Source of the DNA: Pararhizobium qamdonense
GTDB taxonomy: Bacteria; Pseudomonadota; Alphaproteobacteria; Rhizobiales; Rhizobiaceae
Direction: 5' to 3'
DNA: 64,000 bases
Assembly: GCF_029277445.1 (NCBI RefSeq)
Contig: NZ_CP119567.1
Coordinates: forward strand, 186,001-250,000
Both the position numbers and the translations under genes were made by a program. Below the pieces are notes generated by a model. That model searched no databases and was not told the DNA's origin. It saw only the letters and a list, made by a program, of their open reading frames with translations. Below are positions 1-64,000 of this stretch, in pieces. Position 1 is the first letter of the stretch. Each line of letters opens with the position of its first letter.

Positions 1-90
1 TTGTGCATCGAGCGCAAGAAGACATTGCCGCAGATCATCGGGCTCGTTGAGGTGAGGCACGATCACGCTGAGCTGAAAGGGAGGCGGCAT
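1..90 (-). CDS. Glycosyltransferase family 2, N-terminal fragment (runs off the left edge)
   Basis: Only the first 30 codons are in the window, read leftward from an ATG at 90-88. The peptide begins MPPPFQLSVIVPHLNEPDDL and continues to the edge without a stop. The SVIVPHLNE stretch is the first beta strand and nucleotide-binding entry of GT-A fold family 2 glycosyltransferases (usual form VSVVIPxxNE). AGGAAG lies about 6 bases upstream as a ribosome binding site. It is divergent from the Wzz-like gene at 618, so the 91-617 gap probably holds promoters for both directions. Donor and acceptor sugars cannot be told from this fragment. Family assignment is fairly safe, but the full enzyme is not visible. 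Confidence 0.72.
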   Translation of the reverse strand, partial: MPPPFQLSVIVPHLNEPDDLRQCLLALDAQ

Positions 91-617
91 AGGGCTTCCT
101 ATTGAGTTTAAGCAAAGGCTCTTTTGCAGGCGCCGGTTCAACACGGGATCAAGGCTTATCCCGCGCGTTTGGACCATGATCGCAGATCACCGTTCTCCTC
201 GTAGAATGAATGGAATGGCGCTGTGTAGGAAGACGTTTCCAGGACCGCCTTGAGGCGCATGACGGCTGGCGCTACCCATGCACTTTGGGAGAGTTTTAAC
301 CGGCGCTATGAGACCGGATAAGCCTTTTGGCGGACGCTTGGGCATCTGCCCGCCGTTCAGCCTACTCCATCTCACATACCGCGAAACCGCGATGGTACAG
401 GCCTTGCTGGGACGGCGCGTTCTGCTGCCGGGAGGCTGCGTTGCAGACCGGACGGCGATCTACAGCATAGGGAGAGAGGGTCCGTCCAAAAGTACTAACT
501 TCGCCATCGCCGCAGTCCCGCTCACCCTCCATTGACCAACTGTTCCGCTTTTCCGAACCACTGAACAATGACCTCGGCAACAGTGCCAACCGGGTTCAGA
601 AGTTGGGTGATTGCGTA
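91..617. other. Intergenic region between divergent GT2 and Wzz-like genes
   Basis: About 530 bases with no open frame that looks like a protein; short frames on both strands have no recognisable domain or ribosome binding site. Its place between divergently transcribed polysaccharide genes suggests promoters and regulator sites, but I could not pick out a convincing -35/-10 pair or a strong palindrome. Confidence 0.5.
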
Positions 618-2222
618 ATGGGCAATATAGACTTGAAATTTTATGTTTCGATCCTTTTGCGAAGGCTGCCCTATCTCATAGCGATCATGGCCGTGGCATT
701 GCTGTCGTCTATCGCGGCCACATTTTTCACATCGCCGGTCTATAGTTCGAGCGCAAAAATTCTATCCGAAGCGCCACAGATCCCGGCCGAACTTGCACGC
801 TCGACCGTGCCGCTCAGCGCCGTCGAGCAGTTGCAGATTCTGCAGCAGCAGATCACGACCAGAGATGATCTGCTGGCGCTCGCAACCCGGCTGGCAGTCT
901 ACGGCGATAGCGCCAAGCAACCCGATGAAGACGATCTCATCGCAGATATGCGCTCCCGGATAAAATTCGAGCAATTGCAGTTTGACACGCAGAGCCGGGA
1001 TCAGGGGGCGACGGTGTTCAGCGTGTCCTTCCTGGCCGGCAGGCCGGATATGGCAGCGAAAGTCGCCAACGAGCTGGCGGCGATGATCCTCGACAGAAAC
1101 CAGCGGCAACGGACGGATCGTGCCGGCAGCACGTTGCGGTTCTTCAATCAGGCCGTCGATCGGCTGTCTTCCGATCTGAACAGGCTGGAAGCCGATATTC
1201 TCAAGTTCAAGACCCAAAACAAGGACACCCTGCCGGAAAGCCTCGATTTCCGCCGCAACCAGCAGGGCAGCCTGCAGGAGAGGCTGATTTCGCTGGAGCG
1301 CGAGGAAACCGATCTTCGCACCAAACGCGGCAATTTGATCGCGACATATACCAATGCCGGACAGTTCGCCGGGGCAGCGCCGGTGACGCCGGAGCAGCAG
1401 ATGCTTGCGGATCTCAACCGGGCGCTTGCGGATCAGCTCGCGATCTTTTCGGAAACGAGCCCGAATATAAAAGCACTGCGCGCCCGGATCGCATCGTTGC
1501 AAAATTCCCTGTTGGCCAGCCCTTCCAAGGACGGCAAGAATGACGATGAACCGGCATCCAGACAAGCCGGCCCCTTCGGGCTGGATCTGCAACTGTCGGA
1601 TATCGATAATCGCCTGAAGGCCGTCGCGGTTGAGAAAACCTCGATCGCCCGCGCGATCGAAAACCTGACCCGCTCGATCGCAGGCACGGCTGCCAGCGAA
1701 ACAGTCCTGAATTCACTCGAGCGAAATCGCCAGAACATTCAGGTGCAATATAATGCGGCTATCGGCAGGCGTGCGGAGGCCTTGACCGGTGAGCAAATCG
1801 AAATGCGCTCCGATGGCGGCCGGTTTTCGCTGCTCGAACCCGCAACGCCGCCCGTCAGGGCCATCAGCCCTCAGCGCCGGCGCATCGTTGCGCTGGGCGT
1901 TATGGCAGGGCTCGGCCTCGGGCTCGGTGTCATCGTGCTGCTGGAGCTCCTCAACAAAACCATCCGCAGGCCGGCAGAGCTTGCGCAACTGCTTCAGTCG
2001 CAACCGCTCGCCACGATCCCCACTATCAGGCCGCCGAGCAAAACGCATTTTCCGAACTACAGGCGTCACATCGCGGCAATGCTGGTCATGGGCGTGCTGC
2101 CGTTGTCGCCGATCGATGGCCCGGTATCGCATCACGGTATCGGTCACGCCATCGCTGAAAGCGGGGCAGGGTTAAATGTCTCTCTTATCCCCGTAGCAAC
2201 CGTCGCCGGAGGCAGAGTGTAA
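618..2222 (+). CDS. Wzz/GumC-type polysaccharide chain-length (co-polymerase) protein
   Basis: A 534-residue inner-membrane protein of the Wzz/PCP family, which controls chain length and export of Wzy-dependent polysaccharides. An N-terminal membrane segment at about residues 17-37 is followed by a large periplasmic part (about 40-415) rich in coiled-coil heptads (for example around LNRLEADILKFKTQNK). A proline-rich approach (LLEPATPPVRAISPQRRR) precedes a second membrane segment (VALGVMAGLGLGLGVIVLLELL), which is the classic PCP layout. The usual fused tyrosine-kinase domain is absent and the next gene supplies it separately (3-bp gap). I chose the ATG at 618; an in-frame TTG at 603 is possible but lacks support. 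A short C-terminal extension after the second segment (to residue 534) has another hydrophobic stretch of unclear role. Confidence 0.85.
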   Translation: MGNIDLKFYVSILLRRLPYLIAIMAVALLSSIAATFFTSPVYSSSAKILSEAPQIPAELARSTVPLSAVEQLQILQQQITTRDDLLALATRLAVYGDSAKQPDEDDLIADMRSRIKFEQLQFDTQSRDQGATVFSVSFLAGRPDMAAKVANELAAMILDRNQRQRTDRAGSTLRFFNQAVDRLSSDLNRLEADILKFKTQNKDTLPESLDFRRNQQGSLQERLISLEREETDLRTKRGNLIATYTNAGQFAGAAPVTPEQQMLADLNRALADQLAIFSETSPNIKALRARIASLQNSLLASPSKDGKNDDEPASRQAGPFGLDLQLSDIDNRLKAVAVEKTSIARAIENLTRSIAGTAASETVLNSLERNRQNIQVQYNAAIGRRAEALTGEQIEMRSDGGRFSLLEPATPPVRAISPQRRRIVALGVMAGLGLGLGVIVLLELLNKTIRRPAELAQLLQSQPLATIPTIRPPSKTHFPNYRRHIAAMLVMGVLPLSPIDGPVSHHGIGHAIAESGAGLNVSLIPVATVAGGRV

Positions 2223-2225
2223 GTC

Positions 2226-3014
2226 ATGGATCAGATTAGAGCCTCCCTGCAAGACAGTCTCAGGCTGCAAAGTAACGATCAGCTGGCGGAACAGGCAATG
2301 CAGGCATGCACCCGGCTTGGATTTGAAATCGCATGGGGAAATCTGGCACCTCTCGATCCAGCGCCGGACACGACCTTTCGAAATCGCATCGTGACGATAG
2401 ACCGTTCGGATCCGGCGCATGCGCCATTCGACATGATGCGCACGCGGGTTCTCCAGAGCATGCGTCAAAATGGCTGGACATCGATTGCAATCACGTCGCC
2501 CACTGCGTCCTGCGGAAAATCGCTGGTCGCGCTCAATCTGGCCTTCAGTCTGGCACACCAGCAGGATTGCCGTACGCTGCTGGTCGATCTCAATTTGAAG
2601 CAACCGCAAATCGGCGAGATGCTCGATGTCAATGCGCACGCGTCCATGGAAGATTTCCTGAAAGGGGATGCGCCGATCCACGATATTTTCCTGCGGTACG
2701 GCGACAATCTGGCCGTGGGCATAAACCATCAGCCCGTGCAGTTTTCTGCAGAGCTGCTGCAGAGCTTGGAGGCTGCAAAAGTGCTGCAGGACCTGCGTCT
2801 GCGGATGGGGCCGGACATCATCCTGTACGATCTGCCGCCCATGCTCTCCAGCGACGATGTGACGGCATTCCTGCCCAATGTGGACTGCGCAATTCTGGTT
2901 GCAGCTGCAGAACATAGCACATTTGCCGAGGTGGATCGTTGCGAGCGGTATCTGTCCGAACGGACGAACATGCTCGGGGTCGTTTTAAACAAGTGCCGAT
3001 ATTGCACCGACTGA
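2226..3014 (+). CDS. CpsD/CapB-type ATPase of polysaccharide export (BY-kinase-like)
   Basis: A 262-residue cytoplasmic P-loop protein of the bacterial tyrosine kinase family that normally pairs with a Wzz-type protein to pace polymerisation. Visible motifs are Walker A SPTASCGKS (residues 91-99), Walker A' TLLVDLNLKQP (about 117-127) and Walker B IILYDLPP (198-205). The start ATG lies 3 bases after the Wzz-like stop codon, so the two are translationally linked. The C-terminus ends NKCRYCTD and lacks the tyrosine cluster that active BY kinases autophosphorylate, so it may work as an ATPase partner and not as a true tyrosine kinase. The family is clear; kinase activity is uncertain. Confidence 0.8.
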   Translation: MDQIRASLQDSLRLQSNDQLAEQAMQACTRLGFEIAWGNLAPLDPAPDTTFRNRIVTIDRSDPAHAPFDMMRTRVLQSMRQNGWTSIAITSPTASCGKSLVALNLAFSLAHQQDCRTLLVDLNLKQPQIGEMLDVNAHASMEDFLKGDAPIHDIFLRYGDNLAVGINHQPVQFSAELLQSLEAAKVLQDLRLRMGPDIILYDLPPMLSSDDVTAFLPNVDCAILVAAAEHSTFAEVDRCERYLSERTNMLGVVLNKCRYCTD

Positions 3015-3096
3015 AAATGAAGCTGGATAGAGGCGGCCGGGTCCTTTTGCCATCGTTCGCCAAAATGATTGTCAACTCTGGATAAAGGAAATTGCC

Positions 3097-4290
3097 ATGC
3101 GCAAAATACTCGTCGTCTATGGCACGCGCCCCGAAGCGATCAAGATGGCTCCCCTGATCCATGCGCTCTCTGCGTCGCGCCATTGCACGCCGGTCGTCGC
3201 CGTCACCGGTCAGCACCGGGAAATGCTCGACCAGGTGAACCGGTTGTTCGAGATTGAACCCGAACATGACCTGAACATCATTACCCAAGCACAGACGCTT
3301 GAGAGCGTTACCGCCCGCGTTCTTGCAGGTGTTGCCAATGTCATCGAAAGCGAAGCGCCTGCCGCAATTGTGGTCCAGGGCGATACGACCACCTGCTTTG
3401 CAGCGGCATTGGCGGCGTTCTATCGCAAAATCCCGCTGATCCATCTGGAGGCGGGCCTGCGAACGGGCGAGCGTCATAACCCCTTCCCGGAGGAAATCAA
3501 CCGCCGCCTGACCACCCAGCTTGCAGCGCTGCACCTGGCGCCGACGCAGACGTCGAAGGCAAATCTCCTCAATGACGGCGTCGCAGAAAACGATATTGTC
3601 GTGACCGGCAATACCGTGATTGACGCGCTGCTGCATGTGTCCGGCCGCATCACGCAGACAGGTAATCAGGATCTCCAGCGGATCAGCGGCCGCAGAAGCG
3701 TTTTGGTGACTGCGCACCGGCGTGAATCCTGGGGCGAACCGATGGCGCAGGCCGCGCGCGCCATCGCGCGGCTCGCACGGCAATTCCCTGATATCGCGTT
3801 CCTGCTTCCCGCACATCTCAATCCGGCTGTGCGCAACGTCCTGCTTCCCCCGCTTCAGGGGCTTGAGAACGTGGTGATTACGCAGCCGCTGGACTATGGT
3901 GATTTCGTCAAAGCCATGCGTGATTGTTCCATCGTGCTGACGGATAGCGGTGGTGTGCAGGAGGAAGCCCCGACATTCGGAAAGCCGGTTCTCGTGATGC
4001 GTGAAACCACGGAGCGGCCCGAGGCGGTGACGGCCGGCACGGTGCGCCTGGTTGGAACAGATGAAGATCGTATCGTCAGCGAAGTCAGCGAGCTTTTGAC
4101 GGATCGCCGGGCCTATCAGGAGATGGCGCACGCCGTGAATCCTTATGGCGACGGGCAGGCCGCAACACGGTCAGTCCAGGCGATCGAGCACTTTTTTGCT
4201 CTGGCAGAGAGACCCGATGAGTTTGATGCCGGGCGCGACGCGCTGGAATCGCCAGCGGCTGCCCAGGCAATGAGCGGCTTTGCCGCTTAA
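3097..4290 (+). CDS. wecB: UDP-N-acetylglucosamine 2-epimerase (non-hydrolysing)
   Basis: A 397-residue cytosolic enzyme converting UDP-GlcNAc to UDP-ManNAc. The N-terminus KILVVYGTRPEAIKMAPL is the family signature. Conserved active-site stretches follow: VQGDTTTCFAAA (Asp), GLRTGERHNPFPEE (two acidic residues), VTAHRRESWGE (His) and LTDSGGVQEEAP with the C-terminal UDP-binding Glu/Arg region. Length matches the family (about 375-400). AAAGGAA sits 8 bases before the ATG. It follows the Wzz/CpsD-like pair by about 80 bases in the same direction. Its product is the substrate of the WecC enzyme at 14460, so the two ends of this locus probably work in one pathway toward UDP-ManNAcA. Confidence 0.93.
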   Translation: MRKILVVYGTRPEAIKMAPLIHALSASRHCTPVVAVTGQHREMLDQVNRLFEIEPEHDLNIITQAQTLESVTARVLAGVANVIESEAPAAIVVQGDTTTCFAAALAAFYRKIPLIHLEAGLRTGERHNPFPEEINRRLTTQLAALHLAPTQTSKANLLNDGVAENDIVVTGNTVIDALLHVSGRITQTGNQDLQRISGRRSVLVTAHRRESWGEPMAQAARAIARLARQFPDIAFLLPAHLNPAVRNVLLPPLQGLENVVITQPLDYGDFVKAMRDCSIVLTDSGGVQEEAPTFGKPVLVMRETTERPEAVTAGTVRLVGTDEDRIVSEVSELLTDRRAYQEMAHAVNPYGDGQAATRSVQAIEHFFALAERPDEFDAGRDALESPAAAQAMSGFAA

Positions 4291-4299
4291 GATCGGCAA

Positions 4300-4323
4300 G
4301 CATCAGCAGACGCGTGCTGATGC
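4300..4323 (+). terminator. Hairpin after wecB (possible terminator)
   Basis: A perfect 9-bp inverted repeat (GCATCAGCA / TGCTGATGC) with a 6-base loop begins 10 bases after the wecB stop. There is no U-tract, so termination may be weak or Rho-assisted. Confidence 0.45.
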
Positions 4324-4532
4324 GTCGAACGCAAACCCCCACGCTTGTTCCACATCGGCGTGCCGCGGATGAAGACGGCCCCAGCCACGGCGAGTGGCTG
4401 AGCGCCACCTCTTTTGGAACGACGGGACAGCCGGGTTGTCATGTCTACCCGTCAGGTCCACACACTCCAAAAGATCGCCAATTTAAAAATGCCGGCAAAG
4501 TTCGAGCAACTGTCAGATCGGGAAGTTCCACC

Positions 4533-4820
4533 ATGCGTGAAAACGATATCTCAAAATGGGAGGTCGATGCCGGGAACAAGCTGAAGGCCTATACCCTGTT
4601 GGAATGGGGTGTAGCCGCCAGCGAGCCGTATCATGTCATGCTGCGGATCGGTTACGCTATTTCCAAATGGGAATGGGATACATACAAAGACACGGACCGC
4701 TCGCCGCACCAGTTCCAGACGGCCATGTCACCGACGGCGGCCAAAGAACTCGGAGCGCTCCTGATCCTCTATGCCGAGGAAATGGAAAACCAGATCCCGT
4801 CAAAGGGCGAGCAAAACTAA
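4533..4820 (+). CDS. Small hypothetical protein
   Basis: A 95-residue soluble, acidic protein (begins MRENDISKWEVDAGNKLKAY) with no signal peptide or membrane segment and no domain I recognise. It contains two similar SKWE motifs (residues 7-10 and about 47-50) and many Trp/Tyr residues. I chose the ATG at 4533 because the in-frame sequence upstream has the composition of non-coding DNA; the ribosome binding site is weak (GGAAG about 8 bases away). It sits between wecB and the Hint protein, separated from each by about 240-260 bases, so it may be its own transcript. Function unknown. Confidence 0.55.
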   Translation: MRENDISKWEVDAGNKLKAYTLLEWGVAASEPYHVMLRIGYAISKWEWDTYKDTDRSPHQFQTAMSPTAAKELGALLILYAEEMENQIPSKGEQN

Positions 4821-5077
4821 TCTAAAAATTCAAGCACATGATCCTTGGGAACGGGAGCACGTTTCCATCTGCCGCCACGTCTTCACGCAAGACGAGGCGC
4901 GGCTGGGAAAGCTAACCCTGGATCGAAGCTCAAACGGTATACACCATATTCGGGAACGGTGCCTACTCCAAAGAGAGAGGCCTGATCCACCTCTTGCAGT
5001 GGTACCTGTTCACGCTCGCAGCGGTTATAATCCTGTTCTTCAAGGCAATTTCTGGGTCTACTCGAAAGGAAACACCA

Positions 5078-5905
5078 ATGTCGTCAGACAAAAATCGGCA
5101 GGCACCCGTCAATGGTGCACGGCGGCACTTTCTCGGTTTGGCCGCCGCAACGGGTGCCAAAGTTGCAGCCCTGAGTGCCTTGACCGCATCGACTGTGTTT
5201 CCATCATCGATCGCCCAGGCGATGGGAATCCCTTGGTGGAAGAAAGGCGACAAGGGCGGTGGAAATCCCATGTGCTTTCTCGTCGGCACGGCAATCATGA
5301 CCCCGGCCGGCGAGATCAGCATCGAGAATTTGAAAATCGGTGATTTCGTCAAAACCGTTGATGGCAAGGCCATGCCCGTGCGGTGGATCGGCCGTCACAT
5401 TTACAGGCGGAACGGTGCGTCCTGGCCTGCCAGCGTGGTTCCGATCCGCATCGCACGGCACGCCATTGACCGGCAGACACCGCACCGCGACCTCTATGTT
5501 TCCCCGGGCCACGCGCTGTTCATGGACGGCGTGCTGATCAGAGCCAAGGATCTCGTCAACGGCATTTCCATCACATCGGCGCTTTCGGACGATCGCGACA
5601 CGATAGACTATTACCATATTGTCCTCGATACCCACGAGGCGATCCTGGCTGAGGGGATGGCAGCGGAGACTTTTCTCCTGCAAGACAGCAATCACGAAAC
5701 CTTCACCAATTTTGGTGACTTCGCGCGCGCTGCCGGTCAGATTTCGGGGATGAAACCTTTCGCACCGGTCGTCGCGATCGATTCCGGCCGGGAACATCTC
5801 AAAGCTCTGCTTCCGGCGGCGATCCGCCATGCCCTGCATATCCGGCAACCGGCTCGCAAGGCGCATCAAAGACTTGCGTTACGGGCCGAAAACTTGGTCA
5901 GTTGA
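5078..5905 (+). CDS. Tat-exported Hint-domain (hedgehog/intein fold) protein
   Basis: A 275-residue protein. Residues 1-48 form a twin-arginine signal peptide (GARRHFLGLAAATGAKVAAL, then an Ala-x-Ala site near SSIAQAMG). From Cys66 a Hint_2-type domain begins: CFLVGTAIMTPAGEISIENL, then GDFVKTVDGKAMPVRWIGR (about 88-106) and LYVSPGHALFMDG (139-151), the pattern of autoprocessing Hint domains with N-terminal Cys and block-B-like His. No extein or adhesin part precedes it: only the signal and a short Lys/Gly linker. GAAAGGA lies 8 bases before the ATG; an upstream in-frame ATG at 4994 would hide the Tat signal and is less likely. Placed between polysaccharide genes and the RTX proteins. Target of processing is unknown. 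Confidence 0.82.
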   Translation: MSSDKNRQAPVNGARRHFLGLAAATGAKVAALSALTASTVFPSSIAQAMGIPWWKKGDKGGGNPMCFLVGTAIMTPAGEISIENLKIGDFVKTVDGKAMPVRWIGRHIYRRNGASWPASVVPIRIARHAIDRQTPHRDLYVSPGHALFMDGVLIRAKDLVNGISITSALSDDRDTIDYYHIVLDTHEAILAEGMAAETFLLQDSNHETFTNFGDFARAAGQISGMKPFAPVVAIDSGREHLKALLPAAIRHALHIRQPARKAHQRLALRAENLVS

Positions 5906-5976
5906 GAACTGGCGGCACCTGTGTATGAGGCAGGTGCGCTCGTCACCAAGTTCTTGTCATATCCTTATATCAAAAC

Positions 5977-6002
5977 AATGAGGCCGCTTTCGCGGCCTCA
6001 TT
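5977..6002 (-). terminator. Terminator of RTX protein gene 1
   Basis: A perfect inverted repeat with 11-bp arms (AATGAGGCCGC / GCGGCCTCATT) and a TTTC loop, 17 bases past the stop of the minus-strand RTX gene. On the plus strand it also lies 70 bases after the Hint gene, so it may serve both. The same sequence recurs at 8125-8150. Confidence 0.8.
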
Positions 6003-6018
6003 GCATTACACCACCGCG

Positions 6019-7908
6019 TTACAAGACGAAGTAACCCTTGTGCAGGGAGATAGCGTCATCAAGGTGAACCGCAAAATCGGCCTTCCCGTCGCCATTGACA
6101 TCGCCGTAGACGTAGGTGTCGGAGGCACTCTTGACGGTGCGCAGTTCCCCGGCCTTGCCGGCAAAGGCTGCGTTGCCAATGTAGTTGAAGGCCTGATTGC
6201 CGGATGCTGCAGTATTGGCATCGATCGCCGACAGGTCGATCCGGTCACCGCCGGTCCCCGAAAAGTCGAAGATCGTGTCACGCCCGCTGACCGACACGGT
6301 CGAATCACCAAGCGCCTTGAAGCTGAACGTGTCGGCACCGGCCCCACCGATCAGATCATCAGCACCAGCCCCGCCATACAGCACGTCCTTGCCGCCGCCG
6401 CTGTTCAGGACGTCGTTGCCAGCGCCTCCTTCGAGCAGGTTGGCTTCGGCATTGCCATAGAGCTTGTCGGCATAACCGGAGCCCTTCAGGTTCTCGATCG
6501 AAACATAGGTGTCACCCTTGGCATCGCCTGTGTTGATGGCGGCATTGGCAAGGCTGGCTGTTACGCCGGTCTTTGCACCCGCATAGGAAGCCATATCGGT
6601 TCCTGCTCCGCCATCCAGTTTGTCACCACCGGCCCCGCCATTCAGGAGGTCGTTGCCCGCGCCACCGGAAAGCAGATTGGCACCGCTATTGCCATAGAGC
6701 TTGTCGGCAAAACTTGATCCACTCAGCCGCTCAACCGACACATAGGTGTCGCCCTTGGCATCGCCTGTGTTGATGGAAGCGTCGGCAAGGCTGGCTGTTA
6801 CGCCGGTCTTTGCGCTTGCGTAGGAAGCGGTATCTACCCCCGTTCCACCATCCAGTTTGTCAGCGCCCGCACCGCCGTCCAGGACATCATTGCCTGCACC
6901 GCCCTTGAGCACATCATTGCCACCAAGACCCTTGATGGTGTCATTGCCACCGAGGCCGTCGATCTTGTCGGCGCCCGCCGTGCCTGTCAGCACGTCATTG
7001 CCATTGGTCGCCTTGTTCGTGACAGGTGTTTCTGGCGTCGTTGGTGTCTCAGGTGTCGTTGGAGTCTCCGGAGTGGTCGGTGTTTCCGGAGTAGTCGGCG
7101 TCTCAGGTGTCACCGGCGGCGTTTCCGGGCTGACGGGTGTTGGCCAGTCCGTGCCCATTTCGTCATTGTTTGACAGGGTGGGCGTATTGCCTTTGAAATA
7201 ATAATAACCCCAGTGGCCCTGACCGAGTTCGTTATTGGTGAACTCGACGCCGGAGATCTTATCGGTGCTGCTGAAGCTGCCATCCGAATAAAGCGTGTAG
7301 CCGCCGCCCGCGAGATAGTTGCCATCGACCTTGATGTTGGAAACCGGGCCAAAGTCGTTGTTGATCATCACGGCCGAGGTCTGGCCATTGTCGTTGATGA
7401 TCGTGTTGTGCCGTATATCGACGCCGGAGACGCCGCCGTTGATCTCGATGCCATCATAATGCGGACCACCCCACACAGTGCCGGCCCGGACGTTTGGAGC
7501 CTTCATATCGTGGATGTAATTGTCCTGGATCAGGCTTGCGCCCGTCACGTTGATGCCGTTTTCCACGTTGTGGATATCATTGCGCAGGAACGTTCCCGAG
7601 CCGAAAATGCCGTTTGCGCCGTCCTTGCTGCTTCCGACATTCAGGATCTCATTGTCCTTGACGATGGTGCCGGTAATACCCGGCTTGATCCAGATGCCCG
7701 TCCAGTCGGTGGACGTTATGCGGCTATTCTGGATCGTAACGTCCGGGGCCATGACCCAGATCGTTCCCTTGACGTCGAGAGCGTTGAGAACTGTGCCCGC
7801 CTTGGTGACATTCACATCGCCCGATGCCGTCAGCACGACACCGTCCGGAAGACCGGTACTCTTTGCGTCGGGAAATCCCGTGAGGGTTTTGGTTGAGGTA
7901 ATAGCCAT
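6019..7908 (-). CDS. Secreted RTX protein with beta-helix domain (paralogue 1)
   Basis: A 629-residue protein predicted to leave by type I secretion. Residues about 20-250 are a right-handed parallel beta-helix (repeated short strands with Asn turns; NTIINDN, NGGVSG, NNELGQ), with a conserved PHYDGI motif at 149-154 that is a candidate active site. Residues 258-297 are a PETPTT linker. Residues 301-525 carry Ca-binding nonapeptides ([13 protein letters not shown] type) in three blocks. Residues 525-629 resemble the M10/serralysin C-terminal domain and end in an uncleaved hydrophobic tail (HKGYFVL). There is no N-terminal signal, as expected for type I export, but no ABC/MFP exporter is in the window. 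Start ATG 7908 has GGAG upstream. A polysaccharide lyase, epimerase or matrix-binding role is plausible from context; the substrate is unknown. Confidence 0.86.
7018..7131 (-). repeat. PETPTT linker minisatellite in RTX gene 1
   Basis: An 18-bp coding tandem repeat giving Pro-Glu-Thr-Pro-Thr-Thr. Four full PETPTT units lie between the variant units PETPPVT and PETPVT. It separates the beta-helix from the RTX domain. Confidence 0.85.
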
Positions 7909-8124
7909 ATCAGAGGCTCCCGTTTCAGTGCTGGAGTTGGGGAGGCAAACCTGCGCAAGCGGACCGGCCGCAAGTATTCGTTTCTCGCCGGTGTGATTGT
8001 GCTTCCCGTTGGAAGCGGCGCTTGATGGACAGAACTGGCACAGCAGTCCGCAGCAGGATTGCATCCAATATTGTCTGGATCAGAGACGGTTTTCGGTCGT
8101 CGCCGGAACTGTCCCTGTAGAGAC
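7909..8124 (-). promoter_or_regulatory. Leader region of RTX gene 1
   Basis: About 216 bases between the terminator of RTX gene 2 and the start of RTX gene 1. Because that terminator precedes it, RTX gene 1 needs its own promoter here. I could not identify a clear -35/-10 pair. Confidence 0.35.
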
Positions 8125-8150
8125 AATGAGGCCGCTTTCGCGGCCTCATT
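8125..8150 (-). terminator. Terminator of RTX protein gene 2
   Basis: Same 11-bp-arm hairpin as at 5977-6002, 16 bases after the stop of the second RTX gene, including identical flanking bases (GCATTACAC). It therefore belongs to the duplicated unit. Confidence 0.8.
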
Positions 8151-8166
8151 GCATTACACTGCGTCG

Positions 8167-10470
8167 TTACAAGACGAAGTAACCCTTGTGGAGGGAGATG
8201 GCGTCATCCAGGTGGACGGCGAAATCGGCCTTCCCGTCGCCATTGACATCGCCGTAGACGTACGTGTCGGACGCACTCTTGACGGTGCGCAGCTCCCCGG
8301 CCTTGCCGGTAAAGGCTGCGTTGCCAATGTAGTTGAAGGCCTGATTGCCAGATGCTGCAGTATTGGCATCGATCGCCGACAGGTCGATCCGGTCACCGCC
8401 GGTGCCCGAGAAGTCAAAGATCGTGTCACGCCCGCTGATCGATACGGTCGAATCACCAAGCGCCTTGAAGCTGAACGTATCCGCACCGGCCCCACCGATC
8501 AGGTCATCGGCACCAGCCCCGCCATACAGCACGTCCTTGCCGCCGCCGCCGTTCAGGACGTCGTTGCCGGCACCCCCTTCGAGCAGGTTGCCTTCGGCAT
8601 TGCCATAGAGTTTGTCGGCATAACCGGAGCCCTTCAGGTTCTCGATCGAAACATAGGTGTCACCCTTGGCATCGCCTGTGTTGATGGCGGCATTGGCAAG
8701 GCTGGCAGTTACGCCGGTCTTTGCACCCGCATAGGAAGCCATATCGGTTCCTGCTCCGCCATCCAGTCTGTCACCGCCGGCACCGCCATTCAGGAGGTCG
8801 TTGCCTGCGCCACCGGAAAGCAGATTGGCACCGCTATTGCCATAGAGCTTGTCGGCAAAACTTGATCCACTCAGCCGCTCAACCGACACATAGGTGTCGC
8901 CCTTGGCATCGCCTGTGTTGATGGAAGCGTCGGCAAGGCTGGCTGTTACGCCGGTCTTTGCGCTTGCATAGGAAGCCGTGTCGGTTCCTGCTCCACCATC
9001 CAGTTTGTCAGCGCCCGCACCACCGTCCAGGACATCATTGCCTGCACCGCCCTTGAGCACATCATTGCCACCAAGACCCTTGATGGTGTCGTTGCCACCG
9101 AGGCCGTCGATCTTGTCGGCACCCGCCGTGCCTGTCAGCACGTCATTGCCGTTGGTTGCCTTGCCGGCCACAGGTGTTTCCGGGGTGGTTGGCGTTTCCG
9201 GCGTCGTTGGTGTCTCAGGTGTCGTTGGCGTCTCCGGAGTGGTCGGTGTTTCCGGAGTAGTCGGTGTCTCAGGCGTTACCGGCGGCGTTTCCGGCGAAGC
9301 GCCCAGACCGGTGTTTCCTGAAAGGATCGGCTTGTTGTCATACAGCGAGAAATCGCCCCAATGACCGCCACCGATCTCGTTGTTGGTGATCTTGATCGTG
9401 TTGTTATCGACGGAGCCGCCGCCCTTGCGCCCGTCGATATAGACGGTGTAGCCGCCACCCACGAGACGGTTGTGATCAACGGTGATGTTGCGCAGACCAC
9501 CGAAGGTGTTCTCCAGCATCAAGGCTGCCGTCTGGTCGTGATCGTTGATAATGGTGTTGTGGATAAAGTCGATATCCTGGCCACCATTGACCTGGATGCC
9601 GTCATAATGCGGGTCGGCTTTTCCGTTCCGCAGGTTGTGAATGTAATTGTCCTGGACCGAAGACGGCCCCCAGAGCGTCATGCCATTTTCAACGTCGTGA
9701 ATGTTGTTGCGCAGGAACGTGCCATGGCCGTAGATGCCATTGTCGCTCAAGCCGCGTCCGTCGATTTCACTGTCCTTGAGTGTGAAGCCGGACGCATCCT
9801 CCATGATTCTGAGGACATGCCATTCCGTGTTGGAGATGAGCTTGATGTTGCTCAGCGTGACGTTTTTGGCATCGATGATGATATCGCCGGTGACTTCCAT
9901 ATTGCTGATGACGGCGTTGTCCTCAGTGATATGAAGCGAGCCGTTATACTTCGTCATCGCGACGCCGCCCTTGACGCCGGTATTGGTCGCGTCAGGAAAA
10001 CCTGTCGCTGCTGTCGCTGCTGTCGCTGCTGCGGCACTGTTGCTGGCCGTAGACGTGGCAGCGGCCGTATCGCTGGTTGCTGCACTGATGCTGGCAACTG
10101 ATTTCAAAGCGGGCTGTGAGGCCTCTGTTGCTTCGGTATCGCTTGCCGTGCCGGAATTGGAGGTTCCGCCCAAATCGACTTCAGCAGTCCCGGAATCGCT
10201 TTCTGCTGCCTGTGTGTTGTTGAGGAAATGGAATGAATCGTGGTCAGACGTCCTGCCTTCGTGGCGAACATCGCGCCCACCAAAATCGTCCATCGCTTTG
10301 TGAGCGTGATGTGCAAAGCCGCCTGATTCATTCAGCGTGGCTTTGGAGGCAACGGTTGCCTGTTGAGTGTCACTCGCGTCGTTCAGATCGATGACGCCGA
10401 GAGAATCCCCCTGGATGTCGTTCTCCGTCAAAAACCCACTCGTGGTTGCATTCAATAGTGTTCGTGCCAC
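8167..10470 (-). CDS. Secreted RTX protein with beta-helix domain (paralogue 2)
   Basis: A 767-residue paralogue of the neighbouring RTX protein. Residues 1-155 are an extra low-complexity Ser/Ala/Thr/Asp-rich region. Residues about 157-388 are a right-handed beta-helix that shares motifs with paralogue 1 ([32 protein letters not shown]) but is only moderately similar overall. Residues 392-435 are the PETPTT linker with one unit more. Residues 437-767 (RTX nonapeptides plus M10_C-like end) match paralogue 1 without gaps and with about seven substitutions by eye. I chose the GTG at 10470 because GGAGAAAGG lies about 10 bases upstream; an ATG at 10557 adds 29 basic residues and lacks a good ribosome binding site. 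Export by a type I system encoded elsewhere is inferred. Confidence 0.85.
9166..9297 (-). repeat. PETPTT linker minisatellite in RTX gene 2
   Basis: Same 18-bp coding repeat as in RTX gene 1 but with five full PETPTT units, one more than its neighbour. Confidence 0.85.
10002..10028 (-). repeat. Short 9-bp tandem repeat in RTX gene 2
   Basis: Three exact copies of CTGTCGCTG on the plus strand, coding for part of the Ala/Thr-rich run before the beta-helix. Likely a slippage-prone spacer. Confidence 0.7.
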
Positions 10471-11056
10471 TGTGCTATCGCCTTTCTCCTCAGCCCTTAA
10501 ACCCCGTTTCAAGATGGTATTACGGGTAAGCTGCCTACCCCTTTTTAGGTAAGGCAAACTTATAACAGCAAGGAGTAATGCAACTTACAAGGAGGTGCAA
10601 TCGGTCAAAAGCGGCTCACTGTAATGAGGCATGACGCCCGATTTCAGTCTTAATATTGCCGCAAAACACTTAAAATTCCGCTTCCGTTTGAAATATTTGG
10701 TGAATTTCCGGCCAATCAAAATTGAATAAATTTCCGATTGTTTTCTAAATTTCCACGCGAAAATACAACCTGCAGTGCCTCGAGGGCGCTGAAAAGACTG
10801 ACAAAATATTAGCGAGAGATCACGTAAAGCCGATTGAGCGCAGGTGGAAGAATGAGGGCTTAACTTTTTTACAAAAATTAATTCTGCGCAACCCTAAGGG
10901 ATTGAAAACCGGTGCATCAACCGGGTTTCCGGCCAAAAACAGCCGCTCAGGCGGGTTGGAAATTCTCAAGGAAGGCGGAAATTTTGCGATTTTCCGGACC
11001 GGTGATTCGATGAGGCGGCCGGGGAAAGCGCTGGAGGGATCGCAATTGCCCGGGGC
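10471..11056. other. AT-rich intergenic region upstream of RTX gene 2
   Basis: About 590 bases, clearly richer in A+T than its surroundings, with no plausible gene. It holds the RTX2 ribosome binding site (about 10481-10492), a GGGTA/TACCC hairpin followed by C and T5 on the plus strand at about 10525-10545, and the 3' flank of the GT2 gene to the right, where a CGGAAA/TTTCCG hairpin lies near 10976-10995. The long A+T-rich leader suggests a regulated promoter for the RTX gene, but no specific site can be named. Confidence 0.45.
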
Positions 11057-11992
11057 TTATAAGCCGAGTGCTGCGCTCAGTGCGGCGCGACGTCCTGAGC
11101 CCACCGCCAGGCGTATCGCTTCGCCTGCCACGATGCCGGATTGGAATACCGCAGAGGCGAATGCCCCGTGATGCCGGCGGTAATATTTGATGCGGTTGGT
11201 GGTCATCAGCGCGGTCAGGAAATCGCTGCTATGGTAATCGCCGCCGATATGCACGGCCTGAGATTCCGGAACATAAAGCACGTCCAGGCCGGCTGCCCGA
11301 ACGCGCTGAAGATAATCGACCTCTTCGCTATAGAGGAAGAAACTGTCATCCCAGTCGCCGATCGCCTCCCGCGCGCTGGCCGTGACCAGCAGGATTGCCC
11401 CGGTCGCCCATTCGATGCGCCCGCCCGCGCGGTAGAGTGAAGAATTGCCGACCATTTCGCCGAGCCCCAGCCGCGAGGAAAGCCTGCCGCCCAGCAGCGC
11501 TTCGGACCAGGCCGTTGCTATCGAGGGTTCACGGCGAATGGATTTGGCAATGGCGCCGTCTTCGCCGCGCACCTGCGGCACGGCCACGCCGACGCAAGCA
11601 CTGTTCAAGCCCGCATACAGGCGGCGTATGGATCCCGGTTCCAGGCGAATATCGGGATTGAGGACCAGCAGATCCGATGAACGGCCGATCGTCGCTGTCG
11701 CAGCATTGATCCCGGCGGAATAGCCCCCATTGCGGCCGGTCGCGATCACTCTTGCGCCAATGGGATGAGCACGCGCCAGATCGACGGATTGGTCATGGCT
11801 GTCGTTGTCGACGACGATCACCTCATATTCTTCGATGCCTTCAAGGCCCGCACGCAGGGAATCGAGCAAGCCTGGCAGAACGTCAGCGCTGTTATAGGCA
11901 ACGGTTACGACCGAAAGTTTGCGGACATTTGTGCCGCCTGGTGCAACACGGTCGCCCTCCAGTAGCTCTCTTTGTTGTGTCGAAGCATCCAT
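11057..11992 (-). CDS. Glycosyltransferase family 2 (rhamnosyltransferase-like)
   Basis: A 311-residue GT-A fold enzyme. Residues about 25-35 are SVVTVAYNSADV, followed by YEVIVVDNDSHDQSV and RNGGYSAGINAA. LLVLNPDIRLEPGSI holds the DxD-like nucleotide-sugar/metal motif (NPD form typical of WbbL-like rhamnosyltransferases). GWATGAILLVTASAREAIG-type and FFLYSEEVDYLQRVRAAG segments provide the acceptor and catalytic region (EEVD). The ATG at 11992 has no strong ribosome binding site, and a start nearer residue 20 is possible. It probably adds one sugar to the lipid-linked repeat unit of the local polysaccharide. The sugar is not certain: NPD and SEEVDY are common in dTDP-rhamnose users, but no rml genes are here. 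Confidence 0.85.
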   Translation of the reverse strand: MDASTQQRELLEGDRVAPGGTNVRKLSVVTVAYNSADVLPGLLDSLRAGLEGIEEYEVIVVDNDSHDQSVDLARAHPIGARVIATGRNGGYSAGINAATATIGRSSDLLVLNPDIRLEPGSIRRLYAGLNSACVGVAVPQVRGEDGAIAKSIRREPSIATAWSEALLGGRLSSRLGLGEMVGNSSLYRAGGRIEWATGAILLVTASAREAIGDWDDSFFLYSEEVDYLQRVRAAGLDVLYVPESQAVHIGGDYHSSDFLTALMTTNRIKYYRRHHGAFASAVFQSGIVAGEAIRLAVGSGRRAALSAALGL

Positions 11993-12345
11993 GTCGCGGC
12001 CCCATCTCCGGCGAGCCCCTCAAGCGGGAGCTCTGCAATTTCTATGGGAAAAGCACGGGCGCGCAAACACTGCAGAGAGAGGTAGAGGGTAAGTCCGGCT
12101 GCGCTCCTCCGCTTATCCCAAAGCCGAATGAAGACCCGCAGGGGTAATACTATCGATGCATATTTATACCTTTGCCGGCATGCCGATGGCCACTGTTTAA
12201 GTCTTTGAGTGCGCTGGCATATCTGTGGGGATTTTCTAGCATGGGGCAGCAGTCGACGACTTTCATTCAAAATCTTCCGCGACGCTTTTGCGCCGATTTG
12301 ATCAACCGCCCTTTTCGTTGAGACGGCAAGTTATCAGGAGCTTTC
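11993..12345. other. Intergenic region between divergent GT2 and helical-repeat genes
   Basis: About 350 bases without a plausible gene. Promoters for both directions are expected. A good ribosome binding site (CAGGAGC) lies just before the ATG at 12346. No strong palindrome was found. Confidence 0.45.
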
Positions 12346-13635
12346 ATGCCGATTAATTTTCCGCATTCCCTGCCATCAAGAGCGAAAAGCCCATCTTTGG
12401 ACAGCGGCGCACAGCGTCCGCCGGCGCATGATCAAGCGGGTCCAGACACACTGGACCGCCTGGAGGCCCTTGAATCCGTGTCGCATAAAACAAGAACGCA
12501 GGCTGGCCGCTTCTTGAATATTGCAAAGCGAGGCCTGCCGCGCATGCACCGCAAAGGGGCTTTCGGCCACACATTGCGCGCGGTCAAGATAAACTCGGAT
12601 TGGACGGAGCGCCTTGAGGGAGACAGCCTTCGTTACACCGCCATCGCGGCGCTTGGGCTCTCCTACATTGATCGAGGCACACAACAACTGATCTTAAACG
12701 GCGACACCGCGTTCGATCTTGCCCATGCCTGTGCGGTTCGTGCCACGACATCGGCAGATATGGGCGCCATCGCGCTTGCCGCCTGGGCCGCTGCAGAGGC
12801 CGGGCGGTTCCATTCCGTGGCGCTGTTTCGCCAGCTTGTTCAGGTACTCTCTTCCGATACGCCGATCGCGACGGTCGACTGTGCCTGGGCCTTGAGCGCC
12901 GCATTAGCCGCGCGGCAATTCGGTGATACGCAGGATGTTGTCTCCCTGGCGACCAAGCGGCTGATGTCGGGACGCTCCGCGTCAGGCCTGTTCCCACATA
13001 TGCTGCCTGCCTCCGCCAGCGGGCGTTTCCGCGCCCATATCGGCTGCTTTGCCGATCAGGTCTATCCGATACAGGCACTCGCCCGCCTCTATACGGCACG
13101 ATCGGATGTCGAAGCATTATCCGCGGCGGAAGCCTGTGCCGAACGGATTTGCGCTTTGCAGGGTCCGGCCGGCCAATGGTGGTGGCATTACGATACCCGC
13201 AACGGCGGCGTGGTCGAGGGATATCCGGTCTATAGTGTGCACCAGCACGCAATGGCGCCCATGGCATTGCTCGACCTTCGCGAAGCCGGCGGCACCGACC
13301 ATTCGCAGGCGATCATCAAGGGCATGCGCTGGCTCGACGAACATCCCGAGGTGTCCATGCCGCTTGTGGCATCGGAAAAAGGTGTGATCTGGCGCAAGGT
13401 GGCGCGCCGCGAACCGCGCAAGGTGGTCAGGGCCCTGTCCGCCGTGACGACGTCGCTTCTGCGGGGATGGCATGTTCCAGGCCTCGATATGCTCTTCCCG
13501 CCTGTGCGCATCGACTATGAATGCCGGCCCTATGAGCTTGGGTGGCTTTTATATGCATGGCTTGCCGGCGGCGTGGTCGCAAGGCTTTCGCCGGGGCTGA
13601 CCGCAGACCGGCCCGCAATTCTCAAGGAGATTTGA
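12346..13635 (+). CDS. Alpha-helical repeat (toroid-like) protein of the polysaccharide locus
   Basis: A 429-residue soluble protein without signal or membrane segments. It consists of repeated helix pairs with Ala-rich faces and conserved aromatic/acid motifs: TSADMGAIALAAWAAAEAG, CFADQVYPIQALARLY, GQWWWHYDTRNGGVVEGYPVYSVHQHAMAPMAL and YECRPYELGWLLYAW. This pattern recalls (alpha/alpha) toroid folds such as squalene cyclase/prenyltransferase repeats or six-hairpin glycosidases, but no catalytic signature is certain. The stop abuts the wecG-like start (1-base gap), so it is cotranscribed with the WecG-type transferase and wecC. A role in glycan assembly or modification is inferred from position only. 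Confidence 0.6.
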   Translation: MPINFPHSLPSRAKSPSLDSGAQRPPAHDQAGPDTLDRLEALESVSHKTRTQAGRFLNIAKRGLPRMHRKGAFGHTLRAVKINSDWTERLEGDSLRYTAIAALGLSYIDRGTQQLILNGDTAFDLAHACAVRATTSADMGAIALAAWAAAEAGRFHSVALFRQLVQVLSSDTPIATVDCAWALSAALAARQFGDTQDVVSLATKRLMSGRSASGLFPHMLPASASGRFRAHIGCFADQVYPIQALARLYTARSDVEALSAAEACAERICALQGPAGQWWWHYDTRNGGVVEGYPVYSVHQHAMAPMALLDLREAGGTDHSQAIIKGMRWLDEHPEVSMPLVASEKGVIWRKVARREPRKVVRALSAVTTSLLRGWHVPGLDMLFPPVRIDYECRPYELGWLLYAWLAGGVVARLSPGLTADRPAILKEI

Positions 13636-13636
13636 T

Positions 13637-14467
13637 ATGCAAAGGCAACGCCAGCTCCTGTTTGGCATGTATATGGACGCCATGCGCATGGATGACGTCA
13701 TCGAACGATGCCGGGCAGCCCTTTCGACGCGCCGGCCGATCCTTCTGGGCGTGCTCAATGCCGCAAAAATCGTCGAGCTACACAGGCACAAGGTTCTGCG
13801 CGAATCCCTGTTGGAATGCGATCTCTTGCTGGCCGATGGACAATCCGTCGTGTGGGCGAGCAAATTGCTCGGCAAGCCATTGCCGGAGCGCGTGGCCGGT
13901 ATCGATATCTTCACGCGCCTCCTCTTCCTTGCGCATCGCGACGACCGGTCGATAGCGCTTCTGGGTGCCAAACCTGAAGTGCTGAAAGAAATGCGCCGTG
14001 TCATTGCCGAGCGTTTTCCCGGTTTGAAGATCGCCTATAGCCATCACGGATATTACGAGGCTGCGGAAGCAGGCCAGATTGCGGCCGATATCAAAGCTTC
14101 CGGCGCCGACATGCTTTTTTTGGGAATGACCTCGCCGAAGAAAGAGATATTTCTCGGATCCTATGGTTCGTCGCTGAACGTGCCCGTCCTGCACGGTGTC
14201 GGCGGCTCTTTCGATATCATTGCCGGGCTTACAAAACGCGCGCCGCCCGCCTGGCAGAAGGCTGGTATGGAGTGGGCCTACCGATTGCTGCAGGAGCCGC
14301 GCCGCCTTTGGTGGCGTTACCTGAAAACCAACACCAGCTTCGTTCAACTCACCGCCCGCGAAATGCTTCATCCGGCGCGCGCATTCCGGTTCGTTGCGAA
14401 CCGCAATGTGGCGCCGGTGAGATCCAGAATTCCAGATGCGCAACTTCGGAGCATTGCTGATGAGTGA
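13637..14467 (+). CDS. WecG/TagA/CpsF-family glycosyltransferase (GT26)
   Basis: A 276-residue GT26 enzyme. The family pattern is visible: GVLNAAKIVELHR, CDLLLADGQSVVWASKLLGKPLPERVAGIDI, SIALLGAKPEVL, then GADMLFLGMTSPKKEIFL, VLHGVGGSFDIIAGLTKRAPPAWQKAGMEWAYRLLQEPRRLWWRY. In enteric bacteria WecG moves ManNAcA from UDP-ManNAcA to lipid-linked GlcNAc; TagA relatives move ManNAc. Because wecC overlaps its end by 8 bases and wecB lies upstream in the locus, ManNAcA transfer is the best guess. Membrane association through the C-terminal basic/aromatic helix is typical of the family. Family is firm; donor is inferred. Confidence 0.85.
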   Translation: MQRQRQLLFGMYMDAMRMDDVIERCRAALSTRRPILLGVLNAAKIVELHRHKVLRESLLECDLLLADGQSVVWASKLLGKPLPERVAGIDIFTRLLFLAHRDDRSIALLGAKPEVLKEMRRVIAERFPGLKIAYSHHGYYEAAEAGQIAADIKASGADMLFLGMTSPKKEIFLGSYGSSLNVPVLHGVGGSFDIIAGLTKRAPPAWQKAGMEWAYRLLQEPRRLWWRYLKTNTSFVQLTAREMLHPARAFRFVANRNVAPVRSRIPDAQLRSIADE

Positions 14468-15716
14468 AGTGTTTAAGGGCAGACTTGCCATTCTGGGCAT
14501 GGGCTATATCGGCTTGCCCACCGCCGTGGTGATTGCGACGCGCGGCGTCGATGTGATCGGTGTCGATATCAATCCGGCGACCGTTGCTGCCTTGTCGCGC
14601 GGGGAGGTGCCCTTCGTCGAGCCGGATCTGGCCGTGGCCGTCAGCGGTGCTGTTGCTATGGGGCGGCTGACCGCGACAACCGAAACCCCGGAAGCGGACG
14701 CATTCATCATCGCCGTGCCGACACCCTTCAACGAGGACCGGACCGCTGATCTGTCCTATGTGAAGACGGCTGCCGAGCAGATTGCTCCGATGCTGAAGTC
14801 GGGCAACATCGTGGTGCTTGAATCGACGTCGCCACCGGGAACCACGCAAAAGATCGGCGATTGGATCGGAGCGCTGCGTCCGGATCTGCGAATGCCGCGC
14901 GATGGCGAAACCGGTGCCGACATCTTTATTGCCCATTGCCCGGAGCGCGTTCTTCCCGGCCGCATCATGATCGAGATGATCACCAACGACCGCGTCGTCG
15001 GTGGTCTGACGCCGAGATGCGCGGAAAAGGCGGCGTCGATTTATCGCCTGTTCGCCCAGGGCGAGATTCTGCTGACCGACGCTGCCAGCGCGGAAATGGC
15101 AAAGCTCGTCGAAAACGCCTATCGCGACGTCAATATCGCTTTTGCCAATGAAATCTCGCTGATCAGCGAAAGTCTGCATATCGATGTCTGGGAAGTCATC
15201 CGTCTCGCCAACAGGCATCCGCGCGTCAATATTCTAAGCCCCGGACCGGGCGTCGGCGGGCATTGCATCCCGGTCGATCCCTGGTTCATCGTCTCTGCGG
15301 CACCGACACTGTCGCGGTTGATCCGCATAGCCCGTGAGGTCAACGATCACCGGCCGCATCACGTCGCCGGACAGGTCGTGGAAAAGGCGAAACGGTTCCG
15401 TGCGCCGACCGTTGCGTGCCTTGGTCTGACCTTCAAAGCCAATGTCGATGATGTGCGCGAAAGTCCGGCAATCGAGGTCGTCGGCCTGATCGCCGCATCA
15501 TTGCCAGATGTCGATATCCTTGTGGCGGATCCCTATGTGAGCGTCATGCCGCCGCTTCTGGCGAAGTATGACAATCTTCGCCTGGAGGGCGCGTATCAGG
15601 CGGTGGAGCGCGCCGATATCGTGGTGCTTCTCGTTGAGCATGAACCTTTCAAGGCCATGCGGCATACACGCCTGACAGGCAAGGTAATCTATGATACGCG
15701 TGGTGCCTGGCACTGA
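14460..15716 (+). CDS. wecC: UDP-N-acetyl-D-mannosamine dehydrogenase
   Basis: A 418-residue NAD-dependent enzyme that oxidises UDP-ManNAc to UDP-ManNAcA in two steps. Residues about 8-18 hold the NAD motif GMGYIGLP. VPTPFNEDRTADLSYV and ESTSPPGTT follow. The middle domain has the AKLVENAYRDVNIAFANE helix with the catalytic Lys, and GVGGHCIPVDPWF carries the catalytic Cys. The C-terminal UDP-binding domain contains LGLTFKANVDDVRESPA. PVDPWF and the ENAYRDVNIA form favour WecC over UDP-glucose dehydrogenase. The ATG at 14460 overlaps the previous stop and has CGGAG 9 bases upstream; an earlier ATG at 14436 would add 8 residues inside the upstream gene. Confidence 0.92.
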   Translation: MSEVFKGRLAILGMGYIGLPTAVVIATRGVDVIGVDINPATVAALSRGEVPFVEPDLAVAVSGAVAMGRLTATTETPEADAFIIAVPTPFNEDRTADLSYVKTAAEQIAPMLKSGNIVVLESTSPPGTTQKIGDWIGALRPDLRMPRDGETGADIFIAHCPERVLPGRIMIEMITNDRVVGGLTPRCAEKAASIYRLFAQGEILLTDAASAEMAKLVENAYRDVNIAFANEISLISESLHIDVWEVIRLANRHPRVNILSPGPGVGGHCIPVDPWFIVSAAPTLSRLIRIAREVNDHRPHHVAGQVVEKAKRFRAPTVACLGLTFKANVDDVRESPAIEVVGLIAASLPDVDILVADPYVSVMPPLLAKYDNLRLEGAYQAVERADIVVLLVEHEPFKAMRHTRLTGKVIYDTRGAWH

Positions 15717-15773
15717 TACAGCCGGTGCCGAGCCGATAAAAGGCTTTCTGCGAAGACGACGGGGCCGGGCAGA

Positions 15774-16994
15774 ATGAACTTCGAGCGCGTGGCGGATTTC
15801 GATATCGTTGTGATCGGGGGTGGCATTGTCGGGCTATCGACAGCCATGCAACTGTCACAGCGGTTTCCCGGCCTTACCGTCGCCGTCCTGGAAAAGGAGC
15901 AGATGCTTGCCAGTCATCAGACCGGACGCAACAGCGGTGTCATCCATGCCGGGGTTTATTATGAACCCGGCAGCCTGAAGGCAACCTTCTGCCGTGAGGG
16001 CAGTGCGGCGACGATGCAGTTTTGCAAGGACTACGGCATCCGCTTTGAGCAGCGTGGCAAACTGCTGGTCGCGACGCGCCCGGAAGAATTGCCGCGCATG
16101 GAAAAGCTGCATGAGCGTGCCGTTTCCAATGGATTAGAAGTACACCGGGTCAGCAAGGCGGAACTGTCCGAGCGCGAGCCGCATATTGCCGGTCTTGCCG
16201 CGCTGTTCATTCCGGCGTCCGGCATTGTCGATTACGGTGAAGTGACGCGGTGCATGGGCGCGCTGCTGATCGAAGCCGGCGGCACCATCATGACCGATGT
16301 CGAAGTTACCCGCATTGATGAGCAGGCTGACGGCGTCGAGATCACCCTCGATACGGGTATGCTGCTTAGTGCCCGCCATGTCATCGTCTGCGCTGGCGTC
16401 AATGCCGACCGTCTCGCGCGCATGTGCGGGCTTGCCAAGGATATCGCGATCATTCCCTTCCGCGGCGAGTATTTCCGTCTCGGGGCGGATAAGAACCGCA
16501 TCGTCGAACATCTCATCTATCCCATCCCGGAACCGTCTTTGCCATTCCTCGGCGTGCATCTGACGCCGATGATCGGCGGCTTCGTGACGGTTGGCCCCAA
16601 CGCCGTGCTGGCCTTTGCGCGCAACGGATACAGTTTTGGCAGGATCGACCCCAAGGATATCTGGGAGATGATCCGCTTTCCGGGGTTCCGCCACGTCATG
16701 ACAAACAACATGCGCTATGGCCTGGGCGAAATGGCCAACTCCCTCAGCCGCCGCCGCTATCTGGCGCTCTGCCAGCGCTATTGCCCGGAATTGGAACTGG
16801 CCGATCTGCAGCCGCATCCCGCCGGTATCCGCGCTCAGGCAGTCAGCCGCGACGGCCGTCTCCTGCATGATTTCCTGATCGAACGCACGGCGCGCACGGT
16901 GCATGTGCTCAACGCCCCTTCGCCCGCAGCCACGTCGGCCCTGCCGATCGGCAAGCATATCGCTGATATCGCCGAGACACATTTCGCCCGGTAG
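15774..16994 (+). CDS. lhgO: L-2-hydroxyglutarate oxidase
   Basis: A 406-residue FAD enzyme of the DAO family. Residues about 10-40 hold the dinucleotide fold (VVIGGGIVGLSTAMQL ... VLEKE). HQTGRNSGVIHAGVYYEPGSLKA is the LhgO/L2HGDH signature, and the C-terminus has GIRAQAVSRDGRLLHDFLIE followed by LNAPSPAATSALPIGKHIA. It converts L-2-hydroxyglutarate to 2-oxoglutarate, passing electrons to the membrane quinone pool. It follows wecC by 57 bases in the same direction. Why it sits in a glycan locus is unclear; it may merely be a neighbour. It converges with hmrR. Confidence 0.88.
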   Translation: MNFERVADFDIVVIGGGIVGLSTAMQLSQRFPGLTVAVLEKEQMLASHQTGRNSGVIHAGVYYEPGSLKATFCREGSAATMQFCKDYGIRFEQRGKLLVATRPEELPRMEKLHERAVSNGLEVHRVSKAELSEREPHIAGLAALFIPASGIVDYGEVTRCMGALLIEAGGTIMTDVEVTRIDEQADGVEITLDTGMLLSARHVIVCAGVNADRLARMCGLAKDIAIIPFRGEYFRLGADKNRIVEHLIYPIPEPSLPFLGVHLTPMIGGFVTVGPNAVLAFARNGYSFGRIDPKDIWEMIRFPGFRHVMTNNMRYGLGEMANSLSRRRYLALCQRYCPELELADLQPHPAGIRAQAVSRDGRLLHDFLIERTARTVHVLNAPSPAATSALPIGKHIADIAETHFAR

Positions 16995-17120
16995 TTTTCC
17001 AAGCAAATGGGGCGGGCGGGTTTTTCGGCACTCATCGCATCGATGGCGATGATTCCCAATAAAGCGCGAGAGAGCTGTGATTGCTATTAAGACGGCATGG
17101 TAAAACTACCGCGTTCTCGC

Positions 17121-17570
17121 TCATGGCGCTGCGCGTGCGACAGCACCGGCGCGAGGGTGGACAGGTCGGTCCTCGTCGTCCAGGCCACTTTCGAGACTTT
17201 GCAGGATCGGGCAATGCGGGCGGTGGTCGCCGTTGCAGGTATTGACGAGCGTTGTCAGCGTATTGGCCATGTCCTGAAGGCCCTTGATCTTCTTATGGAG
17301 CTCGTCGATATGGCCCTGCGCCAGGCGTTTGACCTCGCTGCTCTGGCGGGCCTCGTCGCGCCAGAGGCCGAGGAGATCGCTGATCTCGGCCACCGAAAAA
17401 CCGAGATCGCGCGCGCGGCGGATGAAGCGCAGCATATGGACATCGGTGCCGGAATAATCGCGGTAGCCGGATGACGTCCGGTCTGCCGCCGGAATGAGGC
17501 CGGTTTGCTCGTAGTAACGGATCATCTTGGCCGAAACGCCCGATGCCTTTGAGGCCTGTCCAATATTCAT
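17121..17570 (-). CDS. hmrR: Copper-responsive MerR-family regulator
   Basis: A 149-residue MerR-family activator of the CueR/HmrR group. The winged helix-turn-helix is at residues 1-40 (MNIGQASKASGVSAKMIRYYEQTGLIP). The dimer helix runs about 78-110, and the metal loop holds Cys112 and Cys120 (CNGDHRPHC) with Ser77, the residue that marks Cu(I)/Ag(I) sensors instead of Hg sensors. It lies 35 bases after copA on the same strand and is probably cotranscribed. The 33-bp repeat at 20141-20232 is its likely operator. The tail after residue 128 is a dispensable basic extension. Confidence 0.93.
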   Translation of the reverse strand: MNIGQASKASGVSAKMIRYYEQTGLIPAADRTSSGYRDYSGTDVHMLRFIRRARDLGFSVAEISDLLGLWRDEARQSSEVKRLAQGHIDELHKKIKGLQDMANTLTTLVNTCNGDHRPHCPILQSLESGLDDEDRPVHPRAGAVARAAP

Positions 17571-17605
17571 CAGTCTTCTCCGTACTAGAATGCTTCGGTG
17601 GTCTC

Positions 17606-20104
17606 TCAGTTTGTCAGCTTGAAACGGCGCAGGCGCAGCGCGTTGCCGAGCACGAACACGCTCGACAGCGCCATGGCGCCCGCGGCAAAGACCGGCGACA
17701 GCAAGATGCCATAGGCCGGATAGAGCAGGCCGGCGGCGACCGGTATCAGCGCCGTATTATAGGCAAACGCCCAGAACAGGTTCTGCCGGATATTGCCGAT
17801 CGTCGCCTTCGACAAAGCGATGGCGTTCGGAACGCCCTGGAGGCTGCCCGACATCAGCACCACGTCAGCCGCCTCGATGGCGATGTCCGTTCCCGAGCCA
17901 ATGGCAAGTCCCACATCCGCCTCGGCCAGCGCCGGGGCATCATTGATGCCGTCACCAACGAAGGCAATCTTGCCATAACTTGCCCTAAGACGGCGAACCG
18001 CATCGACCTTTCCGTCCGGCAATACCTCCGCCACCACCTCATCGATCCCAAGCCGGGAAGCGATAGCTTTGGCGGTACGGGCATTGTCGCCAGTAATCAT
18101 CGCCACCTTGAGGCCGAGATCGTGCAGCGCCTTGATAGCCGCCGGCGTTGTCGCCTTGACCGGATCGGCCACGGCGATGATGGCTGCAAGCGTGCCGTCG
18201 ATTGCGGCGTATAGCGGCGATTTGCCCTCATTGCCCAGGCGCCCGGCCACTTCGGAGAACACGTCCACATCATAGCCAAGCTCGGCCATGTAGCGATCCG
18301 CACCGATCTCGACGCGTTTGCCGCCGACACTGGCCTTGACACCAAAGCCCGTCACCGATTGAAAATCCGACACCGGCGGCAGCGGCATGCCTTGACTGGT
18401 GGCAGCATCGACGATCGCACCGGCAATAGGATGCTCTGACCTTGCCTCGACGGCGGCCACAAGACCGAGCACGGTTTGTTTGTCGAAGCCATCAGCCAGT
18501 TCCATGTCCGTCAGGGCCGGCTTGCCCTCGGTCAAAGTCCCCGTCTTGTCGAGCGCCACGACCTTGGCATCCTTCAGCAGCTGCAGCGCTTCTCCCTTGC
18601 GGAAGAGCACGCCAAGTTCGGCGCCACGCCCGGTGCCCACCATGATGGATGTCGGCGTCGCGAGACCCATGGCGCAGGGGCAAGCGATGATCAGGACGGC
18701 CACGGCATTGACGAGCGCAAAGGTGAGCGCGGGCGACGGGCCGAAGATCAGCCAGGCCGCAAAGGTCAGCGCCGCGACCGCAAAGACTGCCGGTACGAAC
18801 CACATGGTGACCTTGTCGACCAGCGCCTGGATGGGCAGCTTGGAGCCTTGCGCTTCCTCGACCATGCGGATGATCTGCGACAGGACCGTCTTGCCGCCGA
18901 CCGCCGTCGCGCGGAACACGAACGCGCCCTTCTGGTTGACCGTGCCACCGACAACTGCGCTGCCTGTGATTTTTGAAACCGGGACCGGCTCGCCCGTGAT
19001 CATCGATTCATCGACATAGCTGGCGCCTTCAACGACCTCGCCATCTACGGCCAGCCGCTCGCCCGGACGAACCTCGACCAAATCACCGGCAACGACCGAG
19101 CCGATTGCCAGGTCGATCGTCTTGCCGTCTTTACGCACGCGCGCGGTCTTCGCCTGGAGACCGGCCAGCCGCTTGATCGCTTCCGATGTCCGGCCCTTGG
19201 CACGCGCCTCAAGCGGACGTCCGAGCAGAATGAGCGTCACGATGACAGCGGCTGCTTCATAATAGACATTGATCGTTCCCGGCGGCAGGAAGCCGGGGGC
19301 GAATGTTGCAACCAGTGAATATCCATAGGCAGCCAGCGAGCCGACAGCCACAAGCGAGTTCATATCGGGCGCCAGACGCCAGAGCGCCGGCAGCCCCTTG
19401 GCGTAAAAACGGATGCCCGGAACAAAAAGCACGAGCGTCGTCAGCGCGAACTGGACGTACCAGCTCGCCTGCATGCCGATCGTCGCGTCAATAAGGCCGT
19501 GCACGCCCGGAATGAGATGCGATCCCATCTCCAGTAGAAAGATGGGCGCGGTCAGCACCGCCGCGATGGTGAAATCCCGGGTGAGTTGACGGCGCTCGGC
19601 CTCTTTTCTTTCCGCGTGCCCGTTACCCTCGCTTTCGCCGCCTGCTGCCGCAGCGATCACTCTTGCCGCGTAACCGGCCTCGGCGATCGCCGCAATCATG
19701 GCTGCCTGATCGGCGGTTCCGTGGATCGTGGCGCGCTCCGTCGCCAGGTTGACGGCAGCCTGCGTCACGCCGGGCACCGTCTTCAACGCCCGCTCGACAC
19801 GGCCGACGCAGGATGCGCAGGTCATGCCCTCGATCGACAGTTCCGTCAGAGCCGTGGAACCGGGAGATTGTTCAGGAACCGAATAGCCGGCATTTTCCAC
19901 GGCCTCGACAAGCATTTCGTGCGCAACCGCTGATTTGGTCGTGATGGTCGCACGTTCCGTCGCCAGGTTCACCGAAACGGTGTCAACGCCCGCAACGTTA
20001 TGGAGCGCTCTTTCGATACGGCCGACGCAAGACGCACAGCTCATCCCCTCGATGGGGAGCGACAGCGTTCCGGTCAGGTCTTTTGCGCGAACAGGGGCAT
20101 TCAT
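17606..20104 (-). CDS. copA: Cu(I)-exporting P1B-type ATPase
   Basis: An 832-residue inner-membrane pump moving Cu(I) from cytoplasm to periplasm. Two N-terminal heavy-metal domains carry MSCASC (21-26) and MTCASC (94-99). Eight membrane segments follow, with CPC in segment six ([13 protein letters not shown]) as transport site. The actuator loop has [10 protein letters not shown], the phosphorylation site is DKTGTLT, the nucleotide domain has SEHPIAGAI, and the hinge has [24 protein letters not shown]. Length is typical for two-HMA CopA/ActP. A strong ribosome binding site (AAAGGAGG) precedes the ATG at 20104. It is transcribed away from copZ from the shared palindromic promoter region. Confidence 0.96.
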
Positions 20105-20140
20105 AGCCGCCTCCTTTTCATTCCGAATTCAGGTCCGGAT

Positions 20141-20232
20141 AGAAGATGGGGCTTCCAACCATGGGAAGGTCAATAGCAGATTTAGTGTTTCATTGCCACT
20201 TGACCTTCCCATGGTTGGAAGCCCCATCTTCT
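20141..20232. promoter_or_regulatory. Twin CueR/HmrR-type promoters in a perfect 33-bp inverted repeat
   Basis: Arms at 20141-20173 and 20200-20232 are exact reverse complements, with a 26-base spacer. Each arm, read outward, has TTGACC as -35, an imperfect dyad CTTCCCATGGTTGGAAG in a long (about 19 bp) spacer, and CATCTT as a -10-like element. This is the layout of MerR-family copper promoters (TTGACCTTCC...GGAAG). The left arm points to copA and the right arm to copZ, with expected transcript starts about 30 and 25 bases before the start codons. The two promoters are identical, so copper should induce both genes equally. Confidence 0.85.
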
Positions 20233-20260
20233 GCAGCATAGCCAAATGAGGAAAATCCCA

Positions 20261-20473
20261 ATGGAACTGACAATCGAAAACATGACCTGCGGCGGCTGCG
20301 CCAGATCTGTGACCAAGGCGATCCAATCCGTCGATCCGAATGCCGTGATAACGATCGATCTCAGTGCCCGCACGGTCAAGGTGGAAACGGCGGCGACGCC
20401 GTCGGCTCTTACGAAGGGTCTCGAAGACGCCGGCTATCCGGCAACCATGAGCCCGGCCGGAGCTTTGTTTTGA
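20261..20473 (+). CDS. copZ: Copper chaperone (heavy-metal-associated domain protein)
   Basis: A 70-residue single HMA domain: MELTIENMTCGGCARSVTKA with the Cu(I)-binding MTCGGC at residues 8-13, a beta-alpha-beta-beta-alpha-beta size and a C-terminal GYPATMS. It delivers Cu(I) to CopA. The ATG at 20261 has GAGGAAA about 9 bases upstream; the ATG at 20246 would lie almost on the predicted transcript start and is unlikely. Divergent from copA. Confidence 0.92.
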   Translation: MELTIENMTCGGCARSVTKAIQSVDPNAVITIDLSARTVKVETAATPSALTKGLEDAGYPATMSPAGALF

Positions 20474-20541
20474 ACACGCTCACGCCCATGTTTGCGAAAC
20501 GCGGATTGAAGGCGGAGCCCGGCGCGTAACCCGTGTTTTCG

Positions 20542-21291
20542 TCAGATCAGACGGCGGCGGCGCAGAATGATCAGCGCTGCCGCCGTCATGATTGCAAGGG
20601 CATACCAGGTCGCCGCATAGACAAGGTGGCTGTTGCGGAATTGAACCACGGTCAGGCCGCCGATGGGAAGGCCGCCGGGATTGGGCGTGGCATCGGCATC
20701 GATGAAATAGGGTGCGGCCGGCGTAAGGCCCTTGGAGCGGGCGATGGCATCGACATCACGGGAGTACCAGCGGTCATTGGCCGGATCGTTCGAGCGCAGG
20801 AAGGCGCCGCCGGGTTCGCTGATGCGCAGCAGACCGGTGACGGTGACAGGCCCGGCAACGATTTCGCTTGCCGTGCGCGCAGCCGAGTTACGTTCCGCCG
20901 CTGGCAGAAACCCGCGATTGACCAGGACCACCGATGAATCCGACAGAAGCAGTGGCGTCAGCAGCCAGTAACCGGCGCCGCGTTCAGTGACCGCTTGAAC
21001 GAGAACCGACTTGCCATGCTCGAAGGTGCCTGTCGCCGTGACATGGCGATACTCGTCCTTTTCGGCGCTGATCCCGCCCCACTCTCCCTGTGCGGGCGAG
21101 GGTACTGGACCTGCATGAACACGCGCGTCCACGCGGGCGATCAGGTCCAGCTTCCAGAGCAGCCGCTGGACCTGCCAGGTTCCCAGTGCGGCAAAGACGA
21201 GTGTCAGGACCAGCATGGCGCTGATGAAAACACGCCGGGCGCGGCGTGAATGTCCGGCTGCGTCCGCTGTCACGGGATGTTCAGCACTCAC
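20542..21291 (-). CDS. SURF1-family oxidase assembly protein
   Basis: A 249-residue inner-membrane protein with an N-terminal membrane helix (RVFISAMLVLTLVFAALGTWQVQRL, about 20-44) and a C-terminal helix (YAATWYALAIMTAAALIIL). The periplasmic part contains VLVNRGFLPA and the LGTWQVQRLxWK signature of SURF1/Shy1, which help insert heme into heme-copper oxidases. It is last in cyoABCD-surf1, 12 bases after cyoD. SURF1 is best known with aa3-type enzymes, so service to a bo3/ba3-type quinol oxidase is implied here. Confidence 0.88.
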   Translation of the reverse strand: MSAEHPVTADAAGHSRRARRVFISAMLVLTLVFAALGTWQVQRLLWKLDLIARVDARVHAGPVPSPAQGEWGGISAEKDEYRHVTATGTFEHGKSVLVQAVTERGAGYWLLTPLLLSDSSVVLVNRGFLPAAERNSAARTASEIVAGPVTVTGLLRISEPGGAFLRSNDPANDRWYSRDVDAIARSKGLTPAAPYFIDADATPNPGGLPIGGLTVVQFRNSHLVYAATWYALAIMTAAALIILRRRRLI

Positions 21292-21303
21292 CTGGATCGA
21301 CCG

Positions 21304-21705
21304 TCAGGGCATGTTCCGCATCATATCCGGCGACATCGGCATCATGTTCACATTGAGGTGGTGCATGACCCAGAGCGAGCCGGCGAGTGTGATGCCGACA
21401 ATGACGAGGGTGAAGAGCAGCGCCATGACCGTCCAGCCGCCTTCCGAGCGCGGGCTCATATGCAGAAAGTAGACCATGTGGACGACGATCTGGACGACAG
21501 CGAATGCCATGACGAGAACCGCCGTCAGGAGCTTGCTGTCGAAAACGCCGGCCATGACGAGAATGAACGGAATGGCCGTCAGGATGACGGACAGCCCGAA
21601 CCCGATCATGTAGCCCTTTAGCGAACCATGGCCGGCCTCATGACCATGCCCGTGATGGGCGTTGTCACCATCGTTATGAGCAGGGGCGTGCGGGTGTGAG
21701 CTCAT
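21304..21705 (-). CDS. cyoD: Cytochrome o ubiquinol oxidase subunit IV
   Basis: A 133-residue protein with three membrane helices (GYMIGFGLSVILTAIPFIL; LTAVLVMAFAVVQIVVHMVYFLHM; WTVMALLFTLVIVGITLAGSLWVM) matching CyoD. The N-terminus is rich in His (HGHGHEAGHG region), which may bind metal but is variable in this family. The start overlaps the cyoC stop by 4 bases (ATGA). It stabilises the oxidase complex during assembly. Confidence 0.93.
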   Translation of the reverse strand: MSSHPHAPAHNDGDNAHHGHGHEAGHGSLKGYMIGFGLSVILTAIPFILVMAGVFDSKLLTAVLVMAFAVVQIVVHMVYFLHMSPRSEGGWTVMALLFTLVIVGITLAGSLWVMHHLNVNMMPMSPDMMRNMP

Positions 21706-22325
21706 CCGAGGACTCCGATCAGATAGACAAACGAGAAGACGCCGATCCAGATAACGTCGAGGAAGTGCCAGAACATCGAAAGACACATCAGCCGGCGGCG
21801 GTTTTCGGGGATCAGGCCGCGCTTGTGGACCTGGACCATCAGCGTGATCAGCCAGATGATGCCGAAGGTGACATGCAGGCCGTGGGTGCCGACCAGCGTG
21901 AAGAACGATGACAGGAACGCACTGCGCGTTGGCCCCGCACCCTCCAGAATCAGATGCGTGAACTCGTAGAGTTCAAGGCCCAGAAAGGCTGCACCGAACA
22001 GGCCGGTGACACCAAGCCAGAACAGCGTTTCGGCCTTGGCATTGCGCTCCATCTGCAGCATGGCAAAGCCATAGGTGATGGACGAGAACAAAAGCATCGC
22101 CGTGTTGATCGCCACCAGCGGCAGGTCGAACAGGTCGGCAGGCGAGGGGCCGGCCGCATAGTTGCGCCCGAGCACGCCATGGGTGGCAAACAGCACGGCA
22201 AAGATCAGGCAGTCGCTCATCAGGTAGAGCCAGAAGCCCAGATTGGTGCTGCCTTCCGGATGGTGGTCTTCCTTCAGGTAGAAGACCGGCTTGTCGCCCT
22301 CATGCAGTTGAATGTCTTTTGCCAT
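21702..22325 (-). CDS. cyoC: Cytochrome o ubiquinol oxidase subunit III
   Basis: A 207-residue membrane protein of the heme-copper oxidase subunit III family with five helices. TNLGFWLYLMSDCLIFAVLFATHGVL is the first, and VGTHGLHVTFGIIWLITLMVQ and FWHFLDVIWIGVFSFVYL the last. Start ATG 22325 sits one base from the cyoB stop. An upstream in-frame start would add 12 residues within cyoB and is less likely. Confidence 0.94.
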   Translation of the reverse strand: MAKDIQLHEGDKPVFYLKEDHHPEGSTNLGFWLYLMSDCLIFAVLFATHGVLGRNYAAGPSPADLFDLPLVAINTAMLLFSSITYGFAMLQMERNAKAETLFWLGVTGLFGAAFLGLELYEFTHLILEGAGPTRSAFLSSFFTLVGTHGLHVTFGIIWLITLMVQVHKRGLIPENRRRLMCLSMFWHFLDVIWIGVFSFVYLIGVLG

Positions 22326-22326
22326 G

Positions 22327-24327
22327 TCAGATCCGCTCCGCGAGCAGCTTGGTGCGCGCATCTTCCGTCGCGGAAACGGTTTCCGCCGGGATATAGAAGT
22401 CGCGGTTGTAATTGAACGTATGGGCGATTGCGACCGTGATAAGGCCGATGAAGGCGAGGATCGCCAGCCACCAGATGTACCAGATCATCGCAAAGGCAAA
22501 CGCTATGCTCAGGACAGACAGGATGACGCCGGTGCCGGTGTTCTTCGGCATATGGATTTGACGGAAGCCGGTTACCGGGCGCTCATGCCCACGGTTCTTC
22601 ATGTCATACCAGCCGTCATGATCATGCACCACCGGCGTGAAGGCGAAGTTGTATTCCGGCGGTGGCGAGGACGTCGACCATTCCAGCGTGCGCCCATCCC
22701 AGGGATCGCTGCCGCAAGCCAGCTGGTCGCGCCTGAGGTAGCTGACGACGAGCTGGACGATGAAGGAGGCAATTCCGAGCGCAATCAGGAAGGCGCCGAA
22801 GGCTGCAATGATGAACCAGATCTGCAGGGACGGGTCCTCGAACTGGGACACGCGCCGCGTCACGCCCATCAGGCCGAGCACATAGAGCGGCATGAAGGCG
22901 AAGAAGAAGCCGATCTGCCAGAACCAGAAGCTCATCTTGCCCCAGAATTCATCGAGCTTGTAGCCGAATGCCTTCGGCCACCAGTAGACGATGCCGGCCA
23001 TCAGCCCGAACAGCACACCGCCGATGATGACGTTGTGGAAATGAGCAATGAGGAACAGCGAATTGTGCAGCACGAAGTCTGCCGGCGGAACGGCGAGCAG
23101 AACGCCGGTCATGCCACCGATGACGAAGGTGATCATGAAACCGATCGTCCAGTACATCGGCAGTTCGTAGCGGATACGGCCGCGATACATGGTGAAGAGC
23201 CAGTTGAACATCTTTGCCCCGGTCGGGATCGAGATGATCATCGTGGTGATCCCGAAGAAGGCGTTGACGGACGCTCCCGCACCCATCGTGAAGAAATGGT
23301 GCAGCCAGACGAGATAGGAAAGGATCATGATCACGCAGGTCGCGTAAACCATCGAGGCATAGCCGAACAGCCGCTTGCCGCTGAAGGTCGCAACCACTTC
23401 GGAAAAGATGCCAAAGGCCGGCAGGATGAGGATGTAGACTTCCGGATGGCCCCAGATCCAGATCAGGTTGACATACATCATTGGGTTGCCGCCGAGATCG
23501 TTGGTGAAGAAGTTGGTGCCGGCGTAGCGGTCAAGGGTCAAAAGTGCGAGCGTTGCGGTCAGAACCGGGAAGGTGGCAACGATCAGGATATTGGTGCAAA
23601 GCGATGTCCAGGTGAAGATCGGCATCTTCATGAATGTCATGCCTGGCGCGCGCATCTTGACGATGGTGGCGATCAGGTTGATGCCCGACAATGTCGTTCC
23701 GACACCTGCCACCTGCAGCCCCCAGATATAATAATCGACGCCAACGCCCGGACTGTAGTCCGAACCCGACAGTGGCGGATAGGCAAGCCAGCCGGTGCGG
23801 GCGAACTCGCCGACGAACAGCGACATCATGATGATGATCGCGCCGGCTGTCGTCATCCAGAACGAGAAATTGTTGAGGAACGGAAAGGATACGTCGCGTG
23901 CGCCGATCTGCAGCGGGACGACATAGTTCATGAAGCCCGTGACGAACGGCATCGCCACGAAGAAGATCATGATCACGCCATGGGCGGTGAAAATCTGGTC
24001 ATAGTGATGGGCGTTGAGATAGCCCTCATTGCCGTTGAAGGCGATCGCCTGCTGGACACGCATCATGATCGCATCGGCAAAGCCGCGCAGCAGCATGATG
24101 ATCGCCAGGATGATGTACATGACGCCGATCTTCTTGTGATCGACGCTGGTGAACCATTCGGTCCAGAGATAGCCCCAGAGCTTGAAGCGCGTTATCAATG
24201 CGAGGACGGCGAGGCCGCCCAGCGCCACGCCGATGAACGTCACGACGAGGATAGGCTCGTGATAAGGGATGGCTTCAAGCGTGAGCCGTCCGAAGATGAA
24301 TTCCGTCAAAGTATTATAGCCGAACAT
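22327..24327 (-). CDS. cyoB: Cytochrome o ubiquinol oxidase subunit I
   Basis: A 666-residue catalytic subunit (E. coli CyoB is 663) that oxidises ubiquinol, reduces oxygen and pumps protons. Heme/CuB ligands are visible: [10 protein letters not shown] (low-spin heme His), [17 protein letters not shown] (CuB His with cross-linked Tyr and the K-channel region), [11 protein letters not shown] (two CuB His) and [11 protein letters not shown] (heme His pair). The D-channel motif appears as [13 protein letters not shown]. Start is ATG 24327 (MFGYNTLTE); the TTG four codons upstream is not needed. Confidence 0.97.
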
Positions 24328-24357
24328 GGTTTTGTCCAAAATGTCGCGGGCGCGGCC

Positions 24358-25515
24358 TTATGGCTGCGTCGTGCTGTTGGTGTTCAGTTGCGCCGGAGCG
24401 GGCCCGTTCTGATCATTTTCGGGCATGGGGTCGCCCCCGTGCATAGAATGGTCCATCGGCTGCTTCTCATCCACGCCTTCGGCGGGTTTTTCACTGCGTG
24501 CCGGATTGCCGGTCGCCGGAAATGTTGCGGCGGGAGCTTCTTCTGTGCCGTGCCGGCTGTCATATTCGAGGCGCCCGCGATTTTCAGCACTGTCCTTGCC
24601 CGAACCACCCATCATGTCGATATGCATCATTTCGCTCATGCACATCTTGCCGGGATGGGCGCACATGTTGAGGATGGAGGTGTAAAGGCCGTCATCGACG
24701 GTAGCGTAGTAGCGAACCGGCTCCTTGGTGCTTGGCTTCTCGAGCTTCAGGTAGGCGTCGCGGTTGAGGGCGGTGCCCTGTGCCTTGACCCGGGCGACCC
24801 ACTGATCGAAGCCTTCCTGCGGCACGCCATGAAACTTGAAGCGCATATGGGAAAAACCGTCGCCGGAATAGTTGGCCGACAGACCATCATATTCGCCTTC
24901 CTTGTTGATCACGGCATGAAGGCGGGTCTGCATGCCCGGCATGGCGTAGATCATGCCCGCAAGAGCCGGCACGTAGAAGGAGTTCATGACAGACGAGGAG
25001 GTGATCTTGAAATTGATCGGCACATCGACGGGAGCCGCCATCTCGTTGACGGTGGCGATGCCGTAATCCGGATAGAAAAACAGCCATTTCCAGTCCAGCG
25101 CGACCACTTCGACGTTGATCGGCTTCACTTCGGCGGTCACTGCGCGTTGCGCGTCGATCCGGTCAAGCGGGCGATAGGGGTCGAGCTTGTGTGTACTGAT
25201 CCAGGTCACCGCACCCAGCGCAATGATGATGATCAGCGGCGCAGACCAGATGACCACTTCCAGCGCGGTCGAATGATGCCATTCCGGGTCGTACTTGGCG
25301 TTGGTGTTGGAGACACGATAGCGCCAGGCGAAAAACACCGTCAGAAACAACACGGGCACGATGATCAACAGCATCAGCACCGTGGAAATGATGATGAGAT
25401 CCCGCTGCTGCATGGCGATATCGCCGGATGGGGCCATGACAACCATGTTGCACCCGGCCAGCGCCAGGAGTGGCAACAGGGTGAGAAAGCGGCTGGCGGT
25501 TTTCCATTTGGACAT
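24358..25515 (-). CDS. cyoA: Cytochrome o ubiquinol oxidase subunit II
   Basis: A 385-residue lipoprotein subunit. The lipobox LLALAGC puts the lipidated Cys at residue 22. Two membrane helices follow (about 45-65 and 88-108), then a cupredoxin-like periplasmic domain with WKWLFFYPDYGIATVNE and SSSVMNSFYVPALAGMIYAMPGM. CuA ligands are absent, as in quinol oxidases. A COX_ARM-like end and a Pro/Asn-rich tail follow, longer than in E. coli (315). First gene of cyoABCD-surf1, divergent from the MFS gene. The ribosome binding site is weak (GAGCCCG). Confidence 0.94.
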   Translation of the reverse strand: MSKWKTASRFLTLLPLLALAGCNMVVMAPSGDIAMQQRDLIIISTVLMLLIIVPVLFLTVFFAWRYRVSNTNAKYDPEWHHSTALEVVIWSAPLIIIIALGAVTWISTHKLDPYRPLDRIDAQRAVTAEVKPINVEVVALDWKWLFFYPDYGIATVNEMAAPVDVPINFKITSSSVMNSFYVPALAGMIYAMPGMQTRLHAVINKEGEYDGLSANYSGDGFSHMRFKFHGVPQEGFDQWVARVKAQGTALNRDAYLKLEKPSTKEPVRYYATVDDGLYTSILNMCAHPGKMCMSEMMHIDMMGGSGKDSAENRGRLEYDSRHGTEEAPAATFPATGNPARSEKPAEGVDEKQPMDHSMHGGDPMPENDQNGPAPAQLNTNSTTQP

Positions 25516-25821
25516 AGCGGGCTCGAAGTTTGCGTTCCGTGTCTTCCGCACTAGCGAAGCATCCCTGCTACAGGAATGAGGTGGTTCGTCGCAGTGCAGC
25601 AATTTGTCGCGTTGCAAAAAGTTTGGCCTGGATCGAAGTCGAACGTCTGTCTGGGCTAAGGTATAGACGGTCTTTGGTTGAGGTCAAAGCTTCTGTGGCA
25701 TTCGTGAACGGCACGTTCGTTTATAGGATGGACCACAGCGGTTTTGCACCATATTCTCAGTCAAAGCCCGGCCTGGGTTCACATTGTGATGAAATCGGAA
25801 TCCTTCGGGGAGAGCAAGATT
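25516..25821. other. Divergent intergenic region between cyoA and MFS gene
   Basis: About 306 bases with no plausible gene; promoters for cyo and for the transporter must lie here. A GGGGAGAG ribosome binding site precedes the plus-strand start at 25822. No clear Anr/Fnr-type or other palindrome was seen. Confidence 0.4.
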
Positions 25822-27186
25822 ATGGGCGTAGTGGCAAATCCTTCGTCATCGGGACTTGAGCAGGACGCCCGGCGTATGCACGGCGACAAGCCGCTTTCGG
25901 CTGGCAGCATTGCGCTTGGCGTGATCATCGGCCGCATGTCGGAGTTTTTCGATTTCTTCGTCTATGGCCTCGCCTCAGTGCTCGTCTTTCCGCGGTTGAT
26001 CTTCTCGTTCGCGCCCAATCCGGTGGCGGCAACGATGATGTCCTTTGCGGTTTTCTCACTGGCTTTCCTGGCTCGCCCCGTCGGATCCTTCGTGTTCATG
26101 TGGATCGACCGCAACTATGGACGCGGCACGAAGCTGACGATCGCGCTCTTCATCCTCGGTGGCTCCACTGCCTCCATCGCGTTCCTGCCAAGTTATGAGA
26201 CCGTCGGCTACTGGTCGGTGGCGCTCCTGGCGCTGTTCCGGCTGGGCCAGGGCTTTGCGCTCGGCGGCGCCTGGGATGGCCTGGCCTCCCTACTCAATCT
26301 CAACGCACCGCCGCACCGCCGTGGCTGGTACGCGATGATCCCGCAGCTCGGGGCGCCCATCGGCTTTGCGCTGGCCAGCACCCTGTTCGGCTATTTCGTC
26401 GCCAATCTTTCCGATGCAGATTTTCTCTCCTGGGGATGGCGCTATCCATTCTTCGTGGCCTTCGCCATCAACGTCGTGGCGCTGTTTGCCCGGTTGCGCA
26501 TCGTTGCCAGCCAGGAATTCGGCTCCGCACTGGAAAATAACGAGTTGCAGGCCCGCCCGGTCTTCGAAATGCTGAGCAAGCATTCCTCCGATGTGCTGCT
26601 CGGGGCCTTCGCGCCGCTGGCAAGCTTTGCCATGTTCCACCTCGTCACGATCTTTCCCTTAAGCTGGGTAACGCTGTTCGGCGGCCAGTCGGCGGCGCAG
26701 TTCCTGTGGGTGCAGGTGGCCGGCGCTGCCGTCGGCTTCATCGCCATCATCCTGTCCGGCCTCATTGCGGATCGTATCGGCCGTCGCAACCAGCTGATGA
26801 TCGGCGCTGTCATCATCGCCATCTTCTCCTTCTCCGCTCCGTTTCTGCTCGATGCCGGACGGTCGGGCCAGGATGCTTTCATCATCATCGGCTTTGGCAT
26901 TCTCGGCCTGTCCTTCGGCCAGGCATCGGGCGCCGTCTCCTCGCGCTTTGGTCAATATTACCGCTATACCGGCGCAGCCCTGACCTCGGACCTTGCCTGG
27001 CTGATCGGCGCCGGTTTTGCACCGCTGGTCGCGCTCGGCCTTGCCAGCAACTTCGGCATCATCTTCATCGGCGGCTACCTGATCTCCGGCGCAATCTGCA
27101 CGATCGTCGCCTTGAGCGTCACCCGCGCGCTGGATTTGAGCGGCGAACCGGACGCCAAGACGGAAACGCCGTCGAAGGGCAAGTAA
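25822..27186 (+). CDS. MFS transporter (metabolite:H+ symporter type)
   Basis: A 454-residue, 12-helix major facilitator. GVIIGRMSEFFDFFVYGLASVLVFPRLIF at the first helix and RPVGSFVFMWIDRNYGRGTKL (loop 2-3 motif with conserved G-R-K) are MHS-family features, as are GLADRIGRRNQLMIG-type loop 8-9 residues (SGLIADRIGRRNQ). Substrates of this family are mostly organic acids or betaines; none can be named here. ATG 25822 is chosen because the sequence upstream is out of character and GGGGAGAGC lies 9 bases before it. Single gene, divergent from cyo. Confidence 0.82.
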   Translation: MGVVANPSSSGLEQDARRMHGDKPLSAGSIALGVIIGRMSEFFDFFVYGLASVLVFPRLIFSFAPNPVAATMMSFAVFSLAFLARPVGSFVFMWIDRNYGRGTKLTIALFILGGSTASIAFLPSYETVGYWSVALLALFRLGQGFALGGAWDGLASLLNLNAPPHRRGWYAMIPQLGAPIGFALASTLFGYFVANLSDADFLSWGWRYPFFVAFAINVVALFARLRIVASQEFGSALENNELQARPVFEMLSKHSSDVLLGAFAPLASFAMFHLVTIFPLSWVTLFGGQSAAQFLWVQVAGAAVGFIAIILSGLIADRIGRRNQLMIGAVIIAIFSFSAPFLLDAGRSGQDAFIIIGFGILGLSFGQASGAVSSRFGQYYRYTGAALTSDLAWLIGAGFAPLVALGLASNFGIIFIGGYLISGAICTIVALSVTRALDLSGEPDAKTETPSKGK

Positions 27187-27502
27187 ATGTCCGGGTGCGG
27201 CTGGTAGGACAGGCTTGGCGGATCGGTCTGACATCACTTCGACGCGAAAGAGTCATCCACTGCCGACTGCCCGCTGCGGCAGACCAGAAGATTTTGCGTT
27301 GCGTGTCACATGTCTACGGGAGCCAGGGTGCAAGTCGATGTGGACGCACATATGTCATATTTCTTGAGGCTATTCAGTATATTGATCGCCAAGGTTGTTG
27401 CAAAAATAGCGAAAACACAACAAAGGCTTGACGATTACATGTTGTGCGGAGATGTTGCGCGCAACAATCCAAGGCTGTTTAGGAAGAATAGGAACATATT
27501 GC
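27187..27502. other. Intergenic region upstream of manC
   Basis: About 316 bases, becoming A+T-rich near its right end, with no plausible gene. It probably holds the manC promoter; AGGAAG and AGGAAC lie 10-20 bases before the GTG start at 27503. Confidence 0.4.
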
Positions 27503-28942
27503 GTGCCGTTTAAAACGACAAAAATTACCCCGGTTCTTTTGGCTGGCGGTTCGGGTTCGCGACTGTGGCCGGTGTCGCGCGATCAGCTCCCGAAGCAATT
27601 TCAGCCTCTGGTGGGTGATTTATCAACCTATCAGCAGACATTGAAGCGCGTCTCCGACCCTGCACTCTACGGGGCGCCGGTGGTGATAACCAACGAGGAT
27701 TTTCGTTTCTTCGCACAGCATCAAGCGAAGGAAGTTGGCGTACCGTCTACGGTTGTGCTTGAGCCGGCCCGGCGCGACAGTGCCGCTGCGATGGCGGCGG
27801 CGGCTGTCCTTGCTGAACGGCGTTCTCCTGGTGGCCTTGTGCTTGCCCTGGCCGCGGACCATGTTGTCCTCGACGAGGGTTTGTTTTCTGACGCCGTAAA
27901 ACTCGGATGCAAGGCGGCCCTCGAGGGGCATATTGTGGTCTTCGGGCTTACTCCAACCGAGCCTCGCACATCCTATGGCTATATCAATCCTGGCGCGCCG
28001 TTCAACGGCGAAGCGGATTTGCATTTGGTCGAAGGCTTCGTCGAGAAACCCAATGCCGAAACGGCGATCGGCTATCTGCAGAAGGGGTATCTGTGGAATT
28101 CGGGCAATTTTCTGTTCCGCTCGGACATGATGATCGCCGAACTGCAGGCTTATGCGCCAGACATTCTGGCCGCTGTTCAGTATTCAGTCGAACAGGCAGA
28201 AACCGACCTCGGCTTCCTTCGGCTTCATAAGGAAAGTTTCGAAGGTTCGCCGAAGGACTCGATCGACTACGCAGTTATCGAGAAGACCAAAAAAATCGCC
28301 GTCGTGCGCGGGCATTTCCGCTGGTCGGATATCGGCAGCTGGGATGCAATCTGGGAGGTTGCGCCGAAGAGTGAGAAAGACAATGCGATCGTCGGAGAAG
28401 GGCTGGCACTTGGATCGGAAGGTTGCCTGATCCACTCTACCGGTATGATGACGACGGTTGTAGGTGCTAAGGACCTGGTCGTGGTGGTGACGCAGGATGC
28501 CGTTCTTGTCGTGCCGAAAGCGCGGGCGCAGGAGGTCAAGGGACTTGTCGAATCACTGAAAAGTGGCGGCCACAGTGGGATAACCGAAACTCACAAACGC
28601 GGATACCGTCCATGGGGCTATGTCGAGGAGATGCTGACGGGTGACCGCTTCGCCGTGAAGCGCCTTGTCATCGATCCCGGTGCCCGCACCTCCCTGCAGA
28701 GCCATATGAACCGTGCAGAACATTGGGTCGTCGTCGGCGGCACCGCGACCGTCACGATTGACGACACCACCTCGATCCTGACTGAAAACGAATCGATCTA
28801 TGTCCCGCTTGGAAAGGTGCATCGTATCGCCAATAAAGGACGTGTCGCTCTGGAGCTGATTGAAGTCAGAACAGGCGCCTATATCAAGGATGACGATGTT
28901 CTGCGTGTCGAAGACGATTACAGCCGTAAACTGAGCCTGTAA
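27503..28942 (+). CDS. manC: Mannose-1-phosphate guanylyltransferase / mannose-6-phosphate isomerase
   Basis: A 479-residue bifunctional type II enzyme making GDP-mannose. The N-terminal nucleotidyltransferase has PVLLAGGSGSRLWPVSRDQLPKQF (residues about 9-32), LALAADHVV, and GFVEKPN. The C-terminal cupin isomerase has RPWGYVEEMLTGDRFAVKRL, DPGARTSLQSHMNRAEHWVVV (metal His/Glu) and VPLGKVHRIANKGRVALELIEV. I chose the GTG at 27503 because it gives the usual length (about 470-480); an ATG/TTG farther up would add 25 atypical residues. It could feed the polysaccharide locus at 1-16994, though it stands alone 10 kb away. Confidence 0.92.
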   Translation: MPFKTTKITPVLLAGGSGSRLWPVSRDQLPKQFQPLVGDLSTYQQTLKRVSDPALYGAPVVITNEDFRFFAQHQAKEVGVPSTVVLEPARRDSAAAMAAAAVLAERRSPGGLVLALAADHVVLDEGLFSDAVKLGCKAALEGHIVVFGLTPTEPRTSYGYINPGAPFNGEADLHLVEGFVEKPNAETAIGYLQKGYLWNSGNFLFRSDMMIAELQAYAPDILAAVQYSVEQAETDLGFLRLHKESFEGSPKDSIDYAVIEKTKKIAVVRGHFRWSDIGSWDAIWEVAPKSEKDNAIVGEGLALGSEGCLIHSTGMMTTVVGAKDLVVVVTQDAVLVVPKARAQEVKGLVESLKSGGHSGITETHKRGYRPWGYVEEMLTGDRFAVKRLVIDPGARTSLQSHMNRAEHWVVVGGTATVTIDDTTSILTENESIYVPLGKVHRIANKGRVALELIEVRTGAYIKDDDVLRVEDDYSRKLSL

Positions 28943-29006
28943 CCGCTACCACATCGGCGTTTCGCGAAGCGACCTGCGCTTCGGTAGACTTAGCAATGCT
29001 GTTTGA

Positions 29007-29038
29007 TGAATGCCGGGCACTCACAGGCCCGGCATTCA
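29007..29038 (+). terminator. Bidirectional hairpin between manC and doeD
   Basis: A perfect 12-bp inverted repeat (TGAATGCCGGGC / GCCCGGCATTCA) with an 8-base loop, between convergent genes. Short T/A runs follow on both sides, so it may end both transcripts. Confidence 0.7.
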
Positions 29039-29070
29039 ATGTTTAAAACCATATTCCCTGTACTTAACCT

Positions 29071-30447
29071 TCAGCGGCCCAAAACCGCCTCGATGGCACC
29101 GGCCGCAGCCTTGACCACGATATCTGCCTCATCCCGTGTCAGGCACAGCGGCGGTGCAAAGCCGAGGATATCGCCTTGGGGCATGGCGCGGCCGATGACG
29201 CCGCGTTCCAAAAGGGCGGCCGAGATCTGCGGGCCGATCTTGCGGGATGCATCGAAGAATGTGCGGTCATCCTTGTCCTCGACAAATTCCACCGCCGCCA
29301 TCAAGCCATCGCCGCGCACCTCGCCGACATTCCTGTGGCCGGCGACAGCTTTTGCCAGTTCAGCCCGGAAATAGGCACCGGTCGAACCGGCATTGTCAAC
29401 GAGGCCGAGTTCATCGACCAGTTCCAGATTGGCGACGCCGGCGGCAGCGCAGATCGGGTGGGCTGAATACGTCCAGCCGTGGCCGATCGCGCCCATTTTG
29501 TCGGAGCCTTCGACGAGCACCTGCCACATCCTGTCCGAGACGATCGAGCCGGAAAGTGGCGCATAGGCAGAGGTAAGGCCTTTGGCGATGGTGATGAGAT
29601 CTGGCGTCATGCCGTAATGACCGGAGCCGAACATCGAGCCGAGACGGCCGAAACCGGTGACAACTTCGTCGGCGACCAGCAGGATATCGTATTTTTCGAG
29701 CACGGCCTGGATCTTCTGCCAGTAGCCGGCCGGCGGCGGCACGATGCCGCCGGTGCCGAGGATCGGCTCGCCGATGAAGGCCGCAATCGTCTCCGGGCCT
29801 TCCGCAAGGATCATCTCTTCCAGCTTGTCGGCGCAATGTTGCGAGAACTGTTCCTCGCTCATCGACCGGTCGGCCCGGCGGAAATAATAGGGCGCCTCCG
29901 TGTGGAGGATCGGCGCGCGCGGCAGGTCGAACAGATTGTGGAACAGGTCAAGACCGGTCAGGCTGCCCGTCATGACGCCGGAGCCGTGATAACCGCGCCA
30001 GCGGGAAATGATCTTCTTCTTTTCCGGGCGGCCGAGGATGTTGTTATAATACCAGATCAGCTTGATATTGGTCTCGTTGGCGTCGGAGCCCGACAGGCCG
30101 AAATAGACGCGGCTCATGCCGGCCGGTGCCCGGTCGATGATCATCTTCGAAAGCGTGATCGAAGCCTCGGTCCCATGCCCGACATAGGCGTGATAATAGG
30201 CAAGGTTCTTGGCCTGTTCGGCAATGGCATCGGAAATCTTCCGGCGGCCATAGCCGACATTGACGCAGTAGAGGCCGGCAAACGCATCCAGGCTTTTGCG
30301 GCCGTTGGTATCGGTGATGTAGACGCCTTCGCCGCCGGCAATGATGCGGGTGGGCGTCTCGCCGCGTGCATGCATGCCCATATGGGTGGACGGATGGAAG
30401 AAGTGGTCGCGGTCCCAGGCGGTCATTTCGTTGCTGTGGTCGGACAT
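29071..30447 (-). CDS. doeD: Diaminobutyrate transaminase of ectoine catabolism (class III aminotransferase)
   Basis: A 458-residue PLP enzyme of the class III (omega) aminotransferase family. Visible are FGLSGSDANETNIKL, SRWRGYHGSG, AFIGEPILGTGG, LLVADEVVTGFGR (PLP Asp) and LITIAKGLTSAYAPLSG with the Schiff-base Lys. The sequence alone fits many omega-transaminases; the assignment to L-2,4-diaminobutyrate rests on its position beside doeC and the ectoine regulators (the atf gene of other ectoine clusters). Product: aspartate semialdehyde. Start ATG 30447 is used because the upstream extension (to 30702) is low-complexity and overlaps doeC. 43 bases after doeC. Confidence 0.83.
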   Translation of the reverse strand: MSDHSNEMTAWDRDHFFHPSTHMGMHARGETPTRIIAGGEGVYITDTNGRKSLDAFAGLYCVNVGYGRRKISDAIAEQAKNLAYYHAYVGHGTEASITLSKMIIDRAPAGMSRVYFGLSGSDANETNIKLIWYYNNILGRPEKKKIISRWRGYHGSGVMTGSLTGLDLFHNLFDLPRAPILHTEAPYYFRRADRSMSEEQFSQHCADKLEEMILAEGPETIAAFIGEPILGTGGIVPPPAGYWQKIQAVLEKYDILLVADEVVTGFGRLGSMFGSGHYGMTPDLITIAKGLTSAYAPLSGSIVSDRMWQVLVEGSDKMGAIGHGWTYSAHPICAAAGVANLELVDELGLVDNAGSTGAYFRAELAKAVAGHRNVGEVRGDGLMAAVEFVEDKDDRTFFDASRKIGPQISAALLERGVIGRAMPQGDILGFAPPLCLTRDEADIVVKAAAGAIEAVLGR

Positions 30448-30490
30448 ATGCCTATTCCTCGTGTCTATGTTCAATGGGTCGGTGGCGCCA

Positions 30491-31987
30491 TCAGGCGGCG
30501 GTGTCGATGCAGAGATATTTGAGTTCGGTGAAAGCCTCGATGCCGTGCCGCGATCCTTCGCGGCCGAGACCGGATTGTTTCCAGCCGCCAAAGGGAATGG
30601 GGCCGCCGGTGATCTTGACCCGGTTGATCGCCACCATGCCGTAGTCCAGGGCCCGGCCGAGCCGCATCTGCCGAGCGCCGTTTTCGGTGACGGCATAGGC
30701 AACGAGGCCGTATTCGGTGTCGTTGGCGCGGGCGATCACCTCGTCCTCGGTGTCGAAAACGGCAATGGCAGCGACTGGCCCGAAGGTTTCTTCCGACATG
30801 ATCAGAGCATCGCTGGGCACGCCGGTGAGCAGCGTCGGGGTGTAGAACAAGGGTCCAGCCGGGTGACGTGTGCCGCCGGTCAGGCACTGCGCGCCGCGCT
30901 TGATGGCATCGGTCACATGCTCATGCACCTTTGTCACCGCCCGCTCATGCATCAAAGGGCCGATATCGACGCCGGGTTCCAGGCCGTCCCCCACCTTCAG
31001 CATTTCTATGCGTGCCTTGAAAGCCGCGTTGAAGGCGTCGAGGATGGGGCGCTGCACAAAGATGCGATTGGCGGCGAGGCAATCCTGGCCCGATGTCGCG
31101 AACTTTGCATTGATGGCGATATCGACCGCCTTGTCCACATCCGCATCGTCAAAGACGATCAGCGGCGCGTGGCCGCCCAGTTCCATCACCAGCCGTTTTA
31201 GGGTCGGCGCGCATTGCCCAGCGATGAGCTTTCCGATTTCGGTGGAGCCGGTAAAGCTCAGCGCCCGGACCCGGCTGTCTTCGCACAGGCGGCCGACAAT
31301 GGTGGCAGCGTCGCCGGTCACGACGTTGAAAACGCCCGCCGGAATGCCGGCCCTCTCCCCAAGCTCTGCCAGTGCCAGTGCGGAAAGAGGAGTTTCAGAA
31401 GACGGGTGGGCAACGACCGTGCAGCCTGCAGCCAATGCTGCAGCCGCCTTGCGGGTGATCATGGCGGACGGAAAATTCCAGGGCGTGACGATGCCGACGA
31501 CACCCAGCGCCTCACGGCGCACGATCATTTCGGCGTCCGGCAGGTGGCTGGTGACGCTCTCTGCATTCAGCCTTTTGCCTTCCTCCGCGTACCATTCGAT
31601 GAAGGACGCGGCATAATCGATTTCGCCCTTCGATTCCGCCAGCGGCTTTCCCTGCTCCAGCGTCATGATCAGAGCCAGATCATCCTTGGCGGCGAGCATC
31701 AGTTCATACCAGCGGCGCAGGATTTTGGCGCGCTCCTGCGGTAAAAGCGATCGCCATTTTGGAAAGGCGCGTGCGGCGGCATCGATGGCCTGCGACGTTT
31801 CAGTCGCATCCAGCTGCGAAACCCAGGCGAGAGGTACCGATGTGGCGGGATCGCGCACTTCGAACGTGTTGTTCGCCGCGTTGGCGACCCAGCGGCCGCC
31901 GATATAAGCGAGCGATTTCAACAGATGTTTGTCATTCAGCCGCGCAAGAGCGTCGTGACAGGCGGGTCGGGCGAAAACAGCGTTCAT
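30491..31987 (-). CDS. doeC: Aspartate-semialdehyde dehydrogenase of ectoine catabolism (GabD-like)
   Basis: A 498-residue NAD(P)-dependent aldehyde dehydrogenase of the succinate-semialdehyde dehydrogenase group. ALSFTGSTEIGKLI (cofactor), LELGGHAPLIVFDDADVD (catalytic Glu) and SGQDCLAANRIFV (catalytic Cys) are intact, and EETFGPVAAIAVFDTEDE is near the end. In ectoine pathways this enzyme (DoeC/Ssd) turns aspartate semialdehyde into aspartate; a general SSADH role is an alternative. ATG 31987 is chosen; 24 further codons upstream are possible but lack family similarity. Cotranscribed with doeD. Confidence 0.85.
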   Translation of the reverse strand: MNAVFARPACHDALARLNDKHLLKSLAYIGGRWVANAANNTFEVRDPATSVPLAWVSQLDATETSQAIDAAARAFPKWRSLLPQERAKILRRWYELMLAAKDDLALIMTLEQGKPLAESKGEIDYAASFIEWYAEEGKRLNAESVTSHLPDAEMIVRREALGVVGIVTPWNFPSAMITRKAAAALAAGCTVVAHPSSETPLSALALAELGERAGIPAGVFNVVTGDAATIVGRLCEDSRVRALSFTGSTEIGKLIAGQCAPTLKRLVMELGGHAPLIVFDDADVDKAVDIAINAKFATSGQDCLAANRIFVQRPILDAFNAAFKARIEMLKVGDGLEPGVDIGPLMHERAVTKVHEHVTDAIKRGAQCLTGGTRHPAGPLFYTPTLLTGVPSDALIMSEETFGPVAAIAVFDTEDEVIARANDTEYGLVAYAVTENGARQMRLGRALDYGMVAINRVKITGGPIPFGGWKQSGLGREGSRHGIEAFTELKYLCIDTAA

Positions 31988-32108
31988 CTGCGGCTCCTCA
32001 TGCGTCGATTGCCACGCAGTCTGACAGCTTTGGGGGGAGAGATGGTCTGTTGGCAGCAAGGACAGAAGAGGATCTGTCCAAATGACGGGGGGCTTGCAGA
32101 GGAATTGT

Positions 32109-32603
32109 CTAGCTGTCCGCTATGCTCTCCTGCGACAGGAGAACAGAAACAGGCAACACGGTTTCCTCTTTCACCGTCTTCGTCACGATATATGTAAAAT
32201 ATCGGGCGATGCCGATTTCGCGGTCAAGCAGGTCATCGACCAGCCGCTGATAGGCGTCGATATTCGACGCCATGATTTTCACGATGTAATCGACCCCACC
32301 GCCGACCGACCAGCAGGCGACAATTTCAGGAATGGCCGTCACTGCCCGCTCGAAACGGTCGAAATCCACCTGGCGGTGATTGCCGAGCGTGACCTCCATC
32401 ATCACGCTCGCAACAGGCGCAACGCGGCGCACAGCGACACGCGCGTGGTAGCCCGAGACGATCCCGGCTTTTTCGAGCTTGCGCAGCCGCATCCAGCAGG
32501 GCGTCGGCGACAGGCCGACCTCTTCAGCCAGCGCCAGCTTGGTGATGCGCCCATCCCGTTGGACGGCCTCTAAAATCCGCAGGTCGATGGCGTCAAGTTT
32601 CAT
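32109..32603 (-). CDS. AsnC/Lrp-family regulator of ectoine genes
   Basis: A 164-residue Lrp-type regulator. The helix-turn-helix is at residues about 5-45 (DAIDLRILEAVQRDGRITKLALAEEVGLSPTPCWMRLRKLE) and the RAM ligand domain at about 70-150 (VMMEVTL, VACWSVGGGVDYIVKIMA). Orthologues lie in ectoine clusters as asnC/doeX. Start ATG 32603; upstream in-frame codons would run into the enuR promoter. It is 121 bases upstream of doeC on the same strand and divergent from enuR. Confidence 0.87.
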   Translation of the reverse strand: MKLDAIDLRILEAVQRDGRITKLALAEEVGLSPTPCWMRLRKLEKAGIVSGYHARVAVRRVAPVASVMMEVTLGNHRQVDFDRFERAVTAIPEIVACWSVGGGVDYIVKIMASNIDAYQRLVDDLLDREIGIARYFTYIVTKTVKEETVLPVSVLLSQESIADS

Positions 32604-32674
32604 TCGAACGGGTATCCCGGCGTGGTTATCATGGCAAAGCCTATGAAATCCGGATGCAGAATGCAATTTTTGGA

Positions 32675-32715
32675 TTGTCAATTGACCTGAATTTTATCAA
32701 TGTCAAATCATGACA
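32675..32715. promoter_or_regulatory. Candidate EnuR boxes upstream of and over the enuR start
   Basis: TTGTCAATTGAC (32675-32686) and the inverted repeat TGTCAAATCATGACA (32701-32715), which covers the enuR ATG. The same TTGTCA/TGACAA half-sites recur before ehuA (34129-34155). Autoregulation is inferred. Confidence 0.5.
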
Positions 32716-34095
32716 AATTGGCGTCCCGATCCGCAGCAGCTCCGCCGGCCGGCCTATCTCTCGCTTGCCGAGCAGATTGCCAATGCCATTCATGACGGCA
32801 AGCTGGTGAATGGCGAGCGATTGCCGACGCACAGAAAGCTGGCGGAAGATCTGACGCTGTCGATCCAGACGGTCAGCCGCGCCTATGACGAACTCATCCG
32901 CCGCGGCATGATCGCCGGGGAGATCGGACGCGGCAGCTTCGTCCAGACCCAGCCGAAAGAGCCAGAGCCGCCCTATCTGCCGGAACGGCTGGGCGAACTC
33001 ATCGACCTGTCGATCCTGAAACCGGTCTGCGAGCAAATCCATCTTGAGCGGATGCGCGAAGCCTTTGGCTGGCTGGCGGAAAACTTGCCGTCGAGTTCGG
33101 CGCTGTCGTTCCGGCCGAATATGGTGTTTCCACGCCATCGGGCGGTGGCGGCTGAATGGCTGGCGCAATGCGGGCTGGAGGTTTCGCCGCTCAACGTCAA
33201 TCTGACCAATGGTGCCACGTCCGGCATGACCGTCGCCCTGATGAGCGTTGCACCGCCAGGATCGACGGTTGCGACCGAGGCAATCAGCCACCACACGCTG
33301 GTGCCGCTCTCGACCTATCTGGGCATTCACCTGGAAGGTCTGGCGATCGATGACGATGGCATGATCCCGGAAGCTCTGGACGAGGCGTGCCGGAAAGGCC
33401 CCATCCGCGCCGTTTTCCTGCAGCCTTCGGTGGTCAATCCGACGGCGACGCTGATGAGCATTGAGAGGCGCCAAGCGCTGGCGGCCGTTGCGGCCCGGCA
33501 TGACATTGCCATCATCGAGAACGATATCCTCGGCCCCCTGGTCGAAAATCGGCCGCCGCCGCTGCAAACCTTTGCGCCCGAGCGCACGCTTTACGTCACG
33601 AGTTTCACCAAGATCACCGTGCCGGGCCTGCGCATCGGGTATCTCGTTGCGCCAGACCGCTATGTCGCCGCAGTCGCCAACCGGCACCTCGTCTCCAACT
33701 GGATGGCAACGCCGGCGATTGCCGAGATCGCCACGCGCTGGGTCAGCAACGGCACGGCGATGGAATTGGTGAACTGGCAGCGCCGGGCGCTGGCGCGGCG
33801 TCACGAGATTGCGACCGAGGCCTTGGGGGCACTCTTCTACCATTCCCACCCGCAAAGCCTGCATATCTGGCTGCCGCTGACCTGCCAGCACACCGAAGAG
33901 GGGTTCGTGGCGCAGGCGCGTCTGCGCGGGGTGGCGATCGCTCCGGGCGCATCCTTCCAGACGGCCGACCATGGCCGTGCACCCGCCGTGCGCATTTCGC
34001 TCGGCTCGACAACCGAGGCCGAGTTGCGCACGGGGCTTGGCATCGTTGCGTCGCTGGCGCATGGAAATCCGGAAGCTCTGCTGCTTGCGATCTGA
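32710..34095 (+). CDS. enuR: MocR-type (GntR/aminotransferase fusion) regulator of ectoine genes
   Basis: A 461-residue MocR/PdxR-family protein. A GntR winged helix is at residues about 10-80 (YLSLAEQIANAIHDGKL ... LPTHRKLAEDLTLSIQTVSRAYDELIRRGMIAGEIGRGSFV). A type I aminotransferase-like domain covers the rest, with SFTKITVPGLRIGYL holding the PLP Lys. It faces ehuA on the same strand and is divergent from the AsnC gene. In Ruegeria and relatives EnuR represses ectoine genes and senses diaminobutyrate derivatives through PLP; the same is expected here. The family is certain; the name rests on context. Confidence 0.87.
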   Translation: MTNWRPDPQQLRRPAYLSLAEQIANAIHDGKLVNGERLPTHRKLAEDLTLSIQTVSRAYDELIRRGMIAGEIGRGSFVQTQPKEPEPPYLPERLGELIDLSILKPVCEQIHLERMREAFGWLAENLPSSSALSFRPNMVFPRHRAVAAEWLAQCGLEVSPLNVNLTNGATSGMTVALMSVAPPGSTVATEAISHHTLVPLSTYLGIHLEGLAIDDDGMIPEALDEACRKGPIRAVFLQPSVVNPTATLMSIERRQALAAVAARHDIAIIENDILGPLVENRPPPLQTFAPERTLYVTSFTKITVPGLRIGYLVAPDRYVAAVANRHLVSNWMATPAIAEIATRWVSNGTAMELVNWQRRALARRHEIATEALGALFYHSHPQSLHIWLPLTCQHTEEGFVAQARLRGVAIAPGASFQTADHGRAPAVRISLGSTTEAELRTGLGIVASLAHGNPEALLLAI

Positions 34096-34128
34096 TAGTT
34101 GCGCCTGTCAAATGGGCAGGCAAAGAAT

Positions 34129-34155
34129 AATTGTCATGAGATTATTTTGACAATT
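34129..34155 (+). promoter_or_regulatory. Inverted repeat operator upstream of ehuA
   Basis: AATTGTCA (34129-34136) and TGACAATT (34148-34155), perfect 8-bp arms with an 11-base gap, followed by another TTGACATGA at about 34154-34162. About 60-90 bases before the ehuA ATG. Likely EnuR target; TTGACA may also be the -35. Confidence 0.55.
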
Positions 34156-34216
34156 GACATGATTTGATAGGCTCGTCATCGTTAGGCATCGCTCGTCTCA
34201 ACAGGAAGAGATCTGC

Positions 34217-35002
34217 ATGCCTTCGCCCATGATCCGCATCGACAACATCACCAAGACCTACGGGCCGCTGACCGTGCTTGACGGTCTGTCGATGGATGTC
34301 ATGCCCGGCGAGAAGCTGGCATTGATCGGCCCGTCCGGTTCGGGAAAGACCACCATCCTGCGCATCCTCATGACGCTGGAAAAAATCAACGGCGGCCATA
34401 TCGAGGTCGATGGCGATCAGCTTTATCATATGCGCAAAGCCGGCAGTCTTACGGATGCCGATGAAAAGCACCTGCAGAAGATGCGCGAAAAGATCGGCAT
34501 GGTCTTCCAGCACTTCAACCTGTTTCCGCATAAATGCGTGCTCGACAATATCACCCTGGCGCCGATGCTGACCAAGGGCGTGCCAAGGGCTGCTGCCGAG
34601 GCGCGGGCGATGGAGCTTCTCGACATGGTGGGCATGGCCGACAAGGCAAAGAGCATGCCCGCGCAATTGTCCGGCGGACAGAAGCAGCGTGTTGCCATCG
34701 CCCGTGCCTTGGCGCTTTCGCCGAAGATCATGCTGTTTGACGAGGTGACCTCGGCGCTTGATCCGGAATTGGTCGAGGAAGTGTTGAATGTCATGAGGAG
34801 GCTCGCGGTCGAGACCGATATGACCATGCTGCTCGTCACCCACGAAATGGGCTTTGCCCATGATTTCGCCGATCGCGTCCTGTTTTTCGACAAGGGAAAG
34901 ATCGTCGAGGAAGGCAAGCCGGACGACATATTCCGTAATCCCAGGCAGGAGCGCACGCAAAGCTTCCTGCGCAAGATCATCGCGGCGGGGCACCGCGTCT
35001 GA
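34217..35002 (+). CDS. ehuA: Ectoine/hydroxyectoine ABC transporter, ATP-binding protein
   Basis: A 261-residue polar-amino-acid-type ABC ATPase. Walker A GPSGSGKTT (about residues 37-45), Q-loop GMVFQHFNLFPH, signature LSGGQKQRVAIARAL, Walker B IMLFDEVTSALDPELV and switch VTHEMGF are intact. It powers EhuBCD uptake of ectoine and 5-hydroxyectoine. First gene of ehuABCD-eutABC-doeAB; the start has AGGAAGAG upstream. Confidence 0.92.
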   Translation: MPSPMIRIDNITKTYGPLTVLDGLSMDVMPGEKLALIGPSGSGKTTILRILMTLEKINGGHIEVDGDQLYHMRKAGSLTDADEKHLQKMREKIGMVFQHFNLFPHKCVLDNITLAPMLTKGVPRAAAEARAMELLDMVGMADKAKSMPAQLSGGQKQRVAIARALALSPKIMLFDEVTSALDPELVEEVLNVMRRLAVETDMTMLLVTHEMGFAHDFADRVLFFDKGKIVEEGKPDDIFRNPRQERTQSFLRKIIAAGHRV

Positions 35003-35063
35003 CCGCTGCGGCGATCAGACAATGCCTCCGATAAAAATGGAAAAATCCAGAGGAGTTGGAACA

Positions 35064-35918
35064 ATGAGAGCGACGTATTTCATGACGATGGCAGCCGGCG
35101 CCACGGCGTTGATGGCTGGTCTTGCTACAGTCCCGGCACATGCCGACGATGCCAAGCTGGAGGCGCTGAAGGCACAGGGCTTTGCCCGCATCGCCATTGC
35201 CAACGAGCCGCCTTTCACGGCTGTCGGCGCCGACGGCAAGGTGTCAGGGGCTGCCCCCGATGTGGCCCGCGAAGTCTTCAAGCGCCTCGGCGTGCCGGAT
35301 GTCGTCGCCTCGATTTCGGAATATGGCGCGATGATCCCCGGTCTTCAGGCCGGCCGCCACGATGCCGTCACCGCCGGTCTGTTCATGAAGCCGGAGCGCT
35401 GCGCAGCCGTTGCCTATTCCGAGCCGGTTCTGTGCGATGCGGAAGCGATGCTGGTGAAAAAGGGCAATCCCAAAGCCTTCAAGAGCTATGCGGATGTTGC
35501 CAAGGACCAATCCGCCACGATCGGCGCGCCAGGCGGCGGCACGGAAGAAAAGCTGGCGCTGGAAGCCGGCGTGCCGCGCGACCGCGTCATCGTCGTGCCC
35601 GACGGCCAGAGCGGCCTGAAAATGCTGCAGGACGGCCGCATCGACGCCTATTCGCTGCCGGTCCTGTCGATCAACGATCTTGTCAAGAAGGCCAACGATC
35701 CGAACCTCGAGGTCATCGCGCCGGTCCAGGGTGCGCCGGTCTATTGCGATGGCGCCGCCTTCAAGAAGGGCGACGAGGCACTGCGCGACGCCTTCGACGT
35801 CGAGCTGGCAAAGCTGAAGGAATCCGGCGAGTTCGCCAAGCTCATCGAGCCCTATGGTTTCTCGGCTGCGGCGGCGATGTCGACGACGCGTGAAAAGCTC
35901 TGCGCGGCTGCGCAGTAA
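35064..35918 (+). CDS. ehuB: Ectoine/hydroxyectoine-binding protein
   Basis: A 284-residue periplasmic family 3 solute-binding protein. A Sec signal peptide ends near residue 26 (TVPAHA-DDAK). The ligand domain has IAIANEPPFTAVGADGKVSGAAPDVAREVFKRLG, RHDAVTAGLFMKPERC and GAPGGGTEE. Aromatic residues at the entrance (EPPFT, SEYGAM) fit the aromatic-box binding of ectoines. GAGGAG-type ribosome binding site (AGAGGAGTTGGAACA) before ATG 35064. Confidence 0.92.
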   Translation: MRATYFMTMAAGATALMAGLATVPAHADDAKLEALKAQGFARIAIANEPPFTAVGADGKVSGAAPDVAREVFKRLGVPDVVASISEYGAMIPGLQAGRHDAVTAGLFMKPERCAAVAYSEPVLCDAEAMLVKKGNPKAFKSYADVAKDQSATIGAPGGGTEEKLALEAGVPRDRVIVVPDGQSGLKMLQDGRIDAYSLPVLSINDLVKKANDPNLEVIAPVQGAPVYCDGAAFKKGDEALRDAFDVELAKLKESGEFAKLIEPYGFSAAAAMSTTREKLCAAAQ

Positions 35919-35925
35919 TCGCTGA

Positions 35926-35953
35926 GGGGAGGATGGCATGCGCCGTTCTCCCC
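35926..35953 (+). terminator. Hairpin after ehuB (transcript processing or partial terminator)
   Basis: GGGGAG/CTCCCC arms with an inner GGC..GCC pairing, 8 bases past the ehuB stop and without a U-tract. The likely effect is a higher ehuB message level than ehuCD. Confidence 0.5.
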
Positions 35954-36064
35954 CCAAACGAGACAATTGGTGACGATATGTGACGACGGGTGCGCATCCC
36001 GCTCCGTCACAAAGACAGGTCATGCGGCATTCCCAGAAGCCGTGGCAACTGCAGAGAAGGCAAG

Positions 36065-36724
36065 ATGATCGACTGGTCCGGCTACATTGGACTGATATTG
36101 CAAGGCGCGCTGGTGACCATCGAATTGACGGTCATGGGCTCCGCGCTGGCGCTGGTCATGGCGTTTGCCGCAGGGCTTGGCCGGCTGTCACGTTTTGCCG
36201 GCGTGCGCGCGCTCGCCACTGTCTATATCGAGTTCTTTCGCGGAACCTCGATCTTCGTGCAGCTGTTCTGGGCCTATTTCGTGCTGCCATTTGCCGGCAT
36301 CACGCTGACGCCCTTGCAGGCGGGTGTTCTGGCTCTGGGGCTGAATGTCGGCGCCTATGGTGCAGAGGTTGTGCGCGGGGCCGTGCGGGCCATCGGCCGC
36401 GAACAGCACGAGGCCTGCGTTGCTCTCAACCTTGGCCGCTATCACCGGATGCGGCATATCATTTTACCCCAGGCATTGCCGCTGATGCTGCCAACCTTCG
36501 GCAACAATGCCATCGAGCTATTGAAGGGCACCGCCGTCGTCTCGTTGATCTCGCTGACGGACATGACGTTTCAGGCGCAGGTGGTCAGGGCGCAGACCGG
36601 CAGCACGCTGATCCCGTTCGCGACCATTCTGATCCTCTATTTCGCCATGGCCATGGCCATTTCCGCCGGCATCCGCTGGTTGGAGCGCCGCGCGTCGCGT
36701 GGTCTTGACGGGGTGAGGGTCTGA
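36065..36724 (+). CDS. ehuC: Ectoine/hydroxyectoine ABC transporter permease
   Basis: A 219-residue His/Glu/Gln-type permease with about five membrane helices and the EAA loop (EQHEACVALNLGRYHRMRHIILPQALPLMLPTFGNN). Start ATG 36065 with AGAAGG upstream; the longer frame from 35990 has no supporting ribosome binding site. Two bases separate it from ehuD, with which it forms the membrane channel. Confidence 0.91.
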   Translation: MIDWSGYIGLILQGALVTIELTVMGSALALVMAFAAGLGRLSRFAGVRALATVYIEFFRGTSIFVQLFWAYFVLPFAGITLTPLQAGVLALGLNVGAYGAEVVRGAVRAIGREQHEACVALNLGRYHRMRHIILPQALPLMLPTFGNNAIELLKGTAVVSLISLTDMTFQAQVVRAQTGSTLIPFATILILYFAMAMAISAGIRWLERRASRGLDGVRV

Positions 36725-36726
36725 TC

Positions 36727-37389
36727 ATGGAATGGGATTGGGCATTCGTTTGGCAGATCATGCCGACCCTTCTCGAAGGGCTGAAGATCACCATCCTTGC
36801 GACCGTGCTGGGCGCGATCGTCGCCGCTGTCGTTGGCCTGGTGCTGGCGATTGCCAGACGCTCGCCCAATCGTCTTATCTCGCGGCCGGTTGGCCTTCTG
36901 GCGGATTTCATTCGCGGGACGCCGCTTCTGGTGCAGCTCTATTTCATTTTCTACGTGCTGCCGGATATCGGCATCCGCCTGTCGCCGCTGACTGCCGGTG
37001 TCATTGGTCTTGGCATCCACTACGGCACCTATGCGGCCGAGGTTTACCGGGCGGGCATCGACAATGTGCCGCGCGGCCAGTGGGAGGCAGCGCGCGCCAC
37101 CAATCTCAGCATCCGGCAGACATGGGTTCATGTCGTGCTGCCGCAGGCGATCCCGCCGATGATCCCGGCGCTCGCCAATTATTTCATCGCCATGTTCAAG
37201 GAGACGCCGCTGCTCTCGGCCATCACCGTGCTGGAACTGATGAACCAGGCAAAGAGCGTCGCCAATAGCAGCTATCGCTATATCGAGCCGATCACCATGG
37301 TCGGCGTGTTCTTCCTCGTCATCAGCCTGATCTCGGTGGTCGCGCTGCGTTTCCTGGAAGAGCGGTTTGCCCGGGTGGATGAACGATGA
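36727..37389 (+). CDS. ehuD: Ectoine/hydroxyectoine ABC transporter permease
   Basis: A 220-residue partner permease. Membrane helices begin at LKITILATVLGAIVAAVVGLVL. EAA loop GQWEAARATNLSIRQTWVHVVLPQAIPPMIPALANY and the N-terminal DFIRGTPLLVQLYFIFYVLP are typical. It overlaps eutA by 4 bases (ATGA), showing that transport and breakdown genes share one transcript. Confidence 0.92.
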   Translation: MEWDWAFVWQIMPTLLEGLKITILATVLGAIVAAVVGLVLAIARRSPNRLISRPVGLLADFIRGTPLLVQLYFIFYVLPDIGIRLSPLTAGVIGLGIHYGTYAAEVYRAGIDNVPRGQWEAARATNLSIRQTWVHVVLPQAIPPMIPALANYFIAMFKETPLLSAITVLELMNQAKSVANSSYRYIEPITMVGVFFLVISLISVVALRFLEERFARVDER

Positions 37390-38168
37390 GCAAGACGGAG
37401 ATCAAAATCCAAACGGCAAGCCGGGCGCCCCGCCTGGACGATCGCCAGCTGCCGAAACGCATCGGCCTGATCATCCTGGCGACGGACCATACGACCGAGG
37501 TCGATTTCCAGCGTATGGTCGCCAGCAACCGGATTGGCGTCTATGTCACCCGCATTCCCTATGCCAATCCGGTGACGCCGGAAAACCTGATGAAGATGCA
37601 GCCGTTGCTGAGCGCCGGCGCGGCCCTGATCCTGCCCGGCGAGACGCTCGACGTGGTCATGTATTCCTGCACGTCTGCTTCCGTCGTTATCGGCGATGCG
37701 CAGATCGAGGCTGCTGTGCAGTCTGCAAAGCCCGGTGTTCCCGTCGTCACGCCGACGGCTGCGGCTGTCAGTGGACTGAAGGCTCTCGGCGCAAAACGGA
37801 TTTCGGTACTGACACCCTATACCGCCGAAACCAGCGCGCCGATGGCGGCTTACTTCGCCGATCTTGGTTTTGAGATCGACCGCTTCACTTGCCTTGGGCT
37901 TTCCGATGACCGGGACATGGCGCGCATCCCGCATGACGAGATCGCCGCCTTTGCCGCAGAAGCCATGGCACCGGAATCCGATGCGCTCTTTATCTCCTGT
38001 ACCGCCGTTCGTGCGGCAGAGGCCGTGCCCCGGATCGAAAAAGCCCTTGGAAAGCCGGTGGTCAGCAGCAATCTGGCAACAGCCTGGGCATGCCTGCGGC
38101 TCTGCGGCGACACGGACGCGGGCCCCGAGCTTGGGCTTCTCATGAACAAGCCCTATGCGGAAGGCTGA
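37386..38168 (+). CDS. eutA: Ectoine utilization protein EutA (Asp/Glu racemase superfamily)
   Basis: A 260-residue protein of the maleate isomerase/arylmalonate decarboxylase branch. Two active-site Cys regions are visible, VMYSCTSASVVIG and LFISCTAVRAAE, plus PVVTPTAAAVSGLKALGAKRISVLTPYT. EutA-C genes are present in clusters that also use 5-hydroxyectoine, where they are thought to convert the hydroxylated intermediate; the exact step of EutA is not settled. Tightly packed between ehuD and eutB. Confidence 0.88.
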   Translation: MSKTEIKIQTASRAPRLDDRQLPKRIGLIILATDHTTEVDFQRMVASNRIGVYVTRIPYANPVTPENLMKMQPLLSAGAALILPGETLDVVMYSCTSASVVIGDAQIEAAVQSAKPGVPVVTPTAAAVSGLKALGAKRISVLTPYTAETSAPMAAYFADLGFEIDRFTCLGLSDDRDMARIPHDEIAAFAAEAMAPESDALFISCTAVRAAEAVPRIEKALGKPVVSSNLATAWACLRLCGDTDAGPELGLLMNKPYAEG

Positions 38169-38172
38169 CGGC

Positions 38173-39171
38173 ATGCAGCAACCCTTCATTTCACTGGATG
38201 ATATCCGTGCCGCCGCCGCCCGCATTTGCGGCCAAATCCTGCACACGCCGATGGCGCAATCCGCTTCCCTTGGCGAGCTGGCAGGCGTTCCCGTCCATCT
38301 CAAGCTCGAGCATCAGCAGATTACCGGCAGCTTCAAACTGCGCGGTGCCAGCAATGCGATCCTGTCGCTGACACCGGCTGAGCGAGCATCGGGCGTCGTC
38401 GCAGCCTCCACCGGCAATCACGGCCGGGCACTGGCGCATGCGGCAAAGATGCAGGGTGCGGTCGCAACGATCTGCATGTCGCGCCTGGTGCCGGAGAACA
38501 AGATTTCGGAAATCCGCAGGCTCGGAGCGGATGTCCGCATCGTCGGCAATTCGCAGGACGAAGCGCAGGATGAGGTCGATCGGCTGGTTGCGGACAAGGG
38601 CATGATCATGGTGCCGCCCTTCGATCATTCTTCGGTCATCGCCGGGCAGGGAACGCTGGGGCTTGAGATCATGGAACAGGTGCCCGAGGCGGACACGGTT
38701 CTCGTGCCGTTATCGGGAGGCGGTCTCGCCGCCGGCGTAGCTGCGGCGGTGAAGGGCCTGCGCCCAAAGACAAGAGTCATCGGGCTCACCATGGAGCGCG
38801 GGGCTGCGATGAAGGCAAGCCTTGATGCCGGGCATCCGGTTCAGGTCGAGGAACTGCCGAGCCTGGCGGATTCGCTGGGTGGCGGTATCGGACTTCACAA
38901 TGCGCTGACCTTTGCCATGTGCCGCGACCTGCTGGACGACGTTATCCTCCTCACCGAGGACGAGATCGCCGCCGGTTTACGCCACGCCTATGCCGCCGAA
39001 CGCGAGATCCTGGAAGGCGCCGGCGCGGTCGGCATCGCCGCACTTCTGTCTGGACGGGTGACATCGGCCGGCGCGATCGTCGCCATCCTGTCCGGCCGGA
39101 ATATCGATATGGGACTGCATCGCCGCATCATCAGCGGCGCATCTTTCTTGCCTGCGGAGGTTGCCGCATGA
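38173..39171 (+). CDS. eutB: Hydroxyectoine utilization dehydratase EutB
   Basis: A 332-residue PLP enzyme of the threonine dehydratase/serine racemase family. The Lys motif is HQQITGSFKLRGASNAI (about residues 45-61), ASTGNHGRALAHAAK and the Gly-rich phosphate loop PLSGGGLAAGVA follow. Believed to dehydrate the hydroxylated diaminobutyrate intermediate of hydroxyectoine breakdown. I chose ATG 38173 (GGAAGG 8 bases upstream) over 38155, which overlaps eutA. Confidence 0.88.
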   Translation: MQQPFISLDDIRAAAARICGQILHTPMAQSASLGELAGVPVHLKLEHQQITGSFKLRGASNAILSLTPAERASGVVAASTGNHGRALAHAAKMQGAVATICMSRLVPENKISEIRRLGADVRIVGNSQDEAQDEVDRLVADKGMIMVPPFDHSSVIAGQGTLGLEIMEQVPEADTVLVPLSGGGLAAGVAAAVKGLRPKTRVIGLTMERGAAMKASLDAGHPVQVEELPSLADSLGGGIGLHNALTFAMCRDLLDDVILLTEDEIAAGLRHAYAAEREILEGAGAVGIAALLSGRVTSAGAIVAILSGRNIDMGLHRRIISGASFLPAEVAA

Positions 39172-40160
39172 GCCGGATGATCATTCTGACGGAAGCGGAT
39201 CTGCGATCCGTCGTGACACTGGATATGGATGCCATAACCTGCGTGGAAGATGCCTTCCGGGCGCTTGCGACCAAGGATGTGGCGATGCCGCCGATCCTTA
39301 GGCTCGACATTCCCGAGCATCGCGGCGAAGTGGATGTGAAGACCGCCTATGTGCCCGGCCTTGATGGCTTTGCCATCAAGATCAGCCCCGGCTTCTTCAA
39401 CAATCCGTCGATCGGCCTTCCCAGCACCAATGGCATGATGGTCCTTCTTTCGGCAAAAACAGGCCTCGTGCAGGCGCTGCTGCTCGACAATGGATATCTG
39501 ACCGATGTGCGCACTGCCGCAGCCGGCGCCGTCGCGGCCAAATACTTGTCGAGGCCGGACGCGCAGGTTGCCGCGATCTTCGGTGCCGGCGTGCAGGCCC
39601 GGCTGCAATTGCAGGCGCTGACCTTGGTGCGGCCGATCCGGGAAGCCCGGATCTGGGCGCGCGACCGGGCGAAGGCCGAAACAACGGCTGCCGACCTGAC
39701 CGGCGCGCTGGGCATCAGGGTTGTCGCAATGGCCGATCCGCATCAGGCCATGTCCGGAGCCGATATTGCCGTCACCACGACACCGTCTGAAACGCCGATC
39801 CTGAAAGCCGGATGGCTGGAAGCCGGCCAGCACATCACGGCAATGGGATCGGATGCCGAACACAAGAACGAGATCGACCCGGCGGCCATTGCCGCATCCG
39901 GTCTCTATGTTGCCGATCGTCTCACGCAGACCCGGCTGCTCGGTGAATTGCACCATGCCATCAAAACCGGTGTTGTCCCGGCGGCTGCGGATTTTCCCGA
40001 GCTTGGGCAGATCATCGCCGGCCTCAAGCCGGGACGCACCGCAACCAGCCAAGTCACCATCGCCGATCTCACCGGGACCGGCATTCAGGACACGGCCATC
40101 GCAACACTCGCCTTCGCTCGTGCCGGCCTTGCCGGCGCGGGCACGCCATTTGAAAGTTGA
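39168..40160 (+). CDS. eutC: Ectoine utilization protein EutC (ornithine cyclodeaminase/mu-crystallin family)
   Basis: A 330-residue NAD(P)-binding protein. MNGMMVLLSAKTGLVQALLLDNGYLTDVRTAAAGA-type motifs are the OCD/mu-crystallin signature, and AIFGAGVQARLQLQAL is the dinucleotide fold. It probably acts with EutB as a reductase/deaminase in hydroxyectoine use. The start overlaps eutB by 4 bases; an earlier in-frame start lies inside eutB and is rejected. Confidence 0.88.
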   Translation: MSRMIILTEADLRSVVTLDMDAITCVEDAFRALATKDVAMPPILRLDIPEHRGEVDVKTAYVPGLDGFAIKISPGFFNNPSIGLPSTNGMMVLLSAKTGLVQALLLDNGYLTDVRTAAAGAVAAKYLSRPDAQVAAIFGAGVQARLQLQALTLVRPIREARIWARDRAKAETTAADLTGALGIRVVAMADPHQAMSGADIAVTTTPSETPILKAGWLEAGQHITAMGSDAEHKNEIDPAAIAASGLYVADRLTQTRLLGELHHAIKTGVVPAAADFPELGQIIAGLKPGRTATSQVTIADLTGTGIQDTAIATLAFARAGLAGAGTPFES

Positions 40161-40192
40161 GACCGGCAAAGACCGGAGAATGTGGGAGAAAC

Positions 40193-41374
40193 ATGACCCA
40201 ACCGAACCTCAAATTTTCCCTTGGGGAATATGAAACGCGGCTCGCCAAGACGCGCAAGGCCATGGAGGCCAAGGGCATCGACCTTTTGATCTGCAGCGAC
40301 CCCTCCAATATGGCATGGCTGACCGGTTATGACGGCTGGTCGTTCTATGTGCATCAGGCGGTCATCGTTCCTCCGGACGGAGAGCCGGTCTGGTACGGCC
40401 GCGGGCAGGACGCCAATGGCGCCAAGCTGACGGCCTATCTGAAGCATGAGAATATCATCGGTTATCCCGACCACTATGTGCAATCGACCGAACGCCATCC
40501 GATGGATTATCTGTCGGCCAAGCTGACCGAGCGCGGCTATGAGCGGCTGACCATCGGCGTCGAGATGGACAATTACTGGTTTTCGGCGGCCGCCTTCGCC
40601 GCCCTGGTCAAGCATCTGCCAAACGCCCGCTTCGTCGATGCAACGGCACTTGTGAATTGGCAGCGCGCCGTGAAGAGCGAGACCGAGATCAAATATATGC
40701 GCAATGCCGCCCGCATCGTGGAAGGCATGCACCAGCGCATCTTCGACAAGATCGAGATCGGCATGCGCAAATGCGATCTGGTCGCTGAAATCTACGATGC
40801 CGGAACGCGCGGCGTCGATGGTATCGGCGGCGACTATCCCGCAATCGTGCCGCTTCTGCCATCCGGCGTCGATGCGTCTGCGCCCCATCTCACCTGGGAT
40901 GACAAACCGATGAAGCGCGGCGAGGGCACCTTCTTCGAGATCGCCGGCTGCTACAACCGTTACCATGTGCCGTTGTCGCGGACCGTCTTTCTCGGCAAAC
41001 CGACGCAGGACTTTCTCGATGCGGAAAAGGCAACGCTCGAAGGCATGGAGGCCGGACTTGCAGCCGCAAAGCCTGGCAATACCTGCGAGGACATCGCCAA
41101 TGGCTTCTTCGCAGTCCTGAAGAAATACGGCATCGTCAAGGACAACCGCACCGGCTACGGCATCGGTATTTCCTATCCGCCGGATTGGGGCGAGCGCACC
41201 ATGAGCCTGCGTCCCGGCGACCGCACCGAGCTGAAACCGGGCATGACCTTTCATTTCATGACAGGGCTGTGGCTGGAAACGATGGGGCTCGAGATCACCG
41301 AGAGCATCCTGATCACGGACACCGGCGTCGAATGCCTTGCCAACGTTCCGCGCAAGCTGTTCGTCAAGGATTGA
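40193..41374 (+). CDS. doeA: Ectoine hydrolase
   Basis: A 393-residue member of the creatinase/M24 peptidase fold (pita-bread). The N-terminal domain has MAWLTGYDGWSFYVHQAVIV. The C-terminal catalytic domain has GDYPAIVPLLPSGVDASAPHLTWDD, GTFFEIAGCYNRYHVPLSRTVF and GIGISYPPDWGE. It opens ectoine to N-acetyl-diaminobutyrate and related isomers (also named EutD). Start ATG 40193 with GGGAGAAAC upstream, 32 bases after eutC. Confidence 0.92.
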   Translation: MTQPNLKFSLGEYETRLAKTRKAMEAKGIDLLICSDPSNMAWLTGYDGWSFYVHQAVIVPPDGEPVWYGRGQDANGAKLTAYLKHENIIGYPDHYVQSTERHPMDYLSAKLTERGYERLTIGVEMDNYWFSAAAFAALVKHLPNARFVDATALVNWQRAVKSETEIKYMRNAARIVEGMHQRIFDKIEIGMRKCDLVAEIYDAGTRGVDGIGGDYPAIVPLLPSGVDASAPHLTWDDKPMKRGEGTFFEIAGCYNRYHVPLSRTVFLGKPTQDFLDAEKATLEGMEAGLAAAKPGNTCEDIANGFFAVLKKYGIVKDNRTGYGIGISYPPDWGERTMSLRPGDRTELKPGMTFHFMTGLWLETMGLEITESILITDTGVECLANVPRKLFVKD

Positions 41375-41380
41375 GTGGTC

Positions 41381-42385
41381 ATGAACGATACCGGACTGCG
41401 CCCATCCCCCATCACGCCGACGGTCGATTTTTCGGCCGTTGGCGTCCAGCATGGTTTCCTGCGTCTCCCCTATAGCCGCGACGATTCGGCCTGGGGTTCG
41501 GTGATGATCCCGGTCACGGTCATCAAGAACGGGGAGGGGCCGACGGCCCTTCTCACCGGCGGCAATCATGGCGACGAATATGAGGGCCCGATTGCCCTGT
41601 TTGATCTTGCGCAGACATTGCAGGCGCAGGATGTGCAGGGACGCGTCATCATTGTTCCGGCGATGAACTATCCCGCGTTCCTGGCAGGCACGCGGACATC
41701 GCCGATCGACAAGGGCAATCTCAACCGGAGCTTTCCCGGCAGGCCCGATGGTACCGTGACCCAGAAGATCGCCGATTATTTCCAGCGCGAACTTCTGCCC
41801 CTTGCCGATATCGTGCTGGATTTCCACTCCGGCGGCAGGACGCTGGACTTTCTGCCGTTCTGTGCCGCGCATGTCCTGTCCGACAAGAAGCAGGAGGCGC
41901 GCTCCTTCGAACTCGTCGAGGCGTTTTCCGCACCCTATTCCATGCGGATGCTGGAGATCGATGCCGTCGGGATGTACGACACCGCAGCGGAAGAGATGGG
42001 CAAGATCTTCATCACCACCGAATTGGGTGGCGGCGGCACCGCAACGGCCAAAAGTGCAGGGATTGCCAAGCGCGGCGTCCGCAACGTTTTGGCAAAGGCA
42101 GGCATCCTGAAAGTTTCAGCCGAGGTGGCGCCGACCCAGTGGCTCGACATGCCGGATGGCGACTGCTTCTGTTTTGCCGAAGACGCCGGTCTTGTCGAGC
42201 CATGTTTTGATCTGGGCGATGCCGTCAAAAAAGGCGAGGCCGTCGCGCTCATCCATGCTGTCGGGCGCACCGGCCAGCGGCCGGTGGAAATCCGTGCCAA
42301 GATGGACGGCCTCCTTTGCGCACGCCATTTTCCCGGCCTCGTCAAGCCCGGCGACTGCGTCGCGGTCTTTGCGGTGACTGTCTGA
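41381..42385 (+). CDS. doeB: N-acetyl-L-2,4-diaminobutyrate deacetylase
   Basis: A 334-residue zinc enzyme of the succinylglutamate desuccinylase/aspartoacylase family. Zn ligands lie in LLTGGNHGDEYEGPIAL (His/Glu) and VLDFHSGGRTL (His); NLNRSFPGRPDGT carries the substrate Arg. It releases acetate and gives diaminobutyrate for DoeD (also named EutE). Six bases after doeA; last gene of the plus-strand ectoine operon. Confidence 0.92.
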   Translation: MNDTGLRPSPITPTVDFSAVGVQHGFLRLPYSRDDSAWGSVMIPVTVIKNGEGPTALLTGGNHGDEYEGPIALFDLAQTLQAQDVQGRVIIVPAMNYPAFLAGTRTSPIDKGNLNRSFPGRPDGTVTQKIADYFQRELLPLADIVLDFHSGGRTLDFLPFCAAHVLSDKKQEARSFELVEAFSAPYSMRMLEIDAVGMYDTAAEEMGKIFITTELGGGGTATAKSAGIAKRGVRNVLAKAGILKVSAEVAPTQWLDMPDGDCFCFAEDAGLVEPCFDLGDAVKKGEAVALIHAVGRTGQRPVEIRAKMDGLLCARHFPGLVKPGDCVAVFAVTV

Positions 42386-42403
42386 GGCGGCTTTGTCGCC
42401 GCC
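42386..42403 (+). terminator. Hairpin at the end of the ectoine operon
   Basis: GGCGGC/GCCGCC with a 6-base loop, starting at the doeB stop, between convergent genes. No U-tract, so its strength is uncertain. Confidence 0.5.
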
Positions 42404-42433
42404 CTGGCCAACTTCCCGCTGTGACGTGCCGAT

Positions 42434-43555
42434 TTAACCTTCGCCGACGGTGATCCAGCTCTTTTCATCAAACGACCGTGCCATGGCATGCACGGTCTGC
42501 TCGATGCGCAGGCCCTGCTTGAAGTCGATCGCCGAAAAGGGTTCGCCCGCGATGGCGCGAATCAGTTCGTGGCATTCGATGATTTTCAAGTCGTTGAAGC
42601 CGAGGCCATGCCCCGGTGCAGGAATGAACTGGCCGTAGGGTGCATGGACAGGTGCCGTCAGGATGCGCTGAAAACCCTGTTGCGTGGCATTGCCGCCGGA
42701 CTGGTAGAGTTCGAACTCGTTCATGCGTTCCTGGTCGTAAAGGATCGAGCCCTTGGACCCGAAGATCTGTAGCGCGATGCGGCCTTTCCGGCCCCAGGCG
42801 GCGCGGTTTGCCATGAGCACGGCCGAAATGCCGTGGTCGAGCCGCATCAGGATGCTGGCACCATCATGGTTTTCCACCGCGCGGCGGCCACCATCCGGCA
42901 AGGGGCGGTCGGCATAGGGTTTTGCCATGTCGGTCACGACGGAGCGGACATGGCCGAAGAGATACCAGATCAATGACAGCGGATGCACCGCGAAATCATC
43001 CAGTGCGCCATAGCCTGCCGAACGCTCGCTCTTCCAGTAAAAGGCCGCCTCGGGATCGGCCATGAAATCCTCGTCCATCTCGGCGCGGACATGGTTGACG
43101 GTGCCGATCGCGCCGTTATCGATCAGCGTCTTCATCTGGCGCAGGATCGGGTTCTGAATATAGTTGTAGCCCATGATGGCAATTCTGCCGGAAGCTTCAA
43201 CTGCTCTGAGCATGCGCTCAGCATCGGCAAAGCCCGGCGACATCGGCTTTTCGCACCAGACATGTTTGCCGGCTTCAAGGGCTGCAATGGCCATTTCAGC
43301 GTGAAACTGGTTGGGCGTGGTGACGGAGACGACATCGACCTCCGGATCGTCGATTAGGCGGCGCCAGTCTGCCGTTGCCTTTTCAAAGCCGAACTCATCG
43401 GCGCGCACGCTTGCAAGTTCCGCATTGGCTTCCGCCAGATGAACCAGGCGCGGGCGGGCCACGTCGCCGAAGACGGTTTTGACCGCATTCCAGGCCAGCG
43501 CGTGGCACTTGCCCATATATCCCGTACCGATCAAGCCGACGCCCAATGGTTTCAT
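42434..43555 (-). CDS. Gfo/Idh/MocA-family dehydrogenase (mocA-like)
   Basis: A 373-residue NAD(P)-dependent oxidoreductase. The Rossmann motif GLIGTGYMGKCHALAW is at residues about 7-22, WCEKPMSPGFADAERML holds the catalytic EKP Lys, and GALDDFAVHPLSLIWYL has the active-site Asp/His. Family members oxidise inositols, inosamines or sugars. It is the last gene of a minus-strand operon with a ribose-type importer, an IolI-like isomerase and a LacI regulator, next to mocDEF-like genes. MocA of the rhizopine pathway is the founding member of this subfamily name, so an inositol or inosamine substrate is inferred. Confidence 0.85.
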   Translation of the reverse strand: MKPLGVGLIGTGYMGKCHALAWNAVKTVFGDVARPRLVHLAEANAELASVRADEFGFEKATADWRRLIDDPEVDVVSVTTPNQFHAEMAIAALEAGKHVWCEKPMSPGFADAERMLRAVEASGRIAIMGYNYIQNPILRQMKTLIDNGAIGTVNHVRAEMDEDFMADPEAAFYWKSERSAGYGALDDFAVHPLSLIWYLFGHVRSVVTDMAKPYADRPLPDGGRRAVENHDGASILMRLDHGISAVLMANRAAWGRKGRIALQIFGSKGSILYDQERMNEFELYQSGGNATQQGFQRILTAPVHAPYGQFIPAPGHGLGFNDLKIIECHELIRAIAGEPFSAIDFKQGLRIEQTVHAMARSFDEKSWITVGEG

Positions 43556-43588
43556 GTCGATTATCCTTACCGATTATCCTGCAGCCCG

Positions 43589-44614
43589 TCAGACCGTCTT
43601 GCGCTTTTTCTGTCTGTAGACATCGACGACGACAGCAGCGACGATAATCATGCCTTTGACGATTTCCTGGTAATAGGCATCCACCCGCAGGAAGGTAAAT
43701 CCGGAGGTCATCACGCCAAGGATGACCGTGCCGATAACCGTCCCGGTGATGCGGCCGACGCCGCCGGCAAGCGACGTGCCGCCGATCACGGTGGCTGCGA
43801 TCGCGTCCAATTCGTACATGACGCCCATGCCGGCCTGTGCGGTCTGGGCACGCGCCGCAGTGACGACGCCGGCAAGGCCCGCAAGCATGCCGGCAATTGC
43901 ATAGACCTTGATCAGATGCGCCTCGACATTGATGCCGGAAACACGGGCAGCCTGGACATTGGCGCCGATTGCATAGGTGAATTTGCCGTAGCGGGTGTAG
44001 CGCAAGGCAATATGGAAGATGAGGGCGACGACGAGGAAGACGATGACCGGCCAGATGCCCGTGCCGATGAAGTTGAACTGGTCCGTCAGACCGGAAACCG
44101 GCTGGCCCTTGGTGTACCATTTCGAGAGGCCGCGCGCAGAAACCATCATGCCCAGCGTCGCGATGAAGGGGGGTATCTTCGTCTTGGCGATCAGCCAGCC
44201 GTTGATCAACCCGGCAAGCAGGCCGACACAGAGCCCCAGGCCGATCGGCACGATGGCCGGCAGGTCGGTCAGGGCCGGATAAAGCGCACGCGGCCAGGTC
44301 GAAGCCTGGGCGACGCTTGCGGCAATCATTGCCGTGACGCCGACAACGGAGCCGGAGGAAAGATCGATGCCACCGGTGATGATCACCTGCGTGACGCCAA
44401 CGGCGATGATGCCGATGACGGCCACCTGCAGGATCATGATCGTCAGCCGCTGGGTGTTCATCAGGAAGCTCTGGCCGATGAAGATCCAGCCAAGCACCTC
44501 GTAAACCAGCGCGATGCCGATCAGCACCAGGAAGATGTTGAATTCCGGCGGGATGCGCCGCTTGCTGGCCGGCGACGATGCCGTTGCGGCCGAGGCTTCA
44601 ATCTTGGTGCTCAT
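43589..44614 (-). CDS. Sugar ABC transporter permease (ribose type)
   Basis: A 341-residue RbsC-family permease with 8-10 membrane helices. Typical stretches are [56 protein letters not shown] and [20 protein letters not shown]. Start ATG 44614 after a purine-rich ribosome binding site (GGGAGGAC). It lies 37 bases after the ATPase gene. The substrate is set by the binding protein at 46341. Confidence 0.92.
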
Positions 44615-44651
44615 GTCTGTCCTCCCTGATGGTATTTCTAAAAGCGCGCCA

Positions 44652-46190
44652 TCACTGCGCTGCAAGTTCCATGACCTTGACCTGGGTCGCTTCCGCCCGG
44701 TCAAGGAAGCCTGTGACCCGGCCCTCATGCATCACCATGACGCGGTCGCTCATGCCGAGAACCTCCGGCATTTCCGAGGAGATCATGATGACGGCAACGC
44801 CGTCGCGGGCGAGTTCCGTCACCAGCCGGTGAATTTCCGCCTTGGCGCCGACATCGATGCCGCGCGTCGGCTCGTCCAGAATGAGGATGCGCGGATTGGT
44901 CAAAAGCCAACGGCCGATCAATGCCTTCTGCTGGTTGCCGCCCGAGAGGTTCTCGATGCGCTCCTGCAGGTTCGGGGTCTTGACCCGCAGCTTGCGCGCC
45001 ATCTCCTCGCATTGTGCCGACACGGCCTTCTGATCGACAAAGCCCATCTTGACGAACTTGTCCTGCAACACGGCGATCTGCATGTTTTCCAGCACATCGA
45101 GGATCAGCAGACAGCCGGTATCCTTGCGGTCTTCAGTGAGGAAGGCCATGCGGTTGCGGATCGCTTCCGTCGGCGAACCGATCTTTACCGGCTTGCCGTT
45201 GATCTCGATCGATCCCCAGCTTGCCGGCGTCACGCCGAACAATGTTTCCGCCACATTCGAGCGGCCGGAACCCACAAGACCGGCAACGCCCAGGATTTCG
45301 CCGGCGCGCACGTCGAAGGATACGTCGTGGAAGACGTCTTTCAGGCAGAGGTCTTTCACCGACAGCACGACATCGCCGATCGGCACCTCTTCCTTGGGGA
45401 ACATCTGGGTGATTTCGCGGCCGACCATCATCTTGATGATGTCGTCGCGGGTCACGTCGGTGGAGGCGTGCGTGCCGATATATTTGCCGTCACGAAACAC
45501 CGAGAATTCGTCGGCGATCTCGAACAGCTCGTTCATCTTGTGGGTGATGTAGACGATGCCGATGCCCTGGCTGCGCAGGTCGCGGATGATGGTGAAGAGA
45601 TGGGCGACTTCGCGCTCGGTCAGCGCCGATGTCGGCTCGTCCATGATCAGAACATCGGATTCGTAGGACACGGCCTTGGCGATCTCGACCATCTGGCGAT
45701 TGGCGATCGAAAGGTCGCGCACTTCCGCCTGCGGATCGAGCGCGATGTTCAGCCGCATGAAAAGGTCAGCCGTCTTGCGGTTCATTTCGCCATGATCGAC
45801 AAAACCCAGCCGGGTGAGGGGCTCGCGGCGGATCCAGATATTTTCGGCGACCGTCATGAAGGGCATCAGGTTGAGTTCCTGATGGATCATGGCGATCCCG
45901 TTTTCGAGCGCATCCAGCGGTGATTTCAACCGGATATCGACACCCTTGAATTTTACCTCGCCCTTGTCAGGCGTGTAGATGCCGGCGAGGATCTTCATCA
46001 AGGTGGATTTGCCAGCGCCGTTTTCCCCCATCAGCGCATGCACCGTGCCGCGCTTCAACCGGAACGAAACGTCATCCAGCGCCACGACGCCCGGAAATTC
46101 CTTGCGTACGCCTTCGACAGCGAGAAGATATTCGGCATTGGGCACGGCGCCACTGGCACGTACGGCTGCCATCGTTGTCGGACTGACCAT
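44652..46190 (-). CDS. Sugar ABC transporter ATP-binding protein (ribose type)
   Basis: A 512-residue double ATPase of the RbsA/MglA type. The first half has Walker [11 protein letters not shown], signature [15 protein letters not shown] and Walker [12 protein letters not shown]. The second half has a degenerate Walker A ([15 protein letters not shown]), signature [15 protein letters not shown] and Walker [17 protein letters not shown]. Ribosome binding site GGGAGG about 10 bases before the ATG. The hairpin at 46308-46331 separates it from the binding-protein gene. Confidence 0.94.
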
Positions 46191-46307
46191 GTAGTGATGC
46201 CTCCCTGTCGCCTTGTCTGGCCGGGACCTGCGCCTTTAAGCGGCGCGGTCTCTTCATAGGTTTCGCTGTGCTGCGCAATGCGCCCGTCATCAACGAGACC
46301 GGGCAGT

Positions 46308-46331
46308 CCGGGGCGCCTGTGGGCGCCCCGG
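46308..46331 (-). terminator. GC-rich hairpin after the moc-region binding-protein gene
   Basis: Perfect 10-bp stem CCGGGGCGCC/GGCGCCCCGG with a TGTG loop, 9 bases past the binding-protein stop. No U-tract; it likely protects or partly ends the upstream message. Confidence 0.6.
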
Positions 46332-46340
46332 TGATCAGGC

Positions 46341-47270
46341 TCAGTTCTTGGCCTGATAGTCCTTGAGGTTGGCAGGGGTCACCAGTTCGAAAGGAATATA
46401 AACCTTCTTTTCGACCGTTTCGCCGCGGGCAAATTTCAAGGCTGCGTCCAGCGCACCCTTGCCCTGACCGGCAGCGTTCTGGAACACCGTCACGTCGAGG
46501 TCACCTGCTCCCATGGCGGCAAGAGCATCCTGCGTGGCATCAACGCCGCCGATCACGACCTTGTCCATCGGACGGCCGGAGGCCTTCAGTGCCTGAATGG
46601 CGCCAATCGCCATTTCGTCATTGTTGGCGATGACGGCGTCGAATTCCAGACCGGCCGAAAGCCAGTTGGTCATCAGGTCGGCACCCTGGGTCCGCGACCA
46701 GTTGGCCGTCTGCTCTTCAACGATGGTGATGCCCTTGCAGGCGTCGGTTGCCAGAACGTCGTGCACGTCCTTGGTGCGCATGCGGGCGGCCTGGTTGGAA
46801 AGCTCGCCCATCATGACCACGGCCTTGCCCTTGCCACCGAGCAGTTTGCAGACTTCCTGGGTCTGCAGCGTGCCGGATTCGGCTTCGTTGGATGCGACGA
46901 AAGCCTGCTTTTCCGGGAGCGTGTCGATGTTGATCGGCTCGCGATTGACGTAAACCAGCGGAATGCCAGCATCGGCCGCAATCTTCGACATAGCGGCAGT
47001 CGCATCGGTATCGACCGGGTTTACGACGATGGCATCGACGCCGGCGGCAATGAAGTTCTGGATCTGGCTCTGCTGCTTGGCAACGTCGTTCTGCGCGTCT
47101 TCGACCTGCAGCGTGACGCCATCAAGCGTCTTGGCATAATCCTGCATGCCGTTGCGCAAGACGGTCAGGAAGTTGTCGTCGAACAGCGCCATCGATACGC
47201 CGACCGTTTCGGCATGGGCCGCCGTCGACATCATCACAGCCAGGGCTGCGCTCATAATCATTTTCTTCAT
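46341..47270 (-). CDS. Sugar ABC transporter substrate-binding protein (RbsB/MocB type)
   Basis: A 309-residue periplasmic protein. Signal peptide residues 1-23 (MKKMIMSAALAVMMSTAAHA). The type I fold has VGVSMALFDDNFLTVLRNGM, AGVDAIVVNPVDTDATAAMSKIAADAGIPLVYVNREP and VIANNDEMAIGAIQAL, then IGGVDATQDALAAM. It is similar in class to inositol/rhizopine-binding proteins. ATG 47270 has GTGGAGGAAC upstream; in-frame sequence above it is not coding in character. Confidence 0.91.
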   Translation of the reverse strand: MKKMIMSAALAVMMSTAAHAETVGVSMALFDDNFLTVLRNGMQDYAKTLDGVTLQVEDAQNDVAKQQSQIQNFIAAGVDAIVVNPVDTDATAAMSKIAADAGIPLVYVNREPINIDTLPEKQAFVASNEAESGTLQTQEVCKLLGGKGKAVVMMGELSNQAARMRTKDVHDVLATDACKGITIVEEQTANWSRTQGADLMTNWLSAGLEFDAVIANNDEMAIGAIQALKASGRPMDKVVIGGVDATQDALAAMGAGDLDVTVFQNAAGQGKGALDAALKFARGETVEKKVYIPFELVTPANLKDYQAKN

Positions 47271-47395
47271 GATGTAGTTCCTCCACAAAACGGTGACCGG
47301 CGACCACCCTCCACAAGCCGGAGGCGCCCCATTCCCGGCGGCGCCCAATTCCCGTATGCCGCCTCTCCCGGGCGGCTCTGCATCAAAACAGAATA

Positions 47396-47433
47396 AACAA
47401 ACCGATAGTTTGTTAATACGGAATACATATTCC
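47396..47433 (-). promoter_or_regulatory. Two palindromes upstream of the binding-protein gene
   Basis: AACAAACCGATAGTTTGTT-type repeat (arms AACAAAC 47396-47402 and GTTTGTT 47408-47414) and GGAATACATATTCC (47420-47433, arms GGAATA/TATTCC). They lie 125-165 bases before the start codon and could bind the LacI protein or another regulator. No consensus is known to me. Confidence 0.45.
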
Positions 47434-47506
47434 ATTTTATGATTGGATCGTCAAGGGCGTTCCATCCGGCATTCCTGCAAAAACGTCGGCGTGAACGTCC
47501 GTTCTC

Positions 47507-48319
47507 CTACGCCTTGGCGGCAAGGAAGTTCATACTCTCCCGGATGGCTGTCTGGATGTCGGTGGATTGATGGACGTCCGGTGAGAAAGGCTCGAACGAG
47601 AATGGTCCGGGATAGCCGTTTTCCCGCAGTTTCCGGATCTGGCCGGCATTATCCAGCCGATCGGTTGAATCAACGAGGATGCGGTGCGGATCGCGCATCG
47701 CGTTCACGGTGACATCCGGATCGGCGACACCGGAGATATGCACCAGCCCGGTCATTTCAGGATGGAATTTTTCTTCTCCTGCCAGATAATGATGGAACGT
47801 GTCATGCACGATTTTGAACCGATTCTCCCCCGAAACGGCGCGAATGGCCTCAACGGCCTCGGTTTTGGACCGCAGCGAGCAGATTTCGAACCCGAGCGGC
47901 TCGACGAGACCTGTAATGCCTGCATCTTCCAGCATCGGCTTCAGCGCGGTCAGCGCCTGGCGCAGGTTTTCCTGGCGCTCGCCATCGGCCTGGCCGCTGC
48001 CGTCGTTCACCGGCACGAGAACCAGCGCCTTGGCGCCACAGTCGCGCGCATAGGTTATGAGTTCCTGCGCTTCGCGGGCGCGGGCCTCGTTCCACTCATT
48101 GAAGCGTTGCAAGGCATTGATCGAGATGATCGTCAGCCCGTGCTTTTCGGCCAAGGCCTTGATCTCACTGGGCGGCGTCCCGTCGATGATGGCGTTGCCA
48201 TCGAGATCATTGCGAATTTCAACGGCTTCAATGCCGAGCGATGCCGCTAGACCGAAAAACGCGTCCGGCGATAATGCCGGAGCCGTCATGTGATTGAGTG
48301 CGAATGAAAGAGTGGTCAT
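47507..48319 (-). CDS. TIM-barrel sugar isomerase/epimerase (IolI/MocC-like)
   Basis: A 270-residue AP-endonuclease-2-fold enzyme. Motifs are GIEAVEIRNDLDG, LVLVPVNDGSG, ITGLVEPLGFEICSLRSK (metal Glu), FKIVHDTFHHYLAGE (metal His/Asp) and GPFSFEPFSPDV (metal Glu). Size and motifs resemble 2-keto-myo-inositol isomerase IolI; MocC of the rhizopine cluster is a larger relative. ATG 48319 is used, with AGGAGGAAC upstream. Lies between the LacI and binding-protein genes. Confidence 0.82.
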   Translation of the reverse strand: MTTLSFALNHMTAPALSPDAFFGLAASLGIEAVEIRNDLDGNAIIDGTPPSEIKALAEKHGLTIISINALQRFNEWNEARAREAQELITYARDCGAKALVLVPVNDGSGQADGERQENLRQALTALKPMLEDAGITGLVEPLGFEICSLRSKTEAVEAIRAVSGENRFKIVHDTFHHYLAGEEKFHPEMTGLVHISGVADPDVTVNAMRDPHRILVDSTDRLDNAGQIRKLRENGYPGPFSFEPFSPDVHQSTDIQTAIRESMNFLAAKA

Positions 48320-48532
48320 GGTTGCTGTTCCTCCTGCGAAATGAACGGGCCAGGGAGGGCCGGGCGGCACGCTTTTCACGCGTGCGGTCCGGATGAAAAT
48401 CTCTCTCCCTGAGGCTGGAGGATCAGCAGCTTATTGCGGAACAGTCAAAGAGGAAGACGCCATTTCCCTGTCATTCGTGACAGAATGCGAAAACGTCTTG
48501 AGGGAATTCCATCATTTCCCGCGCTGTGCCGG

Positions 48533-49564
48533 TCAAATATTCTCCGGCGTGAAAATATCGAACGGCAAGAATGTCTGACCGGGAACGCCGCCGATGCCGC
48601 GATCTATCGCGGCAACCATCTGGCCGATCAGTTCGCGGGCGATCGGGGCGGCGGGTGTTGATATCGCCATGGTCACCAGATCATCGGCCAGCGCTGCGCG
48701 TGATTCCGGCGTCAGTTCGTTGACGACCACAAGCAGCTTTCCGGCACGCTTCTCTTCCGCCAGCGCCGTGATCGCACCCTCCATGCCGCCGCCGCAGACA
48801 TAGAAGCCGATGAGATCGGGGTGACGCTGCAGGAGATGGACGGTTGCCTCATGGGTAATCTCGGCAGTGTCCAGATTGACCAGCGTATCCAATACCTCGA
48901 AGTCTGGCGCGTTCTCGCGGAAATAAGACCGGAAACCGATCTCGCGCAGTTCATGGCCGTGAAAACGGTGGCTGCCGATGAATGTCGCGACCTTGCCCGG
49001 CTTTCGCGCCGCCTTGGCGATCATCCAGGCGGCGGTGCGCCCGACCGTGCGGTTGTTCAGCCCCACATAGCCTTCACGCACGCCGGCGGCGAAATCGGAG
49101 AGAAGCGAGAAAACGGGAATTCCCTTTTCCCGCAAGTCTTCCACCGCCGCCGTCACGGCCGGATAATCCGGGCAAACAAGCGCCACCGCCTGGTTGCGGG
49201 CGGCCACCGCCTTGAGTTTTTCCGTCAATGCCGTCGGTGTCGCACTCGTATTATAGTCGATCTGGGGAATGATGCGGACGCCGGGCGCCGACAGGGCCGC
49301 AGCTTCGATCTCCCTTGTCATCGACTGGTAGAAATACTGGTTCGGCTTTTGCAGGATGAAGCCTAGTCGATATTGCGGCAGATCCTCGAAGACCCGCTGA
49401 CGCAACAGGCTGACGGCATGGTAGCCGATCGCCTTGGCCGCATCGTAAACCCGCCGCGCGGTTTCCTCCCGAACCTTGTGGCGGCCGTTCAGAACGCGAT
49501 CGACAGTGGCGACGCTGACGCCTGCAGCATTGGCGAGATCGGTAATGGTCGGGCGTCCGCTCAT
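48533..49564 (-). CDS. LacI-family transcriptional regulator
   Basis: A 343-residue repressor. The LacI helix-turn-helix and hinge are at residues 1-60 (PTITDLANAAGVSVATVDRVLNGRHKVREETARRV). The rest is a periplasmic-binding-like sensor domain with IGFYVCGGGMEGAI and VVNELTPESRAAL. Ribosome binding site AGGAGAAC just before the ATG. It is divergent from the mocD-like gene and upstream of the import/dehydrogenase operon, so it probably controls both arms; the ligand should be the transported polyol or a derivative. Confidence 0.9.
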   Translation of the reverse strand: MSGRPTITDLANAAGVSVATVDRVLNGRHKVREETARRVYDAAKAIGYHAVSLLRQRVFEDLPQYRLGFILQKPNQYFYQSMTREIEAAALSAPGVRIIPQIDYNTSATPTALTEKLKAVAARNQAVALVCPDYPAVTAAVEDLREKGIPVFSLLSDFAAGVREGYVGLNNRTVGRTAAWMIAKAARKPGKVATFIGSHRFHGHELREIGFRSYFRENAPDFEVLDTLVNLDTAEITHEATVHLLQRHPDLIGFYVCGGGMEGAITALAEEKRAGKLLVVVNELTPESRAALADDLVTMAISTPAAPIARELIGQMVAAIDRGIGGVPGQTFLPFDIFTPENI

Positions 49565-49591
49565 CGGTTCTCCTGAGGTAAACCATCATTT

Positions 49592-49631
49592 TCTCATGAG
49601 AGATATGATGTGTTTTGATAGATTACATCAA
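49592..49631. promoter_or_regulatory. Palindromes between the lacI and mocD-like genes
   Basis: TCTCATGAGA (49592-49601, perfect) and TTGATAGATTACATCAA (49615-49631, 5-bp arms). Their place between divergent promoters suits the local LacI protein. Inference only. Confidence 0.4.
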
Positions 49632-49705
49632 GGCTGCATTGAGCTGCAATCAAAGTCAACCTATCCTGATTGCACAAGCCAAGACCGGACGGCGGGAGGA
49701 TGTAA

Positions 49706-50791
49706 ATGGACAAGGTTGCCACGAAACGCGACTATAGCCTGCTCGGCCGCGATGCCCAGGCTGCCGTCGACAGCGGACTTGCCGCTGCCGAATGGTATCA
49801 CACCGACATTCCGCGCAGGCAGATGAAAGAGCTGATGAAGCGCGAGGATGGCCCCGCTATCCGCGATACGGTGATCTGGCTCGGCAGCATGGTGGTTACC
49901 GGCGCACTTGGGATCTATTTCTGGGGCACCTTGTGGTGCGTGCCGTTCTTCCTGATCTACGGCGTCATGTATGGCTCGGCATCGGATTCGCGCTGGCATG
50001 AATGCGGTCACGGCACGGCCTTCAAGACGCGCTGGATGAATGATGCGGTCTATCAGATCGCCTGTTTCATGATCATGCGCAATCCGGTGACCTGGCGCTG
50101 GAGCCACACGCGGCACCACACCGATACGGTCATCGTCGGCCGCGATCCGGAAATCGCCGTGATGCGCCCGCCGGACCTGTTCAGGCTGATCCTCAATGTC
50201 TTCGGCCTGCTGGACGCGGGCTATGCGATGATCGACATGGTCCGCAATGCCGCGGGGATCATCAGTCCGGCCGAAAAAACCTTTATCCCCGAGCAGGAAC
50301 AGCCGCGCGTGATCCGTGTCGCCCGCATCTGGATGCTGATCTATGCCGCAACGCTTGCACTGGCGATCTATCTCGGCTCCATCCTGCCGCTGATGCTGGT
50401 CGGACTGCCGCGGCTCTATGGGGCCTGGCATCATGTCCTGACCGGGCTTTTGCAGCATGGCGGCCTTGCCGACAACGTCATCGATCACCGCCTGAATAGC
50501 CGCAGCGTCTACATGAACCGATTCAGCCGGTTCGTGTACTGGAACATGAACTATCATGTCGAACATCACATGTTTCCGATGGTGCCCTATCATGCACTGC
50601 CGCAGCTGCATGCGATGATCAAGCATGACCTGCCCGCCCCGAACAGGTCGATGCTCGAAGGCTATCGCGAGATGATCCCGGCCTTCCTGCGCCAGCTGAG
50701 AAACGAGGACTATTTTCTCAAGCGCGCGCTGCCGCCGACGGCCAAGCCGTACCGCGAGGAATTTCACGCCGAGCCAATCGCCGCCGAATAG
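49706..50791 (+). CDS. mocD: Membrane fatty-acid-desaturase-type oxygenase (MocD-like)
   Basis: A 361-residue membrane di-iron enzyme. Three histidine boxes are intact: HECGH (98-102), HTRHH (134-138) and HVEHH (284-288), with extra His at 242-243 and 251. Membrane spans are at about 57-90 and 205-235. In Sinorhizobium rhizopine strains MocD with MocE and MocF is required to demethylate 3-O-methyl-scyllo-inosamine. Ribosome binding site GGGAGGA, 36 bases before mocE. A lipid desaturase role is an alternative, but the dedicated ferredoxin and reductase beside it favour oxygenation of a small molecule. Confidence 0.8.
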   Translation: MDKVATKRDYSLLGRDAQAAVDSGLAAAEWYHTDIPRRQMKELMKREDGPAIRDTVIWLGSMVVTGALGIYFWGTLWCVPFFLIYGVMYGSASDSRWHECGHGTAFKTRWMNDAVYQIACFMIMRNPVTWRWSHTRHHTDTVIVGRDPEIAVMRPPDLFRLILNVFGLLDAGYAMIDMVRNAAGIISPAEKTFIPEQEQPRVIRVARIWMLIYAATLALAIYLGSILPLMLVGLPRLYGAWHHVLTGLLQHGGLADNVIDHRLNSRSVYMNRFSRFVYWNMNYHVEHHMFPMVPYHALPQLHAMIKHDLPAPNRSMLEGYREMIPAFLRQLRNEDYFLKRALPPTAKPYREEFHAEPIAAE

Positions 50792-50827
50792 AGCGGTATC
50801 AAAGAACAGAAGCGAATGGAGGAAACG

Positions 50828-51142
50828 ATGAGCAACTGGGTGGAAGTCTGCGCAACGGACGATATCGATGAAGAGGATGTCATCCGCTTCGATCACGAGG
50901 GAAAAACCTTTGCGGTGTACCGCAGCCCCGACGACCGGTTCTTTGCGACCGATGGGCTCTGCACCCATGAAAAAATCCATCTTGCCGACGGGCTTGTCAT
51001 GGACGACATCATCGAATGTCCAAAGCACAATGGCCGCTTCAGCTATATGACGGGAGAGGCCAAGGGAGCTCCCGTCTGCGTCGATCTCAAGACCTACCCG
51101 GTCAAGGTCGAGGATGGCAGCGTCTTCATTTCACTGGGTTGA
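50828..51142 (+). CDS. mocE: Rieske-type [2Fe-2S] ferredoxin (MocE family)
   Basis: A 104-residue single Rieske domain. Cluster ligands are Cys45-x-His47 (CTHEKIH) and Cys64-x2-His67 (CPKHNGRF). It carries electrons from the MocF-like reductase to the MocD-like oxygenase. ATG 50828 has GGAGGAAAC upstream; an ATG at 50816 lies before this site and is unlikely. The stop is 10 bases before mocF. Confidence 0.9.
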   Translation: MSNWVEVCATDDIDEEDVIRFDHEGKTFAVYRSPDDRFFATDGLCTHEKIHLADGLVMDDIIECPKHNGRFSYMTGEAKGAPVCVDLKTYPVKVEDGSVFISLG

Positions 51143-51152
51143 GGGGGCGATC

Positions 51153-52391
51153 ATGACGCATATCCTCATCATCGGGGCAGGGGAATGCGGCGCGCGCGCA
51201 GCTTTTTGCCTGCGCGAAAAGGGTTTTCCTGGAGAGATCACCCTTGTCGGCGCCGAGGAACATCTGCCCTATGAGCGCCCGCCGCTCTCTAAGGATGCGC
51301 TGCTGCTGGGACATGCGCCCAGGCTGGTCTCCGATGCCGCCCGCTATCTGGAGGCAGGCATCACGGTGCTCACCGGCATCAGCGCGGAAAATATCGAGCC
51401 GCTCGGGAAAACTGTACGCTTGTCCGATGGCCGCAATCTCGCCTATGACCAGCTGCTTTTGACGACAGGTGCCCGCCCACGCCCGTTTCCGGGCCAAAAT
51501 CCAGTCGCCGCAGCGTCCGGCACACGCATTCGGACATTGCGAACCCATGGTGACGCCGTTGCCATCCGTGCTGCCCTGCAGCCGGGTACGCATCTTGCCA
51601 TCATCGGCGGCGGGTTCATCGGTCTTGAACTGGCGGCAACCGCGCGCAAGCTCGGCGCGCGCGTCACGCTGGTCGAGGGCCTGCCCCGCATCCTCAGCCG
51701 TGGCGTACCGGAAGAACTGGCCGCCGTGGTCGCCGAGCGGCACAAGGCCGAGGGCGTCGAAATCCTCTGCGGCGTCAAGATCCGGGGCCTTGAAGAAAAC
51801 CGGGAGGGTGCAAAAATCCTTTTGGATGATGACAGCACGATTGCTGCAGACCTGATCGTCGTCGGCATCGGTGCCATCCCGAATATCGAACTTGCCCGCG
51901 ATGCCGGACTTGCAATCGACAACGGCATCGCCGTTGACGCAAGTTTGCGAACATCCGTGCCGGACATCTTTGCCGCAGGCGACTGCTGCTCATTTCCCCT
52001 GTCGCATTACGGCAATCGCCGCCTGCGCCTGGAAGCCTGGCGCAATGCCCAGGACCAGGGCCAGCTTGCCGCCGCCAATCTCTTGGGGGCAGAAGAGACG
52101 ATCACCGCCATTCCCTGGTTCTGGTCGGATCAATACGACTTGACGCTGCAGATTGCCGGTCTCGCCGACGGTGCGGCCCAGACCGTCCGCCGCGAGATGG
52201 CTCAAGGCGCCTTCATTCTCTTCCATCTCGATGCCGGGGGCCGGTTGATCGCCGCCAGCGGTATCGGTCCCGGCAACACAGTTGCCCGCGATATCCGCCT
52301 TGCCGAAATGATGATTGCGGCCGGCATCCACCCCGATCCGGCAGCCCTTGCAGCGCCGGACACCAAGCTGAAGACGCTGCTGGCGGCCTGA
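51153..52391 (+). CDS. mocF: FAD/NAD(P)H ferredoxin reductase (MocF-like)
   Basis: A 412-residue pyridine-nucleotide-disulfide-type reductase of the Rieske/ferredoxin-reductase group. FAD motif ILIIGAGECGARAAF (2-16), PYERPPLSKDAL, NAD motif IIGGGFIGLELAATARKLGARV, and FAAGDCCSFP near residue 280. The C-terminal reductase domain has SDQYDLTLQIAGLA. GGGGGCGATC precedes ATG 51153. Electron donor for MocE. Confidence 0.88.
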   Translation: MTHILIIGAGECGARAAFCLREKGFPGEITLVGAEEHLPYERPPLSKDALLLGHAPRLVSDAARYLEAGITVLTGISAENIEPLGKTVRLSDGRNLAYDQLLLTTGARPRPFPGQNPVAAASGTRIRTLRTHGDAVAIRAALQPGTHLAIIGGGFIGLELAATARKLGARVTLVEGLPRILSRGVPEELAAVVAERHKAEGVEILCGVKIRGLEENREGAKILLDDDSTIAADLIVVGIGAIPNIELARDAGLAIDNGIAVDASLRTSVPDIFAAGDCCSFPLSHYGNRRLRLEAWRNAQDQGQLAAANLLGAEETITAIPWFWSDQYDLTLQIAGLADGAAQTVRREMAQGAFILFHLDAGGRLIAASGIGPGNTVARDIRLAEMMIAAGIHPDPAALAAPDTKLKTLLAA

Positions 52392-52462
52392 AGGCCGCAG
52401 GACCAAACAGAGAACCAACCGCAGCGGCTCCTTCGCCGCTCGCGGCAACGGAGAATGATGCC

Positions 52463-53254
52463 ATGAGACATCACCGGCCAACCGTCGCCGACCTTCTGTC
52501 GATGAAGGGAAAACGTCAGCTGAGCATGCTGCGCGTCGAGACACTGGAGGAGGCGGAGGCCGCCGAACGGGCAGGGGTCGATCTCGTCTCCGTGCCGCCA
52601 TCGCTTCTGAGCCCGGCCTTCCGCGAGGCAGCACCCTCCGTCTTTGCCTTTCCCGGTCTGGAATATGGCGATCTTGTCACGGCGGACGAGTATATCCGTG
52701 CTGCTTTCCAGGCCCTGAAAGCAGGTGGTGACGCGGTCTATTGCGCCGCAGGTCTTTCGACCGTCCGCCGTATGCGCGAAGAAGGTATCCCGGTTTGCGG
52801 CCATGTCGGGCTCATTCCCTCAAAAGCCACCTGGACCGGCGGTTTCCGCGCGGTCGGCAAGACGTCGGTCAGCGCACTTGAAATCTGGCGGCAGACAAAG
52901 GCACTTGAAGACGCCGGTGCATTTGCCGCCGAGATCGAGGTCGTTCCGGGCGAAGTCGCAGCCGCGATCAGCGAACGCACCTCCATGTTGATGCTGTCCA
53001 TGGGAGCGGGCACCGGCTGTGACGCGCAATATCTGTTTGCAGACGATGTGCTCGGCGCCACCAAAGGCCATGTTCCGCGCCACGCCAGGATCTATCGGAA
53101 CTTCGCCGTCGAATATAACCGGCTGCAACAGGAGCGCATTGCCGCATTCGGCGAATTTGTGGCCGATGTCAAATCCGGCGCCTATCCCGCCAAATCGCAT
53201 CTGGTCGGCATCGAGCCTGCGGAGCTGGAAGCATTCCTGCAGTCGCTGGCGTAA
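52463..53254 (+). CDS. PanB-like (ketopantoate hydroxymethyltransferase superfamily) enzyme, divergent
   Basis: A 263-residue TIM barrel. PVCGHVGLIPS (110-120), GGFRAVGK (126-133), EVVP (159-162, catalytic Glu position), SMGAG (179-183) and KGHVPRHARIY (201-211) match PanB. The three PanB metal ligands seem lost: VGDS is VSVPPS here (42-47), the second Asp site is changed and IEGG is CAAG (94-97). It is therefore unlikely to make pantothenate and may use another acceptor. It is last in the mocDEF-like operon, 71 bases after mocF. Function is not known. Confidence 0.7.
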   Translation: MRHHRPTVADLLSMKGKRQLSMLRVETLEEAEAAERAGVDLVSVPPSLLSPAFREAAPSVFAFPGLEYGDLVTADEYIRAAFQALKAGGDAVYCAAGLSTVRRMREEGIPVCGHVGLIPSKATWTGGFRAVGKTSVSALEIWRQTKALEDAGAFAAEIEVVPGEVAAAISERTSMLMLSMGAGTGCDAQYLFADDVLGATKGHVPRHARIYRNFAVEYNRLQQERIAAFGEFVADVKSGAYPAKSHLVGIEPAELEAFLQSLA

Positions 53255-53315
53255 GCAGTAGCCGCCTTGCCGCACCTCACTGCTGCGTGCCGCCGTCCTT
53301 TTGCTTTTTTGTTGT

Positions 53316-55178
53316 TCAAACTGAGAGGCAGGACGCTTCAAACGGAGCAAGCTGCACCGGTTGGGAACTCATGCCGAGTTTCGTGGTGTCGATCGACTGT
53401 TCCTGCGCCGTGAGATTGGCGATCCAGGCAAGACGGCCGTCCGCTGTATCCACCGTAAATGCCAAGACCTTGTCCGGCGCGGAGGACGTGACCGCCTGCC
53501 AGGGGTTTCCGGCAATGTCCGAAAGCCCCCTGACGATGGCATGGAGCGGGCGTTTGCCGCCGTCTTCGACCGGCTCATGCTTACCGGCATAAAGTCCGAA
53601 CGGGCCGGTGAGTGCGCACAAGGTCAGGGTTTCAAGACCGGCATCCAGGACTGAGGTGACATAGCCTGCGGCAAAGGCTGCGGCGAATTGGCCGTTATGG
53701 CGCGGATCCCGGTTGGCCATCGGGATGCGGCCACCATCCGGATTGTCCATCGTGCGGCTGCCATAGGGGTTCTGGCGCATGGGGATGGTGGAGGGGCCGA
53801 TCCGGTAGGGCTTGCCGCCATAGATGGCGCGGACGGATTTCGTGATGAAGGGCAGGGCCTCGAGCGTCTGCATGACGCTGATATCGTCGGCGGCATGGAC
53901 GATCGGGTTGGTGCAATGGCTGATGAAGGCGAGGTTTTCGCCCGGCGCGCGCTTGCGGTTGAGTTCGGTAAAATAGGACAGCATCCCACCGCCGAGGCGG
54001 ATGCCGGGAAACGCCTGCAGGGCCGCCGCGTAAACGTCTGCAAGCGGCGGGCAGTCCGGCCACGCGCTGCCGGGCGGTGTCGATTGCCGGTCAACCGAGG
54101 GGCAGACCATGATGGCGTCAGGGCCGAAACCCGCGTCCCGCATCCAGGCAGAGATTTCCTGCAATTCCTCGCCCAGTGCCCTTTGGCAGGGGACGGCAAT
54201 TTCGAGCGTCGTGGTGCCGGTGTGAACAGCTGAAACTGCGGCGAAATCTGTAAAGGCTGACGGGCCGTGACCGGCTGCCGGGTCGAAATGGAAAAGCAGC
54301 TCCTGAACGTTCAGCGCATCCGGTTGCTCAAGAGCCGCAAGGCTGTCTTTCGCTTCCTCAGGCGTGATCAACAGGCCGATCGCAGGCATGGTGCCGGTGC
54401 CTGTGCCGGGCGTAAGATGGACGATGCCATGATTTTCGGCGGCGGCGGCGGCAACGTCGGACGCGGTTCGGCTGTCGGTGATCGTCAGGGTGATCTGCTG
54501 GGAGACCGGTCCGTTTGCCGGGATCATATAGGGCCAGGGCAGGGCGAGCGGGCGGACATAGGTCTTGTAGGACGCATCCGACCAGTTGCGCTGGTCCTCC
54601 ATCTCGAACGTGTCGCCTTCCATGCGGCATTCGGCGCTGACGCCGGCAAGGGCGGTGTGCGTGATGGAGCGCATGTCCTTGAACGGCTGCCACGGCTCGA
54701 TCAGGTCAGGAAGCTTCGTGTCTTCGATGGCGCCATCGACATGCTCGACGGTCACCGGCGTGCCCGCGATGCCGACGATGGGATGGAGAATGCAAAAACC
54801 GCAGCGATTGGTCTCAAAGCCGGTCTCCGATTGCGCCAAGCCCTTGAAAATCAGCCTTCCGTCCGCTGTGCCTTCGATCGCGGCGGATATATCGAGAAGG
54901 CTGCCATACGGACCATGGCAACGGGCGCTATAGGCGACGCTGAACCCCGCCTCCGTCTCGGTGACGGCAAGGTTTGATACTGTGGGATCATAGGTGCCCC
55001 AGTCGCGGTCGCGCACCAGGTAGGAGATGGCGCGCAGCACCTCGACGCCATCATAGCGGATTGCGCGCAGATTGCCGCCCGCCAGTTGCGCCGTCAGTTT
55101 TCCGGCTCTTAGCAAACGGGGCGCAGGCTCGGCCTGCCTGGTTCCGTAAAGCTTGAACGCGGTTTCTGCATCGTTCAT
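53316..55178 (-). CDS. apnL: D-apionate lactonase
   Basis: A 620-residue cytosolic protein matching the recently defined ApnL family: FKLYGTRQ at the start, YLVRDRDWGTY, GFETNRCGFCILHP and EPWQPFKDM. The middle has a TIM-barrel-like part with FISHCTNPIVHAADD, AIYGGKPYRIGPSTIP and NPDGGRIPMANRDPRHNGQFAAA. It hydrolyses D-apionolactone to D-apionate. Start ATG 55178, one base after the dehydrogenase stop. Last gene of the apiose operon; converges with the PanB-like gene. Confidence 0.82.
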   Translation of the reverse strand: MNDAETAFKLYGTRQAEPAPRLLRAGKLTAQLAGGNLRAIRYDGVEVLRAISYLVRDRDWGTYDPTVSNLAVTETEAGFSVAYSARCHGPYGSLLDISAAIEGTADGRLIFKGLAQSETGFETNRCGFCILHPIVGIAGTPVTVEHVDGAIEDTKLPDLIEPWQPFKDMRSITHTALAGVSAECRMEGDTFEMEDQRNWSDASYKTYVRPLALPWPYMIPANGPVSQQITLTITDSRTASDVAAAAAENHGIVHLTPGTGTGTMPAIGLLITPEEAKDSLAALEQPDALNVQELLFHFDPAAGHGPSAFTDFAAVSAVHTGTTTLEIAVPCQRALGEELQEISAWMRDAGFGPDAIMVCPSVDRQSTPPGSAWPDCPPLADVYAAALQAFPGIRLGGGMLSYFTELNRKRAPGENLAFISHCTNPIVHAADDISVMQTLEALPFITKSVRAIYGGKPYRIGPSTIPMRQNPYGSRTMDNPDGGRIPMANRDPRHNGQFAAAFAAGYVTSVLDAGLETLTLCALTGPFGLYAGKHEPVEDGGKRPLHAIVRGLSDIAGNPWQAVTSSAPDKVLAFTVDTADGRLAWIANLTAQEQSIDTTKLGMSSQPVQLAPFEASCLSV

Positions 55179-55179
55179 T

Positions 55180-56208
55180 TCAACAGCTTCCGATGTCGAT
55201 CGTGGCTTTGGAGGCGGCACTTTTATAGGCGGCTTCGACAAGCGCAAAGGTTTTCAGATTGTCCGTGCCGGACGTGGAGGTTTCCGCTCCCGCCTTCAGG
55301 CTGTCGGCCCAATGCTGCTGGATGGCGAACACGCTTTCCTGGATGTTGTGCCAGGGGCGCGAAGCCCAGGAGAGAAGCGTGGGCGCGACGTCGGTATTGA
55401 CCGTGCCTTGCGCATTGGTCACCTGCAATTCGTAGCCTTGCGACAGGCGGATCGAGCCCTCGGTTCCGTCGATCTCGATCAGCGTTTCCGGGAAGGGTTC
55501 GACCGGCTGCTTCGTCGCATAGCTGACATCGACGATGGAGGTCGCGCCGTTTTCGTGATCGAGCAGGATGGTGGCGACATCCTCGCCATTGATCTTCGGG
55601 TTAACCCGCTTGGTGCGGGCCGTCAGAGACGTTACGTCGCCCAGAATGTAGCGGGCGATATCCAGCGTGTGGATGCCGAGATCCTCGATGATGAAGCGCT
55701 TGCCCTCTGCAAGGTAAGGCTGGCCGGAAAAGACATCATAGCCGGAGCGGAAGGAAAAACGGCCCCAGAAGGGCGTTCCGATCGCGCCCGCATCCAAGAC
55801 CTTGCGCACAGCCTGGATCGGCGTCTGCCAGCGAAAGTTCTCATGGATCATCAGCGGAATGCCGGCCGCCGTGCAGGCTTCAACCATGGCCTTGGCGTCG
55901 CCAAGTGTCGGCGCAAACGGTTTCTGGCAGATTGCCGGCACCTTGTGGGCTGCCGCCAACTCGACCAGCGCACGGTGGCTGTTCACGGTCGTGGCGATAT
56001 CGACGAAATCGAATCCGCCTTCGGCAAACATCTGGCCGGCATCTGTATAGCGGCGCGCGATGCCGAACTGGTCGCCGACGATCTTCAAGCGTTGCGGATC
56101 ACGGTCGCAGATGGCAACGATGTCTCCACCATCGACGTCGTTCCAGCCATGCATCTGGTTGACGGCGAAAAAGCCGCAGCCGATCAGGGCGCCCTTGAGG
56201 TCTGGCAT
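55180..56208 (-). CDS. apsD: D-apiose dehydrogenase (Gfo/Idh/MocA family)
   Basis: A 342-residue NAD-dependent oxidoreductase. Rossmann motif GALIGCGFFAVNQMHGW, catalytic ICQKPFAPTLGDAKAMV, IHENFRWQTP and FIIEDLGIHTLDIARYIL. Next to apnL in the same operon, it most likely oxidises D-apiose to D-apionolactone. Substrate is inferred from context. ATG 56208 with AAGGAT upstream; an earlier TTG is possible but poor. A RIME repeat separates it from the permease gene. Confidence 0.85.
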   Translation of the reverse strand: MPDLKGALIGCGFFAVNQMHGWNDVDGGDIVAICDRDPQRLKIVGDQFGIARRYTDAGQMFAEGGFDFVDIATTVNSHRALVELAAAHKVPAICQKPFAPTLGDAKAMVEACTAAGIPLMIHENFRWQTPIQAVRKVLDAGAIGTPFWGRFSFRSGYDVFSGQPYLAEGKRFIIEDLGIHTLDIARYILGDVTSLTARTKRVNPKINGEDVATILLDHENGATSIVDVSYATKQPVEPFPETLIEIDGTEGSIRLSQGYELQVTNAQGTVNTDVAPTLLSWASRPWHNIQESVFAIQQHWADSLKAGAETSTSGTDNLKTFALVEAAYKSAASKATIDIGSC

Positions 56209-56288
56209 ATCGTGATCCTTCAAGACTCAAAACCCTCATTCGTGTGCGGATTGGGCGATTACATGTATGTATGGCCGCTGGCGGTGGT

Positions 56289-56420
56289 TTCCCCTTCTCC
56301 CCATCGGGGAGAAGTGCCGAGCGGATGCGAGGCGATGAGGGGGTGTGTCAGCGCATTCCGAGCCAGCCGCCCCCTCATCCGGCCCTGCGGGCCACCTTCT
56401 CCCCGCAGGGGAGAAGAGGG
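56289..56420. repeat. RIME1-like rhizobial intergenic mosaic element
   Basis: Two imperfect palindromes, CCCTTCTCCCCATCGGGGAGAAG-type at 56291-56314 and CCCCTCATCCGGCCCTGCGGGCC followed by TTCTCCCCGCAGGGGAGAA at about 56371-56416, are the hallmark of RIME1. It sits within the apiose operon, between permease and dehydrogenase genes. Confidence 0.85.
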
Positions 56421-56442
56421 AAGCCGCCAGAGTGGAAACACC

Positions 56443-57507
56443 TCAACCCTTCTTCGCCAGCTGCATCAGCGTCACCTGCTGCTGCAGCCGTCTCTGTGCC
56501 TGGTCTACCACCACCGCGACGATGATGACGATACCCTTGATGACCATCTGCCAGAAGGAGGACACGCCCATCATCACCAGGCCGTCGGACAGGATGCCGA
56601 TGACGAAGGCGCCGATGATCGTGCCGCCGATCGTGCCGCGGCCGCCGGACATCGAGGTGCCGCCGAGAACGGCTGCGGCGATGGCGTTGAGCTCGAAGGA
56701 GTTTCCAGTTGCCGGATGCGAGGCCATCAGCTCGGACGAGATGACGATGCCGACGATCGCGGCGCAGAAGCCGGAGAACATGTACACGAACATCTTGACG
56801 CGATCGACGCGGATGCCGGACATGCGGGCGGCGCGCTCGTTACCCCCGACCGCGAAGATCTGGCGGCCGATCGGCACATATTTGGCGACATAGGCAGCGG
56901 CAAGCGCCACGACGATCAGGATCCAGATCGATACCGGCAGCCCGATGATGCGGCCGGAGCCGAGAAAGCCAAAGCCGGTCGTCGCCAGTTCAGGCTTGCC
57001 GATTAGATTCGGAAAGGTCTGGCCGTCGGACGACAGCAGCGCGAAACCGCGGGCGACATACAGCGTGCCGAGCGTGGCGATGAAGGGCGCGACGTTGAGC
57101 TTCGTGATCAGCAGACCATTGACCGCGCCGATGAGAATGCCGACGACCAGCGTGATCAGGCAGACTTCGACGACGTTGAAATACATCGTGTAGCCGATCT
57201 GCAGATCGATGCCGTTGAGGATCAGGCCGCCGGCCACCATGCCGCAGAGACCGACGATCGAGCCGACCGAAAGGTCGATGCCGCCGGTGATGATGACGAA
57301 GGTCATGCCCATGGCGAGAAAGGCATTGAGTGCCACATGCTTCGACATCAGGATGATATTGGCCGTCGACAGGAAGTTCGGCGCGAAAATCGAAAAGAAG
57401 GCGATGACGGCAAACAGCGCGATGAAGGTTCTCGCCTTCATCAGCGTCAGGAGGATGGAGCCGGTATCGGCCGCAGGGACTTTTTCGGTCGAGGTTGCAG
57501 TCGTCAT
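56443..57507 (-). CDS. Sugar ABC transporter permease of the apiose operon
   Basis: A 354-residue RbsC-type permease. Motifs [63 protein letters not shown] and [22 protein letters not shown]. The ATG at 57507 overlaps the ATPase stop by 4 bases. Confidence 0.92.
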
Positions 57508-59063
57508 CACGCAATTTCCCTTGTCGATGTGTGGCCGGCCGATTTGTGTCCCTCGGACGCAGCCTTGACGATGAGTTCTTCGGTGGCATCGGCCCGGTCA
57601 AGGATCGTCGTCACCTTGCCGTTGCTCATGACGGCAATCCGGTCGGAGAGCGCCATGACCTCTTCGAGATCGGAGGTGGAGAACAGGATGGCGAGACCTT
57701 CGCCGGCGAGCTTGCGCATGGTGCGGAAGACATCCGCCTTGGCGCCGACATCGATGCCGCGGCTCGGCTCGTCCATCAGCAGAACCTTCGGACTCGTCAT
57801 CAGCGCCTTGCCGATGACGACCTTCTGCTGGTTGCCGCCGGACATCGAGGTGACGTCGAAATCCGGGTTCGGCGCCTTGATCGAGAGATTGCGGACCTGC
57901 TCCTTGACGGCCGCATTCTCGCGCTCGCCGGAAATGTGAAAGCCGAATTTCACGAATTTTTCAAGGCTCGCCAAGGTCAGGTTCGCGGCGATCGACAGGA
58001 CCTGCACAAGCCCTTCGCGCTGACGGTCTTCCGGAATGAGAGCCAGACCCTTGCGGATGCGGGTGGAGGTGTCCTTTGCCACAATCTCTTTGCCGGCCAC
58101 GAAAATCTTGCCGGTCGAATGCGCATGCTGGCCGATGACGCATTCGAAGAATTCGCTGCGCCCGGCACCCATAAGTCCATAGATGCCCAAGACCTCGCCG
58201 GCGCGAACCGAGATCGACAGGTGATCGACGGCAAAGCCGCCGGTCTTGCGCGGCAGGCAGATATCTTCGGCGCGAAAGGCCTCAGCCCCCAGTGTGTGAT
58301 CGAGGGACTTGGCAAAGTCCTTGGCATCCGAGCCGATCATCGAACGCACGATCCACTTCGTGTCGATGTCGCGGACCATGGCCTGGCCGGTAATCTGGCC
58401 GTCGCGCAGAACGGTGATGTAATCACCAATGCGCATCAGCTCTTCCAGCCGGTGCGAGATATAGACGATGGCGACGCCCTGCGCCTTTAGCTCTCCGATG
58501 ACCTTGAAGAGGATATCGACCTCGGCGGCAGACAGCGCCGATGTCGGCTCATCGAGAATGAGGATGCGGGTGTCTAGCGAGATCGCCTTGGCGATTTCGA
58601 CCAGCTGCTGCTGGCCGATCGGCAGGTCCTCGACCATCGTTTCGGCGCTGATCCCGGCATCGAGCTTGTCGAGAAACTGGTTGGCCTTTTGAACCTGCGC
58701 CTTGTGGTCGATGCCGCGAATGCCGCGGGTGATTTCGCGGGTGGCGAAAATGTTCTCGGCAACCGAGAGATTGCCGAACAGGTTGAGTTCCTGGAACACC
58801 ATGCCGATGCCGTGTTTCTGGGCGTCGGCGGGCGAGTTGAACTCGACCTCCTGGCCTTCGAGCAGGATGCGTCCGAGCGACGGTTTCTCGACGCCGGCGA
58901 TCATGCGCATCAGCGTCGATTTTCCGGCGCCGTTTTCGCCGACGAGCACATTGACCGCGCCGCGCTTGAGCTCAAGGCTCGCATGCTTGACGGCGACGAT
59001 GCCGGAATAGACCTTGGTCACATCGTCAAGCTTCAGGATCGTATCGTGGGGTTCGGCCGCCAT
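57507..59063 (-). CDS. Sugar ABC transporter ATP-binding protein of the apiose operon
   Basis: A 518-residue double ATPase. The first half has [25 protein letters not shown] and [11 protein letters not shown]. The second half has GLMGAGRSEFFECVI, MSGGNQQKVVIGKAL and [16 protein letters not shown]. It starts one base after the DUF2291 stop codon. Confidence 0.93.
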   Translation of the reverse strand: MAAEPHDTILKLDDVTKVYSGIVAVKHASLELKRGAVNVLVGENGAGKSTLMRMIAGVEKPSLGRILLEGQEVEFNSPADAQKHGIGMVFQELNLFGNLSVAENIFATREITRGIRGIDHKAQVQKANQFLDKLDAGISAETMVEDLPIGQQQLVEIAKAISLDTRILILDEPTSALSAAEVDILFKVIGELKAQGVAIVYISHRLEELMRIGDYITVLRDGQITGQAMVRDIDTKWIVRSMIGSDAKDFAKSLDHTLGAEAFRAEDICLPRKTGGFAVDHLSISVRAGEVLGIYGLMGAGRSEFFECVIGQHAHSTGKIFVAGKEIVAKDTSTRIRKGLALIPEDRQREGLVQVLSIAANLTLASLEKFVKFGFHISGERENAAVKEQVRNLSIKAPNPDFDVTSMSGGNQQKVVIGKALMTSPKVLLMDEPSRGIDVGAKADVFRTMRKLAGEGLAILFSTSDLEEVMALSDRIAVMSNGKVTTILDRADATEELIVKAASEGHKSAGHTSTREIA

Positions 59064-59064
59064 G

Positions 59065-59721
59065 TCAGCCGCCGATCGTGATGGTGGCGGGGGTCAGCAG
59101 CGCCGGCTGGCCGGAGGAGGGCAGCGGATAGGCGCCGAGCGCCTCGACCTTCTTTCCTTTGAGATCGTCGCGCGGTAGCTTCTCAAGCGTCAAGCCATTG
59201 ACATGGGTGTTGAAAGCCTTGCCGAATTCGGCCCATTGGATCTGGTTCTTGAATTCGTTGAAATTGACGAAATCGAGGCTGTCGCGGATCGCCGTACCCC
59301 GGATGACCGGGCCGATCTGGATGCGGACATCGGCCTTGCCGTCGCCATCGACATCGGTGTCGAGATAAGCGGCGCGCGACGTGGTCTCGGCCTTGACGAT
59401 CGTTCCGGACACCTTGGCTGCAAAGGTCCAGGGCGCGCTGCCCTCTTTTTCCTTATGGCCATATTTTGCTGCTGCGGCATCAAGATCGGATTTGGCGAGC
59501 GCAGAGACGTCCTGGTACGGGCCGGCGCGCGTCTCCAGGAATGGGATGACCTTGCTGTCCCAGATTCCAGCAACCTGACGGGCAGAATTGAAGCCGCCGC
59601 TTGCAGCCTCCGCAGCCTCTTCCGCCGTCGGTGTCTTGATGATCTTGCAGCCACTCAGCGCCACAAGGGCAGCCAGCGCAAGGCAAAGCGGGATTGAGGC
59701 GGCGGGCCGGAAATGCGGCAT
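59065..59721 (-). CDS. DUF2291-family lipoprotein
   Basis: A 218-residue protein with lipobox ALVALSGC (Cys near residue 24) and the DUF2291 pattern AAYLDTDVDGDGKADVRIQIGPVIRGTAIRDSL and FVNFNEFKNQIQWAEFGKAFN. Such lipoproteins often go with ribose-type importers; the function is unknown, perhaps to help the transporter. The start is after the terminator at 59744-59780. Confidence 0.87.
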   Translation of the reverse strand: MPHFRPAASIPLCLALAALVALSGCKIIKTPTAEEAAEAASGGFNSARQVAGIWDSKVIPFLETRAGPYQDVSALAKSDLDAAAAKYGHKEKEGSAPWTFAAKVSGTIVKAETTSRAAYLDTDVDGDGKADVRIQIGPVIRGTAIRDSLDFVNFNEFKNQIQWAEFGKAFNTHVNGLTLEKLPRDDLKGKKVEALGAYPLPSSGQPALLTPATITIGG

Positions 59722-59743
59722 GAATGTCACTCCGTCAGATGGC

Positions 59744-59780
59744 AAAAAACGCACAGGGCAGAGTACATCCGCCCTGTGCG
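59744..59780 (-). terminator. Intrinsic terminator between the binding-protein and DUF2291 genes
   Basis: On the minus strand, a perfect 10-bp stem (CGCACAGGGC/GCCCTGTGCG, 11-base loop) is followed directly by six T. It begins 15 bases past the binding-protein stop. Read-through must supply the rest of the operon unless a second promoter exists. Confidence 0.85.
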
Positions 59781-59795
59781 CATCCTTTTGGAGGA

Positions 59796-60761
<966 letters not shown>

Positions 60762-60763
60762 TT

Positions 60764-60788
60764 ACGGCTCCGTTCCCGGCGGAGCCGT
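60764..60788 (-). terminator. Hairpin between apnO and the binding-protein gene
   Basis: ACGGCTCCG/CGGAGCCGT with a 7-base loop and no U-tract; a second small hairpin (GGAGC/GCTCC) lies at about 60797-60811. Probably a processing or stabilising element. Confidence 0.45.
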
Positions 60789-60817
60789 CGATGTGCGGAG
60801 CGTTTGCTCCTTGTCGA

Positions 60818-61645
60818 TCAGGTGATGCGCCGGATGCTTTCGGCGATCTCCTCGGGTTCGAAGACTTTTTTCCAGTCGTCCTTCATCAGGACGGGAATGC
60901 CGAATTCGATGGCCTTGTTGCAGGCATCGGAAAAGACGCCCGGCGTCTCTTCAAAAATGACGGCGCCGAGCACGTTCATGTGCCCGAGCAGGAAGTCGCG
61001 GGCAGCTTCCTTCGGCACGCCGCGGGCAACGCATTCGTCCATGGCCTGGCGCATGACGACCAGGAGCGAGGCGCATACGGTCTCCGAGAGGCCTGGCTCC
61101 AGAAGCGCAATCTGCTCGACGGTGACGCGGTGCGAGCGCATAACGGGCGCCCAGATGACCTTGGCCACTTCTTCGCCCAGCGCAAAATGCTCTTCCGGGC
61201 CCTGCATCAGGGCCGAAACGATATGCTGCTTGGCCGCGACGCCGCCGAAGAAGTCGCGCTTGGCGGCTGGATCGGTCTCGTCGTTAAAGATCGGAGGATG
61301 GCAGGGATGGGTGACGAAATAGGTGAGATCGTCGCGCTTCGGCAGATGGCCGGCGGCAGGTGCGGCGGCATCGAGCACGATGACGATCGTGCCTGAGGCG
61401 AGCTTGTCGACAATACCGGCGGCAACCTTGCCGATCGCTGTGTCCGGTACGGCCAGCACAACGACTTCAGCGCCGGAAAGGGCGGTGTCGGCATCGACGC
61501 AGGAAAGGCCGAGGTCGTCCTGCAGGCGCGCCTTGCCGGCGTCGCTCAGCTCGACATGGCGCACGTCGAAGCGTGAGCCCTTGAGGTTCTTGGCGAGCCG
61601 GTAGCCCATTTTGCCGCCAGCACCGAAGAGTGCGATCGAAGTCAT
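60818..61645 (-). CDS. apnO: D-apionate oxidoisomerase
   Basis: A 275-residue NAD-dependent enzyme. Rossmann motif IALFGAGGKMGYRL (4-17), then VVLAVPDTAIGKVA, YFVTHPCHPPIFNDET and a C-terminal helical domain with RSHRVTVEQIALLEPGLSETVCASLL. This is the family recently assigned as ApnO, which turns D-apionate into 3-oxo-isoapionate. First gene of the minus-strand apiose operon, with oiaK lying beyond the HD-GYP gene. Confidence 0.85.
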   Translation of the reverse strand: MTSIALFGAGGKMGYRLAKNLKGSRFDVRHVELSDAGKARLQDDLGLSCVDADTALSGAEVVVLAVPDTAIGKVAAGIVDKLASGTIVIVLDAAAPAAGHLPKRDDLTYFVTHPCHPPIFNDETDPAAKRDFFGGVAAKQHIVSALMQGPEEHFALGEEVAKVIWAPVMRSHRVTVEQIALLEPGLSETVCASLLVVMRQAMDECVARGVPKEAARDFLLGHMNVLGAVIFEETPGVFSDACNKAIEFGIPVLMKDDWKKVFEPEEIAESIRRIT

Positions 61646-62052
61646 GTTTCCTCACCTGCGCGTTTGTTTTGCGATGGTTTAAGGTAACTGGTATTATGAG
61701 TCAATGAGTATGTCACCTAGTGAGGTGATTTTTCTGATCGGGTAATTGCTTTGTGTTCCGCCGCCGGCGCATATCGGCAATCGGAAGAAGGCGTCTCATT
61801 GCTTTAGCAATCGAAGATAGTCTTTTGATTGGATTGCCTTATTACTCTTTTATCCGGCTATATTAACCGCGATTAAATGGTTGCAGGCGAAGATCGAAGA
61901 TGAGATATTCGTTGGGAGGAGAACGTTTTCACCGAACACTTGATTTTTTCACGTGCCACAGGCCTTTCTGAGGAGAGTTCTACTGTGAAGCGCGCGATAT
62001 ACGGTGAAGATCCCGTTGCATTATCCTCGATGATTGGAAAAGAACGGTAGGA
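61646..62052. other. Divergent intergenic region between apnO and the HD-GYP gene
   Basis: About 407 bases without a gene. TCACCT-AGTG-AGGTGA at 61713-61728 lies about 70 bases before apnO and is a candidate operator. TTGCCT (61834-61839), 18 bases, CTATAT (61858-61863) resembles a rhizobial housekeeping promoter toward the HD-GYP gene. Confidence 0.5.
61713..61728 (-). promoter_or_regulatory. Palindrome upstream of apnO
   Basis: Perfect TCACCT/AGGTGA arms with a 4-base centre, in the apnO leader. No regulator gene of the apiose operon is in the window, so the binding protein is unknown. Confidence 0.4.
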
Positions 62053-63051
62053 ATGCTCAAGCGCATCAAAAGGCATCAAGTTCGTGCGGGAATGTATATC
62101 ACCGACATCGAAGATCCCTTGCGCGATGAAGCAACACCGGTCCGCAGCTTTCTTTTGAAAGACGAAGCCGCCGCCGCAAAAGTGCGGGCAAGCAATATTA
62201 TCAGCCTTGTCATCGATACCCGCCGGGGCATCGATGTCGGAGCAGGCACGGTGCAGACGGTAGCCAAGGACAGCGCGCAGCCCAATCTTTCGCGCGCCTT
62301 TACCGAGACCGAAATCAAGCAGGCACTGCAGACGATCGAACAGACAAGGCCGCTGCTCGACACATTGTTTTCCGGTGTCCGGCAAAACGGCGCGGCGGCA
62401 TTCGAGCCTGCCGACCGCGTTGTCGAGCAGATCGCCAAATCCATGGAAAGCAATCCGGCGGCGCTGATCGGCATAACGCGGCTGAAAACCAAGGACGAGT
62501 ATACGTTTTTGCATTCGGTCGCCGTCAGCGCATTGATGGTGCATTTCGCCCGGTTTCTCAAATTTGACGAGCAGACCGTCCGCATTCTCGGCGTCAGCGG
62601 CCTGTTGCACGATATCGGCAAGATGGTCATGCCCGACGCGCTTCTGTCGAAGAAGGGCGCGCTCACCGATGAAGAGATGGCGGAGATCCGCACGCATCCG
62701 GCACGTGGTTACGAATTGCTGTCACGCCAGGGCGACATGCCGGAGATTGTCCTTGACGTCTGCCTTCATCACCACGAGCGGATCGATGGCAAGGGCTATC
62801 CGTTCGGGCTCGCGGACAAGCAGATCAGTATGCCGGCGCGCATTGCGGCCATCTGCGACGTCTATGACGCGATGACATCGGCGCGGTCCTACAAGCGGGC
62901 ATGGACGCCTGCCGAGACGCTCCGCATGATGCTGAAATCGGATGGCCATTTCGACCGGCACCTCCTAGCGCAATTCAATGCCAGTCTGCGTGCATCCTTT
63001 TCACCGGCGCCGCCCGGCGAGCGCCGCAGCAGCGTCCGCACGCTTCAATAG
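62053..63051 (+). CDS. HD-GYP domain cyclic-di-GMP phosphodiesterase (DUF3391 N-terminus)
   Basis: A 332-residue protein. Residues about 1-75 are a DUF3391 domain (RIKRHQVRAGMYITDI). The HD-GYP domain covers about 145-320 with HDIGK (186-190) and HHHERIDGKGYP (239-250) complete, so it should be active. It would lower c-di-GMP, thus favouring motility over exopolysaccharide. It runs against apnO and oiaK; its stop is 9 bases from that of oiaK. Confidence 0.92.
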   Translation: MLKRIKRHQVRAGMYITDIEDPLRDEATPVRSFLLKDEAAAAKVRASNIISLVIDTRRGIDVGAGTVQTVAKDSAQPNLSRAFTETEIKQALQTIEQTRPLLDTLFSGVRQNGAAAFEPADRVVEQIAKSMESNPAALIGITRLKTKDEYTFLHSVAVSALMVHFARFLKFDEQTVRILGVSGLLHDIGKMVMPDALLSKKGALTDEEMAEIRTHPARGYELLSRQGDMPEIVLDVCLHHHERIDGKGYPFGLADKQISMPARIAAICDVYDAMTSARSYKRAWTPAETLRMMLKSDGHFDRHLLAQFNASLRASFSPAPPGERRSSVRTLQ

Positions 63052-63060
63052 CGTCTAAGC

Positions 63061-64000
63061 CTAGCCTTGAAGGCCATCCCTGATCTGTGCGAAATAACCG
63101 TCCGATCCGACCTGACCACCCTTCAGTGCAATCTGAAGTCCGTTGGTGGCGGCATAGGTGCCGTGCGCCGTGCAGAGCGGCGATCCCGGCGTCTGCGGCA
63201 AAGGCAAGAGCGTGGTCAGCGCCTGGACATGCAACTCCCTCAATGCATGGCTTGATGTATCGCCGCCGGCAATGACAGCGCGGGTCAAATGCTGTTCTTC
63301 GACAAGGCGGCGCAGGATCGTCCCGAGCATGCGGCCGAGGCGATGGCGGCTGCCGGGAATGCGGTCGATATCGCCGCCGCGATCGGCGGATGGACCAAGC
63401 GCCGTGTTGAGAATGACACTTTCGCCGCGCGTGAGGCTGTCGAGGCCGCTGGCAATCGCCTGTTCGAGCGCGGCATTGCCGTTTTCGCCTAGCAGTTCTA
63501 GAGGATCGAGATTGATGCCGGTAAACCCGTTTTGCGTGGCGTGGCGGATCTGCCGTTCGGTGGTGGGGGAGACGCTGCCGGAAACGACGGCGATACGGTC
63601 TGCCTTGCCGGGCAAGGGAAAGGTCTTCCTGCCCTGTGTCAAACCATCTCTATCCCAGGCGGTCAGCAGCGCATATTCGACGCCGGATGAACCGGTAACG
63701 AACCAGCCGCCCTCCCGCCGCAGGCGCCAGAGCTGGCGTCCGGCATGGGACTGGCTTTCGTGGCTATCAACATCAAACAGGACCATGCCGTCGAAATCCC
63801 GGCAGAGCGTATCGACTCTCTCATCCGCATTCGCAGCGGCCAGCATGGACAGATCGGCCAGTCCGGTCTTCAGAGCCGTCTGCGCGCTCAGGTGCAGGCG
63901 CAGATCCGCCTCTGCCATGGGCGTTACAGGATGGCGGCTCATGACGGGGTGGCGGTCGATCCGGTAGACCTCGCCCTGATAGGCTGCAAAGAGATGGCCG
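63061..64000 (-). CDS. oiaK: 3-oxo-isoapionate kinase (DUF1537 four-carbon acid sugar kinase), 5' end outside window
   Basis: A C-terminal fragment of at least 313 residues; the frame stays open to base 64000. Near the edge it reads GEVYRIDRHPVMSRHPVTPM, the conserved middle of four-carbon acid sugar kinases, followed by a nucleotide-binding half with FVTGSSGVEYALL, VVSGSVSPTTERQI and VIAGGDTSSHALREL. The N-terminal substrate domain (DDFTG motif) must lie beyond the window. Context with apnO makes 3-oxo-isoapionate the likely substrate; the next enzymes (OiaC or OiaX type) should be just to the right. Confidence 0.83.
   Translation of the reverse strand, partial: GHLFAAYQGEVYRIDRHPVMSRHPVTPMAEADLRLHLSAQTALKTGLADLSMLAAANADERVDTLCRDFDGMVLFDVDSHESQSHAGRQLWRLRREGGWFVTGSSGVEYALLTAWDRDGLTQGRKTFPLPGKADRIAVVSGSVSPTTERQIRHATQNGFTGINLDPLELLGENGNAALEQAIASGLDSLTRGESVILNTALGPSADRGGDIDRIPGSRHRLGRMLGTILRRLVEEQHLTRAVIAGGDTSSHALRELHVQALTTLLPLPQTPGSPLCTAHGTYAATNGLQIALKGGQVGSDGYFAQIRDGLQG

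Follow-up and report, generated by a model that had tools for sequence, protein, structure and literature searches.

The gene cluster described here has two close counterparts in the literature, namely the rhizopine (moc) loci and the mocDEF clusters linked to FixV. According to passages of PMC6668481, a MocR/PmocB biosensor is activated by scyllo-inosamine and (-)-3-O-MSI; myo-inositol, ononitol and pinitol were also tried. In Mesorhizobium symbionts, nifA2 is activated by FixV, whose inducer is left as "possibly an inositol derivative" in passages of Sullivan et al. (2013; PMC3538637). The clusters considered there share with ours a FixV-related LacI gene divergent from mocDEF, a downstream TIM-barrel gene (in some species) and the suggestion of an inositol derivative as inducer, but they were read as rhizopine genes, whereas we read them as O-methyl-inositol genes. 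What is new with respect to that study are the operators, the C1 and inositol neighbours, and the origin proposed for the moc operon. Seven LacI groups connected with inositol were listed by Ravcheev et al. 2014 (PMC4052901), and the group found here is not named among them in passages of that paper. In listings and passages of the open-licence literature, we found no paper suggesting that LacI-linked mocDEF act on O-methyl-inositols.

The window analyzed in this study comprises 64,000 nt of Pararhizobium qamdonense DNA (NZ_CP119567.1, positions 186,001-250,000; GCF_029277445.1), with the module at window positions 42434..53254. We consider it probable (roughly 0.6) that this cluster serves to take up a plant O-methyl-inositol and to remove its methyl group, D-pinitol and D-ononitol being the likeliest substrates.

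Gene content and relation to the rhizopine loci

Reading frames and Pfam domains agree on a cluster of ten genes in two divergent arms (Table 1), which confirms the genes and coordinates given in a preliminary description of this DNA. LacI, MocD, MocE and MocF occurred together in all 80 relatives fetched (the best 80 of 402 confirmed), and the arrangement is therefore not due to chance.

Table 1. Genes and predicted regulatory elements of the module (window positions)
Feature	Position	Strand	Evidence
Gfo/Idh/MocA dehydrogenase, probably inositol dehydrogenase, not moc-locus MocA	42434..43555	-	Pfam; PDB matches
ABC permease	43589..44614	-	Pfam BPD_transp_2; 86% to permease of P. zundukense L110
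ABC ATPase	44652..46190	-	Pfam ABC_tran; 95% to ATPase of L110
Periplasmic binding protein closely related to MocB	46341..47270	-	Pfam Peripla_BP_4; 78-81% to MocB
TIM barrel, IolI-like, possible inosose isomerase	47507..48319	-	Pfam AP_endonuc_2; PDB matches
TTGACT (-35-like), TIM-barrel promoter	48443..48448	-	spacing from site 2 equals nifA2 spacing
Site 2, TIM-barrel promoter, TGTCACGAATGACA	48469..48482	-	two mismatches vs consensus
Site 1, TIM-barrel promoter, TGATGGAATTCCCTCA	48499..48514	-	three mismatches vs half-sites; significant only through relatives
LacI-family regulator, FixV-related	48533..49564	-	Pfam; 61-62% to 18 FixV copies beside nifA
Weaker operator (predicted), divergent promoter, TGAGGTAAACCATCA	49574..49588	.	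12.9 bits
Main operator (predicted), divergent promoter, TGATAGATTACATCA	49616..49630	.	22.0 bits; kept in relatives
MocD-type membrane di-iron oxygenase, presumed O-demethylase	49706..50791	+	Pfam FA_desaturase; three His boxes; 76-83% to MocD
MocE-type Rieske ferredoxin	50828..51142	+	TIGR02377 above cut-off; CxH..CxxH motif
MocF-type ferredoxin reductase	51153..52391	+	Pfam Pyr_redox_2 + Reductase_C; 67-69% to MocF
PanB-fold protein	52463..53254	+	Pfam Pantoate_transf; Foldseek 3vav/1m3u; 77-84% to copies in MocR loci

The oxygenase carries the histidine boxes HECGH, HTRHH and HVEHH and scores above the Pfam FA_desaturase cut-off, and the ferredoxin falls within the MocE family TIGR02377 of NCBIfam (179.8 bits, cut-off 136.15). 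The best PDB match of the dehydrogenase is 4fb5, a probable oxidoreductase (1.1e-208); its nearest chain with a named activity is the scyllo-inositol dehydrogenase 5ya8 (1.2e-95). An NCBIfam search with the TIM barrel gave no match. In the PDB this protein is closest to 2q02/4hgx (6.6e-45), and its nearest relative of named activity is IolI (1i60, 6.9e-7), a weak likeness.

The predicted model of the binding protein (pLDDT 90) best matched 4yo7, and many ribose and glucose/galactose binders are found among its solved relatives. On the rhizopine binding-protein model NF052284 it scored 48.2 bits (cut-off 420), a model that does not separate the cases, the binding protein of the R. indicum MocR locus being itself unlisted at E 1e-10. 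We also rejected NF052284 as a pointer to rhizopine loci: 7 of 394 genomes scored above the cut-off, with no MocD in the fetched 14-20 kb stretches. In one of these seven (L096) the reading frames resemble an inositol-gene neighbourhood, as judged by eye.

K112 of PanB is the catalytic lysine, and D84 and E114 are metal ligands. The PanB-like protein of the module matches PanB in fold, with a TM of about 0.74 and an rmsd of 6-7 A, and keeps the equivalents of E181 and H136, but Y93, G65 and A95 stand at the positions of K112, D84 and E114, respectively. With these catalytic and metal-ligand positions substituted, the assignment as an ordinary PanB was dropped; judged by its neighbourhood alone, the protein is possibly a formaldehyde-to-THF transferase.

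Searches with MocD and MocR located five MocR loci of the S. meliloti L5-30/R. leguminosarum type (R. indicum L104, R. lentis L112, Phyllobacterium zundukense L110, and two of S. meliloti, L111 and L113), L5-30 itself lying outside the comparison set. Identities to the module were 78-81% for the binding protein (MocB), 76-83% for MocD (the L111 match spans 80% of the query), 77-86% for MocE, 67-69% for MocF and 77-84% for the PanB-like protein (the L113 match spans 55%). The earlier claim that LacI controls a set of genes like those for rhizopine is supported. The same description took the moc genes to lack a PanB-like enzyme and a full ABC importer. Within this set neither statement is supported: the PanB-like gene and purU are present in all five loci, and L110 (one locus of the five) also has an ATPase that is 95% and a permease that is 86% identical to its counterpart in the window. 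The label "mocABC-type" suits MocB, but not the dehydrogenase, which is 28% identical to the L104 MocA over 212 aa, nor the TIM barrel, which does not score as an IolE, unlike the gene at the MocC position of L104 (TIGR04379, 394.7 bits, cut-off 290).

The two systems differ in regulation as well. The moc loci have MocR and, in 5/5 cases, a pair of moc-boxes before mocD (AAAGYGGYTCT pairs, at most one mismatch per box), whereas the module has LacI with conserved palindromic sites. No moc-box was present within two mismatches in three intergenic stretches of the window, and the only match of the L104 MocR in the window (26%; 32764-33525) lies outside the module. In trees of MocD (which took in 31 of the 80 kept relatives, themselves 80 of 402) and MocB, the rhizopine-type sequences nest inside the LacI-type ones, so that the rhizopine operon appears to have been derived from this module by a swap of regulator and dehydrogenase.

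IolG (inositol 2-dehydrogenase; at least 60% identity) was found in the fetched flank of 33 of the 80 loci, 24 of them from Mesorhizobium and representing a single lineage. PurU (formyl-THF deformylase) was near the module in 12/80 relatives and FolD in 2/80, while one locus (SL42) combines the complete module with folD, purU and iolG (IolG 421.3 bits, cut-off 355). Such neighbours are as expected if the oxygenase removes the O-methyl group of an inositol as formaldehyde. By genus labels entered by hand from record titles, none of 7 Sinorhizobium loci had IolG, the binding protein or the dehydrogenase, and among 16 named Rhizobium loci these were found in 2, 7 and 3, respectively; because they are missing from many of these loci, the importer and the dehydrogenase are not fixed parts of the module. 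S. meliloti 1021, for instance, has its copy on pSymB with no importer. None of purU, folD and iolG lies within the window's own module; the genome has iolE, iolG and purU outside it, with a close PurU on C1 and iolE on the chromosome.

The LacI regulator, its predicted sites and FixV

Both arms carry LacI-type sites that are conserved in relatives. The 15-base operator matrix was refined on the same promoters that it scored, and base composition is all that the shuffle controls for operator and promoter elements preserve. Taken by itself, the window is not unusual in either site pattern (a single match to each vs 0.67-0.71 expected), and the genome-wide site pattern was written so as to include the window's own site.

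The 18 FixV copies that resemble the regulator (Table 1) were picked by eye among the matches listed and are near-identical, representing approximately one lineage. FixV, from Mesorhizobium symbiosis islands, keeps 94% of the 85 ligand-domain positions conserved in the module LacI, but only 86% of the 33 DNA-binding-domain positions, and it controls nifA2 rather than catabolic genes. The Mesorhizobium-type LacI proteins encoded beside MocD keep 95% and 100%, respectively. Comparison rows with fewer ligand-domain positions (74-81%) were also less identical overall (43-48%), and do not provide a clean negative control. One of these rows, L106_1, stands beside MocD.

The 15-base matrix revealed no site above 11 bits in the 18 fixV stretches, in which a wider spacing was first noticed by eye and counted afterwards. 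The nifA2 promoter resembles that of the TIM-barrel gene, the spacing between TTGACT and site 2 being equal. In L158, which we take to be M. japonicum MAFF303099, site 1 lies at bases 6-21 after fixV, site 2 at base 38 and TTGACT at base 72. The published gap of 558 bp agrees with a putative start codon at base 559. Of the nifA2 promoter fragments described in passages of PMC3538637, that of 536 bp was Fix+ and that of 426 bp Fix-. On the L158 map, the 536-bp fragment would start at approximately base 23, just beyond site 1, and retain site 2 and TTGACT, both of which are lost from the 426-bp fragment. We therefore rejected site 1 as an essential FixV site of nifA2, and it looks dispensable for nifA2 activation.

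Proposed function and alternative explanations

The module could act in the following way: (i) the binding protein, permease and ATPase, whose gene types and kinship to MocB and the L110 importer are evident, would import an O-methyl-inositol; (ii) MocD, with MocE, MocF, NAD(P)H and O2, would hydroxylate the methyl ether to give free inositol and formaldehyde, a step proposed because mocDEF, reportedly studied by Bahar et al. in 1998, have been assigned a role in rhizopine catabolism; (iii) the C1 unit would pass via folate, FolD and PurU to formate, as suggested by the purU and folD genes adjoining relatives; (iv) the dehydrogenase, together with the IolI-like TIM barrel, would turn inositol into inososes for the chromosomal iol pathway, which for pinitol would mean D-chiro-inositol, 1-keto-D-chiro-inositol and then 2-keto-myo-inositol, the last conversion being the reaction of IolI; and (v) LacI would sense the substrate and control both arms through the palindromic sites recognized by their conservation.

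The earlier suggestion of a distinct pathway, plausibly for a methylated inositol, is supported. Since the MocR sensor answers to scyllo-inosamine and (-)-3-O-MSI, O-methyl-inositols would be left to another regulator. Passages of PMC5789663 report that mocDEF homologues of R. mesoamericanum are up 1.5-2.1 fold in Mimosa root exudate, in which pinitol is the most concentrated component (145 uM) and fructose and gluconate are also abundant; the authors interpreted this induction as rhizopine catabolism. The induction is small, and is known here from that paper, not from the sequence of the locus. Several observations count against the O-methyl-inositol reading: the PanB-like protein, with its replaced positions, fits no simple scheme, the importer, dehydrogenase and IolG are patchily distributed, the binding protein has sugar-binding relatives, and the window's own module lacks purU, folD and iolG.

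The kinship of the binding protein, MocD, MocE and MocF to the MocR-locus proteins (67-86%) would suit a second, LacI-controlled pathway for 3-O-methyl-scyllo-inosamine or scyllo-inosamine, in line with the interpretation of LacI-linked mocDEF clusters in passages of Sullivan et al. (PMC3538637). We regard this as quite unlikely, given that the module is devoid of a close MocR, a moc-box, a close MocA and an IolE-type MocC, that MocD relatives (at least 60%) are present in 253 plasmid records compared with 14 for MocR (at least 80%), and that the amines are already answered by the MocR sensor (passages of PMC6668481).

The substrate might also be another O-methyl or N-methyl compound (a methylated sugar or a betaine), the inositol genes being adjacent for other reasons. 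FA_desaturase/Rieske pairs do occur in different contexts, for example under LysR in L108, and the levoglucosan dehydrogenase model NF052479 does match the window's dehydrogenase, though under its cut-off (290.2 vs 650 bits); but IolG is found in several arrangements, iolC adjoins both L105 and L106, and the related rhizopine genes have an O-methyl inositol derivative as substrate, which makes this explanation unlikely. Very improbable is a lipid-modifying desaturase system situated next to an ordinary sugar ABC operon: Pfam assigns the oxygenase to FA_desaturase, but its best NCBIfam desaturase match is far under the cut-off (35.5 vs 500 bits), the LacI, MocD, MocE and MocF genes were unseparated in every one of the 80 loci, and LacI-type sites are conserved on both arms in relatives.

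The O-methyl-inositol reading can be extended, as a tentative and rather doubtful proposal, to FixV: both regulators may read the same plant O-methyl-inositol, nifA2 of Lotus symbionts would sit behind a module promoter with FixV sites, and pinitol or ononitol filling the nodule would switch on nitrogen fixation; transfer to MocR control and the gain of a new dehydrogenase would have turned the module into the rhizopine operon, and the PanB-fold protein would perform a new one-carbon reaction. Both cyclitols accumulate in Lotus nodules and are transported by LjPLT11 on the symbiosome membrane (passages of PMC8730688).

Clusters of this kind have hitherto been read as rhizopine genes, despite the imbalance between MocD and MocR in plasmid records. 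If the O-methyl-inositol reading is true, rhizobia would gain a route to abundant cyclitols of legumes and root exudates, the origin of the rhizopine operon would be explained, and FixV would have a concrete candidate ligand.

Gene content and surroundings of the module

The window comes from a Rhizobium-family genome of 6.24 Mb, in which its contig measures 900 kb. The open frames and domains assigned to the module in the preliminary description were matched by the predicted frames and by Pfam and NCBIfam; the oxygenase MocD contains three His boxes and the ferredoxin MocE the Rieske motif CxH..CxxH.

Adopted gene starts and predicted operators of the module (window positions)
Feature	Position	Location	Basis
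Permease	44614		adopted gene start
Binding protein	47270		adopted gene start
TIM barrel	48319		adopted gene start
Weaker predicted operator	49574-49588	LacI-MocD promoter	palindrome matrix
Strong predicted operator	49616-49630	LacI-MocD promoter	palindrome matrix
MocE	50828		adopted gene start
MocF	51153		adopted gene start

The top PDB match of the dehydrogenase was 4fb5 (1.1e-208), a chain without a named activity, followed by scyllo-inositol dehydrogenase 5ya8 (1.2e-95) and 6a3f (1.7e-71), which we take to be a levoglucosan dehydrogenase. The TIM barrel matched 2q02/4hgx (6.6e-45; 2q02 is presumably the Salmonella inositol-island protein) and IolI 1i60 (6.9e-7). The structure closest to the binding-protein model (pLDDT 90) was 4yo7 (44% identity), presumably solved with myo-inositol; the Caulobacter myo-inositol binding protein 4irx appeared at rank 42, with numerous binders of ribose and glucose ahead of it. 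For the PanB-like protein, the model (pLDDT 83) matched PanB structures (TM about 0.74, rmsd 6-7 Å). PanB residues E181 and H136 are kept in it (E159, H114), whereas K112, D84 and E114 are replaced by Y93, G65 and A95; we assume catalytic or metal-binding roles for the PanB residues at these positions. We infer that the module demethylates an O-methyl-inositol, with D-pinitol or D-ononitol as the likeliest candidate substrate.

The window also contains an ectoine degradation cluster (34217-42385), with DoeA and DoeB over their NCBIfam cut-offs (819.1 vs 613 bits and 616.5 vs 402.7), a PALP enzyme and, called by eye, an ornithine-cyclodeaminase-like frame and ABC-transporter-like frames; a GntR/aminotransferase regulator occupies 32710-34095. 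A second sugar ABC operon (53316-61645; matches at 56566-60545) includes a Gfo/Idh/MocA protein and a PGDH_C protein, and the 643-aa protein at 53316-55247 had no Pfam or PADLOC match at E 0.001. The stretch 17121-20104 contains a frame that resembles a heavy-metal P-type ATPase and adjoins a MerR-like regulator (first residues only).

Relationship to the rhizopine loci

The window was compared with five rhizopine (moc) loci carrying MocR (L104, L110, L111, L112 and L113), a set that excludes S. meliloti L5-30. Identities were 78-81% for the binding protein, 76-83% for MocD (the L111 match spanning 80% of the query), 77-86% for MocE, 67-69% for MocF and 77-84% for the PanB-like protein (the L113 match spanning 55% of the query); L110 encodes an ATPase and a permease 95% and 86% identical to those of the window. 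In contrast, the dehydrogenase gave matches of 27-30% only, in three of the five loci, and the gene at the MocC position of L104 is IolE over the NCBIfam cut-off. PurU is present in all five MocR loci and FolD (70%) in one. A close MocR, moc-boxes, a close MocA and an IolE-type MocC are absent from the window module, and scans of four of the MocR loci gave no LacI operator upstream of mocD or mocB (top score -4.6 bits).

In searches with the rhizopine SBP family NF052284 of NCBIfam, the SBP of the MocR-type locus L104 (6294-7223) was not listed at E 1e-10; seven of 394 genomes were over the cut-off, none with MocD in the stretches fetched.

The MocD tree (43 rows) placed four rhizopine-type rows at two positions within the LacI-type rows, its well-supported branches forcing two changes; the outer rows L103 and L109 are very long and possibly falsely joined. 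The binding-protein tree (31 rows) united the four rhizopine rows in a single group (100/99), nested within LacI-type rows beside L039 and L043 of Ensifer adhaerens (90/83). Because both proteins are nested in this way, the rhizopine operon looks to have been built from the LacI-type module, a direction that hangs on the root position (both trees have midpoint roots, for drawing only).

Conservation and neighbouring genes among relatives

Among plasmid records, a MocD search matched 284, including 147 from Rhizobium and 85 from Sinorhizobium; identity was 80-90% in 184 of them, 60-80% in 69 and lower than 60% in 31. The genome-contig search with MocD gave 402 confirmed relatives, and genes were counted in the best 80 of these (the identity required was 45-70%, depending on the gene, with more than half covered), 60 being full-length and 20 shorter than 21 kb at a contig end. 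LacI, MocD, MocE and MocF were present in all of these best 80 loci, the binding protein in 57, the permease in 51, the PanB-like gene in 49, the TIM barrel in 43, the ATPase in 30 and the dehydrogenase in 22. IolG was found in 33, PurU in 12 and FolD in 2, and at least one of the three in 41/80 (35/60 among full-length stretches). IolG accompanied all 24 Mesorhizobium loci, 6 of 11 from Phyllobacterium, the one from Aminobacter and 2 of 16 from named Rhizobium; it was not found in Sinorhizobium (0/7), Ensifer (0/3), Pararhizobium (0/1), Xaviernesmea (0/1) or loci without a genus name (0/16).

Chance neighbourhood of IolG and PurU is unlikely, because the window's genome has one close copy of each (77% and 86%, both on another contig), though the lineages are non-independent. 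Rhizobium sp. SL42 carries the entire module; its minus arm also includes folD and purU, and its plus arm iolG. L080 has the importer, dehydrogenase, MocDEF, PanB-like, PurU, FolD and IolG genes in a different order, with a second LacI and TIM barrel, and in L105 and L106 IolG and iolC (5-dehydro-2-deoxygluconokinase) adjoin the module. L018, closest to the window in the MocD tree (94%), has purU directly after the PanB-like gene, unlike the window. From known pathways, formyl-THF deformylase and FolD would be expected where formaldehyde enters folate, which may be the fate of the methyl group in the proposed pathway.

Two further neighbour families, each present in 10 loci, are ring-hydroxylating Rieske oxygenases and enolase-superfamily proteins (L060 17174-18442, L057 18376-19659). 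Rhizobium sophoriradicis (L103 7498-14194) has a distant LacI-MocD-MocE-PanB-SBP-permease-ATPase cluster without MocF (identity to the window 59% for MocD, 31% for LacI). Paracoccus seriniphilus (L108 7960-10370) has a MocD/MocE-like pair with a LysR regulator, and no inositol genes among the 14 annotated features shown.

Regulatory sites and the relationship to FixV

The top palindrome score of the LacI-MocD promoters exceeded the best of 88 shuffled promoters in 85/88, with a matrix refined on the same promoters. The match in the window alone was unremarkable (1 found vs 0.67 expected); the weight of evidence for these predicted operators is their conservation across relatives.

The LacI-TIM gap contains a palindrome version one base longer (site 1), present with at most one half-site mismatch in 12/45 loci vs 1.1% of shuffles, and in 3/26 gaps between LacI and the binding protein with no TIM barrel between (2.3% of shuffles); the copy in the window departs from the half-sites at three bases. 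Site 2, a further element (TTTCANNNATGAAA), occurs with at most two mismatches in 25/45 LacI-TIM gaps vs 1.6% of shuffles. TTGACT without mismatch was seen in 7 of the 18 LacI-TIM promoters shown (11 are without it), in six of the seven at 34-35 bases from site 2; it lies 34 bases past the site 2 start in the window, L018, L024 and the nifA2 locus L158.

With a limit of E 1e-115, a LacI was found in 131 of 146 Mesorhizobium genomes, and with a limit of E 1e-150 a NifA in 100 of the 146. FixV, the LacI-family activator of nifA2 in Mesorhizobium symbionts, was represented by 18 LacI-nifA neighbours chosen by eye among the matches listed. The 15-base operator matrix found nothing above 11 bits in these 18 stretches; TGATAAAATACTATCA, with mismatch-free half-sites at the wider spacing of site 1, follows fixV directly in all 18, and site 2 is present in all 18 with at most one mismatch. 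The published nifA2 deletions (PMC3538637) agree more closely with site 2 than with site 1. Half-sites (at most one mismatch) lie downstream of LacI in 7 of 12 other Mesorhizobium copies, a raw count with no shuffled comparison.

Conserved positions were defined on 59 module LacI copies (85 in the ligand domain, 33 in the DNA-binding domain). FixV keeps 94% of the former and 86% of the latter; for the 25 rows of Mesorhizobium type (L082 and 24 from Mesorhizobium itself) the values are 95% and 100%. Both groups are about 60% identical to the LacI of the window. The five ligand-domain differences of FixV are R97H, A178T, H204Q, H248E and D250E (window numbering). Less similar LacI rows retained 74-81% (L080_p0, L091_p0, L106_0, L106_1), 88% (L105) and 45% (L103) of the ligand-domain positions, and are not a clean negative control because retention tracks overall identity and L106_1 and L105 themselves adjoin MocD. 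An O-methyl-inositol is a candidate ligand of the module LacI and of FixV.

Sullivan et al. (PMC3538637) had earlier described the LacI-mocDEF-TIM arrangement. To their description the present analysis adds the separation of the module from rhizopine catabolism, its one-carbon and inositol neighbours, the apparent origin of the moc operon from it, and the resemblance between the TIM-barrel and nifA2 promoters.
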